Source: Rhodothermales bacterium
GTDB taxonomy: Bacteria; Bacteroidota; Rhodothermia; Rhodothermales; JANQRZ01
Reading direction: 5' to 3'
DNA length: 64,000 bases
Assembly: GCA_028284265.1 (NCBI GenBank)
Contig: JANQRZ010000006.1
Location: forward strand, 391,472 to 455,471
Within the stretch, counting starts at the first letter, position 1. Each line of letters starts with the position of its first letter. The notes under the pieces were generated by a model. The model did not search any database, was not told the origin of the DNA, and saw only the letters and a list, made by a program, of their open reading frames with translations. Position numbers and translations under genes: made by a program. Shown in pieces: positions 1 to 64,000 of this stretch.

Positions 1-791
1 TACGCCTTCTCCATGCCGTCGAGCTTGAGGGCGATGACTTTCTCCATCGGGCGGAGTCGGTCATCGGGCGGGCCGTCGTAGAGGAACGGCTGGCGGTTGA
101 TGTCATCGTAGCCTGCATACGGGTTGCGCCCGTAGTCGCGGTTATGCCCTGTGTCGCGGGAGAGCACGACGGCGTCGGGGTAGGCCGCACGGAACTGCTC
201 AAACGAAAGGATCTGCGCCGGGTGTACGGTGAGCTGCGTCCCGAGGAGGTCGCCGACGAGCGCCTCGCCCGTGAGTTGCTGCCAGAGGGTTTCCGTCTCG
301 CGGTCGAACATCACGAGATCCGAGAAGCGCAAGAAGCCCGACACGCCGAATGTCAGCGTCCGCTCGCCGTCCGGAGTCTCGATCCGCCGGTCGAAGGCGA
401 CGGCGCTGTAGCAGAGCGGGCAGAACGTCACCGCCACTGGCAAGCTGCCCGACCCCGTCTCGAACTGGTCGTTGACGATCTCATGCCACGTCAAAATCTG
501 AAGCGGATACGCCCGCGTCTCGCCGCCGAGCGTGAGCGCGACCACCGGCTCTTGCGGTTCCAGCCACGCCGCAGCCTCATCAGGGGAGACAAAGTTCGGA
601 GCGTCGATGGAGGGGATGCCGTCTTTCGGCGGGCCACCCGCCTGCAGTTCGGATAGGTCGATGATGCGCTGGGCGGTGTTGGTCGTGAAGCCGGGGAGGC
701 TACGTTCTTTCATATCGAAGGGGTCATCTTGGGCTGTCGCGCAGGCAGCCACGGAGAGGGCGAGAAGACAGAGAGCGAGGCGAGATAACAT
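1..791 (-). CDS. DUF3179 domain-containing lipoprotein (3' end cut by window edge)
   Basis: The minus-strand frame is open from an ATG at 791 to the window edge, so the C-terminus is missing. The first 17 residues form a signal peptide ending in a lipobox (VAAC), which predicts an outer-membrane or periplasmic lipoprotein. The body carries the hallmarks of DUF3179: a DGIPSID segment, then AYPLQILTWHEIVND, then a VTFCPLCYSAVAFDR stretch with two cysteines and a tyrosine, and FGVSGFLRFSDLVM. The conserved RDTGHNRDYGRNPY motif lies further on. The family has no established biochemical role. No operon partner is visible: the next gene is divergent with a 157-base gap. Confidence 0.88.
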   Translation of the reverse strand, partial: MLSRLALCLLALSVAACATAQDDPFDMKERSLPGFTTNTAQRIIDLSELQAGGPPKDGIPSIDAPNFVSPDEAAAWLEPQEPVVALTLGGETRAYPLQILTWHEIVNDQFETGSGSLPVAVTFCPLCYSAVAFDRRIETPDGERTLTFGVSGFLRFSDLVMFDRETETLWQQLTGEALVGDLLGTQLTVHPAQILSFEQFRAAYPDAVVLSRDTGHNRDYGRNPYAGYDDINRQPFLYDGPPDDRLRPMEKVIALKLDGMEKA

Positions 792-948
792 GGATGCAGT
801 GGGGTTACGGAGTAGATGGTGCATGTATCCATGTCGCCTTACAAAGCTCCGGCGGTGATGAAACGTTACGCTTTCGTGTATCCTCTGCGACCGTGCCGCG
901 TAGGAGCGCTACCTTTGGGTTCTCACCTCTCTGTCAGCGGCTCCTCGT

Positions 949-2139
949 ATGCGCATCCGCACCCTAGAAAATGCGTCCTTTCTCACGCTCGTCGTCCTCG
1001 TCACGCTGGCGTTTCTGGGGTTGCTGCGGGCGTTTCTGGAGCCGGTCTTCTGGGCCGTCGTGCTGGCGATTCTGTTCAACCCGGTCTACAAGGCCTTCCA
1101 CGACCAGCTCGGCGGACGGCGGACCCTGGCGGCGGTGGTGACACTCATCGCTATCGTCCTGCTGGTGATTCTGCCGCTCGTCGGGATCGGGATGGCGGTG
1201 ACGGGCGAGGCGGTGGCAGTGTACGAGCGCGTCGACTCGGGCGAGATCGACGTGGCGGCTCCGGTTGAGGCGTTCGAGCGGTGGCTCCCCATTGCAGGTG
1301 AGCAGTTGGAGCGTTTCAACATCGACTTCGACCGGGTCCGCGAGACGCTTTCTAACACCGCCGTCACGGTGAGCCAGTTCGCCGCGTCGCAGGCGATCTC
1401 GCTCGGCCAGCGAGCGGTGAACGTGCTGATTCTGTTCGTCCTCACACTCTACCTCCTGTTCTTCTTCCTACGCGACGGCGACCGGATCATCGAGGGGCTG
1501 ATTCGCGCCCTCCCGCTCGGCGACCCGCGCGAGCGCAAGCTCTTTGCCCGGTTCGCGCAGGTCTCGCGGGCAACGGTCAAGGGGACGCTCGTCGTCGGGA
1601 TCGTGCAGGGGACGCTGGGCGGACTGATGTTCTGGGTGCTCGGTCTCGGTGCGCCCGTGCTGTGGGGCGTCGTGATGACGATCCTCTCGATGCTCCCGGC
1701 GGTTGGCTCGGCGCTCGTGTGGGGACCGGCGGCGGTCTACCTCATCGCCACGGGGTCCGTCCTGAAGGGCATCATCCTGATCGTCGTCGGGGCGGGGCTG
1801 ATCGGCCTGGTGGACAACGTGCTCCGTCCGCTGCTCGTCGGGCGCGACACACAGTTGCCGGACTATCTGATTCTGTTCTCGACGCTCGGCGGGATCGTCG
1901 TCTTCGGCCTGTCTGGCTTCGTCATCGGCCCGATCATCGCCGGGTTGTTCATCACCGTCTGGGAGATGTTCATTGAGGAGTTCAGCAGCCTAGATGACAA
2001 TGTGGCCACGGCAGCGGACGCCGACCCAGGTCTGCTGGGTGAGGGCGATATCGGGTCAGCCGACGACGAGGCGACGAGAGGGCCTACCCCGATGAGTCCA
2101 GAGGCGGAGGCAGTGCCTGCCGAGGCCGAGCGCGGGTAG
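949..2139 (+). CDS. AI-2E family transporter / PerM-like membrane permease
   Basis: The 396-residue protein has about seven or eight hydrophobic segments, with pairs near residues 12-50 and 60-82, one near 155-175 and a cluster from 205 to 340. This is the layout of the AI-2E/PerM (UPF0118) family. Family signatures are PAVGSALVWGPAAVYL near residue 249, DNVLRPLLVG near 289 and the glycine-rich GLSGFVIGPIIAGL near 320. The last 55 residues are acidic and low in complexity, which is common at the cytoplasmic tail. Members export small molecules or ions; the substrate cannot be told from sequence. It stands alone, with its own promoter presumably in the 157-base gap upstream. Confidence 0.88.
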   Translation: MRIRTLENASFLTLVVLVTLAFLGLLRAFLEPVFWAVVLAILFNPVYKAFHDQLGGRRTLAAVVTLIAIVLLVILPLVGIGMAVTGEAVAVYERVDSGEIDVAAPVEAFERWLPIAGEQLERFNIDFDRVRETLSNTAVTVSQFAASQAISLGQRAVNVLILFVLTLYLLFFFLRDGDRIIEGLIRALPLGDPRERKLFARFAQVSRATVKGTLVVGIVQGTLGGLMFWVLGLGAPVLWGVVMTILSMLPAVGSALVWGPAAVYLIATGSVLKGIILIVVGAGLIGLVDNVLRPLLVGRDTQLPDYLILFSTLGGIVVFGLSGFVIGPIIAGLFITVWEMFIEEFSSLDDNVATAADADPGLLGEGDIGSADDEATRGPTPMSPEAEAVPAEAERG

Positions 2140-2165
2140 AGGCTGCGTTGCAGGACGAGGGGAAG

Positions 2166-2225
2166 TGAGCCAGAAGTGCCCCATCGGAAACGCCATTCGT
2201 CCGGGTCGGGGCTTACACTTTGGTA
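2166..2225 (+). promoter_or_regulatory. Conserved upstream element, copy 1
   Basis: This 60-base block starts 93 bases before the start codon at 2259. It matches, with scattered substitutions, a block starting 91 bases before the paralogue at 13867. Shared blocks are TGAGCCAGAAGTG, GGAAA-GCCATT and GTCCGGG, and the 3' end in both is a TA-rich ACTTT motif (TTACACTTTGG here). The 3' end resembles the TAnnTTTG -7 element of Bacteroidota promoters, but its spacing is one base longer, so the promoter reading is an inference from conservation and position. Confidence 0.55.
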
Positions 2226-2258
2226 GCTAGGGCTCACTCCAATCAACCGTCTGCTACC

Positions 2259-4604
2259 ATGCGTTATCTATTGTTTCTCCCGCTTCTTTTCCTCACACTC
2301 AGCGTCGGCTCTGCTCACGCGCAGGTATGCGAAGGGAATATTGTTCTCTCGACGCAGGCAGAAGTCGATGCGTTCGACTGCGCAGAGATACTGCCAGACA
2401 CACCCGGAACGGGCAGCCTCACAGTCACGGGATCGAATATCACGGACCTTACCCCGCTGTCGGTTCTCGGTTCGACGGCAAATGGTCTGCGCATTCTCAA
2501 TACGAGTGTCACCTCGCTTGAAGGCTTGGATAACCTCACGACGATCAGTAGTGTCGGGAATTACGGTGCACTCACCGTCACGGGGAACGGGGCTCTGCTT
2601 TCGCTGGAAGGATTAGAGGGGTTGACCATCCTTCCAGGCGATGTTGTGATTACTGGCAACGGTGTGCTGACGCATCTCCAAGGCTTGCAGAATGTGACAA
2701 AAGTCGAAGCGTTTGGTATATCTACAGACCTTACCGTAGAAAATAATCCTGCGCTTCTCTCATTCGCCGGACTGGAGAGTCTGACCATCGTTGATGGCGA
2801 TTTAAGTATTACGAACAACGATGCGCTGACGGCGCTGACAGGATTAGAATCTCTCTCAGGAGTTGACGGCTCTCTCACCATCAGCAATAACGCAAATCTT
2901 GTCTCCCTCTCTGGTCTGGAGGGACTTCTTGATGTCGATGACGACTTGTTCATTTCAGACAACGGGGCGCTCACTTCACTGTCTGCCTTGGAAAGTGTTA
3001 GAAATATCAACCGAGGTCTGATCATTGATAACAATGATGCGCTAGTCCACATTGGTGGTTTAGGTGAACTCACTTCCTTTAAGAATGATACATTCAATAA
3101 CCTGCGCATTTTGTCCGTAACCGGCAACGATGCACTTGTATCTCTGGTAGGCCCCGATACACTTTCGTGGGTGGGTGAGTTGACGATTTCGGGGAACCCA
3201 CTTCTTCAATCGCTAGCAGGTCTGGAGAGCTTGACCGAAACGCCCTACATAGTTATTACTAACAATGAGGCCCTTTCCTCTCTCTCTGGTCTAGACGGAC
3301 TTGTTGAAATCAGGGACTTGAGCATATTGAGTAACAATGCCCTAGAATCGCTCTCGGGCTTAGGTAGTCTGGGTTTGATCGGTGGCTTTATGACTGTTAG
3401 AGACAACGATTCCTTGGGTTCGTTGGTAGGCCTAGAAAGCCTATCTGCCATTGGGGAAGACCTCATCATTGAAAACAACGGCTCCTTAGAGTCGCTAGCA
3501 GGCTTGGAATATTTGATAGAGGTTGAGGAGAGTCTACGCATCAGCGAAAATGAGGTGCTGCTGTCTTTGGGGGGCTTGGAAGGCCTCACGTCTGTTGGTG
3601 AGAACTTTCGCATCACGAGGAACTCATCGCTCGGTTCAGTCTCCGCGCTAGACGGTCTCACGTCCGTCGGGCAGACTTTTAGTATCCAGAGGTCTGATGC
3701 TCTGGAGTCATTGGAAGGACTAGAGTCGCTCGTCTCCGTCCGTAATCTTAGGATCAATAACAATGGAGCTCTACGCGACTGTTCGTGCGGGCTTGAAGGG
3801 CTCATCGCGTTCTCGCCCACAGGTTTTCCCGGGGTCGGCAACGATGCCGATATTTCCGGCAACGACACCACGGGCAACTGTACGTCGCCTGAGGCAGTGC
3901 TCGCGACCCCCTGTCCCTCGTCGATAGAGTTCACAGCGGTTGCTACGAGCAGTACCACGGTTCCGGCAGGCGGTTCGGTCTCGTTCGACTACACGATTAC
4001 CAACAACACGGTCAATGAGGCCTCCGGTGCCCTCTGGTTTACAGCAAACCCAAGTGGCCTGAGCGGGCGAATCATCTCAGGGGCACTACCCGCAGTGAAT
4101 ACCACGGCCGGGAGCTACACGCAGAGTGTACCGGGCAATGCACCGCCGGGAGTGTACGCCTATACGCTTAATGTGGGAGCGTTCTCAAGTAACTATGTCT
4201 TGGACTCTGTACCATTCTCGATTGTAGTAACGGGCACAGCGCGAGCAGGCGGCGGCCCGGAGGCATGGACCGTGTCGGACGTGACGCCGTGGACGGTCGT
4301 AGACGAGGCCGTGGTGACCGCGTCGTTCGAAGCGCAGCCGTCGGCGTTCGCACTGGCGGCGACCTATCCCAATCCGTTCGCGTCGAGCACGACGGTCGGC
4401 TTCGCGCTACCCGAGGCGGCGAACGTGCGGGTGACCGTGCTTGACGTGCTCGGGCGTGAGGTGGCGGTGCTGGTCGATGCGCCGATGGAGGCTGGTCAAC
4501 ACACGGCGCAGTTCGAGGCGAAGGGTCTTTCGTCGGGCGTGTACCTCGTGCGGATGACGGCGGGTGCCTTCGCGACAACGCAGCGGGTGACGCTGGCGCG
4601 GTAG
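2259..4604 (+). CDS. T9SS-exported receptor-L-domain-like solenoid protein, 17 repeats
   Basis: The chosen ATG at 2259 begins a clean signal peptide (MRYLLFLPLLFL...AHAQ); an upstream in-frame start would put 13 polar residues before it. The mature 760-residue protein opens with VCEGNIVLSTQAEVDAFDC, a cysteine-bracketed cap, then about 17 repeats of 22-25 residues with the pattern N-x-A-L-x-S-L-x-G-L-E-x-L. The solenoid ends in a CSCGLEGL cap and a second cysteine pair. This repeat matches receptor L domains (EGFR/insulin receptor type) better than classical leucine-rich repeats. An Ig-like module follows at about residues 558-660, then a WTVSDVTPW linker and a T9SS type A sorting domain from about 700 with YPNPF, VLGREVAVL and GVYLVRM. 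Export to the cell surface is expected. The binding partner is unknown. The repeat part is visibly richer in A and T than the tail. Confidence 0.9.
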   Translation: MRYLLFLPLLFLTLSVGSAHAQVCEGNIVLSTQAEVDAFDCAEILPDTPGTGSLTVTGSNITDLTPLSVLGSTANGLRILNTSVTSLEGLDNLTTISSVGNYGALTVTGNGALLSLEGLEGLTILPGDVVITGNGVLTHLQGLQNVTKVEAFGISTDLTVENNPALLSFAGLESLTIVDGDLSITNNDALTALTGLESLSGVDGSLTISNNANLVSLSGLEGLLDVDDDLFISDNGALTSLSALESVRNINRGLIIDNNDALVHIGGLGELTSFKNDTFNNLRILSVTGNDALVSLVGPDTLSWVGELTISGNPLLQSLAGLESLTETPYIVITNNEALSSLSGLDGLVEIRDLSILSNNALESLSGLGSLGLIGGFMTVRDNDSLGSLVGLESLSAIGEDLIIENNGSLESLAGLEYLIEVEESLRISENEVLLSLGGLEGLTSVGENFRITRNSSLGSVSALDGLTSVGQTFSIQRSDALESLEGLESLVSVRNLRINNNGALRDCSCGLEGLIAFSPTGFPGVGNDADISGNDTTGNCTSPEAVLATPCPSSIEFTAVATSSTTVPAGGSVSFDYTITNNTVNEASGALWFTANPSGLSGRIISGALPAVNTTAGSYTQSVPGNAPPGVYAYTLNVGAFSSNYVLDSVPFSIVVTGTARAGGGPEAWTVSDVTPWTVVDEAVVTASFEAQPSAFALAATYPNPFASSTTVGFALPEAANVRVTVLDVLGREVAVLVDAPMEAGQHTAQFEAKGLSSGVYLVRMTAGAFATTQRVTLAR

Positions 4605-4625
4605 GCGTACTCGCTCGTACAGGTC

Positions 4626-4664
4626 AAGCGGTCGGTTGGGGGCAGCCCTAGCCGACCGCTTTTG
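4626..4664 (+). terminator. Rho-independent terminator, family hairpin 1
   Basis: A 10-bp perfect stem AAGCGGTCGG / CCGACCGCTT (4626-4635 with 4652-4661), extendable inside by a GGG/CCC pair, is followed by a short T run. It lies 22 bases after the solenoid gene. Nearly the same hairpin follows four further genes of this cluster. Confidence 0.85.
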
Positions 4665-4886
4665 CATGGGCGAACGCTGTATCCCATTCTGGGGCGGAGA
4701 TAACCTCGGCACCGGAAAAGAGGCTTGGAAGGTGGGTCAGGGGGAAATGGTGTCTTCGCACGGCGACAACCACCCCGCCTTGAACGAGATCGGAAGAATC
4801 CTTGTCACCTCGCCCGGTGGTCGTCGCTCTCGGTGGCCGTTCGGGCATCTTGGGGTGCCTTCTTCTCCACACACTCCTCCTGTACT

Positions 4887-6506
4887 ATGATATTCTCCTC
4901 TACCTCTTTACCTCCGCTCCGGCTGGCGCTCGTTGCGCTGGCGGTGCTCTTCGCGGCAGGCGTGCCGCAGGCCCAGCCTTCCTTCTGCGCGGGCGACGTA
5001 GTCCTTGACTCGCAGGTCGACGTTGATGTGTTCGACTGTACCCACATCGAAGGTCGCCTCTTCATCGGCCTCAGCTACGAGGACTGGACCTCAGACATCA
5101 CCGACCTCTCGCCGCTGGCGGGTCTCACGACGGTTGGCAGCGATCTGCTCATCCTCGGCAACCATGCGCTCGGCTCGCTCGCCGGGCTAGACGACCTCAC
5201 GGCGGTCGGTGGCTACCTCGCAGTTGCCTCGAACCATGCGCTCGGTTCGCTGTCAGGGCTGGAGAACCTCGCCGCTGTGGGCGGTCTCGCGGTGCTCCTC
5301 AACGACGGACTGGTCTCGCTGGACGGGTTGCAGGGCCTCACCGCCGTCTTCGCGCTGCCGTCGGGCGATCTCAGCTTGCCCACCTCACTGGAGGACCTCT
5401 CGCTGACGGACTTGGACGTGGTCACGGCACTCGGTGGTAACGTCGTCATCGCTTTGAACAGCGGGTTGGCCTCGCTGTCGGGGTTGGACAACCTCGCGGC
5501 CGTCAGTGGCTTCCTTGCGATTGCAGACAACGACGCGCTCGGTTCGCTGTCGGACCTAGAGAGCCTCTCTGCTGCGGGAGGCCTCTTCGTGGTGGACAAC
5601 CACGCGCTGGAAAACCTCGTGGGCTTGCAGAACGTGTTCGCCACGGGCTATCTCTCGGTGGTGAACAACGCTTCGCTGGCGCAGTGCTCGTGCGGTCTCT
5701 CGGGCGTCATCGACCAGGAGCTGCCGCGCGCCTTCACGGGGGTCCTCGGCTCGTCGCTCATCGCCTTCAACGCCCCCGACGGGCAGTGCAACACGGTCCC
5801 GCAGGTGCTCGCCGATACGTGCACGCTGCCGCTGAGTGGCGACCTCACGGCGACCGCGACGACGAGCACCACCGTGCCGCCGGGCGGCTCGGTCTCGTTC
5901 GACTACACGATCACCAACACGGCCCGGACCCTCGCTGAGGGCGACCTCTGGTTCACGGCGATGCCGACCGGCCAGAGCGGGATCGTGCGATCGGGCCGGG
6001 TACGGGCGATGACGACGGTGGCAGCGAGCTTCACCCAGCATGTGCCGGGCGCGATTGAGCCGGGCGACTACACGTACACGCTCAAGGTCGGGCGCTTCCC
6101 GGACCTCGTGATTGACACGACCTCCTTCACGATCACCGTGGAAGGCCCGCCGATCCGTGTGCCGATGGAGTACGAAGCGGTGTGGACCGTGTCGGACGCG
6201 ACGCCGTGGGAGGTGGTCCGTTCGGCCTCGGGTGCGGACACTGAACTGGCGGTGCTCGATGTCGCCTACCCGAATCCGTTCGCTCGGTCGACGACCATCG
6301 GTTTCTCGCTGCTCCAAGAGGCGCAGGTCCGCGTGACGGTCTACGATATGCTCGGCCGCACCGTGGCCGTGCTCGCCGACGGCCAACTGGAAGCCGGGCG
6401 GCACACCGCGACGTTCGACGCGGGCAACCTCGCCAGTGGGGTCTACCTCGTACACCTCGCGGCGGGCAACGTCACCGAGACGCGGCGGGTGACGGTGGCG
6501 CGCTAG
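4887..6506 (+). CDS. T9SS-exported receptor-L-domain-like solenoid protein, 7 repeats
   Basis: The ATG at 4887 starts a signal peptide (MIFSSTSLPPLRLALVALAVLFAAG...AQ). The frame extends upstream to 4725 but that part reads as random basic sequence. The 539-residue protein repeats the family plan: FCAGDVVLDSQVDVDVFDC cap, ITDLSPLAGL, about seven repeats of the N-x-A-L-x-S-L-x-G-L type, one of them degenerate (TSLEDLSLTDLDVV), then a CSCGLSGV cap. The shared Ig-like module (GGSVSFDYTITN to FTITVEG) and a WTVSDATPW linker precede a T9SS type A domain with YPNPF, MLGRTVAVL and GVYLVHL. It is GC-rich throughout, unlike the upstream paralogue. Surface display is the likely fate; the ligand is unknown. 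Confidence 0.88.
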   Translation: MIFSSTSLPPLRLALVALAVLFAAGVPQAQPSFCAGDVVLDSQVDVDVFDCTHIEGRLFIGLSYEDWTSDITDLSPLAGLTTVGSDLLILGNHALGSLAGLDDLTAVGGYLAVASNHALGSLSGLENLAAVGGLAVLLNDGLVSLDGLQGLTAVFALPSGDLSLPTSLEDLSLTDLDVVTALGGNVVIALNSGLASLSGLDNLAAVSGFLAIADNDALGSLSDLESLSAAGGLFVVDNHALENLVGLQNVFATGYLSVVNNASLAQCSCGLSGVIDQELPRAFTGVLGSSLIAFNAPDGQCNTVPQVLADTCTLPLSGDLTATATTSTTVPPGGSVSFDYTITNTARTLAEGDLWFTAMPTGQSGIVRSGRVRAMTTVAASFTQHVPGAIEPGDYTYTLKVGRFPDLVIDTTSFTITVEGPPIRVPMEYEAVWTVSDATPWEVVRSASGADTELAVLDVAYPNPFARSTTIGFSLLQEAQVRVTVYDMLGRTVAVLADGQLEAGRHTATFDAGNLASGVYLVHLAAGNVTETRRVTVAR

Positions 6507-6529
6507 GCCCACCGTGCTGTGACACCTTG

Positions 6530-6566
6530 AGCGGTCGGTCGGGGACAGCCCCGGCCGACCGCTTTT
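6530..6566 (+). terminator. Rho-independent terminator, family hairpin 2
   Basis: A stem of 14 bp, GCGGTCGGTCGGGG against CCCCGGCCGACCGC (6531-6544 with 6549-6562, one G-U pair), is closed by a very short loop and followed by TTTT. It is a variant of the hairpin at 4626. Confidence 0.87.
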
Positions 6567-6696
6567 GCGTTGGATGAGAAAAAATCTGCGAGGGAGGTGT
6601 CCACGGATATGGCGGAACGGCGAGGGGTGAAGTAGAGGGCGATGCGTCGCCTTCGATTCTCTCTACTACCCCTACACCTGTAACCCCCTATTCGCC

Positions 6697-9600
6697 ATGA
6701 CTACGTTCCATGACTCGACCCCATTGCTGCATCCGGTTCGCTCCCTGCTTGCCACGCTGACCCGTGCCGGGGTGCTACTGTTGCTCACCGTCACCTTCGC
6801 CCTCGCCGCGCAGGCCCAACTCAGCGGCACCTACACCGTCGGCGGTGCAAGCCCTGACTATGCCACGATCACCGATGCCGTTAACGACCTTAATGCCTTC
6901 GGTATCTCCGGGCCGGTGTTCTTCCAGATCCGCTCCGGCACCTACGATGAGCAGGTCACGATCAACAACTTCCCCCGCTTCGGCAGTCCGACTGATGCCG
7001 TCACGTTCACCCGAATCTCGCCGCTGTTCGCTCGCCCGGTGTGGCAGTTCTCCGGTGCGTCGATCCTCTCCAACTGGGTCGTCAAAATCGACGGCGCGGA
7101 CTACGTCATCCTGCAAGGGATCGAGTTCGAGGCGGTCGATCCGTTCGATGGACGGCTCGTCGTGCTCGAAGACGGGGCCGACCACAACGTCGTCCGCAAC
7201 AGTGTTCTGACGGGCATCACAGCGGCCCCGTCAAGCCGAGGTACCGTGATCTACGGCATCGGCGACCGTAACGAGCACAACACGTTCGAGGGCAATACGA
7301 TCACGCAGGGCTACTACGGGATCGACCTCGAATCTGTCGATTCTAACACCCGCGCCTCCGGCAACACCGTCGTCGACAACGTGATCGGTGCCCAGACGGA
7401 GGGCGGCGTTCGTCTCCGCTATCAACTCGACGCTATCGTGGACGGCAACACCATCAACGACTGGATCGGCACGAGTGCCACCTATACCGCCCTCTTTGCC
7501 GATGGCGGCGGGACTGAGGTCACGAGCAACGATGTGGACGTTCGTACCGGGGCGAAGGGTATTCAGCTTCAGAGCCTCGGCGTGCTCACGCAGCGGTTCA
7601 TCGCCAACAACCTCGTCAACCTGCGAAGCGGTGCGGCCGCTGATGCGGGCATCGTGCTGACCAACGGTCGGGTGGACCTTCAGCACAACACGGTTCGCGT
7701 CGGCTCGGCGACAGCGGGCACGGCGGCGCTCCGGGTTAATAGCGGCTCGCTCTTCGACGTTCACCTCCGCAACAATCTGTTCATCAACGATGGCGGTGGC
7801 TATGCGCTCAAGGACCCCGACGCGAACATCGCTTCGTCCGACTACAACGACCTCTACACGACGGGCAGCGACCTCGCCGACTGGGACGGCACCGACTATG
7901 CGACGTTGGCCGGATACAAGAGTGCGAGTGGTTTGGATGCCCACTCGGTTTCCGAGGCGATTACGTTCGTGGATATCCTCGGCACGCCGGACCTTCGGCT
8001 CGACGGGTCTTCGCTCGACGATCTTGACCTGATCGGCGAAGCGCTGGGCATCACCGACGACATCGACGGCGACGCCCGCGACGAGTACAACCCGAAGATG
8101 GGCGCTGATGAGGGGACCCCGCTCGCACCGCTCGACGACGCCGACACCGCTTCGGGCTTCTACACCGTCGCTGGAACAGCCCCCGACTTCGCCCGGCCCG
8201 AGGTAGCGTTCGATCACCTCAAGGCGCGCGGGATGAAGGGCGCGGTCTCGCTCCGCATCCGCACGGGCGGCTACGTGCTCAACGTCTCGCTCCCCGGGTC
8301 CGTGCGCGTCGGCCCCGCCGCGACGAACCCGGCGGGTGCGCCGCTCCTCGTCCGCGCCGCCAACCCGAGCAACCGCCCACTGCTCCAGTTCGCCTCGACG
8401 GACCCCAACCGGAACTACGTCCTCCGCCTTAACGGGTTCGACTATGTCACGCTCGAAAACCTCGACCTCGAAGCAGGCGGAGCCACGCTTGGGCGGATCG
8501 TCGTGCTAGCCAACGACGTGGGGAATCTAACGCTCGATGGCTGCACACTCACCGGCATCGCGGGTGCCACGACGGATGCAGCGTCCCTCGTCTTCGGCGA
8601 TGGCAAGGACCAGCACCTTACGTTCACCGGCAACACCTTCACGAGCGGCTTTCGCGGCCTCGATCTCTTCGGCCTCGGCACCTCGGACCGCTCGGTCGGG
8701 AATGAGGTCTCGGGCAGCACGTTCAGCGATCAAGCCCGGAATGGGATGCGCCTCCGCAATCAGGCCGACCTGACAGTCATCGACAACTTCGTGGGTGTCG
8801 GCAGCAATAGCGGTACTGACTTTGTCGGGATGGTGGCAGGTGGTCCGAACCTCGCGTTGGAACGCAACCGCATCAACGCCTCGGGTGGCGAGCGCGGGAT
8901 GAACATCGTCGCCGACGGCACGCCCGCCGACCGGCTCCGCATCGTCAACAACGCGGTCCTGCTCACCGGCACCACCGCCGACGCAGGCATCGACCTCAAC
9001 GCGGGCACGTACCTCGACGTGTATCACAACACGGTGCTTGTGGATGCCACCGGCGCGCTCGCCACGCCGACGGCGCTCCGCATCGAGACCGGAGCGGCGG
9101 AAATCGACATCCGCAACAATCTCCTCGTCAACCTCGGCCAAGGACCGGCCTACGTGATCGAGGACGCCGGGGCGATCATCCGCTCGGACTACAACAACCT
9201 CCGCAGCCCCGGTGCCTACGCCGTCTGGGACGGCGTGACCTACGCCTCGCGCGCCGATCTCCGCTCGGCGGTGGCTCCGAATGAGCTGCACTCGAAGGCC
9301 GTCGCCGTCACGTTCGTCAACCCGGCGGGCGATCTCCACCTCGCGGGAGCCTCGGTCGGCGACGACCGGCTGGCAGGCGAGCCGCTCGCGTCGGTCGGGG
9401 TCGACGTGGATGACGAGGCGCGTTCGACGAAAGCCCCCTACATGGGAGCCGACGAAGCCGCGACGCCGCTGACGGTGGACGACTACGTTCTCGCCGCCGT
9501 CAACACCACGCCGCTGACGGTAGCACCGGGCGGGGCGATTGACTTTACCTACGCCGTCACCAACACGACGAACACCGACGTGGCCGGGGACTTCTGGTAC

Positions 9601-10197
9601 GAAGCCTCGGGTGGTCTCGAAGCGGTCATCATCTCCGGGCCGGTGCAGGCCGGGGATACGTTCAACGCCAGCTTCGTGCAGAACGTGGCGGGTGCCACGC
9701 CGCTGGGGACCTACAGCTACACGCTCCACATCGGCCAGTACCCGAACCTGATTGTGAACTCGGTGCCGTTCACGGTCGAGGTTACCGGCGCGCCGCGGCC
9801 TGGTGGGGCCGACGAGTGGACGGTGAGCGACGTGACGCCGTGGCCGTCGGCAAGCGGGACCGTCGAGGCGTCGGCGATGAGTAGCGCCTCCGAAGTCATC
9901 GATGACCTAGAGGCGAAGTCCGGCGCGCTCCCCTCGACGTTCGCGCTCGATGCGGCCTACCCGAACCCGTTCGCCGCGAGCACGACGGTCGGCTTCACGC
10001 TGCCCGAGGCGGCGAGCGTGCGTGTGGCAGTCTACGATGTGCTGGGCCGTGAGGTGGCAGTGCTGGTGGACGAGCAGCTCGAAGCCGGTCAGCACACGGC
10101 GCGGTTCCACGCCGCCGGTCTGTCGTCGGGTGTGTACCTCGTACGGATGACGGCCGATGGCTTTGCGCAGACCCAGCGCGTGACGCTAGCGCGCTAG
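6697..10197 (+). CDS. T9SS-exported parallel beta-helix protein (two tandem helices)
   Basis: This 1166-residue protein starts with a long signal peptide (core AGVLLLLTVTFALAAQAQ). Two homologous halves follow, each opening with a GTYTV/GFYTVAG...PDFA-type strand and a block like FFQIRSGTYDEQVTINNF or SLRIRTGGYVLNVSLPG, then short asparagine-rich rungs (NTFEGNTI, HNTVRVGSA, RNNLFINDGG) typical of right-handed parallel beta-helices. Each half ends with a SDYNDLY/SDYNNLR and a MGADE motif. The shared Ig-like module runs from about residue 930, then a DEWTVSDVTPW linker and a T9SS type A domain (YPNPF, VLGREVAVLVD, GVYLVRM). Such helices often bind or cleave polysaccharides, but no pectate-lyase catalytic set was recognised, so enzymatic activity is not claimed. 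Confidence 0.87.
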   Translation: MTTFHDSTPLLHPVRSLLATLTRAGVLLLLTVTFALAAQAQLSGTYTVGGASPDYATITDAVNDLNAFGISGPVFFQIRSGTYDEQVTINNFPRFGSPTDAVTFTRISPLFARPVWQFSGASILSNWVVKIDGADYVILQGIEFEAVDPFDGRLVVLEDGADHNVVRNSVLTGITAAPSSRGTVIYGIGDRNEHNTFEGNTITQGYYGIDLESVDSNTRASGNTVVDNVIGAQTEGGVRLRYQLDAIVDGNTINDWIGTSATYTALFADGGGTEVTSNDVDVRTGAKGIQLQSLGVLTQRFIANNLVNLRSGAAADAGIVLTNGRVDLQHNTVRVGSATAGTAALRVNSGSLFDVHLRNNLFINDGGGYALKDPDANIASSDYNDLYTTGSDLADWDGTDYATLAGYKSASGLDAHSVSEAITFVDILGTPDLRLDGSSLDDLDLIGEALGITDDIDGDARDEYNPKMGADEGTPLAPLDDADTASGFYTVAGTAPDFARPEVAFDHLKARGMKGAVSLRIRTGGYVLNVSLPGSVRVGPAATNPAGAPLLVRAANPSNRPLLQFASTDPNRNYVLRLNGFDYVTLENLDLEAGGATLGRIVVLANDVGNLTLDGCTLTGIAGATTDAASLVFGDGKDQHLTFTGNTFTSGFRGLDLFGLGTSDRSVGNEVSGSTFSDQARNGMRLRNQADLTVIDNFVGVGSNSGTDFVGMVAGGPNLALERNRINASGGERGMNIVADGTPADRLRIVNNAVLLTGTTADAGIDLNAGTYLDVYHNTVLVDATGALATPTALRIETGAAEIDIRNNLLVNLGQGPAYVIEDAGAIIRSDYNNLRSPGAYAVWDGVTYASRADLRSAVAPNELHSKAVAVTFVNPAGDLHLAGASVGDDRLAGEPLASVGVDVDDEARSTKAPYMGADEAATPLTVDDYVLAAVNTTPLTVAPGGAIDFTYAVTNTTNTDVAGDFWYEASGGLEAVIISGPVQAGDTFNASFVQNVAGATPLGTYSYTLHIGQYPNLIVNSVPFTVEVTGAPRPGGADEWTVSDVTPWPSASGTVEASAMSSASEVIDDLEAKSGALPSTFALDAAYPNPFAASTTVGFTLPEAASVRVAVYDVLGREVAVLVDEQLEAGQHTARFHAAGLSSGVYLVRMTADGFAQTQRVTLAR

Positions 10198-10220
10198 GGC
10201 GTCGCTGAACGGACAGTTAG

Positions 10221-10262
10221 AGCGGTCGGTCGGGGTTCGCCTCGACCGACCGCTGGTTTTTT
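10221..10262 (+). terminator. Rho-independent terminator, family hairpin 3
   Basis: A perfect 12-bp stem AGCGGTCGGTCG / CGACCGACCGCT (10221-10232 with 10243-10254) with a 10-base loop is followed by GGTTTTTT. It is the third copy of the cluster hairpin. Confidence 0.88.
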
Positions 10263-10337
10263 CGGGTGGATGAGGGAAGGAAAGAGGAAACGGCGATAGG
10301 GGGGTGATTGCCCTCGCTCACTCAACCTCCTCCTCTC

Positions 10338-11639
10338 ATGAAACGCATCCTCCCATGCTTGGGGCCCATTGTCTCGGGCTTGCTTCTCCTCTTCCTCGTT
10401 GCCGCGCCGGTACGCGCTCAGGTGTGCAACACCACGTCGCTCGTGATCAACTCACAGGCCCAACTGGACACCTTTGACTGTGAGGTCTTTACAGGTAGCC
10501 TGTTCATCATCGGCGCGGACGTCACGGACCTTACGCCGCTCTCGGGCCTTACCTCAACGGGTGCGTTCTATCTCAGAAACTCGATGGCGACCTCGCTCGC
10601 CGGGTTGGAAGACCTCGAATCAGCCGGGAATGTCCTCGAGTTTCGGGACAACCCCGCGCTGACATCGCTCACCGCATTGGAGAGCCTCTCCGGCGAGATC
10701 GGAAACACCCTCGCGGTCTTCAATAACGATGCCTTGACATCGCTGGACGGCCTCGAGGGTCTCACCTCGGTTGGCAACTTTCTCCAGGTCCAGTTCAACA
10801 ACGTGTTGAGTGAGTGCTCATGCGGACTGGAAAACCTCATCTCTGGCACCCCACCCACCTTCTCGGGCGTGGGCTTCAACACGATCATTGAGAGTAACGG
10901 GGGTACCTGTACCTCGCCGGAGACTGTGTTGGTCAACCCCTGCACGCCGCAAGGCCCAGTCGATCTCGTCGCCGTCGCCACGAGCAACACCACGGTCAAC
11001 CCCGGCGGCTCGATTTCCTTCCTCTACACCGTCACCAACACGACCGGCGGCGCGGTCTCGGGCGATCTTTTCTTCACCGCCCGGCGCAACGGCGCGACGG
11101 TGGCGCAGGGCGTAGTCCAGTCGGGGACGCTGCCCGCCGGGGCGCGGGTCGGCGCGAGCTTCACGCAGAACGTGCCCGCGAGTGCGCCGCCGGGGAATTA
11201 CAGCTACACCCTCAGCATCGGTCAATTCCCGAACGCGGCGGTGGACTCGGTGCCGTTCACGGTGACGGTGACGGGGCTGCGCGAGCGTGGGCCGGAGGGG
11301 TGGACCGTGAGCGAGGCCATGCCGTGGGTGGACGGTGAGCAGACTCTGCAGCCAGCGTCGTCGGAGGCTGTGCCCGAAGCGTTTGCACTAGAGGCAGCGT
11401 ACCCGAACCCGTTCGCGTTGTCTACGACGGTCGGCTTCGCGCTGCCCGAGGCGGCGGACGTGCGGGTGTCGGTCTACGACGTGCTGGGGCGCGAGGTAGC
11501 CGTGCTGGTGGATGAACAGCTAGAGGCTGGTCGGCACTCGGCGGCGTTCGACGCGCGTGGCCTCGCGTCCGGCGTGTACCTCGTGCGGATGACCTCCGAC
11601 GGATTCGTCGAGGTGCAGCGCGTCACGCTCGTGCGCTAG
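10338..11639 (+). CDS. T9SS-exported receptor-L-domain-like protein, 3 repeats
   Basis: The ATG at 10338 opens a signal peptide (MKRILPCLGPIVSGLLLLFL...AQ); the frame upstream begins only with a TTG at 10308. The 433-residue protein is the shortest family member: a VCNTTSLVINSQAQLDTFDC cap, DVTDLTPLSGL, three L-type repeats and a CSCGLENL cap. It then has the Ig-like module (GGSISFLYTVTNTT to FTVTVTG), a WTVSEAMPW linker and the T9SS type A domain (YPNPF, VLGREVAVLVD, GVYLVRM). A 68-base stretch across the start of its T9SS domain is identical to the same place in the paralogue at 13867, which suggests recent recombination between copies. Confidence 0.87.
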   Translation: MKRILPCLGPIVSGLLLLFLVAAPVRAQVCNTTSLVINSQAQLDTFDCEVFTGSLFIIGADVTDLTPLSGLTSTGAFYLRNSMATSLAGLEDLESAGNVLEFRDNPALTSLTALESLSGEIGNTLAVFNNDALTSLDGLEGLTSVGNFLQVQFNNVLSECSCGLENLISGTPPTFSGVGFNTIIESNGGTCTSPETVLVNPCTPQGPVDLVAVATSNTTVNPGGSISFLYTVTNTTGGAVSGDLFFTARRNGATVAQGVVQSGTLPAGARVGASFTQNVPASAPPGNYSYTLSIGQFPNAAVDSVPFTVTVTGLRERGPEGWTVSEAMPWVDGEQTLQPASSEAVPEAFALEAAYPNPFALSTTVGFALPEAADVRVSVYDVLGREVAVLVDEQLEAGRHSAAFDARGLASGVYLVRMTSDGFVEVQRVTLVR

Positions 11640-11662
11640 GGCGTCGGTGCACGGATCGTCAC

Positions 11663-11699
11663 AGCGGTCGGTCGGGACTCGTCTCGGCTGGCCGCTTTT
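11663..11699 (+). terminator. Terminator-like hairpin, family copy 4
   Basis: AGCGGTCGGTC (11663-11673) pairs over 11 positions, three of them G-U, with GGCTGGCCGCT (11686-11696), followed by TTTG. It sits 23 bases after the three-repeat solenoid gene. Confidence 0.75.
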
Positions 11700-11776
11700 G
11701 CGTTCGCGTACATACGCAGAGTATAATCTGGGTCCTAGCGCTGCTCAGGCTGTTCGGTTCTATCTCCCTCTGTGCC

Positions 11777-13693
11777 ATGCGACGTTTTATCACAATGCTG
11801 CGCCCGCTGTCATTCGTCTTTGGCCTGCTACTGATGTTTGCCAACGGGGTGGCCCACGCGCAGGTCTGTTCTGGAAACTTTATGCTCAGCACACAGGCCG
11901 AGGTCGATGCGTTCAACTGTAGCGAGATATCGGGCCGCCTCACGGTCGGATCGCTCTCTGGGCCGACGGACATTACCGACCTCACGCCGTTGGTGGGCCT
12001 TACGTCGGTGAGCGGTTTCCTTCGCATTTGGGATAACCCCTTGCTGACGTCGCTAGCGGGGCTGGAAGACCTGACGTTCATCGGTGGTCGGTATCTCAGC
12101 CTTCAGGACAACGCCTCGCTAACCTCGCTCTCCGGTCTTTCGGGGTTGACCTCGCTCGGCGAGGACCTCCAAATCGTCGACAACGCCTCGCTGGTTTCGC
12201 TGGCTGGTCTGGAGGGCCTAACCTCGATCAGCGGCCAGCTTCGGATCACAGGCAATGGTTCGCTGGAATCGCTGGAAGGCTTGGTGAATGTGACCTCGGT
12301 GGATGCGGGATTCACTCTCACGGGCAGCAGCGCGCTGTCGTCGCTGGCCGGGTTGGAGAGTCTTGCTTCGGTCTCGTCGGTCTTCAACGTGTTCAGCAAC
12401 GATGCATTGGAATCGTTCACGGGCTTGGAGAGCCTGACCACGGTGGATGGCATTCTATCGATCCTAGACAATGCATCGCTGGAGTCACTGGCTGGTCTGG
12501 AGCAGGTGACAGAAGTCAACGGCACCGTCACCATTCAGGACAACGGCTCGCTGATCTCACTGTCGGGGTTCGACGGCCTAACCTCGGTGCTCGGCCAGCT
12601 CCGTGTCTATGACAATGCGTCGCTGCTGTCGCTGTCGGGGTTGGAGAGTCTAATCTCGGTCGGGGGATACGCCAACATCTCTCGCAACGCCTCGTTGACA
12701 TCGCTGGCCGGACTTGAGAGCCTTGTGGCTGTTGACGACGATCTCTACATCTCCGATAACACCGTTTTGGCGTCGCTGTCGGGGATCGAGAGCCTCGTCG
12801 CGGTTGGCGATGATCTCACGATCTACAACAACGCCGCGTTGAGCGACTGCTCGTGCGGGCTGGCAGACCTAATCTCCGGTGAGCCGCCCGCCTTCACGGG
12901 TGTCTCTGGTTCCATCTCCATCTTCGACAACGCCCTGGGCGGTGACTGCACCGCGCCGGAAATGGTACTTGCAGCGTCGTGCGCTGTGCCGCTGCCTAGC
13001 TTTGCTCTCTTTGCTATCAACACCAGCCCACTTGGTACGCCGGTCCGGGTAGCACAGGGCGAGTCCATCGTCTTCGATTACAGCGTCACCAACACGACGG
13101 ACAGTCCGGTCTCGGGTGACCTCTGGTATACCGCCCAGCGCAATGGCACGACGGTGGCACAGGGAATCGTCCAGTCGGGAACAGTGCCGAGTGACGAGGT
13201 CGTGGCTGGGAGCTACACACAAGACGTGGCAAGTCAGGCGCTGCCGGGGATCTATGTCTACACGCTGAACATCGGCCACTTCCCGGATATTGTTGTGGAC
13301 TCAGTCCCGCTCGTGGTACGTGTCACGGAGTCGGTAGGCAGAGTCACGCAGGCAGGGTGGGCCGTGAGCGGTGCTACACCGTGGTCATCGACCAGCGACG
13401 TAGTCCCATTTTCATCCGAAGCGCTGCCCTCAACGTTCGCCCTCGATGTGGCCTATCCCAACCCGTTTGCCTCGTCTACGACGGTCAGTTTCACGCTGCC
13501 CGAAGCGGCGGACGTGCGGGTGTCGGCTTACGACGTGCTCGGGCGCGAGGTAGCCGTGCTGGTGGACGAGCCGCTGGAGGCGGGTCGGCACATGGTGGCG
13601 TTTGAGGCCGCTGGTCTGTCATCGGGCGTATACCTCGTGCGGATGACGGCGGGTGCCTTCGCCGAGGTGCAGCGCGTGACACTGGCGCACTGA
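11777..13693 (+). CDS. T9SS-exported receptor-L-domain-like solenoid protein, 11 repeats
   Basis: The 638-residue protein begins with a signal peptide (MRRFITMLRPLSFVFGLLLM...AQ). It has the same plan as its neighbours: a VCSGNFMLSTQAEVDAFNC cap, DITDLTPLVGL, about eleven regular repeats of the N-A-S-L-x-S-L-x-G-L-E-S-L type and a CSCGLADL cap. The Ig-like module (ESIVFDYSVTNTTD to LVVRVTE) is somewhat more diverged, and the linker reads WAVSGATPW. The T9SS type A domain has YPNPF, VLGREVAVLVD and GVYLVRM. The ladder of almost identical repeats makes length change by recombination plausible. The partner bound at the surface is unknown. Confidence 0.89.
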   Translation: MRRFITMLRPLSFVFGLLLMFANGVAHAQVCSGNFMLSTQAEVDAFNCSEISGRLTVGSLSGPTDITDLTPLVGLTSVSGFLRIWDNPLLTSLAGLEDLTFIGGRYLSLQDNASLTSLSGLSGLTSLGEDLQIVDNASLVSLAGLEGLTSISGQLRITGNGSLESLEGLVNVTSVDAGFTLTGSSALSSLAGLESLASVSSVFNVFSNDALESFTGLESLTTVDGILSILDNASLESLAGLEQVTEVNGTVTIQDNGSLISLSGFDGLTSVLGQLRVYDNASLLSLSGLESLISVGGYANISRNASLTSLAGLESLVAVDDDLYISDNTVLASLSGIESLVAVGDDLTIYNNAALSDCSCGLADLISGEPPAFTGVSGSISIFDNALGGDCTAPEMVLAASCAVPLPSFALFAINTSPLGTPVRVAQGESIVFDYSVTNTTDSPVSGDLWYTAQRNGTTVAQGIVQSGTVPSDEVVAGSYTQDVASQALPGIYVYTLNIGHFPDIVVDSVPLVVRVTESVGRVTQAGWAVSGATPWSSTSDVVPFSSEALPSTFALDVAYPNPFASSTTVSFTLPEAADVRVSAYDVLGREVAVLVDEPLEAGRHMVAFEAAGLSSGVYLVRMTAGAFAEVQRVTLAH

Positions 13694-13714
13694 GAGCGCG
13701 AGAGGCCGGAAACA

Positions 13715-13750
13715 AGTGGTCGGTTGGGGTTTGCCTCGGCTGGCCGCTGC
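13715..13750 (+). terminator. Degenerate terminator-like hairpin, family copy 5
   Basis: AGTGGTCGGTT (13715-13725) can pair with GGCTGGCCGCT (13737-13747), using several G-U pairs. No T run follows (GCTGTATG), so it may terminate poorly; it is included because it is clearly the same element as the four upstream hairpins. Confidence 0.5.
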
Positions 13751-13775
13751 TGTATGTGACGAGTGCTTAGAGGGA

Positions 13776-13836
13776 TGAGCCAGAAGTGGTACATGGGAAA
13801 TGCCATTTGTCCGGGGGCGTGTATGTACTTTAGGTT
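13776..13836 (+). promoter_or_regulatory. Conserved upstream element, copy 2
   Basis: This block starts 91 bases before the start codon at 13867 and matches the block at 2166-2225: TGAGCCAGAAGTG, GGAAA-GCCATT, TGTCCGGG and a 3' TACTTTAGG. The 3' motif is one mismatch from the TAnnTTTG -7 consensus of Bacteroidota, and a TTTG lies 16 bases upstream of it, so a promoter is the best reading. Confidence 0.55.
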
Positions 13837-13866
13837 CAGTCTTGTATCGCCTAATCCCCCGATGCC

Positions 13867-15594
13867 ATGCGACACCTCTTGTTTCTCGGGTTGTTCTGTT
13901 CTCTGCTGGCTCTGCCAGTGCATGCCCAAGTGTGCGAGGGCGATCTCACGCTCTCATCGCAGGCTCAGGTTGATGCCTTCAACTGTGAGGTCGTGATCGG
14001 CGACTTTGTGATCAGCGGAGCCGACATCACGGACCTGACGCCCCTTACGGTCCTGGACTCGCTCGATGGCAGCTTCAGCGTTGTCGATAATCCGGTCCTG
14101 CCAACGCTGACGGGATTGGAGAACTTGGGCTACATGGAAGGGCGCGACTTCCGCATTGAGGACAACGCTTCGCTGGTCTCTATCGCCGCCCTGGCAGGGT
14201 TGACGACCATCGACCTCAGCATCATCAAGGTCAGGAATCATCCCGTCTTGGCTTCGCTGGCGGGCTTGGAGAACCTGACCAGCGCTGACCGATGTACCTT
14301 CTCAAACAACGATGCGGTCACGTCCTTGACCGGGCTGGAGGGGCTTACCCGCTGCGGTATGTTCCTCATTCAGGACAACGCCTTGCTGGAGTCGATGGCG
14401 GGACTGGAGAACCTCAGCGTCGTCGGCTGGCACTTCCGCATCGAGAACAACGCCTCGCTGACCTCGCTCTCAGGGTTGGAGGGCGTTTTCTCTGTCGGGC
14501 AGGGGCTGTTTTCGCCCGGCAACCTCCGCATCGAGAATAATGCATCGCTGCCATCCCTCTCGGGACTAGATGGCCTCGCCTCGATCGGGCAGAACCTGAT
14601 TATTGTGAACAACGATGCGCTGGAATCGCTCTCGGGCCTAGAGAGCCTCACCTACATCGAGGAAGACCTCCGCATCGTCGGCAACGACGCCCTAGAGTCG
14701 CTTTCAGGGCTGGAGAGTCTCAACAACCTCGTCATCAGTCTCACGCTTGAAGACAACGGGGCGCTGGCTGCGTGCTCGTGCGGACTGGCCGGTATCATCT
14801 CCGGCAACCCACCCGCTTTCGATGTCAACCAGCCCGTCACGATTACGGGCAATGCCTCCAGCGGTACCTGCACCTCGCCGGCCGCTGTGCTCGTCAATCC
14901 TTGCACGCCGGAAGGGCCTTACGACCTCGTCGCCGTCGCCACGACCAGCACCGAGGTGAACCCCGGCGGCTCGATCCCCTTCCTGTACACCGTCACGAAC
15001 ACGACCGGCAGCCCGGTCTCCGGCGACCTCTGGTTCACCACGAATCTGGGCGAGCCGGCAGGGCAGATCGTCTCGGGGACGCTTCCGGCGGGGCGGACTT
15101 TCGGCGGGAGCTTCACGCAGAACATCGCGGGTGATACGGCACCGGGGACGTACAGCTACACCCTCAGCATCGGTCAATTCCCCAATGCCATCCAAGACTC
15201 GGTGCCGTTCGAGATTACCGTCACGGGGCTGGCGCGCGAGGGAGGCGCGGATGCGTGGAAGGTCAGCGACGTGACACCGTGGCCGTCGGTCGAGAAGACT
15301 GATCTCGTATCATCGTCGGAGGCTGTGCCCGAAGCGTTTGCACTAGAGGCAGCGTACCCGAACCCGTTCGCGTTGTCTACAACAGTCGGCTTCGCGCTGC
15401 CCGAGGCGGCAGACGTGCGGGTGACGGTACTTGACGTGCTCGGGCGCGAGGTAGCAGTGCTTGTGGACGAGCCGCTGGAGGCGGGTCGGCACTCGGCGCA
15501 GTTTGAGGCCGCTGGTCTGGCCTCGGGCGTGTACCTCGTGCGGATGACCGCCGACGGATTCACCGAGGTGCAGCGCGTCACGCTCATGCGATAG
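13867..15594 (+). CDS. T9SS-exported receptor-L-domain-like solenoid protein, 9 repeats
   Basis: A short signal peptide (MRHLLFLGLFCSLLALPVHAQ) precedes a VCEGDLTLSSQAQVDAFNC cap, DITDLTPLTVL and about nine L-type repeats, two of which repeat NDALESLSGLESL exactly. After the CSCGLAGI cap come the Ig-like module (GGSIPFLYTVTNTT to FEITVTG), a WKVSDVTPW linker and a T9SS type A domain (YPNPF, VLGREVAVLVD, GVYLVRM). The 575-residue protein shares its upstream element with the gene at 2259 and a 68-base identical stretch with the gene at 10338. No family hairpin follows: the gene ends six bases before the convergent gene at 15601. Confidence 0.89.
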   Translation: MRHLLFLGLFCSLLALPVHAQVCEGDLTLSSQAQVDAFNCEVVIGDFVISGADITDLTPLTVLDSLDGSFSVVDNPVLPTLTGLENLGYMEGRDFRIEDNASLVSIAALAGLTTIDLSIIKVRNHPVLASLAGLENLTSADRCTFSNNDAVTSLTGLEGLTRCGMFLIQDNALLESMAGLENLSVVGWHFRIENNASLTSLSGLEGVFSVGQGLFSPGNLRIENNASLPSLSGLDGLASIGQNLIIVNNDALESLSGLESLTYIEEDLRIVGNDALESLSGLESLNNLVISLTLEDNGALAACSCGLAGIISGNPPAFDVNQPVTITGNASSGTCTSPAAVLVNPCTPEGPYDLVAVATTSTEVNPGGSIPFLYTVTNTTGSPVSGDLWFTTNLGEPAGQIVSGTLPAGRTFGGSFTQNIAGDTAPGTYSYTLSIGQFPNAIQDSVPFEITVTGLAREGGADAWKVSDVTPWPSVEKTDLVSSSEAVPEAFALEAAYPNPFALSTTVGFALPEAADVRVTVLDVLGREVAVLVDEPLEAGRHSAQFEAAGLASGVYLVRMTADGFTEVQRVTLMR

Positions 15595-15600
15595 CCCCCA

Positions 15601-18306
15601 TCACCGCATCATGGTTACGCGCTGGGTGGCTACCACCTCTCCTGTGCTCATTCTGACGACATAGACACCACTCGGCAGGGCAGAGCCGTCGAAGATGACG
15701 GTATGGTTGCCCGCCTCGACCATGCCGTCGCTCAACATGGCCACCTGACGTCCGAGTACGTCATAGACGGCGAGGTACACCTCGCTCGCCTCGGGCATGG
15801 CGAAGCCAATGGTGGCGATGTCGCGCGCGGGGTTCGGGTAGACCGCATCCAGCATCGCCGTTGTCGGTAGCGAGGCGCGCCCGGCTATTGGCGGTACGGT
15901 GGCGTCTTCCCACCCGTTCACCTGCCAGTCAGTGACAGCGACGGGTTGTGCTTCGCTACTTGGGTTGAGGGCTGTTTTTTCGACGGCGAAGCCATCGCTG
16001 GACCGCGAGGCTCCGAAGGTGTCGCCCACGTTGACCGTGTAGGTGTAGGTCCCGCCCGGAGCCACGCCCGGCACATTCTGCGTCAGCGTCTGCGTGCGCG
16101 TCCCGCCCGGCGGCAGGGTGACCGTGAACGGGCCGAGGAGTGGGCTACGGTTGACCGGCCCGGTGGCTTCACTCCACGCCACGAAGGTCTGGGGCTGCGC
16201 GGTGTTGTTGGTGAGCGTGACGGTGAAGTCGAAGGTGCCGCCCGCGGGGGGGAGGACCACCGGCTCGGTGACCGTCGCGGTGACAGCGACGTCTTCGAGT
16301 AGGACCTGTTCGAGGAAGAAGGCCGCGTTCTCCGGGGTCACAAAGATGTGGTCCTCGTTGATGGGCGTCGGGGCGAAGAAGATGGCATCGAAGGGGGTCT
16401 TGCTAAGGAGGTCCGGGTCGTCTTCGAGGTCATAGAAGAGGTCTACCGGGCTGCCGTTTGTGTCGCGTAGGTCGAGGCCGCTGATCGTCGGGACGAAGGA
16501 GTGGCGGGGGAAGTCAGTCTGAATATCGCCGAGGTCGAAGTCGATCCCGAGGATGCTCAGGGACGGTTCGACGGCGGCGAGTTCGGTCTGCGAGTCGCGC
16601 CAGCCGCCGGGGGCGTTGTCGTAGGGCAGTGTGTTGACAGCCGACACGTTGAGGGCATCACCGAAGAGGAAAAAGACCGTGATGTCGCCCTCGAAGATGC
16701 GCGTCTCGGGCGTGCCATCGGGCACGGCCCAGATGTTTCCGGTGACGTCGATGACGAGGATCTCGGTGTGCTCCCATTCGAGGATCTGATCGCCCGGAGC
16801 CATCGGCACGCCACTATCGCTGATCTGGGCCGCGTCGGGGCCGGATCCACTGCCATTGGAGATTGCCACCTTCCGCATCGACGGGTAGTTGCCCAGAAAC
16901 GCCAGCTCGGTGAAGAGAGCTTGCCGCAAGATGTTCGCCGCCGGGTTCGGGACGGAGGTGTAGTGGTAGTAGAGCTGCTGCTGCGCGGCAGGCGAGTTCA
17001 TCCCGGTCAGGAAGCGGACGGCGTCGTCGTTGTACTCGGCGAAGAATTCGACCCAGAACTGGTCGCCCAGCGGAATGTTGGCCCCTTGGTGAGGGCTGTC
17101 GAAGGAGACGGCCAGCCGCGTCTCGGGGTCTTGGCCCTGTGCCTCCATCCACGCGAGGGCATAGCGCCAGACGAGGCCTCCCATGCTGCCACCCGAGACG
17201 ACGAGCGGCTCCTCGCCTACGCGCTCGTCAATCACGCGCTCGATGAGGTGGACGAGAGCGAAGGCGTTGCGCTGGACGAACGTAGTCGCGTCGTCAAAGT
17301 CGAGGATGATGAGGTCGAAGCCGTTTGCGAGGAGGTCGTCCGCCAGTCCTTCTTCGCTGATGATCTCGAGAATGTCCGGCCAGTCGATGTCGTTGAGCAG
17401 GTCGAAGCCCTCGGCGAAGATGATTGGCTTCGTGATCTCGGTGTGGCCGTCGCCGAGAAAGACGTAGGCGGCATACCCGGCTACATCGCCCGCGTAGGCG
17501 AGGTCGGCGACCTGGTTCTCCCAGAAGAAGTCCGGCTCCCGTCCGCCGCGCTTCACCTCTACCGTAAATGCGGCGTGCAGCACGGTACCATCGGCATAGT
17601 GGCCGTTCAATGTGGCGCGCTTCGGTCCCGGCGTTGCGTAGCGCACCGTCGCGGTCTCGTCGAAGGCGAGCGGACGCGGCCCTGCCCCATCACCGAAGTC
17701 CACCGTAATACGCTGTGGCGCGTTCTGGTTCGAGAAATAGAGATCACGGTCGAGGCGGAAGGTGGCGGCCTGGCCGGCATAGACCCCGTCATCGAGTGCC
17801 GCCGCGGCGAAGGCGTTGCGCTCCACGTAGGGCGACGTCGCCCGGCCCGGCACGTCGCGTACCACGCCGTCTTCCAGCCGCAGCAGCCCCTGATCTAGCG
17901 CGCCCTCGGTGACCGCGTTGTACTGGACATAGAGCAGGCCCAGCGGAATAGTCCCGTCCTCGCTGTGCCGCCGAGCCGTCGTTCGCACGTCATCCGGGTT
18001 CGGAAGCGTCGCCGGGGTCCAGGCGCTGCGCTCCAACTCGAAGTAGAGCTGCCGCCAGTCTCGCGCCGTGGCCGCCGGAGCGGCTGCCGTGCCGTCGTAG
18101 GCCTCGGCGTCGACGAACGACAGGACGGGGCTGTACAGGATGCCCGTTGGAATCGCCGAGCGGTCTAGGTCGCTGAAGAGGGCATCGAGTTGGGCGCGAA
18201 CGTCGGCGCGCTTCCCGGTCACAGTAAGCTGCGGTTGCGCGAACGCCCCGGCGGAGAGCAGGAGGCCGAAGAAGACGGTGCAGAGGAAGGCGGCGCGGGC
18301 GTTCAT
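15601..18306 (-). CDS. T9SS-exported lipase-like alpha/beta hydrolase
   Basis: The 901-residue protein has a signal peptide (MNARAAFLCTVFFGLLLSAG...AQ). An uncharacterised N-terminal part is followed by a PKD-like segment near residues 195-250 (VDFGDGAGPRPL). The hydrolase core carries a nucleophile elbow SGGSMGG with Ser374, and SFDSPHQGANIPLG soon after, as in PGAP1/GPI-inositol-deacylase-like and triacylglycerol lipases; LIILDFDDATTF precedes the elbow. The catalytic His may be the one in EDHIFVTPENA, an inference. A diverged Ig-like module and a T9SS type A domain (YPNPARD, VLGRQVAML, GVYVVRM) end the protein. It is convergent with, and only six bases from, the solenoid array, and likely acts on the cell surface or outside it. 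Substrate unknown. Confidence 0.85.
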   Translation of the reverse strand: MNARAAFLCTVFFGLLLSAGAFAQPQLTVTGKRADVRAQLDALFSDLDRSAIPTGILYSPVLSFVDAEAYDGTAAAPAATARDWRQLYFELERSAWTPATLPNPDDVRTTARRHSEDGTIPLGLLYVQYNAVTEGALDQGLLRLEDGVVRDVPGRATSPYVERNAFAAAALDDGVYAGQAATFRLDRDLYFSNQNAPQRITVDFGDGAGPRPLAFDETATVRYATPGPKRATLNGHYADGTVLHAAFTVEVKRGGREPDFFWENQVADLAYAGDVAGYAAYVFLGDGHTEITKPIIFAEGFDLLNDIDWPDILEIISEEGLADDLLANGFDLIILDFDDATTFVQRNAFALVHLIERVIDERVGEEPLVVSGGSMGGLVWRYALAWMEAQGQDPETRLAVSFDSPHQGANIPLGDQFWVEFFAEYNDDAVRFLTGMNSPAAQQQLYYHYTSVPNPAANILRQALFTELAFLGNYPSMRKVAISNGSGSGPDAAQISDSGVPMAPGDQILEWEHTEILVIDVTGNIWAVPDGTPETRIFEGDITVFFLFGDALNVSAVNTLPYDNAPGGWRDSQTELAAVEPSLSILGIDFDLGDIQTDFPRHSFVPTISGLDLRDTNGSPVDLFYDLEDDPDLLSKTPFDAIFFAPTPINEDHIFVTPENAAFFLEQVLLEDVAVTATVTEPVVLPPAGGTFDFTVTLTNNTAQPQTFVAWSEATGPVNRSPLLGPFTVTLPPGGTRTQTLTQNVPGVAPGGTYTYTVNVGDTFGASRSSDGFAVEKTALNPSSEAQPVAVTDWQVNGWEDATVPPIAGRASLPTTAMLDAVYPNPARDIATIGFAMPEASEVYLAVYDVLGRQVAMLSDGMVEAGNHTVIFDGSALPSGVYVVRMSTGEVVATQRVTMMR

Positions 18307-18402
18307 GGGAGGCTCTTGGTCAGGTGTCCGGGGACGGCGAACACCAAAGTAGGAAAAGCATAGCCCGAAAGTCCAGCGGTGCCGGGCAGCCCTACTGATA
18401 GT

Positions 18403-20997
18403 CTACTGCGTGACCGTGTCCAGCGTGCTGAGGACGAGGGCGCGGAGCGACGAGTCGGCGTCCGCCGCGAGCGCGTCGCGGGCCTCCATGAGCACCTGCT
18501 GCGCGGCGGTTCGGCGGCCCTGTGCGCGGTACGTCTGCCCGAGGCCGACCTGCGCGCGGATCGTGCGCTCGTGCTCCGGCCCGAACGTATCCTGAAAGAT
18601 GTCGATAGCCTCGGCGTACTGCCGGGCCGCACGGGGCAGGTCGCCTGCCTCTTCTGCTGTTTGCGCCGACGAGTTCAGCGTTCTTCCGAGGTGAGGGTGG
18701 TCGTCGCCGAGGCGGGCACGCTGGATGGCAAGGGCCTGGTCGTAGAGGGCGCGGGCTTCATCGAGCTTGCCCTGACGGCGGGTCAGCCCCGCCACGCTGC
18801 TCAGGCCGAGGGCGACCTCGGGGTGGTCGTCGCCGAGGCGCTGGCGGTTGAGGTCTACGGCCTCGCGGATAGTGGTTTCGGCTTCTTCGTATCGACCCTG
18901 CGAGAAGAGGAACACGCCGAAGTTGTTGATGCTTTGCGCGACGAGCGGGTGCGTGGCATCATACACCCGGCGTCGGATGTCGAGCGCCTCGCGGTAGTAC
19001 TGCTCGGCTTCTTCGAGCTGGCCCTGCCGCCGCAGGGTGCCGGCGAGGTTGTTGGTAGCGGTGGCAACCTCCGGGTGGACAGAACCAAAAAGGCGAATGG
19101 CGAAATCACGGGACGCCCGGTCTGACTCGGCTGCTGCCGTAAAGTCTCCCGTTGCGCTATGGACGAGGCCGAGCATCCGGTGCGTCTCGCCGAGCACGAT
19201 GGAGTCCTCACGCGAAGTCGGGCGGAACGTAGCGATGATGTAGCGGGCAAGGCTGTCCGCCTCGTCATACCGTCCGCGGTGGTAATGCGTCAGCCCGAGT
19301 CGCATCAGTGCCTCCGTGGCGACGTTACCGGACAGAGCGGCTGCTTCAGTGGTTCGCAGGGCTTCCTCAAAGTGCTCGGCGGCCAGCTCGACGTTTCCTT
19401 GGTGGTAGGTGGTCGTACCGAGAAGTGTCAAGGTCTGAGCGCGTCCTGTTGGGTCGGCGGCAGGCGAGGTGCGTTCGAGCGAGTCGCTCTGGGTGAGGAG
19501 GGCTCCGGCTTCGTCATAGAGGCCGAGGTTCAGGTAGACCTGCCCGAGCACACGGAGTAGATCGGCGCGGAGGAGCGGCTGGCTCTGCAGCTCCGTTTCC
19601 ATGCGGCGGCGACCCTGATCGAGGAGGGCGCGGGCAGTGAGCGTGTCGCCGGCTGCCACCGTCGGGTCGGCTCCTTCGAAGAGGCCGGTGAGGAAGCCCG
19701 AGACCTGCTCGGCGCGGGTGGCGGCGCGGCGGGCCTGGTCGCGCTCGGCGGCGAGGCGCTGGGTGTGGTAGAGTGCAAACGCCGTGGCCGCCACAAGCAC
19801 GGCTGCCGTGATCGCCACGCCGATGCGGTGGCGTCCGACGAATCGCTGCATCCGGTAGCCGACCGAGGGTGCGCGGGCCGTGATCGGGACGCTATTCTGG
19901 TGGCGCTGCACATCGGCAGCGAGGGCTGCAGCGGAATCGTACCGTGCCGCGGGGTCCTTTGCAAGGGAACAGAGAACGATGGTATCGAGGTCGCCGCGCA
20001 GCCGCTCCGGGGTGGCGTCGCCCGGCAGCGTGTCGTCGTCGGTATGGCGAAGAGCTGTGCTCGGCTTCGTCGGTTCGTCGGCGAGGATGGCGGCTTCGAG
20101 CTGGGCCGCCGTCGGAGCCTCAAACGGGCGACGGCCAGTGAGGAGTTCGTAGAGCAGTACGCCGAGTGCGTAGACATCGGTGGCCGTCGTGGCGTCGTCG
20201 CCGCGCAACTGTTCGGGGGCGGCGTAGGCGCGCGTCATCGGACGCAGGCCCGTCTCGGTGAGCATCGTGCGCTCGTCGTCCTCGTCCAGCAGCTTGGCAA
20301 TTCCGAAGTCGAGCAGCTTCACCTGCGGTCGCCCGGCATCGTCCTCGGTGACAAAGACGTTCGACGGCTTGAGGTCTCGGTGGACGACGAGGCGCTGGTG
20401 GGCATGGTGGACCGCGTCGCAGGCTTGCCGGAAAAGGTCGAGGCAGGCCTTGACCGAGAGCGCGTGGGTCTGGGCGTACTCTGTCAGCGGCGTCCCTTCA
20501 GCGTAGTCCATCGCGAAGAAGGGCCGCCCGTCGGCGTCCATCCCGGCGTCGAGCAAGCGAGCGATGCCGGGGTGTTCGAGGCCTGCCAGAATCCGTCGCT
20601 CGGCGTCGAACCGGCGGGCAATGGACGGGGCGTCGAGGCCGCCGCGCACGCGCTTCAGGGCAACACGCCGCTCGAACAGTCCGTCCGCCCGCTCGGCGAG
20701 AAAGACCTCGCCCATGCCGCCGCGACCCAGCAGACCAAGCACCCGGTACGGCCCGATGGATTTGGGAAGTACCGCGTCGCCGTTGGCGAGCGATGCCGCC
20801 GCTTCGCCGAGCAGCGGATCGTCGAGAAACGTCCCGGCGCTGTCATGGGCGCTGGCAAGGGCCTCGACTTCAGCCCGAAGCGCGGCGTCATCTGGGCAGG
20901 CTTCGGCGAGAAACGCGCCCCGCTCGGCGGTCGGTCGGTCGAGGACGCCGTCGAGGAGAGGTTTGATACGGGACCAGCGGGCGGCGTCCATTGTCAT
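18403..20997 (-). CDS. Membrane Ser/Thr protein kinase with C-terminal TPR repeats
   Basis: The 864-residue protein has a PknB-type kinase domain from about residue 84 (YRVLGLLGRGGMGEVF glycine loop, VALKRV lysine, HRDLKPSN with catalytic Asp208, DFG in LLDFGIAKLL, and a RAYAAPEQ activation-segment end). A single membrane span lies near residues 395-412. The part beyond, probably periplasmic, is a long array of TPR helices (repeated patterns such as AEQYYREALDIRRRV and ALGLSSVAGLTRRQGKLDEA). An N-terminal helical part resembles the region before the kinase in ECF-associated kinases. It lies 107 bases downstream of the ECF sigma gene on the same strand, so the pair probably forms a signalling unit in which the kinase modulates the sigma factor or a partner; that link is an inference. 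Confidence 0.92.
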   Translation of the reverse strand: MTMDAARWSRIKPLLDGVLDRPTAERGAFLAEACPDDAALRAEVEALASAHDSAGTFLDDPLLGEAAASLANGDAVLPKSIGPYRVLGLLGRGGMGEVFLAERADGLFERRVALKRVRGGLDAPSIARRFDAERRILAGLEHPGIARLLDAGMDADGRPFFAMDYAEGTPLTEYAQTHALSVKACLDLFRQACDAVHHAHQRLVVHRDLKPSNVFVTEDDAGRPQVKLLDFGIAKLLDEDDERTMLTETGLRPMTRAYAAPEQLRGDDATTATDVYALGVLLYELLTGRRPFEAPTAAQLEAAILADEPTKPSTALRHTDDDTLPGDATPERLRGDLDTIVLCSLAKDPAARYDSAAALAADVQRHQNSVPITARAPSVGYRMQRFVGRHRIGVAITAAVLVAATAFALYHTQRLAAERDQARRAATRAEQVSGFLTGLFEGADPTVAAGDTLTARALLDQGRRRMETELQSQPLLRADLLRVLGQVYLNLGLYDEAGALLTQSDSLERTSPAADPTGRAQTLTLLGTTTYHQGNVELAAEHFEEALRTTEAAALSGNVATEALMRLGLTHYHRGRYDEADSLARYIIATFRPTSREDSIVLGETHRMLGLVHSATGDFTAAAESDRASRDFAIRLFGSVHPEVATATNNLAGTLRRQGQLEEAEQYYREALDIRRRVYDATHPLVAQSINNFGVFLFSQGRYEEAETTIREAVDLNRQRLGDDHPEVALGLSSVAGLTRRQGKLDEARALYDQALAIQRARLGDDHPHLGRTLNSSAQTAEEAGDLPRAARQYAEAIDIFQDTFGPEHERTIRAQVGLGQTYRAQGRRTAAQQVLMEARDALAADADSSLRALVLSTLDTVTQ

Positions 20998-21017
20998 TCG
21001 CTGACTGGGTGAATCAC

Positions 21018-21067
21018 TGATTGGATGATTGGAAGGTCAATCGGCGAATCAGCCAATCGCTCAATCA
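21018..21067 (-). promoter_or_regulatory. Imperfect inverted repeat between sigma factor and kinase genes
   Basis: TGATTGGATGATTGG (21018-21032) pairs with CCAATCGCTCAATCA (21053-21067) apart from three central bases, and the interval also contains CAATC and GAATC motifs. It sits in the 107-base gap of the sigma-kinase pair. It could attenuate read-through or act as a binding site; no T run follows. Confidence 0.4.
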
Positions 21068-21104
21068 CTCCATGCTCTTATGCGCTTTGCCGGCGTGGGT
21101 TGGG

Positions 21105-21686
21105 TCATGCGCCTCGTTGAAGGTCGTGCGCGAGCCAGGCCCGCGCCGTCCGCCATTCGCGCTTCACGGTTGAAGGCGAGAGGTCGAGGACATCCGCCGT
21201 CTCTTCCAGCGTCAGCCCTGCAAAATAGCGGCACTCGACGACCCGGCTCTGGCGCGGGTCGAAGGCTTCGAGGCGGTGCAGCGACTCGTCGAGCGCGAGG
21301 AGTTCTTCGGCACGGGCATCCGAGAGGAGCGCCGGGGCGTTGTCGAGCGGGAGATGCGGAGCCGCGCCGCGCCGCTTCTGCCGGTGCCGCGCGCGGGCGT
21401 AGTCGACGAGCACCTGCCGCATCGCCCGTGCTGCCGCGCCGAAGAAGTGCGCCCGGCTGTCGTACCCGGCCCGGCTCCCATCGACGAGTTTGAAGTACGC
21501 CTCGTGGACGAGTTCGGTCGTGTTAAGGGTATGGTCGGCGCGCTCGCGCAGGCGGAGGCCGTGCGCGACGCGGCGCAACTCGTCGTAGACGATAGGGAGC
21601 AGCTTCTCCAGCACGGCCTCGTCGGCGGGCGCACCGTCCCCGCTCAGGGAGGCCAAAAGCTCGGTGACGTCGGGGGAGGAGGACAT
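21105..21686 (-). CDS. ECF-type RNA polymerase sigma factor (kinase-associated group)
   Basis: The ATG at 21686 is preferred because the open frame upstream to 21857 encodes unrelated basic sequence. The 193-residue product has region 2 (ELRRVAHGLRLRERADHTL, then LVHEAYFKLVDG) and region 4 (RVVECRYFAGLTLEETADVL, then LSPSTVKREWRTARAWL). This matches the sigma-70 ECF subgroup (TIGR02999-like) that often sits beside Ser/Thr kinases. The next gene on the strand is exactly such a kinase. No anti-sigma factor is visible, which suggests that control may run through the kinase. Target promoters cannot be predicted. Confidence 0.9.
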   Translation of the reverse strand: MSSSPDVTELLASLSGDGAPADEAVLEKLLPIVYDELRRVAHGLRLRERADHTLNTTELVHEAYFKLVDGSRAGYDSRAHFFGAAARAMRQVLVDYARARHRQKRRGAAPHLPLDNAPALLSDARAEELLALDESLHRLEAFDPRQSRVVECRYFAGLTLEETADVLDLSPSTVKREWRTARAWLAHDLQRGA

Positions 21687-21887
21687 GGACGTGTGGTCTA
21701 CGAATCGCAACATTCGCACGGTGGCCGAGAAAAGCAAGGGGCGTCGGGCACATGGTGAAGGACCTCTAGGCGTAAGGTCCAGAGGACCAAGGGCAAGGCT
21801 CTTTCCGATAACTCTCCTCCCGTAAGCGAGGCGAAATTCGGAAACCGAGCGTGTCAACAGCCAAGGAGTGAAGCAGGCTTCTGCTCC

Positions 21888-21925
21888 ATAATAAAGCCCC
21901 GACCGCCGTGGGGCAGCCGGGGCTT
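21888..21925 (-). terminator. Terminator of dnaK
   Basis: On the minus strand AAGCCCCG and CGGGGCTT (21918-21925 with 21894-21901) form an 8-bp stem followed by TATTAT. It lies 25 bases after the dnaK stop. Confidence 0.75.
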
Positions 21926-21950
21926 CGAGTGGGTGAGACGGAGCGTGTGG

Positions 21951-23861
<1,911 letters not shown>

Positions 23862-24081
23862 TGCGATAGGGTGGGTTGCTGAAGGGAGTCTGTCAAAAGG
23901 GGAGAGAAGTCGTAGGTCTGACCTCTGCTTCACGGTTTTCCAAGAACGATGCCATCCAACACAGCCGGACAGAATGGCAGAGGCGGGGCGAGCGTCACGG
24001 GGCAGGCGTCACAAGGCGTCTTCGAGAAACCGGACGCCCGACACTCGACCCTAGACGCTCGACGCACCTTATATTTCTGCT

Positions 24082-24702
24082 ATGAAGCATCTCCCCAACG
24101 TGCTCACCATCGGTCGGATCGTGATCGTTCCGGTCTTCCTCGTCCTCCTGTTCTCGGGGACGCTGGTGGGGCAACTCGTGGCGACTGTGCTGTTCATCCT
24201 CGCGGCTATTTCGGACTACTGGGACGGTCGGCTCGCGCGCGAGTACGGCGTCGGCTCGCGGCTCGGGCAGTTTCTCGATCCGCTCGCGGACAAGGTGCTC
24301 GTCCTCGGCGCGTTCTTCGCCTTCCTCTTTTTGCCTGCCGACGCCGAGGGCAACCGCCTCGCCGAAGGCTGGTGGTGGTGGGCGGTCGGGCTGATCGCGC
24401 TACGCGACGTGGCGGTGACGGTGCTCCGGGCGTGGGCCGAGCGGCAGGGGCGCTCGATCCAGACGCGCTACGCGGCGAAGCTCAAAACGACGGTGCAACT
24501 CACCTTCCTCATCGCCGCGCTCGTCTTTCTCACGGCCTCCAAGCTGACGCGCTACGATGGGTGGGTGGGCGACCTCGGCGAATATGCGGGCCTCGCGCTC
24601 TACAGTCCGGCGACCTCCGTGCTGCTGCTCGTCACGGTGGTGCTGACGCTGTGGACGGGCGCGCTCTACTTCACGCGCCAGCAGCCTGCCGCCACGCTGT
24701 GA
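24082..24702 (+). CDS. pgsA: CDP-diacylglycerol--glycerol-3-phosphate 3-phosphatidyltransferase
   Basis: The 206-residue integral membrane protein carries the CDP-alcohol phosphotransferase signature D-x2-D-G-x2-A-R-x8-G-x3-D-x3-D as SDYWDGRLAREYGVG then RLGQFLDPLADK near residues 45-72. The conserved start (MKHLPNVLTIGRIVIVPVF) and about five to six membrane spans fit PgsA. It makes phosphatidylglycerol phosphate, the committed step to phosphatidylglycerol and cardiolipin, at the inner membrane. The central part has an insertion rich in charged residues (LPADAEGNRLAEGWWWW) also found in relatives. It converges on the AtpZ gene with a 71-base gap. Confidence 0.95.
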   Translation: MKHLPNVLTIGRIVIVPVFLVLLFSGTLVGQLVATVLFILAAISDYWDGRLAREYGVGSRLGQFLDPLADKVLVLGAFFAFLFLPADAEGNRLAEGWWWWAVGLIALRDVAVTVLRAWAERQGRSIQTRYAAKLKTTVQLTFLIAALVFLTASKLTRYDGWVGDLGEYAGLALYSPATSVLLLVTVVLTLWTGALYFTRQQPAATL

Positions 24703-24773
24703 CTGCGTCTGCGTATATGGTTGGGTGAGGGTATGAGCGTGGGGGCCGAAGCACACCTTCATGCGCGCTCTTC

Positions 24774-25061
24774 TCACTCCTTTCCCTCCCCGCCCTCTTT
24801 TCTCTTCTTCCCCGCTTCGTCCATCTCGCGGACGGTCCGGTAGAGCGTCGCGCCGGTCGCCACGGCACTCAGTACGATGCCGATGAGGAGGAGCCACGGC
24901 GAAGTGCCGAGCCACTGGTCGGCGAAGTAGCCGACGAGGACGAAGAACAGCATCGAGATCATCAACTCGATGCCGAGGCCGAGGTACGGTGCCGCCTCGC
25001 CCATCGACGAGCCGAAGAGGCTCGTCGATTTCTTGGGCGGGCGTGACGGCGGGTCGTCCAC
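24774..25061 (-). CDS. AtpZ/AtpI family membrane protein
   Basis: The 95-residue protein has two membrane spans, ELMISMLFFVLVGYFADQWL and SPWLLLIGIVLSAVATGATLY, with the glycine-rich GxxxD-W-like turn between them that marks AtpZ (Pfam AtpZ/ATP synthase I). Members are thought to assist assembly or magnesium supply of the F1Fo ATP synthase. It begins six bases after the bactofilin gene, so it is the last gene of an M23 peptidase-bactofilin-AtpZ operon. No atp genes follow: transcription here runs into the convergent pgsA. Confidence 0.8.
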   Translation of the reverse strand: MDDPPSRPPKKSTSLFGSSMGEAAPYLGLGIELMISMLFFVLVGYFADQWLGTSPWLLLIGIVLSAVATGATLYRTVREMDEAGKKRKEGGEGKE

Positions 25062-25067
25062 AGGCGT

Positions 25068-25571
25068 TTAGGCGGCGGGCTGGGGCGAGCGCTCGGTGCG
25101 CTTGTCCTGCTCGTTGCGCTGCTTGTCTTTGTCCTTGCGTCCTTCGGTGACGGTGACGCCCGGCATCTCGTTGCGCTTGGGCAGGGCACCGCCCATGTGG
25201 CAGTTGCCGGAGAACGACGCGCCGTCCTCGATCACGAACTTGGACGTATGGATGTTGCCTTCGACGATGGCGGTGCCTTTGAGCACGAGCCGCTCGGAGA
25301 TGATCACCTCGCCGTTGATGCGTCCGGCGATGTCGGCGTGGGACGAGCGGATCTCGCCTTCGACGATGCCTTCCGGCGTGATGACGGTCTTGCCTTCGAC
25401 AGTGATGTTACCGATCACCTTGCCGGAGACCCGAACATCGCTGTTGGCGGTGATGCTGCCTTCGATGACGGTGCCTTGGCCGATGATGTTGACCTGTCCC
25501 GGCGTGGTCGGGACGTCGTTACGCTGCTTGGACATGGTGGTGGACTCCGCGTCGTTTTTGAAGAGGGCCAT
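25068..25571 (-). CDS. Bactofilin (polymer-forming cytoskeletal protein)
   Basis: The 167-residue protein has a central bactofilin domain, about residues 26-130, with the beta-helical run GQGTVIEGSITANSDVRV, SGKVIGNITVEGKTVI, PEGIVEGEIRSSHADIAGRI and GEVIISERLVLKGTAIVEGN. Short polar tails flank it, and the C-tail is rich in charged residues (RKDKDKQRNEQDKR). Bactofilins self-polymerise without nucleotide and localise cell-wall enzymes. The neighbour upstream is an M23 endopeptidase, a pairing known for this family. An internal ATG at codon 13 (MSKQRND) is an alternative start. Confidence 0.93.
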   Translation of the reverse strand: MALFKNDAESTTMSKQRNDVPTTPGQVNIIGQGTVIEGSITANSDVRVSGKVIGNITVEGKTVITPEGIVEGEIRSSHADIAGRINGEVIISERLVLKGTAIVEGNIHTSKFVIEDGASFSGNCHMGGALPKRNEMPGVTVTEGRKDKDKQRNEQDKRTERSPQPAA

Positions 25572-25636
25572 GAGTGTGGGGGGTGAGAGAGCCGATACGT
25601 CGGTGTTCTGTTACGTATCGGCTCCGTTGGGGAAAT

Positions 25637-26539
25637 CTAAAGTCCGATGAGATACAGGCGCGGGTCTTGGGCTAACCCGTTGCGCCACAACTCGAAATGG
25701 AGGTGGGGGCCGGTTGTGATCTCACCGGTGTTGCCGCTCAGGGCGAGGGCTTCGCGGCTCCGCACACGGTCGCCGACGTTCTTGAGGAGGCGACTGTTGT
25801 GCTTGTAGACGGAAAGATACCCGTCGGCGTGCTGCACCGCAACGACGTAGCCGCCATCGTTGGTCCAGTCCGCCGAGACCACGTAGCCATCGCCGATGGA
25901 GCGGATAGGCGTGCCCTCGGCGACAGCGTGGTCGACGCCGTAGTGCCCCCGCGCCGCATCGAAGCCACGCGCGAAGAAGCCCTGCACGGGCGGAAGCGCC
26001 GGAAACTGAAGGCTCGCGAGGTAGGTCTCGACGATCCGTTCGTCGCCTTCGGCACGTCGGTCTGCCGCAAGCCGGTTGAAGGCAAGCGCGGGCTGCTGGT
26101 GATCGGCCCAGTCGTCGGAGCGGGGACCGCTCGGCGCTTCGAGGGCCGGTGTCACGGGGAGAGGCTCAGCGGCGTCTACGGTTTCTTCGCTCACCGTCGC
26201 CGTGTCTAGCTCCCCGACGATGGCATAGCGCAGTCGCTCCAGATACTCGTCCTGCAGGGCCAGCGAGTCTTCCAGCGCGGCGGCCCGGAGGGCGTTCCGC
26301 TCGGCGGTCTCGCGGAGCACTTCGGGATCAGGCCCCATGAAGAGCGAGCGGATGGGCGTAAGGAAGAAGAGCAGGAGGAGTACCAGCGCAAGTCCCGCCG
26401 AGGCTCCGGCGACGAGATAGAGCAGGCCGCGGGGACGCACGACGTACTGGCGAGGGTTTTCCACGCCACTGTCGTCCATGACAATGACGGTGCGCGGCTC
26501 ATCGGGTCCCTTGATGAGGTCCAACAAAAAAGAGGTCAT
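25637..26539 (-). CDS. M23 family metallopeptidase (LytM domain, membrane anchored)
   Basis: The 300-residue protein has one membrane span near residues 38-62 (YLVAGASAGLALVLLLLFFL), then a helical segment likely to form a coiled coil (ERNALRAAALEDSLALQDEY). The C-terminal LytM domain has the zinc ligands HYGVD near residue 208 and HLHFEL near 282. The complete set suggests an active peptidoglycan endopeptidase in the periplasm. It is the first gene of an operon with bactofilin, which probably positions it to shape the cell wall. The gap to the bactofilin gene is 65 bases. Confidence 0.92.
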   Translation of the reverse strand: MTSFLLDLIKGPDEPRTVIVMDDSGVENPRQYVVRPRGLLYLVAGASAGLALVLLLLFFLTPIRSLFMGPDPEVLRETAERNALRAAALEDSLALQDEYLERLRYAIVGELDTATVSEETVDAAEPLPVTPALEAPSGPRSDDWADHQQPALAFNRLAADRRAEGDERIVETYLASLQFPALPPVQGFFARGFDAARGHYGVDHAVAEGTPIRSIGDGYVVSADWTNDGGYVVAVQHADGYLSVYKHNSRLLKNVGDRVRSREALALSGNTGEITTGPHLHFELWRNGLAQDPRLYLIGL

Positions 26540-26708
26540 AGGGCGGAAGGCGCGGTGAAGCTTTTATGGGCGCTTAACGAGGTATCGGCACCATTTCATG
26601 GTATCCACAAACGCGGTGCGCTAAATTACCCCCTTCGTAAGACCGATGAAGTGCAGGCGCTCACCCTACACGCGCCGCCCATCGGACCGACTCCTTTCCC
26701 TGATTCGT

Positions 26709-26960
26709 ATGCCTCAGCACAAATCTGCAGAAAAGCGCGTTCGCCAGAACGCGAAGCGCCGCGCCCGCAATCGCTACCATAAGGTGCGCGTCCGCACGCT
26801 CGTCAAGCGCCTCGAAGGTACGGAAGACCGGGCCGAGGCCGAAGTTCTTCTCAATGAAGTCAAAGGCACGCTCGACCGGATGGCTACAAAGCGGATCATC
26901 ACGCGCAGCAAGGCGGCTCACACCAAGAGCCACTTGGAAAAGCTAGTGAACGCGCTGTAG
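26709..26960 (+). CDS. rpsT: 30S ribosomal protein S20
   Basis: The 83-residue basic protein MPQHKSAEKRVRQNAKRRAR... shows the usual S20 pattern: basic N-terminal helix, NRYHKVRVRTLVKRL, and the conserved KRIITRSKAAHTKSHLEKLV end. It binds 16S rRNA early in small-subunit assembly. The start at 26709 is chosen because the 21 codons upstream are not conserved in the family. It stands alone, divergent from the M23 operon, with a 169-base gap that must hold both promoters. Confidence 0.97.
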   Translation: MPQHKSAEKRVRQNAKRRARNRYHKVRVRTLVKRLEGTEDRAEAEVLLNEVKGTLDRMATKRIITRSKAAHTKSHLEKLVNAL

Positions 26961-27342
26961 GTTCGGCCCTCCACCTCAGTGTGCCTGAACGGGCCATCGC
27001 GCCCCTGTTCGCCCTCTCCCTTCTCCCTGCCCATTTTGGTCGGAACTGCGCGTCCTGATCCCCTGTTGATGCGGCAACTTGGCCGCCGGGCCCTAGTCGG
27101 ATCCTCTCTGAATACCCCGGCATCGCCCCACCCCAAACGGCAGCGCCGCTTCCTCGCTCGACGCATCTTCGTAGAAAAGCGCGTGTGCTTCCCCGTTTTA
27201 TTGCAAGTCTCCGTATTATTTCGCCTACCTAGTGCCTAGGTTCTACCCGGCACGACCGCGAATATCGTTCGGCGCTAGCCGGACCTCTTTACCCCACCCC
27301 CAGCCACCTCCTCTAACGCCAACACCCCAAGGAGCAGACACT
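26961..27342 (+). other. Intergenic region before the OmpA-like gene
   Basis: 382 bases without a convincing coding frame. The last 150 bases are A/T-richer (CCCCGTTTTATTGC, CCGTATTATTTCG) than the surroundings, consistent with a promoter for the downstream outer-membrane protein. A short palindrome lies at 27227-27241. An SD-like AAGGAG stands about 9 bases before the ATG at 27343. No clear terminator for rpsT was found. Confidence 0.5.
27227..27241. promoter_or_regulatory. Short palindrome ACCTAG-TGC-CTAGGT
   Basis: A perfect 6-bp inverted repeat with a 3-base spacer, directly downstream of an A/T-rich possible promoter and 102 bases before the OmpA-like start codon. It may be an operator. 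The assignment rests on position and symmetry only. Confidence 0.3.
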
Positions 27343-28881
27343 ATGACCAAGCGTCTACAATCTCCGCTCTTGCTGGCTTTTGCGGCCATGTTCCTCTTCG
27401 CTTCGGCGGCAGATGCACAGGTCCAACGCCCGTTCAAGACCCCCTACATCAGCGCCTACGGCGGCCTCGGCCTCTACGGCGGCGACAACGATGGCAACGC
27501 GAACAACGAGGCCAGCGGCCTTTTCGACGATCCCGGCCTCGCTGCTGCCGGTGAGATCGGCTACCAGTTCTCGCCGTCGCTCGCCTTCGGCGTCGCGTTC
27601 AACTATGGGAACTACCCCGAACTGCAGACCGTCGGCCCGAACAACCGCTTCACGGATGCCGTAGAGTCGCGCTCGCAGATTCAGGCCGCCTTCCGGTACT
27701 TCCTGTTCCCGTCCTCAGCGATCACGCCGTACGTTCGTCTCGGCGTTAGCTACTCGTTTGAGCCGGACTTCAGCGACGCAACGGACAACGCGCCCGGTAC
27801 AGGTGCTCAGGAGACCACAGATGCATGGGGTCCCCTCGTCGGCGGTGGTATCGACCTGCTGCTCGGCAAGAAGTTCTCGCTCTTCCTCGAAGCCAACGGT
27901 GCGTTCCTCTTCCCGGACAACGCCATCGACGGCAGCAACCCCGGTGCCCTCGGGCAGCCGAACGACGATGCCGACTTCGACTGGCTCGCGATGGGTGGCG
28001 GTGGTTTCCGCTTCTGGTTCCGCGGTGCCAACGTCGATGTTGATGCCACCATCGACTGCGCCACGTCGCTTGAAGTCGGGCAGGCTGGCACCTTCACGGC
28101 CTTCGTGAATGAGGACGCCAGCGGCCCGCTCACCTACATGTGGAACTGGGGCGACGGCTCCACCTCCGACGGCCTCGTAGCGACGCACAGCTACTCCAGC
28201 CCCGGCACCTACACCGTCAGCTTCACCGCGACGGGTCCGGGCAACTCCGACACCGAGACCTGCTTGGTCACGGTCAACGAGCCGCCCGCTGAGCCGGTCA
28301 CGCTCTCCGCTTGCCGCGCCACGCCGATGACGGCCAACGTGGGCGAAACGGTCAGCTTCTCGGCCACGGCCGAAGGCACCCGTCCGTTCACCTTCGCGTG
28401 GGACTTCGGTGACGGCAACACGGCCAGCACGCTCAACGCCACGAACGTCTACAACGAAGTCGGCTCGTACAACGCTTCCCTCACGGCCACGAACGAGGCC
28501 GGATCGGATACGTGCACGATGACCGTCACCGTGGTGGACCGCTTCTGCGACGAAGTCACCGAACTCAACACGGTCTACTTCGACCGCAACTCGAGCACGC
28601 TCACCGACGAAGGCATGAGCCGTCTCGATGAGAACCTCGCGGTTCTCGAGCGTTGCTCGGACATCACGGTGGCCATCAACGGCTACACCGATAGCCGCGA
28701 GCGCGACCGCCTGCGTCTGTCTGAGCGCCGTGCCGCTGCCGTTGAGGCGTACTACGTCCAGAACGGTATTGACGCGGATCGCTTGACGGCCCGTGGTCTC
28801 GGTGTCGCACCGGATGACAACTACAAGGAAGACGGTGGTGCAGGCAGCCGCCGCGCCGAGTCCATCCCGGGCGGTATGTAA
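27343..28881 (+). CDS. OmpA family outer-membrane protein with beta-barrel and two PKD domains
   Basis: The ATG at 27343 follows AAGGAG and opens a signal peptide (MTKRLQSPLLLAFAAMFLFASAADAQ). Residues 25-230 look like an outer-membrane beta-barrel (ISAYGGLGLYGGDND, AGEIGYQFSPSLAFGVAFNYG, ITPYVRLGVSYSF). Two PKD domains follow (YMWNWGDGSTSDG near 265, FAWDFGDGNTAST near 345). The C-terminal OmpA-like domain (NTVYFDRNSSTLTDEG, GYTDSRERDRLRLSERRAAAV) keeps the Asp and Arg that bind diaminopimelate of peptidoglycan. It should tether the outer membrane to the wall, the PKD pair acting as a spacer. The last residues (AESIPGGM) differ from the usual RVEFV ending. Solitary, with a strong terminator. 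Confidence 0.93.
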   Translation: MTKRLQSPLLLAFAAMFLFASAADAQVQRPFKTPYISAYGGLGLYGGDNDGNANNEASGLFDDPGLAAAGEIGYQFSPSLAFGVAFNYGNYPELQTVGPNNRFTDAVESRSQIQAAFRYFLFPSSAITPYVRLGVSYSFEPDFSDATDNAPGTGAQETTDAWGPLVGGGIDLLLGKKFSLFLEANGAFLFPDNAIDGSNPGALGQPNDDADFDWLAMGGGGFRFWFRGANVDVDATIDCATSLEVGQAGTFTAFVNEDASGPLTYMWNWGDGSTSDGLVATHSYSSPGTYTVSFTATGPGNSDTETCLVTVNEPPAEPVTLSACRATPMTANVGETVSFSATAEGTRPFTFAWDFGDGNTASTLNATNVYNEVGSYNASLTATNEAGSDTCTMTVTVVDRFCDEVTELNTVYFDRNSSTLTDEGMSRLDENLAVLERCSDITVAINGYTDSRERDRLRLSERRAAAVEAYYVQNGIDADRLTARGLGVAPDDNYKEDGGAGSRRAESIPGGM

Positions 28882-28918
28882 GCCGTACCACGCTGCCACC
28901 GCGCAGTAGCAGTAACCA

Positions 28919-28964
28919 GGCGGGCCTGCGGAGCACATGCTCTGCAGGCCCGCCAGCTTTTTTC
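28919..28964 (+). terminator. Strong Rho-independent terminator
   Basis: GGCGGGCCTGC (28919-28929) pairs perfectly with GCAGGCCCGCC (28944-28954); an inner GAGC/GCTC pairing extends the stem. A run of seven T follows at 28958-28964. It ends the OmpA-like gene. Confidence 0.95.
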
Positions 28965-29027
28965 GGATCGAGCAGCATCTAGGGTCGGGAGTCGAAAGAC
29001 CTGACCTCATCAGCGGAGCCGTTAATT

Positions 29028-29066
29028 TCTGCCCTCTGCCCTCTGCCCTCTGCCCTCTGCCCTCTG
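29028..29066 (+). repeat. Tandem 7-bp repeat (TCTGCCC)5 plus partial in the queG leader
   Basis: Five exact TCTGCCC units (29028-29062) and a TCTG remnant end five bases before the queG ATG. The tract fills the place where a Shine-Dalgarno sequence would be and contains no purine-rich stretch. Unit number could change by slippage. Confidence 0.85.
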
Positions 29067-29070
29067 AACT

Positions 29071-30057
29071 ATGCCCGGCTTTGATGCTGCCGCCCGTGAG
29101 CGGCTCGCTCGTGCGCTTAAGGCCGAAGCCCAGCGCTTGGGCTTCGACACCTGTGGGATAGCGAAAGCGGAGCGACTCAATGCCGAAGCGGAGCGGCTGG
29201 AGCAGTGGCTCCTCGAAGGCCGTCATGCCTCGATGCGTTGGATGGAGAACCACTTCGAGAAGCGCGTGGACCCGCGCCGCCTCGTGGACGGCGCGCAGTC
29301 CGTCGTCTCGGTGCTGCACACCTACTACCAGCCGGAGCAGCATCCTTCCGATCCAATGGTGGGAAAGATCAGCCGCTATGCATGGGGCGATGACTACCAC
29401 GAGGTGCTCAAAGACAACCTCTACGCGCTCTACCACTGGCTCGACGAAGCCGTCGGCGGGGTCTCCGGTCGGGTGTTCGTAGACTCGGCTCCGGTGCTGG
29501 ACAAGGCATGGGCAGCGAGGAGTGGGCTGGGCTGGATCGGCAAGAGCACGATGCTACTCAACCGGGAGTTGGGTTCATTCTTCTTCATCGGCGAGATGAT
29601 CGTGGACGTGCCGCTCCCGGCGGATGGACCGATGGCCGACTACTGTGGCTCCTGCACCCGTTGCCTCGATGCTTGCCCCACCGGTGCGCTTGATGCGCCG
29701 TACCAGATCGACGCGAATCGCTGCATCTCGTACCTCACCATCGAACACCGGGGCGAGACGCTGCCGGACGGGATGGACAGCGAGATCGGCAACTGGATCT
29801 TCGGCTGCGACATCTGCCAAGACGTGTGTCCGTGGACCAAGTTCAGCCGGACGACAAACGAGGATCGCTTCGCTCCGCGCCCCGGCGTCGTGGACACCGA
29901 CTTGCGCGAGTGGGCCGAGCTAGACCTCGACGGCTTCCGCGAGCGCTTCCGCCGCAACCCGGTCAAGCGCACCAAGTTCGAGGGCTTTCAGCGCAACGTC
30001 CGGGTTGCGCTCGACAACGTCGAACGCGCCGTTACCCGTCGGCACGAGGGAGAATGA
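29071..30057 (+). CDS. queG: Epoxyqueuosine reductase
   Basis: The 328-residue protein has the QueG core: an N-terminal cobalamin-binding domain (LGFDTCGIAKAERL, KAWAARSGLGWIGKS) and two [4Fe-4S] cluster motifs, CGSCTRCLDACPTGA near residue 192 and CDICQDVCPW near 247. It reduces epoxyqueuosine to queuosine in the anticodon of tRNA-Asp, -Asn, -His and -Tyr, in the cytoplasm. Usual length and motif order are kept. The leader is a pure pyrimidine-rich repeat rather than a normal ribosome site. Its last 26 bases overlap the end of the convergent histidine kinase gene. Confidence 0.95.
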   Translation: MPGFDAAARERLARALKAEAQRLGFDTCGIAKAERLNAEAERLEQWLLEGRHASMRWMENHFEKRVDPRRLVDGAQSVVSVLHTYYQPEQHPSDPMVGKISRYAWGDDYHEVLKDNLYALYHWLDEAVGGVSGRVFVDSAPVLDKAWAARSGLGWIGKSTMLLNRELGSFFFIGEMIVDVPLPADGPMADYCGSCTRCLDACPTGALDAPYQIDANRCISYLTIEHRGETLPDGMDSEIGNWIFGCDICQDVCPWTKFSRTTNEDRFAPRPGVVDTDLREWAELDLDGFRERFRRNPVKRTKFEGFQRNVRVALDNVERAVTRRHEGE

Positions 30058-32095
30058 TCTCGAAGGTCGTGCCTTCGCCTTGCGTGCTCTCAGCCGTGAT
30101 CGTTCCATTCATGGCTTCGATGAGACGACGGACGAGGGCGAGGCCGAGGCCGGAGCCTTCGAAGTCGCGGTTGAGCCGGTTGTCGCCTTGTGAGAACGGC
30201 TCGAACATCTCGTCCACGTACTCTGGTGCGACGCCGATACCAGTGTCCTCCACGCGGATTCGCACGGTGTGGTCCAAGCTCTCCGTCGCGATGCGTACCT
30301 GCCCTTCGTCGGTGAACTTCGCGGCGTTCGAGAGCAACTGATCCAGCACCTGCCCGATGCGCCCCGCATCGCCGAGCACGATAGGTTCGGTCTCATCGAG
30401 GTCAAGGCACAGGGTGATGCCTCGTTCAATGAAGGGGGCTTCGTATCGCTGGGCGGTGGCTTGGATGACGGGGTGGAGCGTGACCGGGTGATGCTCCACG
30501 TCCACCCGTCCGCTCTGAAGCGTGGCGAGGTCGAAGATGTCGTTGATGAGCCGGAGTACCTTGGTCGAGCCTTCCCGGATCGTGGTGGCAAACTCGACGA
30601 CAACAGGCGGCGGGTCGTCCATCTCGGCGACCTCTTCCAGCAGTAGCTCGGCGAAGCCGTTGATGGACCCGAGCGGCGTACGGATCTCGTGGCTCATCAT
30701 CGAGAGGAACGAGGACTTCGCCCGGGTGGCAGAGGCGGCATCTTGCTTCGTGCGAACGAGGTCTGCCTCGGTCTCGCGGGCCTCGGTCACGTCCGACAGG
30801 ACACCGGCCACGACGAGGCGGCCGGCGTGGTCACGGCGTGGCGTGGCCGTCTCACGTAGCCACCGGATCTTGCCATTCGCCGTCTGAATCCGATAGATGA
30901 GGCGGCTTTCCTGCTCTTGAGCCAGGGTGCGATCGTGGCTTGCCAGGGCGGCTCGGTCTTCGGGGTGGACGATGCACCCTCGCCACGAGCATACCCCTGT
31001 CAGCACATCGTCGCCCCGGTAGCCGGTGATAGTCTCGACTTGCTCGCTCAGGAACGAGTAGGTGCGCTCGCCGTCAGCTCCGAACCAGAACGAGAACAGG
31101 CAGTCCTCGATGCTCCCGACGATCCGCCGGTACCGGGCCTCGGCACGCATACCCGCCCACAGGGTTTCGACGAGCACGCCCAGCCGACCGAGCGCGGCGG
31201 ATTCGGTTTGGGTCCAGCGCTCGCCCTCGCTGTCGCGCATCATCAGGAGCGCACCGCCTTGCGAGGTGTCCGTGCCGAACGGCAGGGCCACGGCCTCGCG
31301 TGCGCCGATGGCAGCGAGGAACTCCCGCAGATGGGGGGCACCCAACTCGGTGTGGGCGTAGGTCAGGCGGCTTCCGGCCATCACGGGCAGAAGCTGTGCG
31401 TCGAGGCGTAGCGGTGGCGGTTCGGCATCGCCCGACCGGCGGCTCCAGCGAGCGTCTTCGGTGTAGCTCCCTCGCGTGTCGTCGAAGAGGAGTACCACCG
31501 CGTGGTCGGCGCGGGTGGTCTCGCCGAGGACGGCGGCGGCCTCTTCGAGAAAGCCGTGGGCGGAGGACTGCGAGCGGGCCGCGTGATGGAGGACGGGTTC
31601 AGCCTCATCGTAGCGGCGGAGCAGGCGAAGCTCCTCGTCGCGCTCGCGCTCGGCGGTGATGTCTGAGATCATCAGCACGCCACCGACGGTGCCGTGCTCG
31701 GGGTGCTGGATGGGGGTGCCGTGGATGCGGAGATAGCGCGTCGCCCCGTCCTGCCGCTCGAAGGGACGTTCCTCGCCGTTCAGCGATTCGCCCTCGGCCA
31801 GCATCTGGTCGACGAGTGCAGGCAAGTCGGCGTCGAGGCCCTCGATCTCCGCGAGCGACCGTCCGATCCACGCGGCCTCTGCGTCCTCGCCGGTGATCGC
31901 ACGAAGCTGGTGGTTCTCGAACGTGACGAGGCCCGATGCGTCGAGGTGAGCGATCCCGATGGGGCTTTGTTCGAGGAACGTCTGGTAGAGCGCCTCGCTC
32001 TGAAAGAGGGCGGCCTCTACCTCATCGAGCGCGTCCAAGGAGACACCCTTGAGCGGTTCGGTTGGAACCTCTAGGTTACGATTCGTGCTATCCAT
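30032..32095 (-). CDS. PAS/GAF sensor histidine kinase
   Basis: The 687-residue protein has no membrane span. Domains in order: PAS (about 35-155), a GAF-like segment (165-320, ADHAVVLLFDDTRGSYTEDA), a second PAS with PAC (325-455, WLRETATPRRDHAGRLV), HisKA with phospho-acceptor His469 in SMMSHEIRTPLG, and HATPase from about 570 (N box QLLSNAAKFT, G1 DTGIGVA, G2 GSGLGLAL). All catalytic boxes are intact. It lacks a receiver domain, and no response regulator gene is near, so its partner lies elsewhere. It is the last gene on a strand shared with lysS and the MFS gene, 57 bases behind the latter. Confidence 0.92.
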   Translation of the reverse strand: MDSTNRNLEVPTEPLKGVSLDALDEVEAALFQSEALYQTFLEQSPIGIAHLDASGLVTFENHQLRAITGEDAEAAWIGRSLAEIEGLDADLPALVDQMLAEGESLNGEERPFERQDGATRYLRIHGTPIQHPEHGTVGGVLMISDITAERERDEELRLLRRYDEAEPVLHHAARSQSSAHGFLEEAAAVLGETTRADHAVVLLFDDTRGSYTEDARWSRRSGDAEPPPLRLDAQLLPVMAGSRLTYAHTELGAPHLREFLAAIGAREAVALPFGTDTSQGGALLMMRDSEGERWTQTESAALGRLGVLVETLWAGMRAEARYRRIVGSIEDCLFSFWFGADGERTYSFLSEQVETITGYRGDDVLTGVCSWRGCIVHPEDRAALASHDRTLAQEQESRLIYRIQTANGKIRWLRETATPRRDHAGRLVVAGVLSDVTEARETEADLVRTKQDAASATRAKSSFLSMMSHEIRTPLGSINGFAELLLEEVAEMDDPPPVVVEFATTIREGSTKVLRLINDIFDLATLQSGRVDVEHHPVTLHPVIQATAQRYEAPFIERGITLCLDLDETEPIVLGDAGRIGQVLDQLLSNAAKFTDEGQVRIATESLDHTVRIRVEDTGIGVAPEYVDEMFEPFSQGDNRLNRDFEGSGLGLALVRRLIEAMNGTITAESTQGEGTTFEIILPRADG

Positions 32096-32152
32096 TGGGC
32101 CGGGCGGCGAGCGAAACAGGCGGAAACAGGCGATGCAGGCGTACCGTGCGAA

Positions 32153-33460
32153 TCACCTGTCCATGTCCTCAAGGATGCTGCCAGACTGGGGCATCTCAGA
32201 CGAGGCGGCGCGCCGCTCGCGGGGTACGACGGTCAGCAGCCACACGATGCCCGTGAGAATCTGCACTCCGGCGAACAGGAGAATGATCGTCCCAAGGCTC
32301 GCCACGTCGTATTCGAGTAGCAGGGCGGCAGCCAGCACCGAGATGGACTCGACGAGTGTGACGAGCAGCCAGTCAGTGGCGAAGACACGGCCCCGGAACC
32401 GGTCCTCGGCGCGCTGCTGCAGGAGCACGGTCGAGAGCACCCAGTTGGCCCCGCTCGCCGCGTGCGCGAAGACGACGAGTGGGACGACGCCCCACAGCCA
32501 GCCGACCTGACTGACGAGCACGTAGCCGAGTCCGCTCAGGCCGATGCAGAGGCCGAGGAGCGTGGGCCAGCGCCGCTCGTCGGGGAACCACGCCCGTGCG
32601 AGGATGGGTCCCAGCCCGGTGCCCAAGCCGCGCGCCGAATAGAGAATCCCGATTCCCATCGCGGGGCGATCCGGCATGAGCACTTCGGCGAGGAGGACGA
32701 GCAGGAAGACCGGCGCTCCGCCGCCGAGTCCCCACGCCGCTTTCGCCAGCGCGATACGACCGACGCTCGGTCGCTCGCAGAGCCGCTGCCAGCCCTCGGC
32801 AATGGTGCGAAGCCCATCGCGTACCGGCGTCGCTGTTGGTGTGACCTCTTCGGTGTCTTGCGGGATCACGGTGCGCCAGATGAACCACGCCGAGACGAGG
32901 TACGTCGCGCTGTCGATCACGAAGACCGTCTGCGGCCCGAGCGCCTCGACCGCAAGCCCGCCGACCGCCGCCCCGATGGCGAGCATCGTGGACCACGTCG
33001 CCGACATTAGGGCGTTCGCCGTCAGCAGGTCCTTGCCCTCGACGATGTTCGGGAGCGAGGCGCTCTTGGCGGGCATAAAGACGGCGCTGACCATCACCTG
33101 AAGCGCGGTCAGCAGATAGAGCAGCCACACGTCGCCCGCATCGACGACGAGCAGGAAGCCGAGGACGATCACCGCCCGGACGAGGTCAGAGACGATCATC
33201 ACGCGCCGTCGGTTGAACCGGTCTACGATCAGCCCGGCGATGGGTGAGGCGAGCGCGAGCGGCAGCATCTTCGTCACGAACACCGCCCCGAGCGCGAGCG
33301 GCGACCCGGTCAGTTCTTCGATGAGCCGGTAGATCGCAATCGTGTTGAACCAGTCGCCGAAGAGCGAGACGATGTTGCCGCCCCACAGCCGCCGGAAGTT
33401 GGCATTCGTGCGGGCGAGGTCGAGATAGCCAATCGGACGCGAATCGTTTACACTTGTCAT
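32153..33460 (-). CDS. MFS transporter (enterobactin-exporter/MFS_3-like)
   Basis: About 435 residues with 12 predicted membrane spans. The start of the core, FRRLWGGNIVSLFGDWFNTIA, then LALASPIAGLIVDRFNRRRVMIVSD with the MFS loop 2-3 signature, places it in the MFS_3 group of drug or siderophore exporters. Substrate is not predictable. The ATG at 33460 lies inside a dispersed inverted repeat (33455-33586); the frame runs further upstream through that repeat but not as conserved protein. The gene follows lysS on the same strand. Confidence 0.88.
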   Translation of the reverse strand: MTSVNDSRPIGYLDLARTNANFRRLWGGNIVSLFGDWFNTIAIYRLIEELTGSPLALGAVFVTKMLPLALASPIAGLIVDRFNRRRVMIVSDLVRAVIVLGFLLVVDAGDVWLLYLLTALQVMVSAVFMPAKSASLPNIVEGKDLLTANALMSATWSTMLAIGAAVGGLAVEALGPQTVFVIDSATYLVSAWFIWRTVIPQDTEEVTPTATPVRDGLRTIAEGWQRLCERPSVGRIALAKAAWGLGGGAPVFLLVLLAEVLMPDRPAMGIGILYSARGLGTGLGPILARAWFPDERRWPTLLGLCIGLSGLGYVLVSQVGWLWGVVPLVVFAHAASGANWVLSTVLLQQRAEDRFRGRVFATDWLLVTLVESISVLAAALLLEYDVASLGTIILLFAGVQILTGIVWLLTVVPRERRAASSEMPQSGSILEDMDR

Positions 33461-33586
33461 CCTGAGCGGAGCGAGCGAAAGCGAGTGCAGCCGAAGGATC
33501 TTTCCGGGAACAGCCTCAGCAGTTTGGGACAAGTTTGCCCGAAGAGATCCTTCGACTTCGGCCTACGGCCTGCGCTCAGGATGACA
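33455..33586. repeat. Intergenic inverted repeat with TGTCATCCTGAGCG ends
   Basis: TGTCATCCTGAGCG (33455-33468) and CGCTCAGGATGACA (33573-33586) are exact inverted ends of a 132-base element. Inner arms CGAAGGATCT (33492-33501) and AGATCCTTCG (33545-33554) pair too. Related ends with a GAAGGATCT core recur in intergenic regions of many bacterial genomes. It fills the lysS-MFS gap, and its end supplies the MFS start codon. Confidence 0.85.
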
Positions 33587-33602
33587 GAGAACACACTGGA
33601 AA

Positions 33603-35153
33603 TCATTCTTCCGCCGCCGCCGCTTCGGGTCGCATCAGCGGAAAGAGAATCACGTCGCGGATCGAGTCCTGCCCCGTCATGAGCATCGTCAGGCGGTCGA
33701 TGCCGACGCCGAGGCCAGCGGTCGGGGGCATCCCGTATTCGAGGGCGCGGAGGAAGTCCTCGTCGATCTGGCGCGTGGCTTCGTCGTCGCCTTCGGCGGC
33801 GAGGCGGGCCTGCTCCTCGAAGCGGGCGCGCTGGTCGAGCGGGTCGTTCAGTTCGGAAAAGGCATTGCAGAGTTCCTTGCCGTTGCAGATCACCTCGAAC
33901 CGCTCGGTCAGGCCGGGCTTCTCGCGATGCCGCTTGGCGAGGGGCGATAGCTCGACGGGGTAGTCCGTGATGAACGTCGGCTGGATCAGATGCGGCTCCA
34001 CGAATTCGCCGAAGATCTCGTCGATCAGCTTGCCCGTCCCCATCGACTCGTCGATCTCCAGACCGAGCCCCTTTGCCGCTGCTGCGACCTCGTCGCGGTC
34101 TTTCTGGTACAGGTCGTGCCCGGTCTTCTCCTCGATGGCGTCGAGGAGCGGGATGCGCTTCCACGGGCGCTCGAACGAGATCGTCGTGTCGCCGTGCTGC
34201 ACCTCGGGTTTGTCGTGAAGGGCGACAGCGACGCCGGTGATCATCTCCTCGACGAGGTCCATCATCCAGTCGTAGTCCTTGTAGGCCACGTAGAGTTCGA
34301 GCATCGTGAACTCCGGGTTGTGGAAGCGCGAGAGGCCCTCGTTGCGGAAGTCCTTGGCGATCTCGTAGACGCCGTCGAAGCCGCCGACGATGAGGCGCTT
34401 GAGGTAGAGCTCGTCCGCGATCCGCAGGAAGAGCGGCATGTCGAGCGCGTTGTGGTGCGTCGTGAACGGGCGGGCCGCCGCGCCGCCGTAGAGCGGCTGG
34501 AGCGCGGGCGTCTCGACCTCGATGTAGCCGCGACCGTCGAGGAACCGGCGAATCTCCGAGATGAGCGCAGCCCGCTGCCGAAAGACATCGCGGACTTCGG
34601 GGTTGACGACGAGGTCTACGTAGCGCTGGCGGTAGCGGAATTCCTTGTCGGTGATCTCATTGAAGACTTCGCCGTCCTCGGTCTCCTTCGGAAACGGGAT
34701 CGGGTTGAGGCCCTTCGCCAAGAGGACGAGCTCATCGGCCTCGACCGAGACCTCGCCCATCTTCGTGCGGAAGACGGTGCCGCGCACCCCGACGATGTCG
34801 CCGATGTCGAGCAGCCGCTTGACGACGGTGTTGTAGAACCCTTCCGGCTCGCCTGGCTCCTGGAGGTTGTCGCGCTTGAGGTAGAGCTGAATCTTGCCCG
34901 TCTCGTCGATCAGGTCGACGAACATCACCTTGCCCTTGCCCCGGATCGAGCGGAGGCGACCAGCGAGGGTGACGCGGATCGGCTCGGTGCCCTCTTGCTC
35001 GGGGTCGTGCTTGGCGTCGTCGTAGGCGTCGATAATCTCGGCGGCATGGTGGGTCACGTCCCACGTCGCGGCGGGGTACGGGTCGATGCCGAGGTCGCGG
35101 AGCGATTCGAGGGCGTCGCGGCGGACGCGTTCCTGTTCGGTCAGTTCGGGCAT
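33603..35153 (-). CDS. lysS: Lysine--tRNA ligase (class II)
   Basis: The 516-residue protein has the N-terminal OB-fold ([21 protein letters not shown]) and a class II catalytic core with motif 2 ([20 protein letters not shown]) and motif 3 ([14 protein letters not shown]). [16 protein letters not shown] and the [20 protein letters not shown] segment are characteristic of bacterial LysRS. It charges tRNA-Lys in the cytoplasm. The C-terminus is short and acidic (AAAAEE). It is the first gene after the msrB terminator; the MFS transporter and the histidine kinase follow on the strand, separated by a repeat element. Confidence 0.98.
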
Positions 35154-35176
35154 GGCGGGATTGGTCGGGTAGCGCT

Positions 35177-35208
35177 ACAAAAATAGAGACGCCCCCGGGG
35201 GCGTCTCT
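35177..35208 (-). terminator. Terminator of the msrA-msrB operon
   Basis: A perfect 24-base palindrome, 12 bp per arm (AGAGACGCCCCC and its complement, 35185-35208), is followed on the minus strand by TATTTTTGTAG. It lies 29 bases beyond the msrB stop and just before lysS. Confidence 0.92.
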
Positions 35209-35237
35209 GGTGAAGCCTGTGAATACGGTGGGGCGAG

Positions 35238-35789
35238 CTAGTTCTGCGCCTGCTCGAACAGATAGGCATACTCGCTGTAGCCCTCGGCGATCAGTTGGTC
35301 GGCGGGGATGAACCGGAGGGCGGCGGAGTTGATGCAGTAGCGCAGGCCGGTCGGCTCCGGCCCATCGGGGAAGACGTGGCCGAGGTGTGAGTCAGCGCTC
35401 GCCGAGCGGACTTCGGTGCGGACCATCCCGTGGGATCGGTCCACGACATCGACGATGTTCGCGTCTACGAGCGGTTGCGTGAAACTCGGCCAGCCGGTGC
35501 CGGAGACGAACTTGTCGGTCGAGGAGAACAGCGGCTCACCGGAGACGATGTCCACGTAGATGCCGGGGGCCTTGTTGTCCCAGTATTCGTTGCGGAAGGG
35601 TGGCTCGGTGCCGTCCTCCTGCGTCACGCGGTACTGCATCGGCGTCAGGATGTCGCGCAGCGTATCGGACGCGGCGATCTCGGTGGTATCGCCAGAAAGC
35701 GCTGGTCGGTCCGGCGATTGCGCGAAGGCGATCACGATCATCCCGAGGCCCGCGAAGGCGAGGAGAGGAAGAAACAGTTGACGAGACAT
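35238..35789 (-). CDS. msrB: Peptide-methionine (R)-S-oxide reductase, exported
   Basis: The 183-residue protein has an N-terminal hydrophobic signal ([20 protein letters not shown]), so it acts in the periplasm or as a membrane-anchored enzyme. The SelR domain shows [42 protein letters not shown] and the catalytic cysteine in [11 protein letters not shown]. The two CxxC zinc motifs of many MsrB proteins are absent ([13 protein letters not shown] and [13 protein letters not shown]), so this is the zinc-free form. It follows msrA by 35 bases in one operon: together they repair both diastereomers of oxidised methionine. Confidence 0.96.
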
Positions 35790-35824
35790 GGCTGGCTCAG
35801 GTCAGGTGGGAAAGAGGAGGACGA

Positions 35825-36508
35825 TTAGTTGAGCGGGCCGGGTTTGCCTGCGAGGTCGCCCCAGAGTTCTTCGAGACGGTCATCGCGGCGGCAGCCCTCG
35901 CGGTAGGAGTAATAGCGGTCGGGGTTCGTGCGGTAGAAGTCCTGATGGTAGTCCTCGGCTTCGTAGAACTGCGTCGTCGGTTCGACCGTGGTGGCAATCG
36001 GGTTCTCGGCGCGGGCACTGAGGGTGGCGAGCGAAGCCTCGGCGATGGCCTGCTGCTCGGCGTTGAGGTAGAACAGGATCGAGCGGTATTGCGTGCCCCG
36101 GTCGCAGAACTGGCGGTTCACGGCAAACGGGTCGATGTTGTGCCAAAAGACTTCGACGAGCGTCTCGAAGCTGATGACTTCCGGGTCGTAGATCACGCGG
36201 ACAGCCTCGGCGTAGTCGGTCCGACCGTTCGCCACTTCCTGATAGGTCGGGTTCGGTGTCGTACCGCCGTCGTAACCAGAGACGACGGAGAAGACGCCGT
36301 CAAGCTTCTCGTAGGGCGGCTCCATGCACCAGAAGCAGCCGCCCGCGAAGATGGCCGTGTCGGCGGCAGTGGTGGGTTCGGTGTCGAGGCTGGCAGCGGT
36401 GGTCGGCGCGGGTGTGGTCTCCGCCGTAGCATCAGGGCCGTTGCAGTCGGCAGCGGTGAGGAGCAGTCCGAATACGGCGAGCAGGACAAGAGGGACGGAG
36501 CGTATCAT
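35825..36508 (-). CDS. msrA: Peptide-methionine (S)-S-oxide reductase, exported
   Basis: The ATG at 36508 begins a signal peptide (MIRSVPLVLLAVFGLLLTAADC); the open frame upstream to 36634 has no conserved content. A cysteine follows the hydrophobic stretch, but with Asp before it the lipobox is poor. The 227-residue protein has a threonine/alanine-rich linker, then the MsrA domain with GGCFWCMEPPYEKLDGV (catalytic Cys), GYDGGTTPNPTY and YHQDFYRTNP. A further cysteine in REGCRRDD near the end may be the resolving one. It pairs with msrB in an operon for repair of oxidised periplasmic proteins. Confidence 0.96.
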   Translation of the reverse strand: MIRSVPLVLLAVFGLLLTAADCNGPDATAETTPAPTTAASLDTEPTTAADTAIFAGGCFWCMEPPYEKLDGVFSVVSGYDGGTTPNPTYQEVANGRTDYAEAVRVIYDPEVISFETLVEVFWHNIDPFAVNRQFCDRGTQYRSILFYLNAEQQAIAEASLATLSARAENPIATTVEPTTQFYEAEDYHQDFYRTNPDRYYSYREGCRRDDRLEELWGDLAGKPGPLN

Positions 36509-36626
36509 GGTCGGAGTCGGGTTGGAAGGGTACCCGGTAAACGTTGCGGGGTAGGCTGAGGTGCCCCTGCTGTGTGAAATAACGAGTGCCTTTCTATCAC
36601 AGATCAGTAACAGGACCGGGAGGATT

Positions 36627-38057
36627 ATGAGCAAGGCAGGCCGTTATGATGCTGTTGTCATTGGGGCCGGGCCGAACGGGCTGGCGGCAGCGATCACGCT
36701 CGCCGAGGCCGGGCTTCGGGTCGTCGTGCTGGAGGCGAACGAGACAGCGGGCGGCGGCGTCCGCTCGCTCGCGCTCACCGAGCCTGGGTTCGTCCACGAC
36801 TTCGGGGCGGCGGTCTTTCCGTTCGGCCTCGGCTCGCCGTTCTTCCGGCGGCTCCCGCTGGAGCGCTACGGGCTGAAGTGGATTCACCCCGACCTCCCGC
36901 TCGCCCACCCGCTCGACGACGGACGCGCTGCGCTGATGTATCCCTCGCTCGGCGAGACGGCGGAGCACTTGGGCCGCGACGGGTCGCGTTACCGGCGGCT
37001 TCTGGCCCCGACCGTGCGCGCATGGCCGAAGCTCGCTGAAGAAATCCTCGGTCCAGTGCTGCACATTCCCCGGCACCTCATCACGCTCGGTCGCTTCGGG
37101 CTACCCGCGCTGCTGTCGGCCAGCGCGGTGGCGCGGCTCTTTCGTACCGAGGAGGCGCGGGCGCTGTGGGCGGGCTGCGCGGCGCACGCAGCGCTCCCGT
37201 TTACGGCTTCGGCCTCGGCGGCGGTCGGTCTCGTGCTGATGGGCGTCGGCCACCGCGTCGGCTGGCCGATCCCGGAGGGCGGAGCGCAGGCCATCACCGA
37301 TGCGCTCGTCGCCCATCTCGGAACGCTCGGCGGCGAGGTTGTGACGGGCGAGCGGGTGGAGGCATGGGACGACCTGCCACCCGCGAAGGCGGTGCTGATG
37401 GACACCGCGCCGGAGACGTTGCTGAAGGTGGCGGGCGACCGGCTATCCGATAGCTATCGCGAGGCGCTCCGCAGCTTCCAACGCGGCCCGGCGGTGTTCA
37501 AGCTCGACTACGCGCTCGACGGGCCAGTACCGTGGGCGAATGCCGACGTGGCCCGCGCTGCCACCGTGCATCTCGGTGGGACGTTCGAGGAACTGGCCGA
37601 GGCCGAGGCAGCGGTCGCCGAAGGGATTGTTCACCCACGCCCCTACGTGCTCCTCGCCCAGCCGAGCCTGTTCGATCCGACCCGTGCGCCCGAAGGCAAG
37701 CACACGCTCTGGGCTTACGCCCATCTGCCCTTCGGCTCAAACGCCGATTACACGGAGGCCATCGAGGCGCAGATCGAACGGTTCGCGCCGGGCTTCCGGG
37801 ACCGCGTGATCGCCCGCAGCACGCTCGATCCGGCAGCGCTCGAACGGCACAACGCCAACCTCGTCGGCGGCGACATCTTCGGCGGGGCGCAGAATCTTGG
37901 TCAAGTGATTGCCCGACCTCGGCTTCGCCCGCAGCCGTATCGCACGGGGGCGGATGGTCTCTACCTCTGCTCGGCCTCGACGCCGCCCGGAGCCGGGACG
38001 CACGGGATGTGTGGGGTGCGCGCCGCCGAGGCCGCGCTCCGCGACGTGTTCGGATAG
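36627..38057 (+). CDS. FAD-dependent oxidoreductase, PYROXD2/phytoene-desaturase-like
   Basis: The ATG at 36627 is preceded by GGGAGG and followed by the dinucleotide-binding fold YDAVVIGAGPNGLAAAITLAEAG with the E of VVLEANETAGG. The 476-residue protein ends with a typical FAD motif (GLYLCSASTPPGAGTHGMCG). Length and motifs resemble PYROXD2-type proteins (HDFGAAVFPFG, PIPEGGAQAI), a sister group of carotenoid desaturases. The substrate is unknown: no carotenoid genes are near. It runs towards der with a 94-base gap that holds a long hairpin. Confidence 0.85.
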   Translation: MSKAGRYDAVVIGAGPNGLAAAITLAEAGLRVVVLEANETAGGGVRSLALTEPGFVHDFGAAVFPFGLGSPFFRRLPLERYGLKWIHPDLPLAHPLDDGRAALMYPSLGETAEHLGRDGSRYRRLLAPTVRAWPKLAEEILGPVLHIPRHLITLGRFGLPALLSASAVARLFRTEEARALWAGCAAHAALPFTASASAAVGLVLMGVGHRVGWPIPEGGAQAITDALVAHLGTLGGEVVTGERVEAWDDLPPAKAVLMDTAPETLLKVAGDRLSDSYREALRSFQRGPAVFKLDYALDGPVPWANADVARAATVHLGGTFEELAEAEAAVAEGIVHPRPYVLLAQPSLFDPTRAPEGKHTLWAYAHLPFGSNADYTEAIEAQIERFAPGFRDRVIARSTLDPAALERHNANLVGGDIFGGAQNLGQVIARPRLRPQPYRTGADGLYLCSASTPPGAGTHGMCGVRAAEAALRDVFG

Positions 38058-38070
38058 AAGAGAAAAGAAT

Positions 38071-38138
38071 GAGAAGAGAGAGGAGATAGAAAAGAGAGGT
38101 GCTCTGTCCTCTATCTTTTCCATCTCCTCCCTCTTTTC
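38071..38138. terminator. Long purine/pyrimidine hairpin between oxidoreductase gene and der
   Basis: A purine-only arm (38071-38099) folds onto a pyrimidine arm (38108-38138), with an 8-base loop, about 27 pairs, one bulge and a few mismatches. It fits a termination or processing structure for the upstream gene, but the T content is spread through the arm instead of in a run after it. Confidence 0.55.
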
Positions 38139-38151
38139 TCTCTTAATTCCT

Positions 38152-39453
38152 ATGCCCCTCGTCGCCATCGTCGGTCGTCCGAACGTCGGCAAGAGCACGC
38201 TCTTCAACCGGCTCACGGAGCAGCGCCAAGCCATCGTTCACGACGAGCCGGGCGTGACGCGCGACCGTGTCTACGGCGACGCCGAGTGGAGCGGGCGCAC
38301 GTTCGATATCGTCGACACGGGTGGATTCGTGCCCCGCTCGGCAGACCGGTTCGAGGCGGCGATCCGCGAGCAGGTCCAGATCGCCCTCGGCGAGGCCGAC
38401 GCCATCGTGTTTGTCGGCGACGTGTTGACCGGCATTACGGACCTCGACCAAGAGATGGCGACGGTCCTGCGTCGAACCGAGAAGCCCGTGTTCGTCGTTG
38501 CCAACAAAGCCGACAGTGCGGCGCGGCGGCTCGACGCGGCAGAGTTCTACAACCTCGGTCTCGGCGAAGTCTACCCCGTCAGCGCCGCCAACGGCATGGG
38601 CACGGGCGACTTCCTCGACGACCTCGTGGCGGCCCTCCCCGAGGACAGTTCAGACGAGCACCCCGATGTGCCGCGCATCGCGTTCATCGGTCGTCCGAAC
38701 GTCGGCAAGTCGTCGCTCACGAACGCGCTCCTTGGCCACGAGCGAAGCATCGTCACCGAAATCAGCGGAACGACCCGCGACTCGATCGACGTGCTTGTCG
38801 AGCACAACGGGCAGGAGGTCGTGCTCGTCGATACCGCCGGGTTGCGGAGGAAAGCCCGCGTCCATGAGAACGTCGAGTTCTACTCAACCCTCCGCACCGA
38901 GCGCGCCGTGCAGTCCTGCGACGTGGCAGTGGTGCTCCTCGATGCGACGCTCGGCCTCGAAGCGCAGGACGCCCGCATCATCCGGCAGGCGGAGGAGATG
39001 AAGAAGGGCATCGTCATCGCCGTCAACAAGTGGGACTTGGTCGACAAAGAGACCAACACCGCCAGAGATTTCGAGCGCGGCATCCACGAGCGCCTCGGGA
39101 CGCTCGACTTCATCCCCGTTGTGTTCATCTCCGCGCTCACTGGGCAGCGCAAGGAGAAGGTGCTCGACATCGCGCTCGCCGTCGCTGCTGAGCGCGGCAA
39201 GCAGATTCCTACGGCGCAGCTCAACGCGGTCGTCGAGAAAGCCGTGCAGCGGCACCACCCGCCGTCGGCGAACGGGCGGCAAGTGACGATCAAGTACGCC
39301 ACCCAGGTCCGCACCGAGCCGCCGGTCGTCGCGTTCTTCAGCAACTACCCACAGGGGGTGAAGGAGGCGTACCGGCGCTACCTCGAGAACAAGCTCCGCG
39401 AGGCGTTCGGGTTCGAGGGCGTCCCGCTCACCCTGTCGTTCAAGCAGAAATGA
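38152..39453 (+). CDS. der: Ribosome biogenesis GTPase Der
   Basis: The ATG at 38152 gives MPLVAIVGRPNVGKSTLFNR; the frame continues far upstream but only as read-through. The 433-residue protein has two tandem GTPase domains: P-loops GRPNVGKST near residue 8 and GRPNVGKSS near 181, switch motifs DTGGF and DTAGLRRKAR, and base-specificity motifs NKAD and NKWD. The KH-like C-terminal domain ends with SNYPQGVKEAYRRYLENKLR and GVPLTLSFKQK. It is needed for 50S subunit maturation in the cytoplasm. Its stop overlaps the start of a small membrane protein gene (ATGA). Confidence 0.97.
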   Translation: MPLVAIVGRPNVGKSTLFNRLTEQRQAIVHDEPGVTRDRVYGDAEWSGRTFDIVDTGGFVPRSADRFEAAIREQVQIALGEADAIVFVGDVLTGITDLDQEMATVLRRTEKPVFVVANKADSAARRLDAAEFYNLGLGEVYPVSAANGMGTGDFLDDLVAALPEDSSDEHPDVPRIAFIGRPNVGKSSLTNALLGHERSIVTEISGTTRDSIDVLVEHNGQEVVLVDTAGLRRKARVHENVEFYSTLRTERAVQSCDVAVVLLDATLGLEAQDARIIRQAEEMKKGIVIAVNKWDLVDKETNTARDFERGIHERLGTLDFIPVVFISALTGQRKEKVLDIALAVAAERGKQIPTAQLNAVVEKAVQRHHPPSANGRQVTIKYATQVRTEPPVVAFFSNYPQGVKEAYRRYLENKLREAFGFEGVPLTLSFKQK

Positions 39454-39674
39454 ACACGCTCGCTCGATTCCTCCCCCTCGCCTTCGTTGCGCTCGCGGTC
39501 GTACAGTTTGTGCTCGGTCGCCCCCTCATTGGCGGGGCCTATGGGGCGATAGCGCTTGGTCTTGTACTCTACGGGGCCGGTACGAGACAGAGTGCTCGTC
39601 CGCTTCAGTGGTTCGGCGCAGGTATCGCCGCCTTCGCGCTCGTCATCCTCCTCTGGGCGGCGTTCCTTCGCTGA
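39450..39674 (+). CDS. Small membrane protein, function unknown
   Basis: The 74-residue frame starts at an ATG that overlaps the der stop by four bases, which suggests translational coupling. It has about three hydrophobic stretches (FLPLAFVALAVVQFVL, IGGAYGAIALGLVLYGAG, WFGAGIAAFALVILLWAAFL) and few charged residues. I recognise no family. The tight link to der and codon use like its neighbours favour a real gene. A role at the inner membrane is inferred. Confidence 0.6.
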   Translation: MNTLARFLPLAFVALAVVQFVLGRPLIGGAYGAIALGLVLYGAGTRQSARPLQWFGAGIAAFALVILLWAAFLR

Positions 39675-39752
39675 ATCCGAAACGAGCGGGGCCGCCGGGC
39701 GTTGGACCTCCTCCGTATCTTTCGCTCCACCCCCGATCTCACCTGACCCACG

Positions 39753-40379
39753 ATGGCCGGAACGCCTGTCAACAACGCCACCCCGAATGAGCGCACGCTC
39801 AACATCTGGGAAAAACTCTACCTCCCGGAGATTTTCAAGGGGCTGAAGTATTCCTACTCGAAGATGAGCGCGCCGCGCTACACGTTCGAGTACCCCGAGG
39901 AGCAATGGTACCCGCCGGACTCGTACCGCGGGCGTCCCGTGCTCGTCGAGGAAGAAGGGCGGCCCCGCTGCGTCTCGTGCGGCCTCTGCGCCCGAAGCTG
40001 CCCGCCGCTCGCCATCTCGATGCAGGCCCACGAGGTCTTCGACGACGTGAAGGAGCGCGAGCCGGAGTGGTTCGAGATCAATATGCTCCGCTGCATCTAC
40101 TGCGGCTTCTGCGAGGAGGTCTGCCCCGAAGAGGCCATCGTGATGTCGAAGGAGTACGATCTCACGTTCCACGACCGAGAAGAGGCCCACTTCGGCCTCG
40201 ACCGGCTGCTCGTTCCGAAAGAGTTCCTCGCCGACCGGCTTGCTTTCCTAGAGCGGCAGAAGAACCCGCAGTTCGGCCAGCAGTGGGACTTCCCGAAGGC
40301 GAACAACGTCCACACGCTCCGCAACCGGCTCGACTACGCCCTCGCCGAAGCGAAGGACACGGATTCGGCAGAAGCGTGA
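39753..40379 (+). CDS. nuoI: NADH-quinone oxidoreductase subunit I
   Basis: The 208-residue protein has the two [4Fe-4S] binding motifs of NuoI, CVSCGLCARSCPPLAI near residue 73 and CIYCGFCEEVCPEEAI near 115. The N-terminal RGRPVLVEEEGRPR and the amphipathic WEKLYLPEIFKGLKY stretch match the family. It carries electrons through the peripheral arm of respiratory complex I at the inner membrane. No other nuo gene is in view, so complex I genes are dispersed here. Its stop overlaps a GTG start of the next gene (GTGA). Confidence 0.94.
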   Translation: MAGTPVNNATPNERTLNIWEKLYLPEIFKGLKYSYSKMSAPRYTFEYPEEQWYPPDSYRGRPVLVEEEGRPRCVSCGLCARSCPPLAISMQAHEVFDDVKEREPEWFEINMLRCIYCGFCEEVCPEEAIVMSKEYDLTFHDREEAHFGLDRLLVPKEFLADRLAFLERQKNPQFGQQWDFPKANNVHTLRNRLDYALAEAKDTDSAEA

Positions 40380-40852
40380 GCACACCGGAGCAGCAAGCCG
40401 ATCTCGTCGATCAGCTTCGCTATCTCATCGATGAAGCCGAGGCGATGGAGCCGCTCCTCGCCGGGTTGCCTGCCGACGTGCCAACGATGCACCTCCCCGG
40501 CGAGCGGTCGATCCTCGGTACCCTCGCGCACCTTGCCGCGCTCGACCGTGTCGCGCTTGATCGGCTGCGGCAGATGCTCACAGAGGACCGCCCCGCGTTC
40601 GAGGAGACTCCGATGCAGGGTACAGAGCACGGTGATATCGAGACGGCGCTCGCCGATCTGCGCGCTGCCCGCTCGGCGCTGTCCGATGCCTTCTCCGCTG
40701 TCCCGACCGCCGGCTGGTCGCGCGCGGCTACGTTCCCTGATGGGTCGCGCCGTGACGTAGCCGGATTCGCCCTCGCCATCACGCAGCGTGACACCGCCGA
40801 GTTGCGCCGCCTCGCCTACAGGCTTCACGAGAGCAATCTCCGGGACGTATAG
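40376..40852 (+). CDS. DinB-like family protein
   Basis: The likely start is a GTG at 40376 whose last bases overlap the nuoI stop, giving a 158-residue protein beginning MSTPEQQADLVDQLRYLIDEAE. It is mostly helical, with four helices expected, and shows a DinB-like pattern (LAGLPADVPTMHLPGERS, GTLAHLAALDRVALDRL and a closing DTAELRRLAYRLHE). DinB-superfamily proteins bind a metal through histidines and include thiol-transfer enzymes; a clear three-His set is not evident, so the activity is uncertain. Tight coupling to nuoI may be fortuitous. Confidence 0.6.
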   Translation: MSTPEQQADLVDQLRYLIDEAEAMEPLLAGLPADVPTMHLPGERSILGTLAHLAALDRVALDRLRQMLTEDRPAFEETPMQGTEHGDIETALADLRAARSALSDAFSAVPTAGWSRAATFPDGSRRDVAGFALAITQRDTAELRRLAYRLHESNLRDV

Positions 40853-41093
40853 CCAAGGAGATCGGCGAGTGCGCGGTTCATGGGCGACTGTGTCTATTCC
40901 GGGTCGTCACGGGTAGTACCTTCGGTTGGGCAATCCCGGCGTATTCCTCGGCGTTCAATGCTCGTCTCGCGCTGACGATGCCTGCTCATAGCCCGACGGA
41001 GGCGGTGTGACGTGGGCGTGACATAGCCGCCGTCTACTTTGGCTATCATCGGTTTCCCCGATACTCTCCGCTGCTTCTCACTACGCAGACCGC

Positions 41094-42143
41094 ATGGCCG
41101 CGCGCGCTCCATCCTTCGATGACCTCGCTGTTGCGTTCCGGCACGGCAACGTCAAGCCGCTGTACTTCTTCTACGGCGACGAGGGTTTCCTGATGGACGA
41201 ATTGCAGGCGCTCCTCGTCGAGCACGCCTTGCAGCCGCACGAGCGCGATTTCAACCTTGACCTGTTCCACGGCCCCGACGCCGACGCCAAGGCAGTGCTA
41301 GCCGCGTGCATGGGCTATCCGGTGATGGCACAGCGCCGCGTGGTGATCGTCCGGTCGTTCGAGAAGCTGGCCGAGAACCGGGCGTTCAAAGAGTACGCCG
41401 TCCAGCCGAACCCGACGGCAGTAGTGCTCCTGCTCTGCACCGGCAAGCCGAACCTCTCGGCGCACCCCTACCGTGCTCTCCGCGAGCACGCCGTGGCCGT
41501 CGAATTCAAGTCGCTCTACGACCGGCAAATGCCGGGCTGGCTCGATAGCCGGGCGAAGACGCTGGGCGTGAAGCTGGAGCCGGGTGCCGCGCAGATGCTG
41601 TCGCAGACCGTGGGGACCGACCTCCGCACGGCCTCGGCAGAACTCGATAAGCTCAAGACCTACGCCGGAGCGCGGACGACGATCACCGAGGACGATGTGC
41701 TCGCCGCCGGAGGGCATGGGCGCGAGTTCAATGTTTTCGAACTGCAAAAAGCCTTCGGCCAAGGCGACCGCGTTCGAGCAACGGCCATCATTGAGCGGAT
41801 GCTCGCGCAGGCCGCTAGTCGGCGCGGCGAAGCGTTGATGATCGTGACGATGCTCTCGCGCTACTTCCTGAAACTCCGCAAGCTAGCGGGCGCACGAGGT
41901 ATGCCGCAGCGCGACCTCGCCCGGCATATCGGTGTCAATCCGTATTTTGTGAAAGAGTACGAGGCGGCGCTCCACCACCTCGGAGTCCAAGCGGTGCGGC
42001 GTGCTTTTGAAGCGCTCCTCGCCGCCGATTTTGAATTGAAGGGCGGTGCCGAACGTGACGAGCGCCTCGTGCTTCTGCTGGCTCTCGGGCGGATCCTCCG
42101 CCCGGCGTCTCCCGCTCGATCCTTGTCCCACTCCACCACCTGA
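41094..42143 (+). CDS. holA: DNA polymerase III subunit delta
   Basis: The 349-residue protein matches HolA: an N-terminal AAA+-like fold without a functional P-loop (VKPLYFFYGDEGFLMDELQA), then MAQRRVVIVRSFEKL, LLLCTGKPN and TVGTDLRTASAELDKLKTYA, and a helical C-terminal collar (MLSRYFLKLRKLAGARG, HIGVNPYFVKEYEAALHHL). It opens the beta sliding clamp in the clamp-loader complex at the replication fork. The start codon follows a 241-base gap without visible genes. The usual neighbours lptE and rpsT are not adjacent, although rpsT lies in this window. Confidence 0.93.
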   Translation: MAARAPSFDDLAVAFRHGNVKPLYFFYGDEGFLMDELQALLVEHALQPHERDFNLDLFHGPDADAKAVLAACMGYPVMAQRRVVIVRSFEKLAENRAFKEYAVQPNPTAVVLLLCTGKPNLSAHPYRALREHAVAVEFKSLYDRQMPGWLDSRAKTLGVKLEPGAAQMLSQTVGTDLRTASAELDKLKTYAGARTTITEDDVLAAGGHGREFNVFELQKAFGQGDRVRATAIIERMLAQAASRRGEALMIVTMLSRYFLKLRKLAGARGMPQRDLARHIGVNPYFVKEYEAALHHLGVQAVRRAFEALLAADFELKGGAERDERLVLLLALGRILRPASPARSLSHSTT

Positions 42144-42187
42144 CCTGCTGACCGCTGCGTGGTCGGCGCACCGAAATCGAGGCCCTT

Positions 42188-42862
42188 ATGGCGACAAGCC
42201 CTGTGAAAACCCGCAAGATGGTCAGCCGCAGCGCGCTGCTCAGTAAGCCGCAGAGCAAGCATTACGACACCCTGCTCCAGATGAGCGATGAGGACCTCAT
42301 GGCGCAGTTCCAAGCGGGCACCGTCGAGGCATTCGATATCCTCGTCAGCCGCTACAAGGACCCGCTGACGAACTACATCTACCGCTTCCTCGGTGACATG
42401 AAGGAGTGCGAGGACCTGTTGCAGGAGACCTTCCTTCGCGTCTACCGCAACCGCCACTCATACCGCCGGATCGCCAAGTTCTCGACGTGGCTCTACACCA
42501 TCGCGGGTAACCTCGCCCGCTCCGAGTACCGCAAGCGCAAGCGCCGCCGCCTCTACTCCCTCCAGAGCGTCAACCGCGACGACGAGGAGTACGAGGTCGA
42601 GATTCCCGACGAGCAGTTCTCGCCGGACAAGCACACCGAGAGCACTATTCAGGACCGCCACATTCAGGAGGCCCTGAAGCAGATCCCGGAGGAGTTCCGC
42701 GAGGTGGTCGTGCTGCGCGACGTGCAGAACCTCGCCTACGAGGAGATCGCCGAGATCACGGGCCTCCCGATGGGGACGGTCAAGAGCCGGATCAACCGGG
42801 GTCGGACCAAGCTGCAGGGCTTGCTTAAAGAGGTCTATACGTCGCAGACGCCCAAAGCGTGA
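42188..42862 (+). CDS. ECF/SigW-like RNA polymerase sigma factor
   Basis: The 224-residue protein has a basic N-terminal stretch (MATSPVKTRKMVSRSALLSK), then region 2 (LMAQFQAGTVEAFDILVSRY, DLLQETFLRVYRNRHSYR) and region 4 (VVLRDVQNLAYEEIAEITGL then PMGTVKSRINRGRTKL). The ATG at 42281 (MSDEDLMAQF) is an alternative start that would remove the tail. Only 44 bases separate it from holA. No anti-sigma factor gene follows; instead a hairpin closes the unit. It may be constitutively free or controlled elsewhere. Regulon unknown. Confidence 0.93.
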   Translation: MATSPVKTRKMVSRSALLSKPQSKHYDTLLQMSDEDLMAQFQAGTVEAFDILVSRYKDPLTNYIYRFLGDMKECEDLLQETFLRVYRNRHSYRRIAKFSTWLYTIAGNLARSEYRKRKRRRLYSLQSVNRDDEEYEVEIPDEQFSPDKHTESTIQDRHIQEALKQIPEEFREVVVLRDVQNLAYEEIAEITGLPMGTVKSRINRGRTKLQGLLKEVYTSQTPKA

Positions 42863-42911
42863 GATGGATGATGGAGGCTAGAGTGCCATTCTCCATCTTC
42901 TATCCTCTTTT
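42863..42911 (+). terminator. Hairpin after the sigma factor gene
   Basis: GAGATGGATGATGGAG-type purine-rich arm (42863-42876) pairs with CTCCATCTTCTATC (42891-42904), 13 of 14 positions, with a 14-base loop and a pyrimidine tail CTCTTTTCC. Similar in style to the hairpin at 38071. Confidence 0.6.
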
Positions 42912-42979
42912 CCCCAGTGTCTTCCCGTTGTCCTTGCAGTGGCTAGTGCCGTACCTTGCGTGCCCGCTACAGGAAACGA

Positions 42980-43053
42980 GGGCCCTTAGCTCAGTGGTTT
43001 AGAGCGCTCGCCTCACACGCGAGAGGTCACTGGTTCAAATCCAGTAGGGCCCA
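42980..43053 (+). tRNA. tRNA-Val (anticodon CAC)
   Basis: Full cloverleaf: acceptor GGGCCCT/AGGGCCC, D arm GCTC/GAGC, anticodon stem CTCGC/GCGAG with loop CTCACAC (anticodon CAC), T arm ACTGG/CCAGT with TTCAAAT. The CCA end is not encoded (ACAC follows). A terminator hairpin lies a few bases downstream. Confidence 0.97.
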
Positions 43054-43057
43054 CACG

Positions 43058-43097
43058 CTGGACCGGCTGCTCAACATCGAGTGGTCGGTCCAGTTTT
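43058..43097 (+). terminator. Terminator of tRNA-Val
   Basis: CTGGACCG (43058-43065) pairs perfectly with CGGTCCAG (43086-43093), followed by TTTT. Confidence 0.8.
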
Positions 43098-43368
43098 GCT
43101 TTCGTGGTGCTGGCTGAACCAGAGGTGTCTCATAGGGCGTGGCCCCAGAGGGCCTCTGAATCCGTATCAATGGGGAGGGCTGACTCTCGACAAGGGCAGC
43201 CTGCTTTGCTACCGGAACGAGGCCCAGCACAGGGCTGCATCTTCCAAGCAAAACAAAGCGGCACCAAGTTTGAAATAAAAGCGAGAGAGCACAGACGTGA
43301 ACCCTTCAGCTCTTCACCTTTCGGTCAGGCGCGTCTCCGAGCCGAATCATCAACCCATAGGTGGCTCA
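43098..43368 (+). other. Leader region of the lasso-type precursor gene
   Basis: Between the tRNA-Val terminator and the small precursor gene no convincing coding frame is seen. The middle is A/T-richer (AAACAAAGCGG, AAGTTTGAAATAAAAGCG), which fits a promoter, but no full TTTG-TAnnTTTG pair was found. An AGGTGG stands five bases before the ATG at 43369. Confidence 0.4.
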
Positions 43369-43566
43369 ATGAAAACCTATACCAAACCAACCCTCACCGA
43401 GTACGGTGATGTCGCTGCTATCACGGCGACGCTGGGCGACCCCTTCACGGGTGACCAGTCGTTCGACATTGATGGCAACGTGATTGAGTCCTCCGAGAAC
43501 TCGATCAACCAGTGCCCGACCATCAACAACGAGGGCTGCTTCTTCAACGAAGGCGGCGCTCCGTAA
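43369..43566 (+). CDS. Lasso-type RiPP precursor peptide (orphan)
   Basis: The 65-residue peptide starts MKTYTKPTLTEYGDVAAITA, which fits the lasso-peptide leader pattern Y-x2-P-x-L-x3-G-x5-T recognised by RRE/PqqD-like proteins. A threonine two residues before GDPFTGDQ is in the classic -2 position, so the core could start at that glycine with Asp7 as ring partner (a seven-residue ring), which is an inference. The rest (SFDIDGNVIESSENSINQ, then CPTINNEGCFFNEGGAP) is long, acidic and has two cysteines, unlike short classical lasso cores. No lasso cyclase, protease or RRE gene is in this window. A longer frame upstream to 43297 is not favoured, as AGGTGG precedes this ATG. Confidence 0.7.
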   Translation: MKTYTKPTLTEYGDVAAITATLGDPFTGDQSFDIDGNVIESSENSINQCPTINNEGCFFNEGGAP

Positions 43567-43978
43567 GCTGGTCTTGCATCACGCCGATGGCATCCGCCAT
43601 CGGCGACTCAGGCAGGCTCCGAGGAACCCACCTCGGAGCCTGCTCCCATTTCTGAGGTGGTGCGCGTCGCCCTATCATCAGCACGCTCCCGTCGGATTTT
43701 TTAGACACCGACACTTGTCTTGGAAGCAAAGCCGTGCCGCGTAGGGAGAGCACAGGTGAGAAGGCGATATGGATGAGGGATTTTCGCGCTGTCGATAGGC
43801 CCTACAGTGGTACGTGTCGTAGCTTGCCGACCCTTCCATTTCAGTGCTTCCGACCTATTCGCTTCGGGCGTAGTTGCATCGGCTTGACAAACCAAGCCAT
43901 TTGGCCGATCCCTATTTGGCGCAGTGAGGTCTATGCTGCGCCCTGTCTCATCCTCCTCACGATCCCCTTGTCCTGACC
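43567..43978 (+). other. Intergenic region with two hairpins
   Basis: 412 bases between the precursor gene and the MEMO-family gene. The first 80 bases hold two adjacent hairpins. The remainder has no coding frame with codon use like its neighbours and no recognised RNA; the small open frames in it lack similarity to anything I know. Confidence 0.4.
43583..43642 (+). terminator. Two adjacent stem-loops after the lasso-type precursor
   Basis: GCCGATGG/CCATCGGC (43583-43590 with 43597-43604) forms the first loop. CAGGCTCCGAGG/CCTCGGAGCCTG (43613-43624 with 43631-43642) forms the second, a perfect 12-bp stem. Only a weak CCCATTT follows. They may end the transcript or protect its 3' end. Confidence 0.65.
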
Positions 43979-44770
43979 ATGGCTCTTGCCGACCGCGCTG
44001 TCTACCCCACTCAGCCAGTTCCGCTTGCGGGCGAGATTGACCGACTGCTACGAGAGGCTCATGCGGCGGCGGACGCAGAGCCCATTGAGGGGCAGTTCCT
44101 CGCGCTCATCGTGCCGGACTCGAACTTGATGCGAGGCGGTCAGGTGGCAGCAGCAGCCTACCGCCTTCTCCAAGGAAAGAGCTTCGACTCGGTCATCATC
44201 GTTGCACCCAGCCACGATGGGGATTTTGGTCGTCTTTCGGTCTGTCGCACGGACCAGTATCACACGCCGCTCGGGGCTGTCGTCGTCAACGATGCCATCC
44301 GCAATGAACTGTGCGACGAGGACGACGATATCTTCCTCGACGACCGAGGGCACTTTCACACCGAGGGTGTGGACGTACAACTTCCCTTCTTGCAGCGTGT
44401 GCTCACGGAAGGGTTCGACGTAGTCCCGATTGTGATGGGGAGCGAGACTTCAGCGCTCTGCCGCGAACTTGGCCATGCTATCGGTGAGGTGATGTATGGG
44501 CACCGCGTCCTCGTCATCGCCTCGGCTGACTTGCTCAGTGTAGAGGGCGATGCCTTTGGACGTTTCGAGGAGGCACTGGAAGCGTTCGATACGAGTGAAC
44601 TGATGCACTTGCTTGGCAGTGAGCAGATCCGCGTCGAGGGCATGGGGGCAGTGATTACGGCTGTGCTGGCCGCCGAGCATCGCCAGGCGAATCGTGCGCG
44701 TGTGTTGCAGGTGGAGTTGCCGGATGGGGAGCGCATCGGTGCCCTTGCTTGTGCTCTCTGGCGCGAGTAA
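43979..44770 (+). CDS. MEMO/AmmeMemoRadiSam system protein B-like, diverged metal site
   Basis: The 263-residue protein has the MEMO1 fold signature: VIIVAPSHDGDFGRL, HTEGVDVQLPFLQRVL and VLVIASADLLS. Several conserved ligand positions are changed: the APHAG histidine is Asp (VPDSNLMRGGQVA), the EHS histidine reads as Glu in TEGVDVQLP and the SSDLSHY histidine is Ser. Only the PSH histidine remains. The usual partners, an AMMECR1-like protein and a radical SAM enzyme, are not adjacent. It probably retains the fold but not the usual metal chemistry. It lies 412 bases after the lasso-type precursor, with no evidence that they act together. Confidence 0.8.
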   Translation: MALADRAVYPTQPVPLAGEIDRLLREAHAAADAEPIEGQFLALIVPDSNLMRGGQVAAAAYRLLQGKSFDSVIIVAPSHDGDFGRLSVCRTDQYHTPLGAVVVNDAIRNELCDEDDDIFLDDRGHFHTEGVDVQLPFLQRVLTEGFDVVPIVMGSETSALCRELGHAIGEVMYGHRVLVIASADLLSVEGDAFGRFEEALEAFDTSELMHLLGSEQIRVEGMGAVITAVLAAEHRQANRARVLQVELPDGERIGALACALWRE

Positions 44771-44840
44771 GTAGGTTGTCCCAGCGCGAGGTCTGTATCT
44801 CTTACCGTTTGCTGTTTGTCATCGAATCTGCTTCTGGGCT

Positions 44841-45776
44841 ATGACTGCGTATGCTGCCGCTTTCAACAGCACGCGCCCCGGCGTCACAGTCATCGGGGCG
44901 GGGGCGATGGGCTGCGTGCTGGCTGCGCGGATGCGCGAGCGGGGGTACTCTGTGCAGGCAGTTCTCAGCCGGTCGCGGGAGACGGCCGAGGCTTTAGCCC
45001 AAGCGGTAGAGGCGCGCGTCCACTCTGAAAAGCTCCACCACCTCCCGCCGGAGACGCGGCTCGTGGCGTGCTGTGTGCCGGACGGTGCACTGGCCGAGGT
45101 CGCTCTCCGGTTGAGTCGAGTGTCGCATCCGTGGGAGAAGACAGTGGTGTTCCACACCTCCGGAGCCTTACCTGCCGACGTGCTCCAGCCTTTGGCCGAA
45201 GAGGGCGCACGGATCTTCTCGTTCCACCCGCTTCAGACTCTCACCACTGAGAGCGAGTCTTCCGTGCTGGACGGCGTCTACGCCGGGGTCGAAGGCACAC
45301 CACCCGCCGTTGCGGTCGGCATCGAGTTGGCGGTCAATTTGGGTATGCGCTACCTCGTCCTCTCAGCCGAGGACAAGCCGCGCTACCATCTGGCCGCGTC
45401 CATGGCATCGAACTTCCTCGTCACCCTGCAAGCACTCGTCCAGAACATTATGCTCTCGCTCAACATCGACCGGGCGACAGCGCAGGAGGTGATGGCTCCG
45501 CTCGTCCGTGGCACCCTCGACAACCTGAGCACGTCTACGCCTGAGGATGCGCTTACGGGTCCCATCGCTCGGGGCGACTTGGAAACGGTGCACCGGCATG
45601 GACTGGCGCTCCGGCAGCATTTCCCGCATCTTGTTCCAGCCTATGCAGCGCTTGCGCTGGAGACCGTCACGCTCGCGGTTCGGAGCAGCCAACTTGGCGC
45701 GGAGCGAGCCGAGGAGATGGTCACGCTGCTCAACAAGCTGGTCACTACGCCCATTCCCGCTTCTTTCGCGGAATGA
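44841..45776 (+). CDS. Rossmann-like and DUF2520 domain-containing protein
   Basis: The 311-residue protein opens with an NAD(P)-binding fold (VTVIGAGAMGCVLAARMRERG) and ends with a helical DUF2520 domain (YHLAASMASNFLVTLQAL, EDALTGPIARGDLETVHRH). The overall plan recalls ketopantoate or pyrroline-5-carboxylate reductases. FHTSGALPADVL and FHPLQTL are family features. The reaction is unknown. A 70-base gap separates it from the MEMO-like gene, so they may be co-transcribed. Confidence 0.9.
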   Translation: MTAYAAAFNSTRPGVTVIGAGAMGCVLAARMRERGYSVQAVLSRSRETAEALAQAVEARVHSEKLHHLPPETRLVACCVPDGALAEVALRLSRVSHPWEKTVVFHTSGALPADVLQPLAEEGARIFSFHPLQTLTTESESSVLDGVYAGVEGTPPAVAVGIELAVNLGMRYLVLSAEDKPRYHLAASMASNFLVTLQALVQNIMLSLNIDRATAQEVMAPLVRGTLDNLSTSTPEDALTGPIARGDLETVHRHGLALRQHFPHLVPAYAALALETVTLAVRSSQLGAERAEEMVTLLNKLVTTPIPASFAE

Positions 45777-45951
45777 GGGCTAGCAGCAGGAAACGAAACC
45801 TGTGTCAAGGCGCTAGCAAGGGGTTGTGAAATAGACGCTTTTGGCTTCTTGCTTCACGCGGCGTGGAACCGGTTATGAGTGATAGGGTATGTGCGCGCTC
45901 TGTCTGTTTCACGATGGCAAAGCTGGCCTGAATCGTCGTTTTGCTTGGTCT

Positions 45952-46473
45952 ATGGAAGTTCCTACTTTGCTTGCTGACGAAGTCCGCGACTTGGCATCCC
46001 GTGCCGCCCAACGTGGCTCCGTCATTGCTTTCCAGTCCACGCTTGCTGCCGCAGTGCAGGCCGTTCGGCAGGCGCTTCAGCACGAAGAGGCGGTCAGCGA
46101 GGCCGCTCTTTCCTTGGCGCATCGGGATGCGCTGAGTGAGATGACCGGCGAGATGCGCACCACCTGCTCTGCGCTCGAAGCAGCGCTTGACCGTCAGGGG
46201 CGCAGCCTGATGCCGGTTGATCAGGCTGACAAGAAGCGTTCATTCCGTTTCGCCGCGCGTACTTCTCGGCAAAAGGAAGCCTCGCATCGCCCAACGTGGT
46301 TTGGCTCTCTCTCCGATGCCATCGAGGTGCTGGACAACGGGGCTTCTTGCATGGGTGCTCTCGCCTCCGGTCAGCCAGCCGATGCTCCGTCGCGCACGCT
46401 CGGCACGGCGACCGCAAATCTGCTCCGTGACCACCACGACCGCCTCACTGCCGAAGCGGAGCGCGTGGGCTGA
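45952..46473 (+). CDS. Hypothetical helical protein
   Basis: A 173-residue product is obtained from the ATG at 45952 (MEVPTLLADEVRDLASRAAQ); the frame extends upstream to 45889. The protein is rich in alanine and predicted helical in the first half (AAAVQAVRQALQHEEAVSEA), with a basic middle (KKRSFRFAARTSRQKEA) and a second helical segment. No signal peptide or membrane span. I recognise no family. Codon use is somewhat less GC-biased than in neighbours. It faces tRNA-Asn convergently. Confidence 0.55.
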   Translation: MEVPTLLADEVRDLASRAAQRGSVIAFQSTLAAAVQAVRQALQHEEAVSEAALSLAHRDALSEMTGEMRTTCSALEAALDRQGRSLMPVDQADKKRSFRFAARTSRQKEASHRPTWFGSLSDAIEVLDNGASCMGALASGQPADAPSRTLGTATANLLRDHHDRLTAEAERVG

Positions 46474-46479
46474 ATATAA

Positions 46480-46511
46480 AATCGCCTCTCCTGAGTCCAA
46501 GAGAGGCGATT
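46480..46511 (-). terminator. Terminator of tRNA-Asn
   Basis: AATCGCCTCTC and GAGAGGCGATT (46480-46490 with 46501-46511) form an 11-bp stem. On the minus strand it is followed by TTATATT, fitting termination of tRNA-Asn; it also lies just after the convergent hypothetical gene. Confidence 0.8.
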
Positions 46512-46522
46512 CGGGCGTGGGG

Positions 46523-46594
46523 CGCCCCGGGTAGGATTCGAACCTACGACCCTGCGGTTAACAGCCGCATGCTCTACCGCTGAGCTACCGAGGC
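46523..46594 (-). tRNA. tRNA-Asn (anticodon GTT)
   Basis: The minus strand folds as acceptor GCCTCGG/CCGGGGC, D arm GCTC/GAGC, anticodon stem TGCGG/CCGCA with loop CTGTTAA (anticodon GTT), T arm GTAGG/CCTAC with TTCGAAT and discriminator G. CCA is not encoded. Confidence 0.97.
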
Positions 46595-46815
46595 CTGTTT
46601 TCGACCATCCCATTCCTCTACGGAGTGGGGCGGGTGGAAGCGGGCGCGAAAATACAGAGTCTGCTTCAGCGAATGCAAGCGGCCTACCGTCCTTTCCCAA
46701 TCATTCACTGCATTGTGCTGGTGCGAAGAATGGAAGGACACCGACGCTCTCGTTTCGGAGAGGGGCTGGGCGTGTTGCGCGTCGCAGCAGGACGCGGTAA
46801 TTTCGCAGTCCGCAT

Positions 46816-46902
46816 GCCCATGTGGCGGAATTGGTAGACGCGCTACATTCAGGATGTAGTGAGCTTACGCTCGTGGAGGTTCGAGTCCTCTCGTGGGCAC
46901 CA
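46816..46902 (+). tRNA. tRNA-Leu (anticodon CAG)
   Basis: Class II tRNA: acceptor GCCCATG/CGTGGGC, anticodon stem CTACA/TGTAG with loop TTCAGGA (anticodon CAG), long variable arm (TGAGCTTACGCTCG), T arm GAGG-TTCGAGT-CCTC and an encoded ACCA end. Confidence 0.97.
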
Positions 46903-46905
46903 CAT

Positions 46906-46944
46906 CAAAAATCGCCCCTCCCAGCACCGGAGGGGCGATTTTTC
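46906..46944 (+). terminator. Terminator of tRNA-Leu
   Basis: AAAAATCGCCCCTC and GAGGGGCGATTTTT (46906-46943) form a 14-bp stem around a short loop; T run within and after. It resembles the tRNA-Asn terminator at 46480. Confidence 0.92.
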
Positions 46945-47313
46945 TGTTCACGGAGACCGTGAGACCCCGACTGTGCAGAACGCCTATTTAGTCCGTGTGC
47001 ATCATCGTGTGTACCAGTTCCGCACTTTGGGTAGCACGTTCATATTTACTCATCTCTATTCCAATCGTGACGCTCTATGTCCGTCGCATTCGTGTTACAT
47101 AGGAATCAAATCGAATTAGAGAACGGCATCGTCGGTTGCCATAGGCATAATCTGTTCGTATTACTAGGGGCGTAGCGCACCACCACTTCTGTCACGCTAT
47201 TCGCATCTCTTCGCGGGATTCAGGCTGGAGCACGCCCACTACACCTCTTCTCGGGCTGATCGGTCCGATTGTGCTCTGTCTATTGCTTGGGGCCCCACCA
47301 ACCACCTGTTGTC
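46945..47313 (+). other. A/T-rich intergenic region before the beta-helix gene
   Basis: About 370 bases with clearly lower GC than the surroundings (CATATTTACTCATCTC, AATCAAATCGAATTAG, CATAATCTGTTCGTATTAC). No gene or structured RNA was recognised. It must contain the promoter of the downstream gene and could mark a boundary of an acquired region. Confidence 0.4.
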
Positions 47314-50300
47314 ATGCGTCGTACCCTCGCCCAATTTGTCGGATTCGTAACGCTAGCTGCGCTCTTTTTGTACGCAGCGCCCACTCTTGCCCAGCCGTCC
47401 ACTGGTGAGCGTCAGACCTACCTCATCGAGTTGCAGGCAGGGGTCAACCTGATCTCGCTCCCCGTCGTCCCGGACGCTACGGGTGTAGGCACAGTGATAA
47501 GCAACATTGTGTCGGAGCTCTCACTCATCCAGGATGATCGGGGCCACCACGTAATCCCTGAGCTTGCCATCGATGACATCGGAGCGTGGAAGTGGAACGA
47601 GGCCTACAAAGTTCATACGAGATCTGCTACGTCGCTCCTGATTCAGGGGGCCGAGATCATTCCTGAGCTCTCGCCCGTAATCCTCGACGAAGGGGCGCAC
47701 TGGATTCCCTACCTACGAAATGAAGCGATCTCCGTAGAAGAAGGGCTGGCTACAATCCTTCCGAGTTTGAGTCGGGTCGAGGATGAGGCAGGGCATGTCT
47801 ATGAGCCGGGAAACCAGGGTTCCACGCTGGACTCGCTCCGCGTCGGGCATGGCTACCGGGTGTGGATGACCCAGCGCGACACGCTCCGCTACCCAGTCAA
47901 CGGAAATCTCGGTGAAGGAGGCTCGCTTCAGGTCGGCACGATGGCGCAGGCGCTCGCGCTACGCGGCCTAGAGCCGGGACAGGAAGTTGTGGTGCTCGGT
48001 TACTATGCGCCCGGCGATGGTGGTGGTGGCCGGTTTGTCGTTGAGAACAGCGGTGCTGCGTTGGATGGAGGAATCATCCATGTCCCGGATGAGCATGTGA
48101 GTAGCCCCATTACGGAAATAATCAATAACAACAGCATCCACGAGAAACCGCTCTCATTGCCGGGTAACTCCAAGCTGGTCTACGGGTCGCTGACCATGGA
48201 CCTGTTCCATCCAAATTCCAATACGGAGATCGCTACGATTGACGGTCGGTATCTGCATGGACACGAATATGTCTCCAAGCTTCTCGCCACGCCGCTGATC
48301 AGCTACGAACGGGGCAGCCTTGACGACACACACAATCGACTGCTGAACTGGTGTGAGGAAGTCATAGGAGCGCGGTGGCAGTGTGATCTTCGGACAACGT
48401 ATCAGCGCACCACGTCCGGCATACGCCTACGTCGTGTGGGTGTGGGCAATACCCTGAATGCGAACTGGTTTGGTGCCCGCCCGATTTCTATCGATCCTGA
48501 CTTCGACAATCAACCTCTGCTCGCTCACGTGATCAATGTGGCCAATGCGCTGAACGAGGATGCACCCGGAACCATCACCACGGTACTGCTCCCCAGCCAC
48601 GACGTCTACGAGTATTTCGGCAGCCTCCAGCTCAGCGATGGGCTGACGCTAAAGGGGGGAGGCGGAGCAGAACTGCTGACTGTCACCAACGACCTCGGAC
48701 ACACCTATCAGCCCGTACGGCTCAAGGCGAATCGCACGACACTGCGTGTCAAGGCGGGGGAGGCCACGAAGCATATTCGGATGGAGAAGTCGCCGTCCGA
48801 CCCCTACTACCTAGAGTCGGACATAAAGCACTGGCTCATGGGAAGACCATCAACGATCAGTGTGGCACCGGGTGCGATCACGGCCAAGCTCGAAGACATC
48901 GTGCTCGATGGTAATTGGCAACAGAACCAAGAGGTTTGGACGGAAGACTGGGCGTCCAATTCAGAGTTGAAGAGGTGGCTCCAAGACACCCCGAGTTGGT
49001 CAGGGCTTGTCTCAACAAAGTTTCAGGGGGTAAATATTCCGCTGGAGCAAGTCGTCGTGCTTCGCAATGTTGGCATCCACGGGTACGCGGCGCACGCCGT
49101 GCTCGGAGATGCCAGCAATACGTGGGATGCCGAGAACGTGCGTCTTGGTGACACGATCTGGAACCATGACATCTATCAGGCGAACGGGTCGTGGAGGAAC
49201 CTGACGCTCAGCGGGTCGGCTTGGGGCCACACGGCGTTTATTGCGGGTGAGATGCTGAATCTCGTCTATGAGGATGGTCGTCCAAACCCCCATCGCTATG
49301 CGCCTGAGGCTATTGCCATTCGAGGAGGCGATGTCTACGAGGCCGACGAATTAATCGGCAATGACCCACCTCTCTACTACACTCGGTCGGATGGTACGAT
49401 CATCGACCTTGGAACGACGATTAACGGGTTTTATATGGATATGCGCGGGAGCGGACTGACGATTCCCTTTGGAGGATTCGGTCCCAACTTCACTATTCGG
49501 AATGGTACCGTCGTCATGGATGCAAGCGTTCGCTCGGCTGCCGTCTTTGCAGAGCTAGGCAATGGCTTCCAACAAGCACTCTACCCCAACTATGACTTCG
49601 AGAACATTACCGTTTATAACAACGGGAATGGTACGGACCGCCTCCTCGGGAAGATGAACGTGACGAACAGCACGTTCCGGAACCTCACGATGAAGAATAG
49701 CGAACTGCTCGGCGAGACGCAGCAGTCGAATCATGTGCTTTTTCTGCGGGCAGCGCGGAGGAACCACCCCGCGTGGGATACCCCCCAAACGATCTCGTTC
49801 TCTGGGATCAACTCAGAAGTCCCCACACTCTTTATGGCCGAAGTAGCCATCAGTCCTAACGCGGCAGGCATAGACTACTTCATCACAGACTCCCGGTTCA
49901 ACAATACCACGCTCTCAAATACGCTCTTCCGTAACGACAATGCCAATGGTCGGCTCAGTGATCTGGAAGGAGACCCGAGTAAGATGCGTGTCTACATGGA
50001 CGGCGTCGAGTTCAACATGTACGGTGGAAGCTTCGAGAACCTAGAGATTTTCTTTACTGTCGGTCGCATGCAGAATTGCACGGATGTGCGGACCGGGCGC
50101 ACCAGTGAGGATGGAAACACGTTTTCATTCACGGCCAATGGCGGTGAGACGATGATTGAGTTTCCCACTAACCTCCTCTGGGCACCACTCCAGCCGAGCT
50201 ATACATCGATTACCGAGGGAGCCGGTGCAAACGGCCTCTTTGACTCGTTCGAGTACCGGGCGTCCAACGGCTCACCGCTCGGTGAGGATAGGCGGGGACC

Positions 50301-50457
50301 AAGTCTCCGTATCAACTTTACGCGTGCGCTCAATGCGGGCGAGCAGGTGACGTTCTCTTGGGAGGCCGCCGTGCGGCCTTGGGAGAGCGGAGTCGGACGT
50401 CCTGCCGGTCCTTCCTACGGGAGCAACAGTCCCTTGAGCCGAGAGAACGGGAGGTAG
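47314..50457 (+). CDS. Exported beta-helix protein with pectate-lyase-superfamily motif, no T9SS tail
   Basis: The ATG at 47314 gives a signal peptide (MRRTLAQFVGFVTLAALFLYA...AQ); the 15 codons upstream are unrelated. The 1047-residue protein starts with two copies of a GWNLIS-type domain (LQAGVNLISLPV; SVEEGLATILPSLSRVEDEAG) up to about residue 205. GYYAPGDGGGGRFV near 240 and NWFGARPIS near 388 are typical of pectate_lyase_3/tail-spike-like proteins. Long asparagine-rich rungs follow (MYGGSFENLEIFF). The C-terminus (RPWESGVGRPAGPSYGSN) is not a T9SS domain, unlike the other large exported proteins here. Its last 43 bases overlap the convergent HTTM gene. It sits beside the glycan cluster, so it may bind or cut that polysaccharide, an inference. 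Confidence 0.8.
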   Translation: MRRTLAQFVGFVTLAALFLYAAPTLAQPSTGERQTYLIELQAGVNLISLPVVPDATGVGTVISNIVSELSLIQDDRGHHVIPELAIDDIGAWKWNEAYKVHTRSATSLLIQGAEIIPELSPVILDEGAHWIPYLRNEAISVEEGLATILPSLSRVEDEAGHVYEPGNQGSTLDSLRVGHGYRVWMTQRDTLRYPVNGNLGEGGSLQVGTMAQALALRGLEPGQEVVVLGYYAPGDGGGGRFVVENSGAALDGGIIHVPDEHVSSPITEIINNNSIHEKPLSLPGNSKLVYGSLTMDLFHPNSNTEIATIDGRYLHGHEYVSKLLATPLISYERGSLDDTHNRLLNWCEEVIGARWQCDLRTTYQRTTSGIRLRRVGVGNTLNANWFGARPISIDPDFDNQPLLAHVINVANALNEDAPGTITTVLLPSHDVYEYFGSLQLSDGLTLKGGGGAELLTVTNDLGHTYQPVRLKANRTTLRVKAGEATKHIRMEKSPSDPYYLESDIKHWLMGRPSTISVAPGAITAKLEDIVLDGNWQQNQEVWTEDWASNSELKRWLQDTPSWSGLVSTKFQGVNIPLEQVVVLRNVGIHGYAAHAVLGDASNTWDAENVRLGDTIWNHDIYQANGSWRNLTLSGSAWGHTAFIAGEMLNLVYEDGRPNPHRYAPEAIAIRGGDVYEADELIGNDPPLYYTRSDGTIIDLGTTINGFYMDMRGSGLTIPFGGFGPNFTIRNGTVVMDASVRSAAVFAELGNGFQQALYPNYDFENITVYNNGNGTDRLLGKMNVTNSTFRNLTMKNSELLGETQQSNHVLFLRAARRNHPAWDTPQTISFSGINSEVPTLFMAEVAISPNAAGIDYFITDSRFNNTTLSNTLFRNDNANGRLSDLEGDPSKMRVYMDGVEFNMYGGSFENLEIFFTVGRMQNCTDVRTGRTSEDGNTFSFTANGGETMIEFPTNLLWAPLQPSYTSITEGAGANGLFDSFEYRASNGSPLGEDRRGPSLRINFTRALNAGEQVTFSWEAAVRPWESGVGRPAGPSYGSNSPLSRENGR

Positions 50458-51347
50458 GCGCTTACCATCACCGCCAGAAACGCGAAGGTGTACAGCACCG
50501 GCCAGTAGCGGAACCCCTTTGTGCGGCACTGGGCAGTTGCCATCGCTGAGAGCACCCATGCGAACCCGACAACGGGAGCGAGGGGGTACGTCGTCAGGAT
50601 AAAGGCGAACAGGGAATGGTCACGCCACTTCGAGAGGCCCCGGTCCTTCGGCCACAGAAAGCAGGCGGCGACGACGGCCTCGATCAAGATGGTCCACCAC
50701 GTCATGAACTGGGCGAGGAGGGGGATGCGCCCGCCGGTGGTGATATCAAAGCCTGCACTTGGATCGCCGAAGTTGCGGAGTCGGCTGAGGCCTAGCACAT
50801 TCTCCTGCAGGCCCGCAGCCGGAGCGCCCCCCACTACTTCGGCGACTCCATGGAAGCGCGTATCCTGAAGCAGGGTGGCCTCGAAAAATGCGCCGCTCAT
50901 GTAGTCCTCGGAGATCGCCTTCCAGATCACCGCGAAGAGAAACGCCAGCCCGATGAGCAGGCGGCCATTCAGGGCGAGGAATCGGTCGGGATCATCGGCC
51001 AAGCGCGACAGGGCGAGGGCGAGGCACCAGTACGTGATGAGGTATTTGTGATTGTCGATGTGGAACCAGCCCTGATAGTGTCCCACAGTTAGGATGAGGG
51101 TGATGGCGAACCAGAACAGCGCACTGCGGAGAATGGGCCGGTGCAGGAGTGCGAACACGCTCAGGCAGAGCACCCCAGCCTGCATGTACCACGTCGAGAG
51201 CGTGTACATGATGAGCAGCATGAGCGTCATCACCGCCACCAGCTCAAAGCGGCGCTCTGGGGCTGAAAAATCATCAGCCCACGCCAGTGCAGCGGTGCGA
51301 AGGCGTTGCCAGCGTCCGGAAGAAGCAGGGGTCAGGGAGTCGGCCAT
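50415..51347 (-). CDS. HTTM-domain-like membrane protein
   Basis: The 310-residue protein has about eight membrane spans. DNHKYLITYWCLALALSRL resembles the NHYYL signature of the HTTM domain (vitamin K-dependent gamma-carboxylase relatives), and WWTILIEAVVAACFLWPKDR then WRDHSLFAFILTTYPLAPVV fit the same family. The soluble C-terminal lumenal domain of the carboxylase is missing. It begins three bases after a small membrane-anchored protein, its probable partner. The pair closes the polysaccharide cluster. Role unknown; oxidation or modification of a lipid-linked substrate is possible. Confidence 0.7.
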   Translation of the reverse strand: MADSLTPASSGRWQRLRTAALAWADDFSAPERRFELVAVMTLMLLIMYTLSTWYMQAGVLCLSVFALLHRPILRSALFWFAITLILTVGHYQGWFHIDNHKYLITYWCLALALSRLADDPDRFLALNGRLLIGLAFLFAVIWKAISEDYMSGAFFEATLLQDTRFHGVAEVVGGAPAAGLQENVLGLSRLRNFGDPSAGFDITTGGRIPLLAQFMTWWTILIEAVVAACFLWPKDRGLSKWRDHSLFAFILTTYPLAPVVGFAWVLSAMATAQCRTKGFRYWPVLYTFAFLAVMVSAYLPFSRLKGLLLP

Positions 51348-51350
51348 GAG

Positions 51351-52022
51351 CTATTCAATGTCCACGGTGACGTCGTTGAGCAAGTAAGGCGTTGCCCGGC
51401 TCGCTTGTGGGTCATAGCGCATCCCCCACACCTCGACGCGCACCTGACGGATGTCGGGCTCGACCGTGCCGGGTGGGCGAGGGCGAGGCTGGGCAAACGC
51501 GACCCGGCTGGGATAGGGAACGATCTCGGTCGAGTCCACCGCGATTAGTGAGCTGTCGGGCGGTTCGCCGGTGCTGTCGGCTTCGACGAGGGCGCGCTCG
51601 CGGCGTCGCTCTTGTCGGCGACGGTCCATCGACGGGGTCCGGGCGAGGTACTTCCGCAGGTCTTCGGGGAGGCTGGCGATCTCATCGAGCACTTCGTCGA
51701 ACGGATAGATCGCCCATCCTTCGGCGGCGGCCTCTCGGCCAATCTGCTCCAGCGTGGGATCATCGGGCATGCCGAGGATGCGCTTCTTCTGGATCGACAT
51801 GGTTCCGTAGAGCGTCATCGCCTCGCCCTCCGGGGTGATGAGGTAGGTGCGGAGGATGCGGTTGCCGGGTGCGTCCACCGTCGAGAACATCCCAAAGCCG
51901 CCGCCCTTCCACGGGGTCAAGTACTGTTCGTGGGCGCGGTAAATCTGCCAGCACGCGATCAGGATGAGAAGGCCCGGAACGGCGTAGTAGAAAACCGGAT
52001 GGCGAAACGTGCGCTGTCCCAT
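51351..52022 (-). CDS. Membrane-anchored partner of the HTTM-like protein, function unknown
   Basis: The 223-residue protein has one membrane span (FYYAVPGLLILIACWQIY) followed by TPWKGGGFGMFSTVDAPGNR, a motif I associate with small proteins encoded next to HTTM-domain genes. The middle is basic (SMDRRRQERRRERALVEADS), and the end (VRVEVWGMRYDP...DVTVDIE) may form beta strands outside the membrane. No enzyme motif is seen. Three bases separate it from the HTTM-like gene downstream, so the two are surely co-translated. Confidence 0.7.
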   Translation of the reverse strand: MGQRTFRHPVFYYAVPGLLILIACWQIYRAHEQYLTPWKGGGFGMFSTVDAPGNRILRTYLITPEGEAMTLYGTMSIQKKRILGMPDDPTLEQIGREAAAEGWAIYPFDEVLDEIASLPEDLRKYLARTPSMDRRRQERRRERALVEADSTGEPPDSSLIAVDSTEIVPYPSRVAFAQPRPRPPGTVEPDIRQVRVEVWGMRYDPQASRATPYLLNDVTVDIE

Positions 52023-52095
52023 GCGTACTGGCGAATCGCTGGAGGTCTAGTGGCGTGCCTGCGCCTTAACATACTACTGGCACAGGGTCTTAGTG

Positions 52096-53370
52096 CTAGG
52101 CGGAGGCCAAGGCCGGCCGCGAACCGGCGGGCGGGCGGACATGGCTGAGTTGCTCGAACAGACGCTCCCACATCTCGCAGGCTACCTTCTGCTCGTAATG
52201 TTTCAGGAAGGCAGCCCGCGCTCGATTGCCCTGCTCAGTACGCAGGGCATCATCGTCGCAGAGGCGGAGTAGTCCTTCGACGAGCCGCGCGGTGCCGCCC
52301 GACTGACTTGGGTCCACGACGAAGCCGATCTCTTCGCGCTCGACGGTCTCGGCGGGGACGGACGCGCGGGGACCCACCATTACAACAGGGCGGGCGGCCG
52401 CCATGATGCCGTAGAGCTTGCCGGGCACCGCGATGCCTGCCATATTCCTTCGCAGCGTTAGCAGATGAACGCTCGCGGCGGAGAGGGAAAAACGTAGCTG
52501 CTCGCGCGGGAGGTAGTTGAGGTAGCGAAAGTTCTCGATGCCGTGCTCCTCGGCGTAGGCGATGATCTCTTGCTTTCGTGGGCCAGAGCCGACGAACAGG
52601 AAGAACAGCTCCGGGTGATTCTTGAGTGTGTGCATGGCCTCGAGCACCTCGTCGAAACGGTGAGCGAGGCCTGCGTTGCCGGAGTACATCACGATCTGCT
52701 TGCCGCGCAGCCCCCATTCATCGAGGAGTGGGTTGTCTTCGCGGGCGACCGGTTCGATCTCCTGCTTTTTGCTCCAGACGGGGATGGTGTGGAGGCGGTC
52801 CGGCTGGGCCCCTTTCGCCTCGATGCGGCGCTTCATGTAGGTGCCGAGGTCCACGACGAAGTCGGCGTTGCGATACCCGACATCGTTGAAGCCGTGGAGT
52901 GCTTTCGCCAGCAGGCTGCCTTGTTTCAGCATCCCGAGAGCCTCCTCGGCGTCCGGGTGGAGGTCCATCGACCAGATGCCGTAGCGTTGCCCGCGCAGCC
53001 GCTTCAGGATGGCCCCGACGTAGCACAGGAGCGGCGGTGTGGTTAGCACCACGAGGTAGTCGTAGCGGCGCTTGCGGAGGAGCCGGAGGAGGACACGCAG
53101 GTAGAAGCTGGCATAGTCCACGAGCCGACCGAGGTGCCGCGCCCGTCCGAAGCTCGTTGCCCGGATGCGGTGAATGCGGACGCCGTTTTGGACCTCTTCC
53201 TCCGGCGATTCCAGCTCACCGGCGAGGTACTTCCCACGGCTGCACACCACGCTCACGTCATAGCCTGCCGCCGCGAGGTGTTCGGCGAGGTCGGTCAGGT
53301 GCTGGCCCGTCGAGGCGAAGTCGGGCCAGTAGTGCTGGTTGACGAACAGAAGCGATGGCTTCGCGGACAT
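52096..53370 (-). CDS. Glycosyltransferase family 4 (WbuB-like)
   Basis: The 424-residue protein has a GT-B fold: FVNQHYWPDFASTGQHLTDL at the N-terminus (WbuB/colanic-acid type), IVMYSGNAGLAHRFDEVLEA in the nucleotide-sugar domain, and VPGKLYGIMAAARPVVMVGP in the donor site. A GT4 transferase of this kind adds a sugar from a nucleotide donor to the growing lipid-linked glycan at the cytoplasmic face. It starts two bases after the carbamoyltransferase stop, so the two are in one operon. Sugar specificity cannot be read from sequence. Confidence 0.9.
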   Translation of the reverse strand: MSAKPSLLFVNQHYWPDFASTGQHLTDLAEHLAAAGYDVSVVCSRGKYLAGELESPEEEVQNGVRIHRIRATSFGRARHLGRLVDYASFYLRVLLRLLRKRRYDYLVVLTTPPLLCYVGAILKRLRGQRYGIWSMDLHPDAEEALGMLKQGSLLAKALHGFNDVGYRNADFVVDLGTYMKRRIEAKGAQPDRLHTIPVWSKKQEIEPVAREDNPLLDEWGLRGKQIVMYSGNAGLAHRFDEVLEAMHTLKNHPELFFLFVGSGPRKQEIIAYAEEHGIENFRYLNYLPREQLRFSLSAASVHLLTLRRNMAGIAVPGKLYGIMAAARPVVMVGPRASVPAETVEREEIGFVVDPSQSGGTARLVEGLLRLCDDDALRTEQGNRARAAFLKHYEQKVACEMWERLFEQLSHVRPPAGSRPALASA

Positions 53371-53372
53371 GA

Positions 53373-55157
53373 CTAGCCCTCTTCGCCCTCACTAACGGCA
53401 GCCGCGGCCTCAACCGGGTGCCGCCGGATCACCGTGTTGCCGATCACGACCACGTCCATTCGCGTGCGGAGGAAGCAGTCGAGCGCCTGCTCCGGCGTGT
53501 CCACAATCGGCTCGTTCTCGTTGAACGAGGTGTTGAGCAAGATCGGGATGCCGGAGCGCTGGCCGAAGGCGGTGATGAGTGCGTGATACGTCGGGTTCTG
53601 GGTGGCACTGACGGTCTGGATGCGACCACTGCCATCAACGTGGGTGATGGCAGGCAGGCTCTCCTGCTTGTCGGCGCGGACCTGGTAGACCTGCTGCATG
53701 AACGGGGCCGGTGCCGCGTCCTCGAAGTAGTCGTGCAGCACCTCCTCGGCTACCGAAGGGGCGAAGGGGCGGAAGCGTTCGCGGAACTTGATCTTCAGGT
53801 TGATGAGGTCGCGCATGTCAGCGCGGCTCGGGTCGGCGAGGATCGAGCGGTTGCCGAGTGCGCGCGCGCCCCACTCCATCCGTCCTTGGAACCAGCCGAC
53901 TACGTTGCCGTCGGCGAGGAGGTCAGCGGTGGCTTCGATGGTGTCGGCCTCCGTGTCGTAGCGCTCGTAGGTGTACGTCCACTCCTCGTCATCGCGAGCA
54001 TCAACGATGGCTGTCACGTCGGCGTCGGGGTACGACGTGCCCCAGTAACCGTGCTCCATCACGAAGTTGCGAGGCTTGCCTAGTTCTTGGTTCCAGACCC
54101 AGTAGGCCGCGCCGAGGGCCGTGCCATTGTCAGCGGCGGCGGGCTGGATGTAGACATCCTCGAACGGCGTGTTCGCCCGGACTTTGCCGTTGGCGACGGA
54201 GTTCATGCCGCACCCTCCGGCAAGGCAGAGGCGCGGCTGCTTCGTGCGGTCGTGCAGCCCGTTTAGAATGTGGAAGGCGGCTTCTTCGTAGACCGCTTGC
54301 AGCGAGCGAGCCATGTCTTCGTGGACGCTCGTCACCTCGTCTTTTGGGTGCCGGGCCGGGCCGAGTAGCTTCTCTAGCTCGGCGGTGTACACCTTGCCGA
54401 GCGTCGGGTAGCCTTCGTCCCACTCCATCTCGACGCCCTCGCTCCAGTGGCGGAAATACTTCAACTCCAACTCGAACGTGCCGCCCTTCTTCAAGGTGAG
54501 GAGTTGGCGGAGGTCGTCGACGCGCGTCGGTTTGCCGTAGGGGGCGAGGCCCATCACCTTGTACTCGTCTCCGTAGTTGAGAAAGCCGAGGTGTTGGGTG
54601 ATGGCGGTGTACATCATCCCGAGCGAGTGCGGGAAGTACACCTTCTCTAGGATGTCCAGTTTGTTGCCGCGCCCCATCGCCATGGATGTGCTCACGAAGT
54701 CGCCGAAGCCGTCGATGGCGCAGACGGCGGCCTCTTCGAACGGCGAGACGAAGAACGTGCTCGCGAGGTGTGCCGGGTGGTGCTCGACGTAGTGGATTTC
54801 AGGCAGGCTGTCTTTGCTCACGCCCAGCGCTTCGATGAGAGGGCTGTGCAGATCGCGGACCTTGCGGGAGTTCTGCACGCGGTCGAGGACGAGGCGGATG
54901 TCGGGGCGGTTCTTGAGTGTGAAGATGCCCTTCTTGAGGAGGTTCGCCTTCGGGTCGCGGCTGATGGCGACGTGGTCCACCTCGGTCCCGGTGATGCCCG
55001 CCATCTCCAGACAGCGCTGGATGGCGAGGGTTGGGAAGCCCGCCCAGTGCTTGATGCGGCGGAACCGCTCTTCTTCGAGCGCAGCGACCAGTTGACCGTC
55101 GTGGACGAGCACGGCGGAGACGTCGCCGTGGTATGCGTTAATGCCTAAGATGTACAT
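53373..55157 (-). CDS. Carbamoyltransferase (NodU/CmcH/TobZ family)
   Basis: The 594-residue protein has the Kae1-like N-terminal domain (MYILGINAYHGDVSAVLVHD, EEERFRRIKHWAGFP, EIHYVEHHPAHLASTFF with the metal-binding histidines, CLAGGCGMNSVANGKV). The YrdC-like C-terminal domain has RMEWGARALGNRSIL, FRPFAPSV and LLNTSFNENEPIVDTP. It moves a carbamoyl group from carbamoyl phosphate, through carbamoyl-adenylate, onto a hydroxyl. In a glycan cluster the acceptor is probably a sugar. Located between sulfotransferase and glycosyltransferase genes on the same strand. Confidence 0.95.
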   Translation of the reverse strand: MYILGINAYHGDVSAVLVHDGQLVAALEEERFRRIKHWAGFPTLAIQRCLEMAGITGTEVDHVAISRDPKANLLKKGIFTLKNRPDIRLVLDRVQNSRKVRDLHSPLIEALGVSKDSLPEIHYVEHHPAHLASTFFVSPFEEAAVCAIDGFGDFVSTSMAMGRGNKLDILEKVYFPHSLGMMYTAITQHLGFLNYGDEYKVMGLAPYGKPTRVDDLRQLLTLKKGGTFELELKYFRHWSEGVEMEWDEGYPTLGKVYTAELEKLLGPARHPKDEVTSVHEDMARSLQAVYEEAAFHILNGLHDRTKQPRLCLAGGCGMNSVANGKVRANTPFEDVYIQPAAADNGTALGAAYWVWNQELGKPRNFVMEHGYWGTSYPDADVTAIVDARDDEEWTYTYERYDTEADTIEATADLLADGNVVGWFQGRMEWGARALGNRSILADPSRADMRDLINLKIKFRERFRPFAPSVAEEVLHDYFEDAAPAPFMQQVYQVRADKQESLPAITHVDGSGRIQTVSATQNPTYHALITAFGQRSGIPILLNTSFNENEPIVDTPEQALDCFLRTRMDVVVIGNTVIRRHPVEAAAAVSEGEEG

Positions 55158-55327
55158 CCAACTCTTGGGTTTGCGAGAGCGATTCCACTAGGCTATCGGC
55201 CACTTGGGGGGCTTCGATAACAGCGACAGCAGACATTGCTCGGAAGGGATCGGAGGGCAGGCCAAAAATAGGTCTGCTATGCGGGGGTGTGATGCAGAAA
55301 CAGAGGAGAACAGACACATGAGGGCGA

Positions 55328-56200
55328 TCACGCATCGAAGCCCCAGCGCTCTACGGGAAAGCCGAAGGTCTCTTTGAAACGCTGCATGTCGGGGGCCAGC
55401 CAAGCGCGCAACTGAGCGACCTCGGTTTCGGTGAGGTTGCGCTTCGCCGAGGTCCCCCGCGCACGGAGCACGGCCTTGATCTGGTCTCGAAGGCCACGCG
55501 GGAGCAAGTGCCTGAACCGATGCAGTGTCGAGCGGGTCAGTCGAAGCTCGGCCTCGGATCGAGCAGGCGTAGCGTTGGCCGGGCCTGCATCCCGAAACGT
55601 AGTGGGCGGTAGGCCGAGCCAGTCGGTGATCGATTGGCACAGCGCCTCGGGATTGGCTTTGAGGTCTGCGAAGTCCGTGATGAGATAGCGATCCTTATCT
55701 GGGTAGACGTCGAGGAATGCAGACAACTGCCGATGGTACATCGAGAACGACGTGGCGAGCAGGCCAAACAGGGTGGCGTCGCCCCACGCATAGTTGTTGA
55801 GGTGCGCGTAGTTCAGTTGGGAAACAAACCGGTCGATGGGGTTGCGCACGATATAGATGAAGCGAGGCTCAATGCCGTAGGCCTTCATGCGTTGTGCCAC
55901 ACCCGTTTCTTCGGGATACTTCGTGTAGCCGGTCGAGGCTTCGAGGCACAAGGTGTGCTGCGCCGGATCGAAGTCAAAGAGAGCCTCGTATCGGTCCACC
56001 GCAACCCGATGGTCTTGGTGTTGCGAAAAGAACTCCGGCTCTTTGGCGCTCGCGGCGCACAGGGCCGGGTGCTGAGATAGCAGGTCGAAGAGCGATGAGG
56101 TCCCCGCTTTCATCGCGCCGATGATCATCACATAGGCGTCGGTCGGAATCGCTCCGATTCCGGCGTCTGAAGTATGAGCCGAGGTAGATGCCTCTTTCAT
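55328..56200 (-). CDS. Sulfotransferase family protein (PAPS-dependent)
   Basis: The 290-residue protein opens with the 5'-phosphosulfate-binding loop IIGAMKAGTSSLFDLLSQHP near residue 27 and KEPEFFSQH. The 3'-phosphate-binding motif is YIVRNPIDRFVSQLNYAHLN near residue 116, as in heparan-sulfate-type (NDST-like) enzymes. It transfers sulfate from PAPS to a carbohydrate hydroxyl or amino group. Within the glycan cluster it points to a sulfated surface polysaccharide. No PAPS-synthesis gene is in view. A 170-base gap separates it from the carbamoyltransferase gene. Confidence 0.9.
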   Translation of the reverse strand: MKEASTSAHTSDAGIGAIPTDAYVMIIGAMKAGTSSLFDLLSQHPALCAASAKEPEFFSQHQDHRVAVDRYEALFDFDPAQHTLCLEASTGYTKYPEETGVAQRMKAYGIEPRFIYIVRNPIDRFVSQLNYAHLNNYAWGDATLFGLLATSFSMYHRQLSAFLDVYPDKDRYLITDFADLKANPEALCQSITDWLGLPPTTFRDAGPANATPARSEAELRLTRSTLHRFRHLLPRGLRDQIKAVLRARGTSAKRNLTETEVAQLRAWLAPDMQRFKETFGFPVERWGFDA

Positions 56201-56223
56201 GGGGCAGGCGATAGTTGGGGCGG

Positions 56224-57399
56224 CTAGATCACGCAGTCGGGTTGGGGGCCGAGGTCAAGCAGCCAGGCATATACATCCGCCATTGCTGCGGCGACGTGTG
56301 TCCAGGAATAGTCTCGCTCGACGAGCGCCCGCCCCCGCTGGCCCATAGCTGCTCGCTGCTCATCGGAGCACGCCACTGCCTCGCGTAGCCCCGCAGCGAC
56401 GCCCTGCGATCCGATATCGACCCACCAGCCGCAGTCATGCGTTTCGAGGTCCTGCCACGGCGCGCCTCGGGTCGTGAGGACAGGCACAGCACTGGCAAGT
56501 GCCTCAGCCACGACGGTGCCGAAGTTCTCGCTGTGGGTGGGCAGCACGAAGAAGTCAGCGCTTCGGTAGACCGCCCACTTCTCTTCGTCTTCCACCGGCC
56601 CAATGAATTGCACGTCGTTCTCTAGGCCGAGCGTGTACATTAGGCGTTCGAGTTCGGCGCGGTGGCCTTCGGCATCGGGGCCCGCGACGATGAGTTCCCA
56701 GCCGGTGGGGCGGATCTCGGCCCACGCTTGGAAGAGGTCGGCCAAGCCTTTGCCGGAGTGAAGGCGCGAGAGGAAGAGTGCGCGGCGCTTTGCTTTATCG
56801 GCTGTTCCGGTGCAGTCTCTCGCCTCGTCGGGAACGTCCACGCCGTTGGGGATCACCGCGATGGGTTGGCGAAAGCCGAGGTCGCGCAGGCCCTCGGCTT
56901 CGGCTTCGGAGGTGGCGTGGAACAGCGTCACCGTCTTGAGGTCGCGGTGCTGATAGAGCGCCCACGCCACCTTTTTCTTGCCTTGCTTGTGCTGCAACGC
57001 CCACGGGGTCAGCATGCCCCGTGTACTCAGCACGCGCGGGGTGAGCGTCCGCTGTGCCATCGTAGCAGTCAGGTGGTTAGTCGGGAGCCAGATGCCGTGG
57101 TCGTGCAAGACCGTGGGTACTTCTCCCAGCAGTGCCTCGACGGCTCGGGCAAACGCAGGACGGCCCAGAAAGGCCGACCTTGCTGAGGGGCGCTCGACGA
57201 AGTGAACGGATACGAGGTTGGAGGGCGGAAGAACCGCAGGTCCTTCGTCGGGTCGGAGACGAGAGGTAACGATCTGGACTTCGGTGCCGTGCCGTGCCAA
57301 GGCTGCACAGAGTAGCGAGACGCTCCGGCTCGGCCCTCCTTGGTCGGCCGAGAGGCTGTCGAGCGTATGGACCGCGCGGAGACTATCCCTCACCGTCAC
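56224..57399 (-). CDS. Glycosyltransferase family 4
   Basis: The preferred start is a GTG at 57399 that overlaps the stop of the polymerase gene (GTGA), giving about 391 residues; an ATG frame to 57453 would overlap it by 58 bases. The protein begins RDSLRAVHTLDSLSADQGGPSRSV, with the glycine-rich acceptor loop, and has FLSRLHSGKGLADLFQAWAE and ADFFVLPTHSENFGTVVAEALASAVPVLTT, the E-x7-E donor motif of GT4. It transfers a sugar during repeat-unit assembly. Twenty-three bases separate it from the sulfotransferase gene. Confidence 0.9.
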   Translation of the reverse strand: MTVRDSLRAVHTLDSLSADQGGPSRSVSLLCAALARHGTEVQIVTSRLRPDEGPAVLPPSNLVSVHFVERPSARSAFLGRPAFARAVEALLGEVPTVLHDHGIWLPTNHLTATMAQRTLTPRVLSTRGMLTPWALQHKQGKKKVAWALYQHRDLKTVTLFHATSEAEAEGLRDLGFRQPIAVIPNGVDVPDEARDCTGTADKAKRRALFLSRLHSGKGLADLFQAWAEIRPTGWELIVAGPDAEGHRAELERLMYTLGLENDVQFIGPVEDEEKWAVYRSADFFVLPTHSENFGTVVAEALASAVPVLTTRGAPWQDLETHDCGWWVDIGSQGVAAGLREAVACSDEQRAAMGQRGRALVERDYSWTHVAAAMADVYAWLLDLGPQPDCVI

Positions 57400-58943
57400 G
57401 CTCCGACGGGGGTTCGGGAAGCTTGCCGGGCCTTCCTGCGGTCCTCGATCCAAGACATAATGAACGGCTCCCCAAATTTGAGTGCCATGGCGAGCACGAG
57501 GAAGTTCATAGCCATCAAACCGAACAGCTTGATCGTCGCTATTTCGAGGGTGTGTGCGTTGAGCAGCATCGCCGAGGCGAAAGCATACCCAACCACCCTG
57601 TTCTTTGCCTTCTTCAGGAAGTAGTAGTAGATCAGCCCCCAGATCAAGCCGAGAAGGAAGATGGCCGAGAACATAAAGTAGGGGCCGAAGTCGATGTAGC
57701 TCTCACCCATGTAGCCAATACTGAACGACGTTCCCTGATCTGTACTGGCAAGCACCAGTCCTGTGTATGCCATCGTCAATTCCGAGTCGGAGGGCAGCAC
57801 CGGTTTATTCGGGAAAATGATGCGTGGTTGCAAAAAGTGCAGGATAGATCCCATCCACAACCGGCCGCCCTCATGCTCCCTGACTGCTGGCACATAGTCG
57901 ATCGTGTGAGCGAAGAAGTCGATATAGGCCAAGCGTTCGAACAGGGGTTCGATCGCATACTCTAGGTCCTGCCACGTCACGGCACCCACGAGCTGGACCA
58001 TCTTGGTGAGCTGCTCAGATCGGGAGACGACGGTCACTTGTCGCGTTCGGTCACCCCCGGTGGCAAAGTCCCGATAATCCTGCTTGATGACCGTCCAGAT
58101 TGCTGCTACAAATCCTAGGGAAATGATGAGAACGAGGCCGAGCAGCACCGTGCGAGGTTTGAGTCGCGTCTTGACCGCAAACACCATAACGAGGCTCAGG
58201 AGGAAGACGTCCCTGAAGTCGGCAAAGAAGCCCAAGCCGGAAACGAACTCAATGCCTCCTGCCACGACTAAAAGGATATAGCGCTCCTTGCGCTGAAGGA
58301 CGAGGAAGCCAAGCAGGAAGAACAGCACCCACTTCACAGCGATTGCAGCTAGCAGTGCTTGGGTCAGTCCAGGTATAAGCCAAGCAAATCCTCCGACGAA
58401 TGCGGCAGAACCTGCACCAATTAGGTAGAGCGTAAACGCCTTGTCAATAGAAAACCTTTGGGTCTCTTCGTAGGGATCACACCGCCTGAGAGATTTGAAC
58501 TTCAGTAGCCCGGCCTTCATTCCCAAAGCGAGTGCAATGATTCCGATCAGGCTCAACCATGCCGCCTTCTCAAGCGAGATCATCGGGGCCAGTTCTTCGA
58601 TGGGAACGCCAGCGAGGTTGGCGAAGAAGACTCTCGCCGTTGCCTGTACCCACTGAAATCCACCGACGAGGAGTAGGATCGGCGGCTCGCCGGGACGCCA
58701 CAGAAGCTTGAAGAGCAGAAAGAGCACAAGAATGCTCGCCGCCGTGAGCAGCGGGTTCGGCGACAGGAGGCCGAGGCCGCTCAGGGCTACGAATCCTGCC
58801 GTCAGCGCCGGGGGAACATTCGACTGACGGGACGGAGCCGTCTTCGTGCGAGGGGAGGGTTGGGCCGGAAGCGTGGGGCTGGATGCTGGCATAGAGGGCT
58901 GTCCGGGTGGGGTAACAAATAGCAGCGTCTCGTTCGAGGCCAC
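57396..58943 (-). CDS. O-antigen/oligosaccharide repeat-unit polymerase-like (Wzy-type)
   Basis: The 515-residue protein has roughly twelve hydrophobic segments after a proline- and serine-rich cytoplasmic N-tail and a large loop near residues 285-400 (AYIDFFAHTIDYVPAVREHE, FLQPRIIFPNKPVL). This architecture, and SFSIGYMGESYIDFG before the last spans, is that of Wzy/O-antigen polymerases. It would join lipid-linked repeat units in the periplasm. The likely start is GTG at 58943. No signature motif exists in this family, so assignment rests on topology and location between glycosyltransferase genes. Confidence 0.8.
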   Translation of the reverse strand: MASNETLLFVTPPGQPSMPASSPTLPAQPSPRTKTAPSRQSNVPPALTAGFVALSGLGLLSPNPLLTAASILVLFLLFKLLWRPGEPPILLLVGGFQWVQATARVFFANLAGVPIEELAPMISLEKAAWLSLIGIIALALGMKAGLLKFKSLRRCDPYEETQRFSIDKAFTLYLIGAGSAAFVGGFAWLIPGLTQALLAAIAVKWVLFFLLGFLVLQRKERYILLVVAGGIEFVSGLGFFADFRDVFLLSLVMVFAVKTRLKPRTVLLGLVLIISLGFVAAIWTVIKQDYRDFATGGDRTRQVTVVSRSEQLTKMVQLVGAVTWQDLEYAIEPLFERLAYIDFFAHTIDYVPAVREHEGGRLWMGSILHFLQPRIIFPNKPVLPSDSELTMAYTGLVLASTDQGTSFSIGYMGESYIDFGPYFMFSAIFLLGLIWGLIYYYFLKKAKNRVVGYAFASAMLLNAHTLEIATIKLFGLMAMNFLVLAMALKFGEPFIMSWIEDRRKARQASRTPVGA

Positions 58944-58982
58944 GCTGCAAAGTAAGCGGAATCTCTATGGCGTTGCCTCACG

Positions 58983-60143
58983 TCAGCTTTCTCGCTGCAC
59001 AGCCTCCAGCGTGCCTTGCACGGCGGTCTGGAGCGAATACGTTTCCATCTTGGCTGTGAGGGCCTCGTGAGCCGCCGTACTGTCTAGGGACAAAGTTCGT
59101 TCCAAGGCGTCCGAGAGCGCCGCTACGTCTCCTAGTGGGAACGAAAAACCGGTCTTGCCGGGGTCGATCAGGTCGGGTGCGCACCCGGCAGCCTCGGAGA
59201 CGACGGCGGGCAGCCCACAGGCCATCGCCTCGTTGACAACGAGGCCCCACGTCTCGCCGCCATCGGATGGCAGTACGATCACGTCTGCCGAGGCGTAGTA
59301 GGCTGGAAGCTCCGACTGGTTCTTGAATCCGGCGAAGTGGACCGGGGCCGATGCTTTGGTTGCCGCTTCGCGGAGCATGCCCTCCAGTTCGCCTGCACCC
59401 ACGAGGATGACCTCGACAGGATGGCCTGCCGCAAACAGACGGTCTGCTGCGGCGATGACATCTGCTGGTCGCTTCTTCGGGATAAACTTGCCGACGAAGA
59501 GCAGCACGGAGGCATCGGGGCTGACGCCAAGCTCGGCTCGCACATCGGGGCCTGTGTGGCGTGCCTCCTCTGCCCTCGTGCGGAACCATACATTGTCCAC
59601 GAAGTGCGGCACGAAGTGCATCTTCTCCGGGGCAGCCCCATAGTGCAGATAGTACTCCCGAGCGCGCTCGCCGACTACGAGGTATCGGTCGAAGCGGGGG
59701 ATGAAGGCCTTGTAGAGTAGCTCCTTGGCGATCCGAAGCCACCAGCGCCGTGGGGTGGCGAGTTGCGAGTCGCCGCGAATCATCAGCGGGGTGCCTGTCC
59801 GCCAGCACGCCCGCATGGCCTGCCAGAAGCTGAGCTTATTCCAGCCGGTCACGAGGAAGGCGTCGAAGCGCTCGCGGGCGATGATCTCGGCGATCTCGGG
59901 GGTGTTGCAGCCTCGAAACGTGCCCGTGCCCGGTTCGCGGGCCACGTTGTCGAGGAACTGGTACGCATAGCCGTCCAGCAACGGCACGTCCCACTCGAAG
60001 GCGACGCCGAAGCCCGCTGCGGCCTGTCCCTCGGCGGTCTGCTTGTGCGCGAAGTACACCTGCAGATCTAAATGCTCGGCCAGCGCTCGGTAGAGCGGAG
60101 CGTGGTACTGGATCGGGTGGGTGGCGAGGACGCCCAGGCGCAT
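58983..60143 (-). CDS. Glycosyltransferase family 4
   Basis: The 386-residue protein starts MRLGVLATHPIQYHAPLYRA and has a GT-B fold, with LLFVGKFIPKKRPADVIAAAD opening the donor domain and ADVIVLPSDGGETWGLVVNEAMACGLPAVVS as the E-x7-E nucleotide-sugar motif. It belongs with the glycan cluster and lies 25 bases downstream of another glycosyltransferase gene and 39 bases upstream of the polymerase gene. The added sugar is unknown. Confidence 0.92.
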   Translation of the reverse strand: MRLGVLATHPIQYHAPLYRALAEHLDLQVYFAHKQTAEGQAAAGFGVAFEWDVPLLDGYAYQFLDNVAREPGTGTFRGCNTPEIAEIIARERFDAFLVTGWNKLSFWQAMRACWRTGTPLMIRGDSQLATPRRWWLRIAKELLYKAFIPRFDRYLVVGERAREYYLHYGAAPEKMHFVPHFVDNVWFRTRAEEARHTGPDVRAELGVSPDASVLLFVGKFIPKKRPADVIAAADRLFAAGHPVEVILVGAGELEGMLREAATKASAPVHFAGFKNQSELPAYYASADVIVLPSDGGETWGLVVNEAMACGLPAVVSEAAGCAPDLIDPGKTGFSFPLGDVAALSDALERTLSLDSTAAHEALTAKMETYSLQTAVQGTLEAVQRES

Positions 60144-60168
60144 GGGGAGTCGGATTGCGGCGACCTTG

Positions 60169-61473
60169 TTAGCCAGTCAGGCTCTTGACGGAGCGGTTCC
60201 GCTCTAGCGCCTCGTCAAGTGCTTCTGCAAGAATGCGCGTCACGCTTCGTGCCGAGTACTTCTCAAACTGCGCCTGATCTACCTGGGTCGGGTCGAAGTC
60301 CGTAGCGAAGGCTTGGAACTCGGTGAAGGTCGGGACGAACGCGCGCTCGATCTTGTCTAGCTCGTTCTCGCCGTCGAAGCTGATGACTTTTCCGGCTCCC
60401 GTTGAGCGGAGCACGGCGCACGCTGTGCTGGCCTCGTGGAGGATGGCGAAGATCGGCTTCTCCGAGAGGACGCCCTGATAGACCTTCGAGGGGGTGTAGT
60501 GCGGCTCCGTACTGCCCAGAATGAACACGGCGTCGACCGCGTCGAGGTGAGTGAGCACATCAAGGTACGAGATGCGCGCTGGATGCTCGGTGACGATGGT
60601 ATCCCACAGGCCATACTGCTCGGCGACAGGGCGCACGTTGTAGCCCTCCGGGTCGTTCGGTGAGGTGCCGGTACCGACGAAGTGGAAACGAACGTTTTCA
60701 AACATCGCCCGGTTGTCGGCAATCGCACGGAACACGCGGTGGAGGGGTTCGAATGCGAGCGGGAGCAGAGCACCCGCGTAGAGAAACTGGAAAGCCTCCG
60801 GCTCTTCGTCGAAGACATAGAGCGGAGCACCCAGGTCGTGGGCGCGGCGGTGGTCCTCAGCCTCGCCGCCGTAGGGCATAGATGCTGTCACAGCGGTCTC
60901 CCGGAGATGCGGATTCCGGTCGAACACGTCCTCATAGTAGCCTTTTGCCACGCCCGTGATGAGCGAGGCGTGCTTGACTGCCATCGGCTCCAGCACATAG
61001 GCCAAGCGGTCGCTCATCCAGTGCCGCGAAAAGAGCTTGTCGCCGCCGGGCCACTCGTGGACCCACGGGTCGATGTAGTCAATTCCATAGGGCGTGCCCC
61101 GGAGCCGGTGTACGATGGGGCCGAGCATTGCCGCGTAGAACGACGGGATCGGGATGTAGAGGAAGTCGATCTGCTCTTCGTCAATCAGCTGGAGGGTGCG
61201 GCGGAGCATCTGCCTGAAGCCGCGCACCCCGATGTCGCCGACGACGCGGATGGGCGGAACGTGCATCGCCTTGACCTGCTCCACCCGCAAGTCTTCGGGG
61301 ACCAGCTTGGCAAGGTTCCAGTCGAGCTTCTCCTCGTAGTAGTCGTGGTGCACCGTGAGCACAATCGGTTCCCAGCCGAACGTGGGCAGGTGCTGTGCGA
61401 AGAGCCGAGTCCGGTGCACCGCCGCCAGATTCGACGGTGGGAAGTGGGGCGCTACGATGAGGACTCGTTTCAC
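60169..61473 (-). CDS. Glycosyltransferase (GT-B, family-4-like)
   Basis: The 434-residue protein starts MKRVLIVAPHFPPSNLAAVH, a common N-terminus of GT-B enzymes of this type. IDYIDPWVHEWPGG and LYAGALLPLAFEPLHRVFRA mark the acceptor and donor halves. The donor part is less canonical (VFILGSTEPHYTPSKVYQGV, then LSEKPIFAI), lacking the standard E-x7-E, so substrate class is uncertain. It lies 206 bases downstream of the next gene in the same cluster. Confidence 0.85.
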   Translation of the reverse strand: MKRVLIVAPHFPPSNLAAVHRTRLFAQHLPTFGWEPIVLTVHHDYYEEKLDWNLAKLVPEDLRVEQVKAMHVPPIRVVGDIGVRGFRQMLRRTLQLIDEEQIDFLYIPIPSFYAAMLGPIVHRLRGTPYGIDYIDPWVHEWPGGDKLFSRHWMSDRLAYVLEPMAVKHASLITGVAKGYYEDVFDRNPHLRETAVTASMPYGGEAEDHRRAHDLGAPLYVFDEEPEAFQFLYAGALLPLAFEPLHRVFRAIADNRAMFENVRFHFVGTGTSPNDPEGYNVRPVAEQYGLWDTIVTEHPARISYLDVLTHLDAVDAVFILGSTEPHYTPSKVYQGVLSEKPIFAILHEASTACAVLRSTGAGKVISFDGENELDKIERAFVPTFTEFQAFATDFDPTQVDQAQFEKYSARSVTRILAEALDEALERNRSVKSLTG

Positions 61474-61679
61474 AGGAGTAAGGACGTGCTTGGGGCTGAA
61501 GGTAGGAGGGAGTGGATAGGAGCATACCCACTCACATCGCTAGGGCACCTTCAAGAGGTCTAAATGGTACAGGCTCGTCGGCTAGGCTACGCGGTAGACC
61601 ACACAGGAACCATGCGTCAAAGTTGAAGACAAAGGGGCAGGGTGCTCGGTTGTCAGAAGGCTAAAGCTACGTCACGGGT

Positions 61680-62915
61680 TCATATGCTGGGCCGTGTTCC
61701 AATAGCTTGCTCGATGGTATGCAGAAGCACCGGTCGCTGTTGCTCCCAGCAGAAGGTGGCTTCCGCCGATGAGAGGGCCGAATCTTTGGCTGCGCGGAGA
61801 CGCTCGGGAGACGACAGAAACGTGTTGATCGCCGCTGCCAGGCTTTCCGCGTCGCCGTTGCGGCACACCGCAACTGCTTCCGGCACGTGCTCGGCGATTT
61901 CGACCTGACCCGCCGTATCAGTTGCCACCACGGCCAAGCCACCGAGCAGGTAGTGCAGAACCTTGTTCGTTACGGTGAGGTTTCGGCTGGGAGGCTCGGT
62001 TTCTTCAAGCGCGAGGCCGATATCGTGCTCCGCGATTCGGCTGAGGAGTTCGGCGGGCGAGACGAGGTCGTGGAGGATGAGGCGGTGGCCGGGAGCGGTC
62101 GGGAAGCGGTCGTCCAGCCAGACCTGATCGTCGGCACCGACGCGCCCCCGAAGGTGGAGGGCGACCGGCTGGTTGACAAGCTTGAGTGCATCGAAGAGCA
62201 CCGAGAGGCCCCGACCGGCTCCGATCGTCTGCGAGACCCAGTGGAGCGACGGTAGGGTGTAGTCGGTTCGGTCTTTTGCGACGCCGTCTAGCGTTGCCCG
62301 CTCGGCCCAAGGAAACGCATTGTAGACGACCGCAGGCTTGGGTGCGTCGAAAGTGGTTGCCAGCGCATCGGCGAGGGCATGGGAAGTAGTCATCGTGTAA
62401 GCGGCTCCTCGCAGCAGGGCCGCCTCGCTGGCTCGAAGCAGTCGGCGAGGCCGTCGCTTCCACTCGGCCAGTTGGTCTTCCGAGTGCCAGTCTTCGATGT
62501 CGGCTCCGACGAGGTAGCCTTCGCGCAGAAGTTGGGCGGTGACATAGACGCCAACTTCTTGGTGGCCGATGGTGAGGTCGGCCCGCTCGCGCCGTGCGGC
62601 AGCCAGCATGGTGTGGACGCCGTAGCCGAGCGACTCGGGACGTTGGAGGCCGAGTCGCGCTACAGCCTCGGTCGCTAGACGGCGCACGATCCGGTGGCGG
62701 TCGCGCCCCGTCGCCCCCGGTCGGAGGTCCACCACGAACCGGTGCTCGAAGTCGCCACGCTGCGCGAGCGGTTTGTCTTCATCGGCCAACTCCTCGTGTG
62801 TAGCCGGTCCGAGCACGACGGCCTCGTGCCCTGCCTCACTGAGAGCAGAGGCTTCTTTCACCACGCGCGGGTTGCGGCAGAGGTGTGCTCCGGTGACGAT
62901 GCAGATACGAGCCAC
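61680..62915 (-). CDS. Glycosyltransferase (GT-B, family-4-like)
   Basis: The likely start is a GTG at 62915, right after the stop of the GT2 gene with no gap, so translation is coupled. The 411-residue protein begins ARICIVTGAHLCRNPRVVKEA and has an N-terminal acceptor domain and a donor half with LHWVSQTIGAGRGLSVLFDA and NKVLHYLLGGLAVVATDTAG. A single E stands at the nucleotide site (EETEPPSRNLTVTNKVLHYL). It is part of the glycan cluster. Sugar specificity unknown. Confidence 0.87.
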   Translation of the reverse strand: MARICIVTGAHLCRNPRVVKEASALSEAGHEAVVLGPATHEELADEDKPLAQRGDFEHRFVVDLRPGATGRDRHRIVRRLATEAVARLGLQRPESLGYGVHTMLAAARRERADLTIGHQEVGVYVTAQLLREGYLVGADIEDWHSEDQLAEWKRRPRRLLRASEAALLRGAAYTMTTSHALADALATTFDAPKPAVVYNAFPWAERATLDGVAKDRTDYTLPSLHWVSQTIGAGRGLSVLFDALKLVNQPVALHLRGRVGADDQVWLDDRFPTAPGHRLILHDLVSPAELLSRIAEHDIGLALEETEPPSRNLTVTNKVLHYLLGGLAVVATDTAGQVEIAEHVPEAVAVCRNGDAESLAAAINTFLSSPERLRAAKDSALSSAEATFCWEQQRPVLLHTIEQAIGTRPSI

Positions 62916-63893
62916 CTAGCGAACCCCCGTAGCGTGGCCGTAGCGCACCTTGTAATACGCTCGGCGCAGGCGCTCCGCGGGTTTCCATCCGATGACGCTA
63001 CGCAGCCGCCGAAGTGCGGGGCTGCCGTCCTGCTCCATATCGCAGCCGCCAAAAGCCACTACATGGGCCTCGGCTTGCCGGACGAGGCGTGGGGCGAAAG
63101 GATAGGCACGAAACGCAAAGGTCTGCCACAAGCACGCGCACGCTTGCCGTGCCTCGTCCGTGTCCATCACCGCCAGCAGATGCTCTGTGCATAGCTCGGT
63201 GGCGTGGAAGAACGAGGCGAAGGTTTCGCGGTCGCGTCGTTTACTGATGCTGCTGGTGATGCCTGAGCGGTAGTACCCCAGTCCCTCCGGGCAAAACGCG
63301 ATCTTCGAGGCTGCGGTCACGACGCGGGCGAAGTATTCGCCGTCTTGGTTGAGCCGGATGGTTTCGTTCCACGGCCCCGCCGCTTCGGCGATGGAGCGCG
63401 GCATCAGCCAGGCAAAGGACGGCATCATCCCGTGTCCCAGCCACGAATCGATCAGCCACCTAGCCGCGGGTGCGTAGTCGCGCCACACAGGCTCCGGCGT
63501 GGAGGTGGCGGTCGAGAGGTCATCATTGTAGAACCGTGCCCAACTGGACGAGGCAATTGCGCCGTCTGGCTCGTCGGCGAGCCGGTTCATCTGGACCTCA
63601 ATCTTGTCCGGTGCGAGTAGGTCGTCGGCGTCGAGGTACTGTATAAAGTCGCCTTGGGCTTCGGCGAGGGCCGCGTTGCGGGCAGCACATGCGCCTCGAT
63701 TCTCCTGCGCGATGACGCGAACGCCTCTAGCTTCATAGCGGCGGGCGAGTGCGAGAGTATCATCCGTAGAGCCGTCGTCCACGAGGATCACCTCCACGTT
63801 CGGCCACGTCTGACCTGTCGCCGAGTCCAGCGTTTCGGTCAGCCACGGCTCGGCGTTGTAGGCCGCGATGAGAATGGAGACGAGAGGCGGCAT
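62916..63893 (-). CDS. Glycosyltransferase family 2
   Basis: The 325-residue protein has the GT-A signature: VSILIAAYNAEPWLTETLDS, VILVDDGSTDDTLALARRYE, NRGACAARNAALAEAQGDFI and the metal-binding DAD in YLDADDLL near residue 91. It is inverting, uses a nucleotide sugar and probably adds one residue to the lipid-linked repeat unit. The C-terminal half is less conserved. Nine bases separate it from a further gene upstream that runs out of the window. Confidence 0.94.
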   Translation of the reverse strand: MPPLVSILIAAYNAEPWLTETLDSATGQTWPNVEVILVDDGSTDDTLALARRYEARGVRVIAQENRGACAARNAALAEAQGDFIQYLDADDLLAPDKIEVQMNRLADEPDGAIASSSWARFYNDDLSTATSTPEPVWRDYAPAARWLIDSWLGHGMMPSFAWLMPRSIAEAAGPWNETIRLNQDGEYFARVVTAASKIAFCPEGLGYYRSGITSSISKRRDRETFASFFHATELCTEHLLAVMDTDEARQACACLWQTFAFRAYPFAPRLVRQAEAHVVAFGGCDMEQDGSPALRRLRSVIGWKPAERLRRAYYKVRYGHATGVR

Positions 63894-63902
63894 GGGTGTG
63901 CG

Positions 63903-64000
63903 CTAGTCAGCCCCATTGAGGCGGCGGCGGACAGCAGCGATCCGGTCCCGCGTGGACTTCGACAGCACGCGGCGCACCACGCGGCGGGGAAGGGTCGGCT
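63903..64000 (-). CDS. Partial gene, C-terminal end only
   Basis: On the minus strand the last 32 codons of a gene that starts outside the window are open to a TAG at 63903. The end reads RVLSKSTRDRIAAVRRRLNG plus AD, a basic helical tail common in transferases of glycan clusters. Family cannot be assigned. The nine-base gap to the GT2 start suggests it belongs to the same operon. Confidence 0.5.
   Translation of the reverse strand, partial: PTLPRRVVRRVLSKSTRDRIAAVRRRLNGAD

Follow-up and report, generated by a model that had tools for sequence, protein, structure and literature searches.

Positions 2259 to 15594 of a 64,000-nucleotide stretch from a Rhodothermales bacterium (hereafter, the window) hold a tandem array of surface-protein genes whose repeat-rich products had been annotated as receptor L domains exported by the type IX secretion system (T9SS). 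This raises the question of whether these proteins are bacterial counterparts of animal receptor domains, and of whether the array is a surface system that is actively diversifying. We conclude that the five proteins, A to E, are most likely LRR proteins that leave the cell through the T9SS and act in binding or adhesion, and that they arose through old duplication and domain swapping, a reading to which we assign a probability of about 0.6.

Layout of the array

The ORF listing contains five co-oriented, related surface-protein genes of this type at exactly this interval, as the initial annotation had stated. The parts it had listed as common to them were also borne out: a signal peptide, a cysteine N-cap, repeats (of ~24 residues), a CSCGL cap, an Ig-like module, and a T9SS tail (Table 1). 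Six cysteines are invariant among the five proteins, with a pair in the N-cap (C24 and C41 in A) and the remaining four located in the CSCGL cap. The preferred start codons lie at 4887 for gene B and at 10338 for gene C. A sixth co-oriented gene inside the array, BH, had been overlooked; it has a Beta_helix match, ends in an Ig module and T9SS tail like those of A to E, and is followed by the array hairpin.

An independent repeat matrix, which returned 0 to 1 units for shuffled versions of the same proteins, counted ~16-17, 7, 3, 12, and 10 repeats in A through E. Earlier counts made by eye (17, 7, 3, 11, and 9) were correct to within one unit, and the discrepancy arises because a first cap-like turn (DITDLTPL...) may be counted or not.

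Table 1. Features of the array and its flanks, in window coordinates
Feature	Position	Strand	Description
Left flank	949..2139	+	AI-2E-type permease-like gene, named by eye from sequence
Upstream element before A	2167..2202	+	Common to A and E
Gene A	2259..4604	+	781 aa; signal peptide, N-cap, CSCGL cap; ~17-turn solenoid 2505-3767; Ig+T9SS tail 3924-4601
Hairpin after A	4627..4660	+	Array hairpin; terminator-like
Gene B	4887..6506	+	539 aa; ~7 repeats 5094-5672, one degenerate; Ig+T9SS tail 5826-6503
Hairpin after B	6530..6563	+	Array hairpin; terminator-like
Gene BH	6697..10197	+	1166 aa; right-handed beta-helix (PF13229) replaces solenoid; Ig+T9SS tail 9484-10194
Hairpin after BH	10221..10254	+	Array hairpin; then T run
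Gene C	10338..11639	+	433 aa; ~3 repeats 10584-10802; caps as in A; Ig+T9SS tail 10947-11636
Hairpin after C	11663..11696	+	Array hairpin
Gene D	11777..13693	+	638 aa; ~12 repeats 11969-12835; Ig+T9SS tail 12989-13690
Hairpin after D	13715..13748	+	Array hairpin; without T run
Upstream element before E	13777..13812	+	Common to A and E
Gene E	13867..15594	+	575 aa; ~10 repeats 14023-14760; Ig+T9SS tail 14911-15591; nearest tail is that of C
Right flank	15601..18306	-	T9SS-tailed protein; weak alpha/beta-hydrolase and PKD matches
Ser/Thr kinase-TPR gene	18403..20997	-	

Export module

T9SS tail models scored above cut-off in five of five proteins: TIGR04183 matched the C terminus of A to E, and of BH, at 35 to 47 bits (cut-off, 23), and PF18962 also exceeded its cut-off in A to E. 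The genome additionally encodes the PorU sortase (1003.5 bits across two adjacent pieces; cut-off, 420) and contains at least 150 T9SS tails; its GC content of 63%, taken with the T9SS, would suit a Rhodothermales-like member of the Bacteroidota. Together, the tail and sortase matches support the earlier proposal that the array proteins are probably T9SS-type cargo. Each protein would be made with a Sec signal peptide and would cross the outer membrane via the type IX machinery, using its C-terminal sorting domain.

About 30 places in the genome match protein E over the Ig module and tail (E value < 1e-35), and, as judged from these matches, the module is not confined to the A to E family. The array tails were also considered as a possible single clade, but when 28 Ig+tail modules were compared, A to E did not group together, with only C and E clearly paired, and recent array-wide homogenization of the tails is therefore without support.

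Divergence of the copies and of the locus

The array had been proposed to be a diversifying surface system, with members differing mainly in repeat number. Under this hypothesis, fast change of repeat number and sequence could serve variable surface recognition or evasion of immunity or phage. Several observations are consistent with it. C and E have the closest tails of the array (74% amino acid identity over the Ig module and tail), and yet they carry 3 versus 10 repeats. Gene content at the locus differs between the sister species, with five genes plus BH in our genome versus apparently one in the sister species (one genome each). Solenoid genes are ~50 to 55% identical across the two species, compared with 78 to 92% for neighboring genes, although the cross-species value of ~54% could reflect a comparison of paralogues rather than orthologues. 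Finally, the number of tandem LRR genes varies among strains of Flavobacterium psychrophilum (PMC8400371).

The repeats themselves, however, argue against this hypothesis. Across 48 repeat units compared at the DNA level, mean identity was 0.48 and the best pair reached 0.75, third-position identity averaged 36%, and TRF found no tandem repeat in 2259-15594. Active repeat expansion was rejected on these unit-level identities and the TRF result, leaving the idea of active length diversification unsupported, and since near-identical units are lacking, the differences in repeat number among the paralogues are probably old. Nor do the copies differ mainly in repeat number, given that the ectodomains share only 46 to 51% identity with that of D. 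The array genes thus look like old, diverged copies in which we found no sign of ongoing rapid change, and we consider a currently diversifying repertoire unlikely.

In the sister species, the apparently single gene at the locus has ~12 repeats and is split by a transposon, and so it is dispensable there. The orthologue of the permease-like gene adjoins a solenoid gene in that species, and the kinase-TPR gene directly follows the solenoid gene. The right-flank protein has no full-length match there. A PF01030 scan of 118 genomes of the phylum matched 4 at an E value of ≤1e-4, and, of 59 other related genomes, 7 had relatives that a profile built from the window detected; compared with each other, these results suggest that the Pfam model is insensitive here.

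Fold of the solenoids

The receptor L domain of the insulin and EGF receptors is a short unit of few turns with its own caps. To the extent that "receptor L domain" is a family label, it held: among Pfam families, PF01030 (Recep_L_domain) fits four of the five proteins best (A, 49.1 bits; B, 28.6; D, 55.3; E, 29.0; cut-off, 21.8), with no match to C in the Pfam profile search. LRR_EndoS fell just under its cut-off of 27.9 in A (27.5 bits) and was also under it in the others, and it scored 32.5 bits in a paralogue on C14 of the same genome. Sequence profile comparison with the PDB returned LGR (LGR5), internalin (internalin B), and SDS22 proteins, and no growth-factor receptors.

Structure prediction pointed in the same direction. 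The model of D had a pLDDT of 84.2 overall and ~95 within the solenoid. The Foldseek list for full-length D was dominated by its Ig/tail half, and the A ectodomain was therefore modeled by itself (pLDDT, 93.0; pTM, 0.88). Both models show one continuous, elongated, right-handed solenoid with a single cap pair (~13 turns in D and ~18 in A) and one strand per ~24-residue turn, in agreement with solved LRR proteins and unlike short, separately capped L domains. The nearest solved folds were RPP1 (Z 22.5), internalin A (20.5), SHOC2 (20.1), and YopM (20.0), while animal receptor L domains matched lower in the ranking, as short pieces. The solenoids are thus predicted to belong to the LRR class, nearest to internalin A, SHOC2, and the LRRs of plant NLRs.

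Within the repeat unit, strand-face positions 16, 18, and 20 are the most variable non-core positions, a level equaled by 1 of 455 position subsets in the window and 4 of 455 in homologues. Such variability is common in LRR proteins, and the identity of a ligand cannot be read from it. It also bears on whether the proteins might instead be structural or matrix proteins that lack a specific ligand and serve as spacers or as part of an S-layer or biofilm scaffold. The low-complexity, Ala/Ser/Gly-rich repeats would suit such a role, and Foldseek matched the C-terminal half of D to the biofilm scaffold protein RbmA, although with a large rmsd. Nevertheless, the concentration of variability on the outward strand face and the low conservation between copies, which would be unusual in a lattice protein, make a structural role somewhat less probable still than a diversifying repertoire. 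That A to E are true receptor L domains, bacterial kin of the ectodomains of insulin/EGF receptors with a role in signal reception, seems very improbable, since, despite the PF01030 scores and the presence of insulin/IGF1 receptors among structural matches (Z 12-14), there are up to ~17 turns per cap pair, LRR proteins score higher (Z 17-22) and span the whole solenoid, the PDB profile matches lie elsewhere, and the proteins have no transmembrane or kinase part. Here, the Pfam label should be taken to denote a binding solenoid of the LRR class and not a tie to animal growth-factor receptors.

Relation to known systems

Our literature search found no account of bacterial receptor L domains combined with T9SS. 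Tandem T9SS-secreted LRR surface proteins are, however, already known from the THC0290_0171-0186 region of F. psychrophilum (PMC5682007, PMC8400371), and A to E can be regarded as adding a member to this class. As the papers describe it, that array resembles ours in that its LRR genes follow one another and carry TIGR04183 tails. Export of the F. psychrophilum proteins depends on gliding/T9SS genes, with proteins bearing the tail reduced or absent in gldD/gldG mutant supernatant (PMC5682007), and gene number varies, with 16 to 23 LRR ORFs among strains (PMC8400371). Those copies resemble one another so closely that short-read mapping collapses them, whereas A to E are ~50% identical, and the host belongs to another order- or phylum-level lineage.

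The Listeria internalins (InlA, InlB, and InlF) similarly place an Ig-like module after a capped LRR solenoid (Z 17-20), but they use sortase/LPXTG or other cell wall anchors in place of a T9SS tail, and their LRRs are shorter (~22 residues) than the ~24-residue units of A to E with their conserved cysteine caps. T9SS proteins of other Bacteroidota with multicopy Recep_L-like domains (for example, at the Chryseolinea, Saprospiraceae, and Flammeovirgaceae loci L046-L048) share the N-cap motif and repeat pattern at 25 to 35% identity, but there one long gene encodes several capped solenoids, in contrast to the tandem single-solenoid genes of the array. A to E add a clear, well-modeled case from beyond Flavobacterium of T9SS-tailed LRR solenoids in tandem, for which we have mapped the caps, the Ig spacer, and the variability of the strand face.

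Proposed function and origin

As exported LRR binding proteins, A to E would display, or be released with, a capped solenoid, with the Ig-like module as its spacer. Variability within the repeat is greatest on the outward beta-strand face, which may bind an external ligand such as a polysaccharide, a protein, or another cell, and the proteins could then serve as adhesins or in substrate capture. The copies were probably made by duplication of a gene-plus-terminator cassette, with the solenoid of one copy swapped for a beta-helix to give BH.

A bolder version of this scheme, which we consider speculative and unlikely, is that the array is a bank of cassettes in which recombination places different recognition folds, whether the beta-helix or an LRR solenoid of whatever length, at the N-terminal end of a constant 3' part comprising Ig module, T9SS tail, and array terminator, with the resulting surface-recognition repertoire turning over between species. 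If true, it would provide a tractable case of surface-protein evolution, with N-terminal folds swapped onto a fixed export module.

The hairpin lies downstream of A, B, BH, C, and D and had no other match in a genome search. Its pairing is kept at 100% across copies, with two double changes, an outcome equaled by 31 of 500 shuffles, such that the covariation is suggestive only. A sigma-70 scan, using a model that does not cover Bacteroidota promoters, gave nothing useful. One promoter type for all array genes was considered and rejected, since the shared upstream element is present only at A and E. This element, with 0 occurrences expected by chance, is possibly a promoter or leader.

Architecture and repeat number of the array proteins

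The array is real and correctly outlined in the initial annotation, which described five tandem genes (A to E) for receptor-L-domain solenoids with T9SS tails, and it is ordinary in kind. Two details set it slightly apart: the probable swap of an N-terminal fold on a common Ig-T9SS-terminator cassette, and the contrast between several genes here and what seems to be one gene, broken by a transposon, in the sister species.

Features of the array, its surroundings and related loci (coordinates refer to the window unless a locus is named)
Feature	Location	Strand	Remark
A	2259-4604	+	solenoid gene
B	4887-6506	+	solenoid gene
BH	6697-10197	+	beta-helix gene, inside the array between B and C
C	10338-11639	+	solenoid gene
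D	11777-13693	+	solenoid gene
E	13867-15594	+	solenoid gene
T9SS-tailed protein	15601-18306		convergent with E (7 bp)
Kinase-TPR and ECF sigma genes	18403-21857		Ser/Thr kinase-TPR adjoins ECF sigma factor
7-base tandem repeat	29028-29066		perfect TCTGCCC, 5.6 copies
Transposon in syntenic solenoid gene	L055:1-230 and L053:5260-5396		sister species (G001), contigs C1 and C17; both contigs end inside the transposon
Large solenoid ORF	L061:2423-9556		another genome of the order (G009)

All five open reading frames were found at the annotated positions and strand. Proteins A to E have in common a hydrophobic signal peptide (judged by eye), the N-terminal motif QVCxGxxxLSTQAEVDAFxC, the repeat xLxSLxGLxxLxxVxxxLxIxNN, a CSCGL cap and a C-terminal sorting domain. 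Using a matrix made from 24 window units and applied by dynamic programming, which the window proteins partly match by construction, we counted about 16-17 units in A, 7 in B, 3 in C, 12 in D and 10 in E, as against 0-1 in shuffled copies of the proteins; BH yielded no units. Gene C gave a fourth match, although this is the CSCGL cap itself, and we therefore assign it three repeats. Thus, the earlier by-eye counts (about 17, 7, 3, 11 and 9) are good to within one unit.

The solenoid is predicted to belong to the LRR class

Four of the proteins (A, B, D and E) match the Pfam family Recep_L_domain, and LRR_EndoS falls just short of its cut-off. Since L domains and LRRs belong to one superfamily, the receptor-L-domain label is acceptable in fold terms, although the proposed link to growth-factor receptors adds nothing. 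AlphaFold2 models, which used window and locus homologues, were confident (about 95 pLDDT across the solenoid of D; pLDDT 93.0 and pTM 0.88 for the A ectodomain) and showed one beta-strand per 24 residues, a single N-cap helix and a single C-cap. D matched RPP1 (Z 22.5 over 336 residues, 4.3 A), a Roco LRR (20.6) and internalin A (20.5), versus 12-14 for the insulin and IGF1 receptors, and A matched SHOC2 (20.1), YopM (20.0), Leptospira LRR proteins (18-20), internalins (17-19) and LGR4/5 (16-18); because Z values are inflated by repeats, and rmsd is often 6-11 A since curvature differs, the comparison supports the fold class and no specific relative. A five-ectodomain profile searched against the PDB matched LGR5, internalin B and an SDS22-like dynein light chain. 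We conclude that the solenoid, as modeled, is of the LRR class.

In the model, the strand spans positions 16 to 20 of the unit; residues 17 and 19 (L, I) lie in the core, and 16, 18 and 20 point outward. Among the 15 non-core positions, these three show the highest variability. Their mean entropy was 3.14 versus 2.10 bits in window units, a value reached by 1 of 455 three-position subsets, and 3.39 versus 2.54 in 76 homologue units, reached by 4 of 455. Such variability fits a ligand-facing sheet but is usual among LRR proteins.

On the best-supported reading, A to E would be exported by the T9SS and act as LRR binding proteins or as adhesins, with the Ig module serving as a spacer. Judging by the papers' descriptions, their nearest counterpart in the literature is a tandem LRR family in Flavobacterium psychrophilum, whose TIGR04183-tailed members are reduced or lost in supernatants of gldD and gldG mutants (PMC5682007) and whose consecutive LRR ORFs number 16-23, depending on the isolate (PMC8400371).

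Repeat units show no sign of recent turnover

Across 48 units, DNA identity averaged 0.48 and reached 0.75 in the best pair, with a mean of 0.36 at third positions. TRF found no tandem repeat in the array. These results therefore give no sign that units have recently been duplicated, have slipped or have undergone gene conversion. Two units from one gene resembled each other only slightly more than two from different genes (0.492 versus 0.475; 38 of 2000 shuffles as high). The tails of C and E are the most similar (74% of amino acids, 69% of third positions), and yet these genes carry 3 and 10 repeats. Within the timescale of the C/E duplication, genes can therefore gain or lose repeats or exchange their N-terminal parts.

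A beta-helix gene shares the tail and terminator-like hairpin of the array

BH was overlooked in the initial annotation. Its N-terminal 900 residues form a right-handed beta-helix (PF13229, E 8.5e-14), while its C-terminal ~237 residues comprise the array's Ig-like module and T9SS tail. Here its identity to A to E is 50-66%, as high as among A to E themselves. A 32-base hairpin sequence follows five genes (A, B, BH, C and D), ~25 bases beyond the stop codon; these are its only sites genome-wide with up to 3 mismatches allowed, and a search of the sister species found none. Each of the five copies folds as a stem of 15-16 bp (z -3.8 to -5.6 versus shuffles), and all pairs are kept across copies, although the covariation signal is weak, and a terminator scan calls two of the five, those with a clear enough T run. 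A 36-base upstream element is common to A and E and has no other site in the window or loci.

The most economical explanation is duplication of a cassette of gene plus terminator, with BH as one copy in which another fold took the place of the solenoid or was joined to it. Alternatively, it is possible that recombination ran in reverse, copying tail and terminator onto a resident beta-helix gene. BH is probably a domain swap that places a beta-helix on the array's own Ig-T9SS tail and terminator hairpin. In the sister species, its relative lies on contig C2, away from the solenoid locus.

The genome encodes PorU sortase and at least 150 T9SS tails, and roughly 30 places match E jointly across Ig module and tail (E<1e-35). 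The Ig-T9SS module is a genome-wide cassette, and the Ig module therefore does not define the solenoid family; it is absent from the genome's two other solenoid genes (contigs C14 and C15) and from the majority of related genes elsewhere. Since the sister species' syntenic gene does carry it, the Ig module marks the lineage of this locus.

Copy number at the locus differs between species

Of 59 other genomes of the order, 7 contain the family by the ectodomain profile, and weaker matches occur in Bacteroidota elsewhere; one of these is in a contig binned as Thalassobius, which is probably, at a guess, misbinned. The flanks are conserved in the sister species, the one other member of the genus compared. 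Contig C1 carries DUF3179 (82%) and AI-2E-like permease (84%) genes and ends with the N-terminal half of a solenoid gene, and contig C17 ends with the C-terminal half, followed by kinase-TPR (78%) and ECF sigma (92%) genes. Because both ends run into a DDE transposon, IS5-type by appearance, with GAGACTGTTTGGT as terminal inverted repeats and TTA as a 3-bp direct repeat, and because the open frame and 24-residue register continue across it when one TTA is kept, the sister species most likely carries a single gene of ~12 repeats here, interrupted by an insertion sequence. Given the gap between C1 and C17, additional genes are a less likely possibility. The solenoid gene is ~49-55% identical to A to E, versus 78-92% for its neighbors. 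A different genus of the family has the permease gene directly adjoining DnaK, with no solenoid gene between them. From these comparisons, copy number at the locus varies by species, and at least one species can do without the gene.

The kinase-TPR and ECF sigma genes are conserved in the sister species, where they lie beside the solenoid gene; a regulatory link is possible. The T9SS-tailed protein encoded next to E has weak PGAP1/LCAT hydrolase and PKD matches, and its full-length gene is apparently absent from the sister species. The large ORF elsewhere in the order encodes 2378 residues in a single frame, in which ~38 solenoid units were detected, arranged as several capped blocks.
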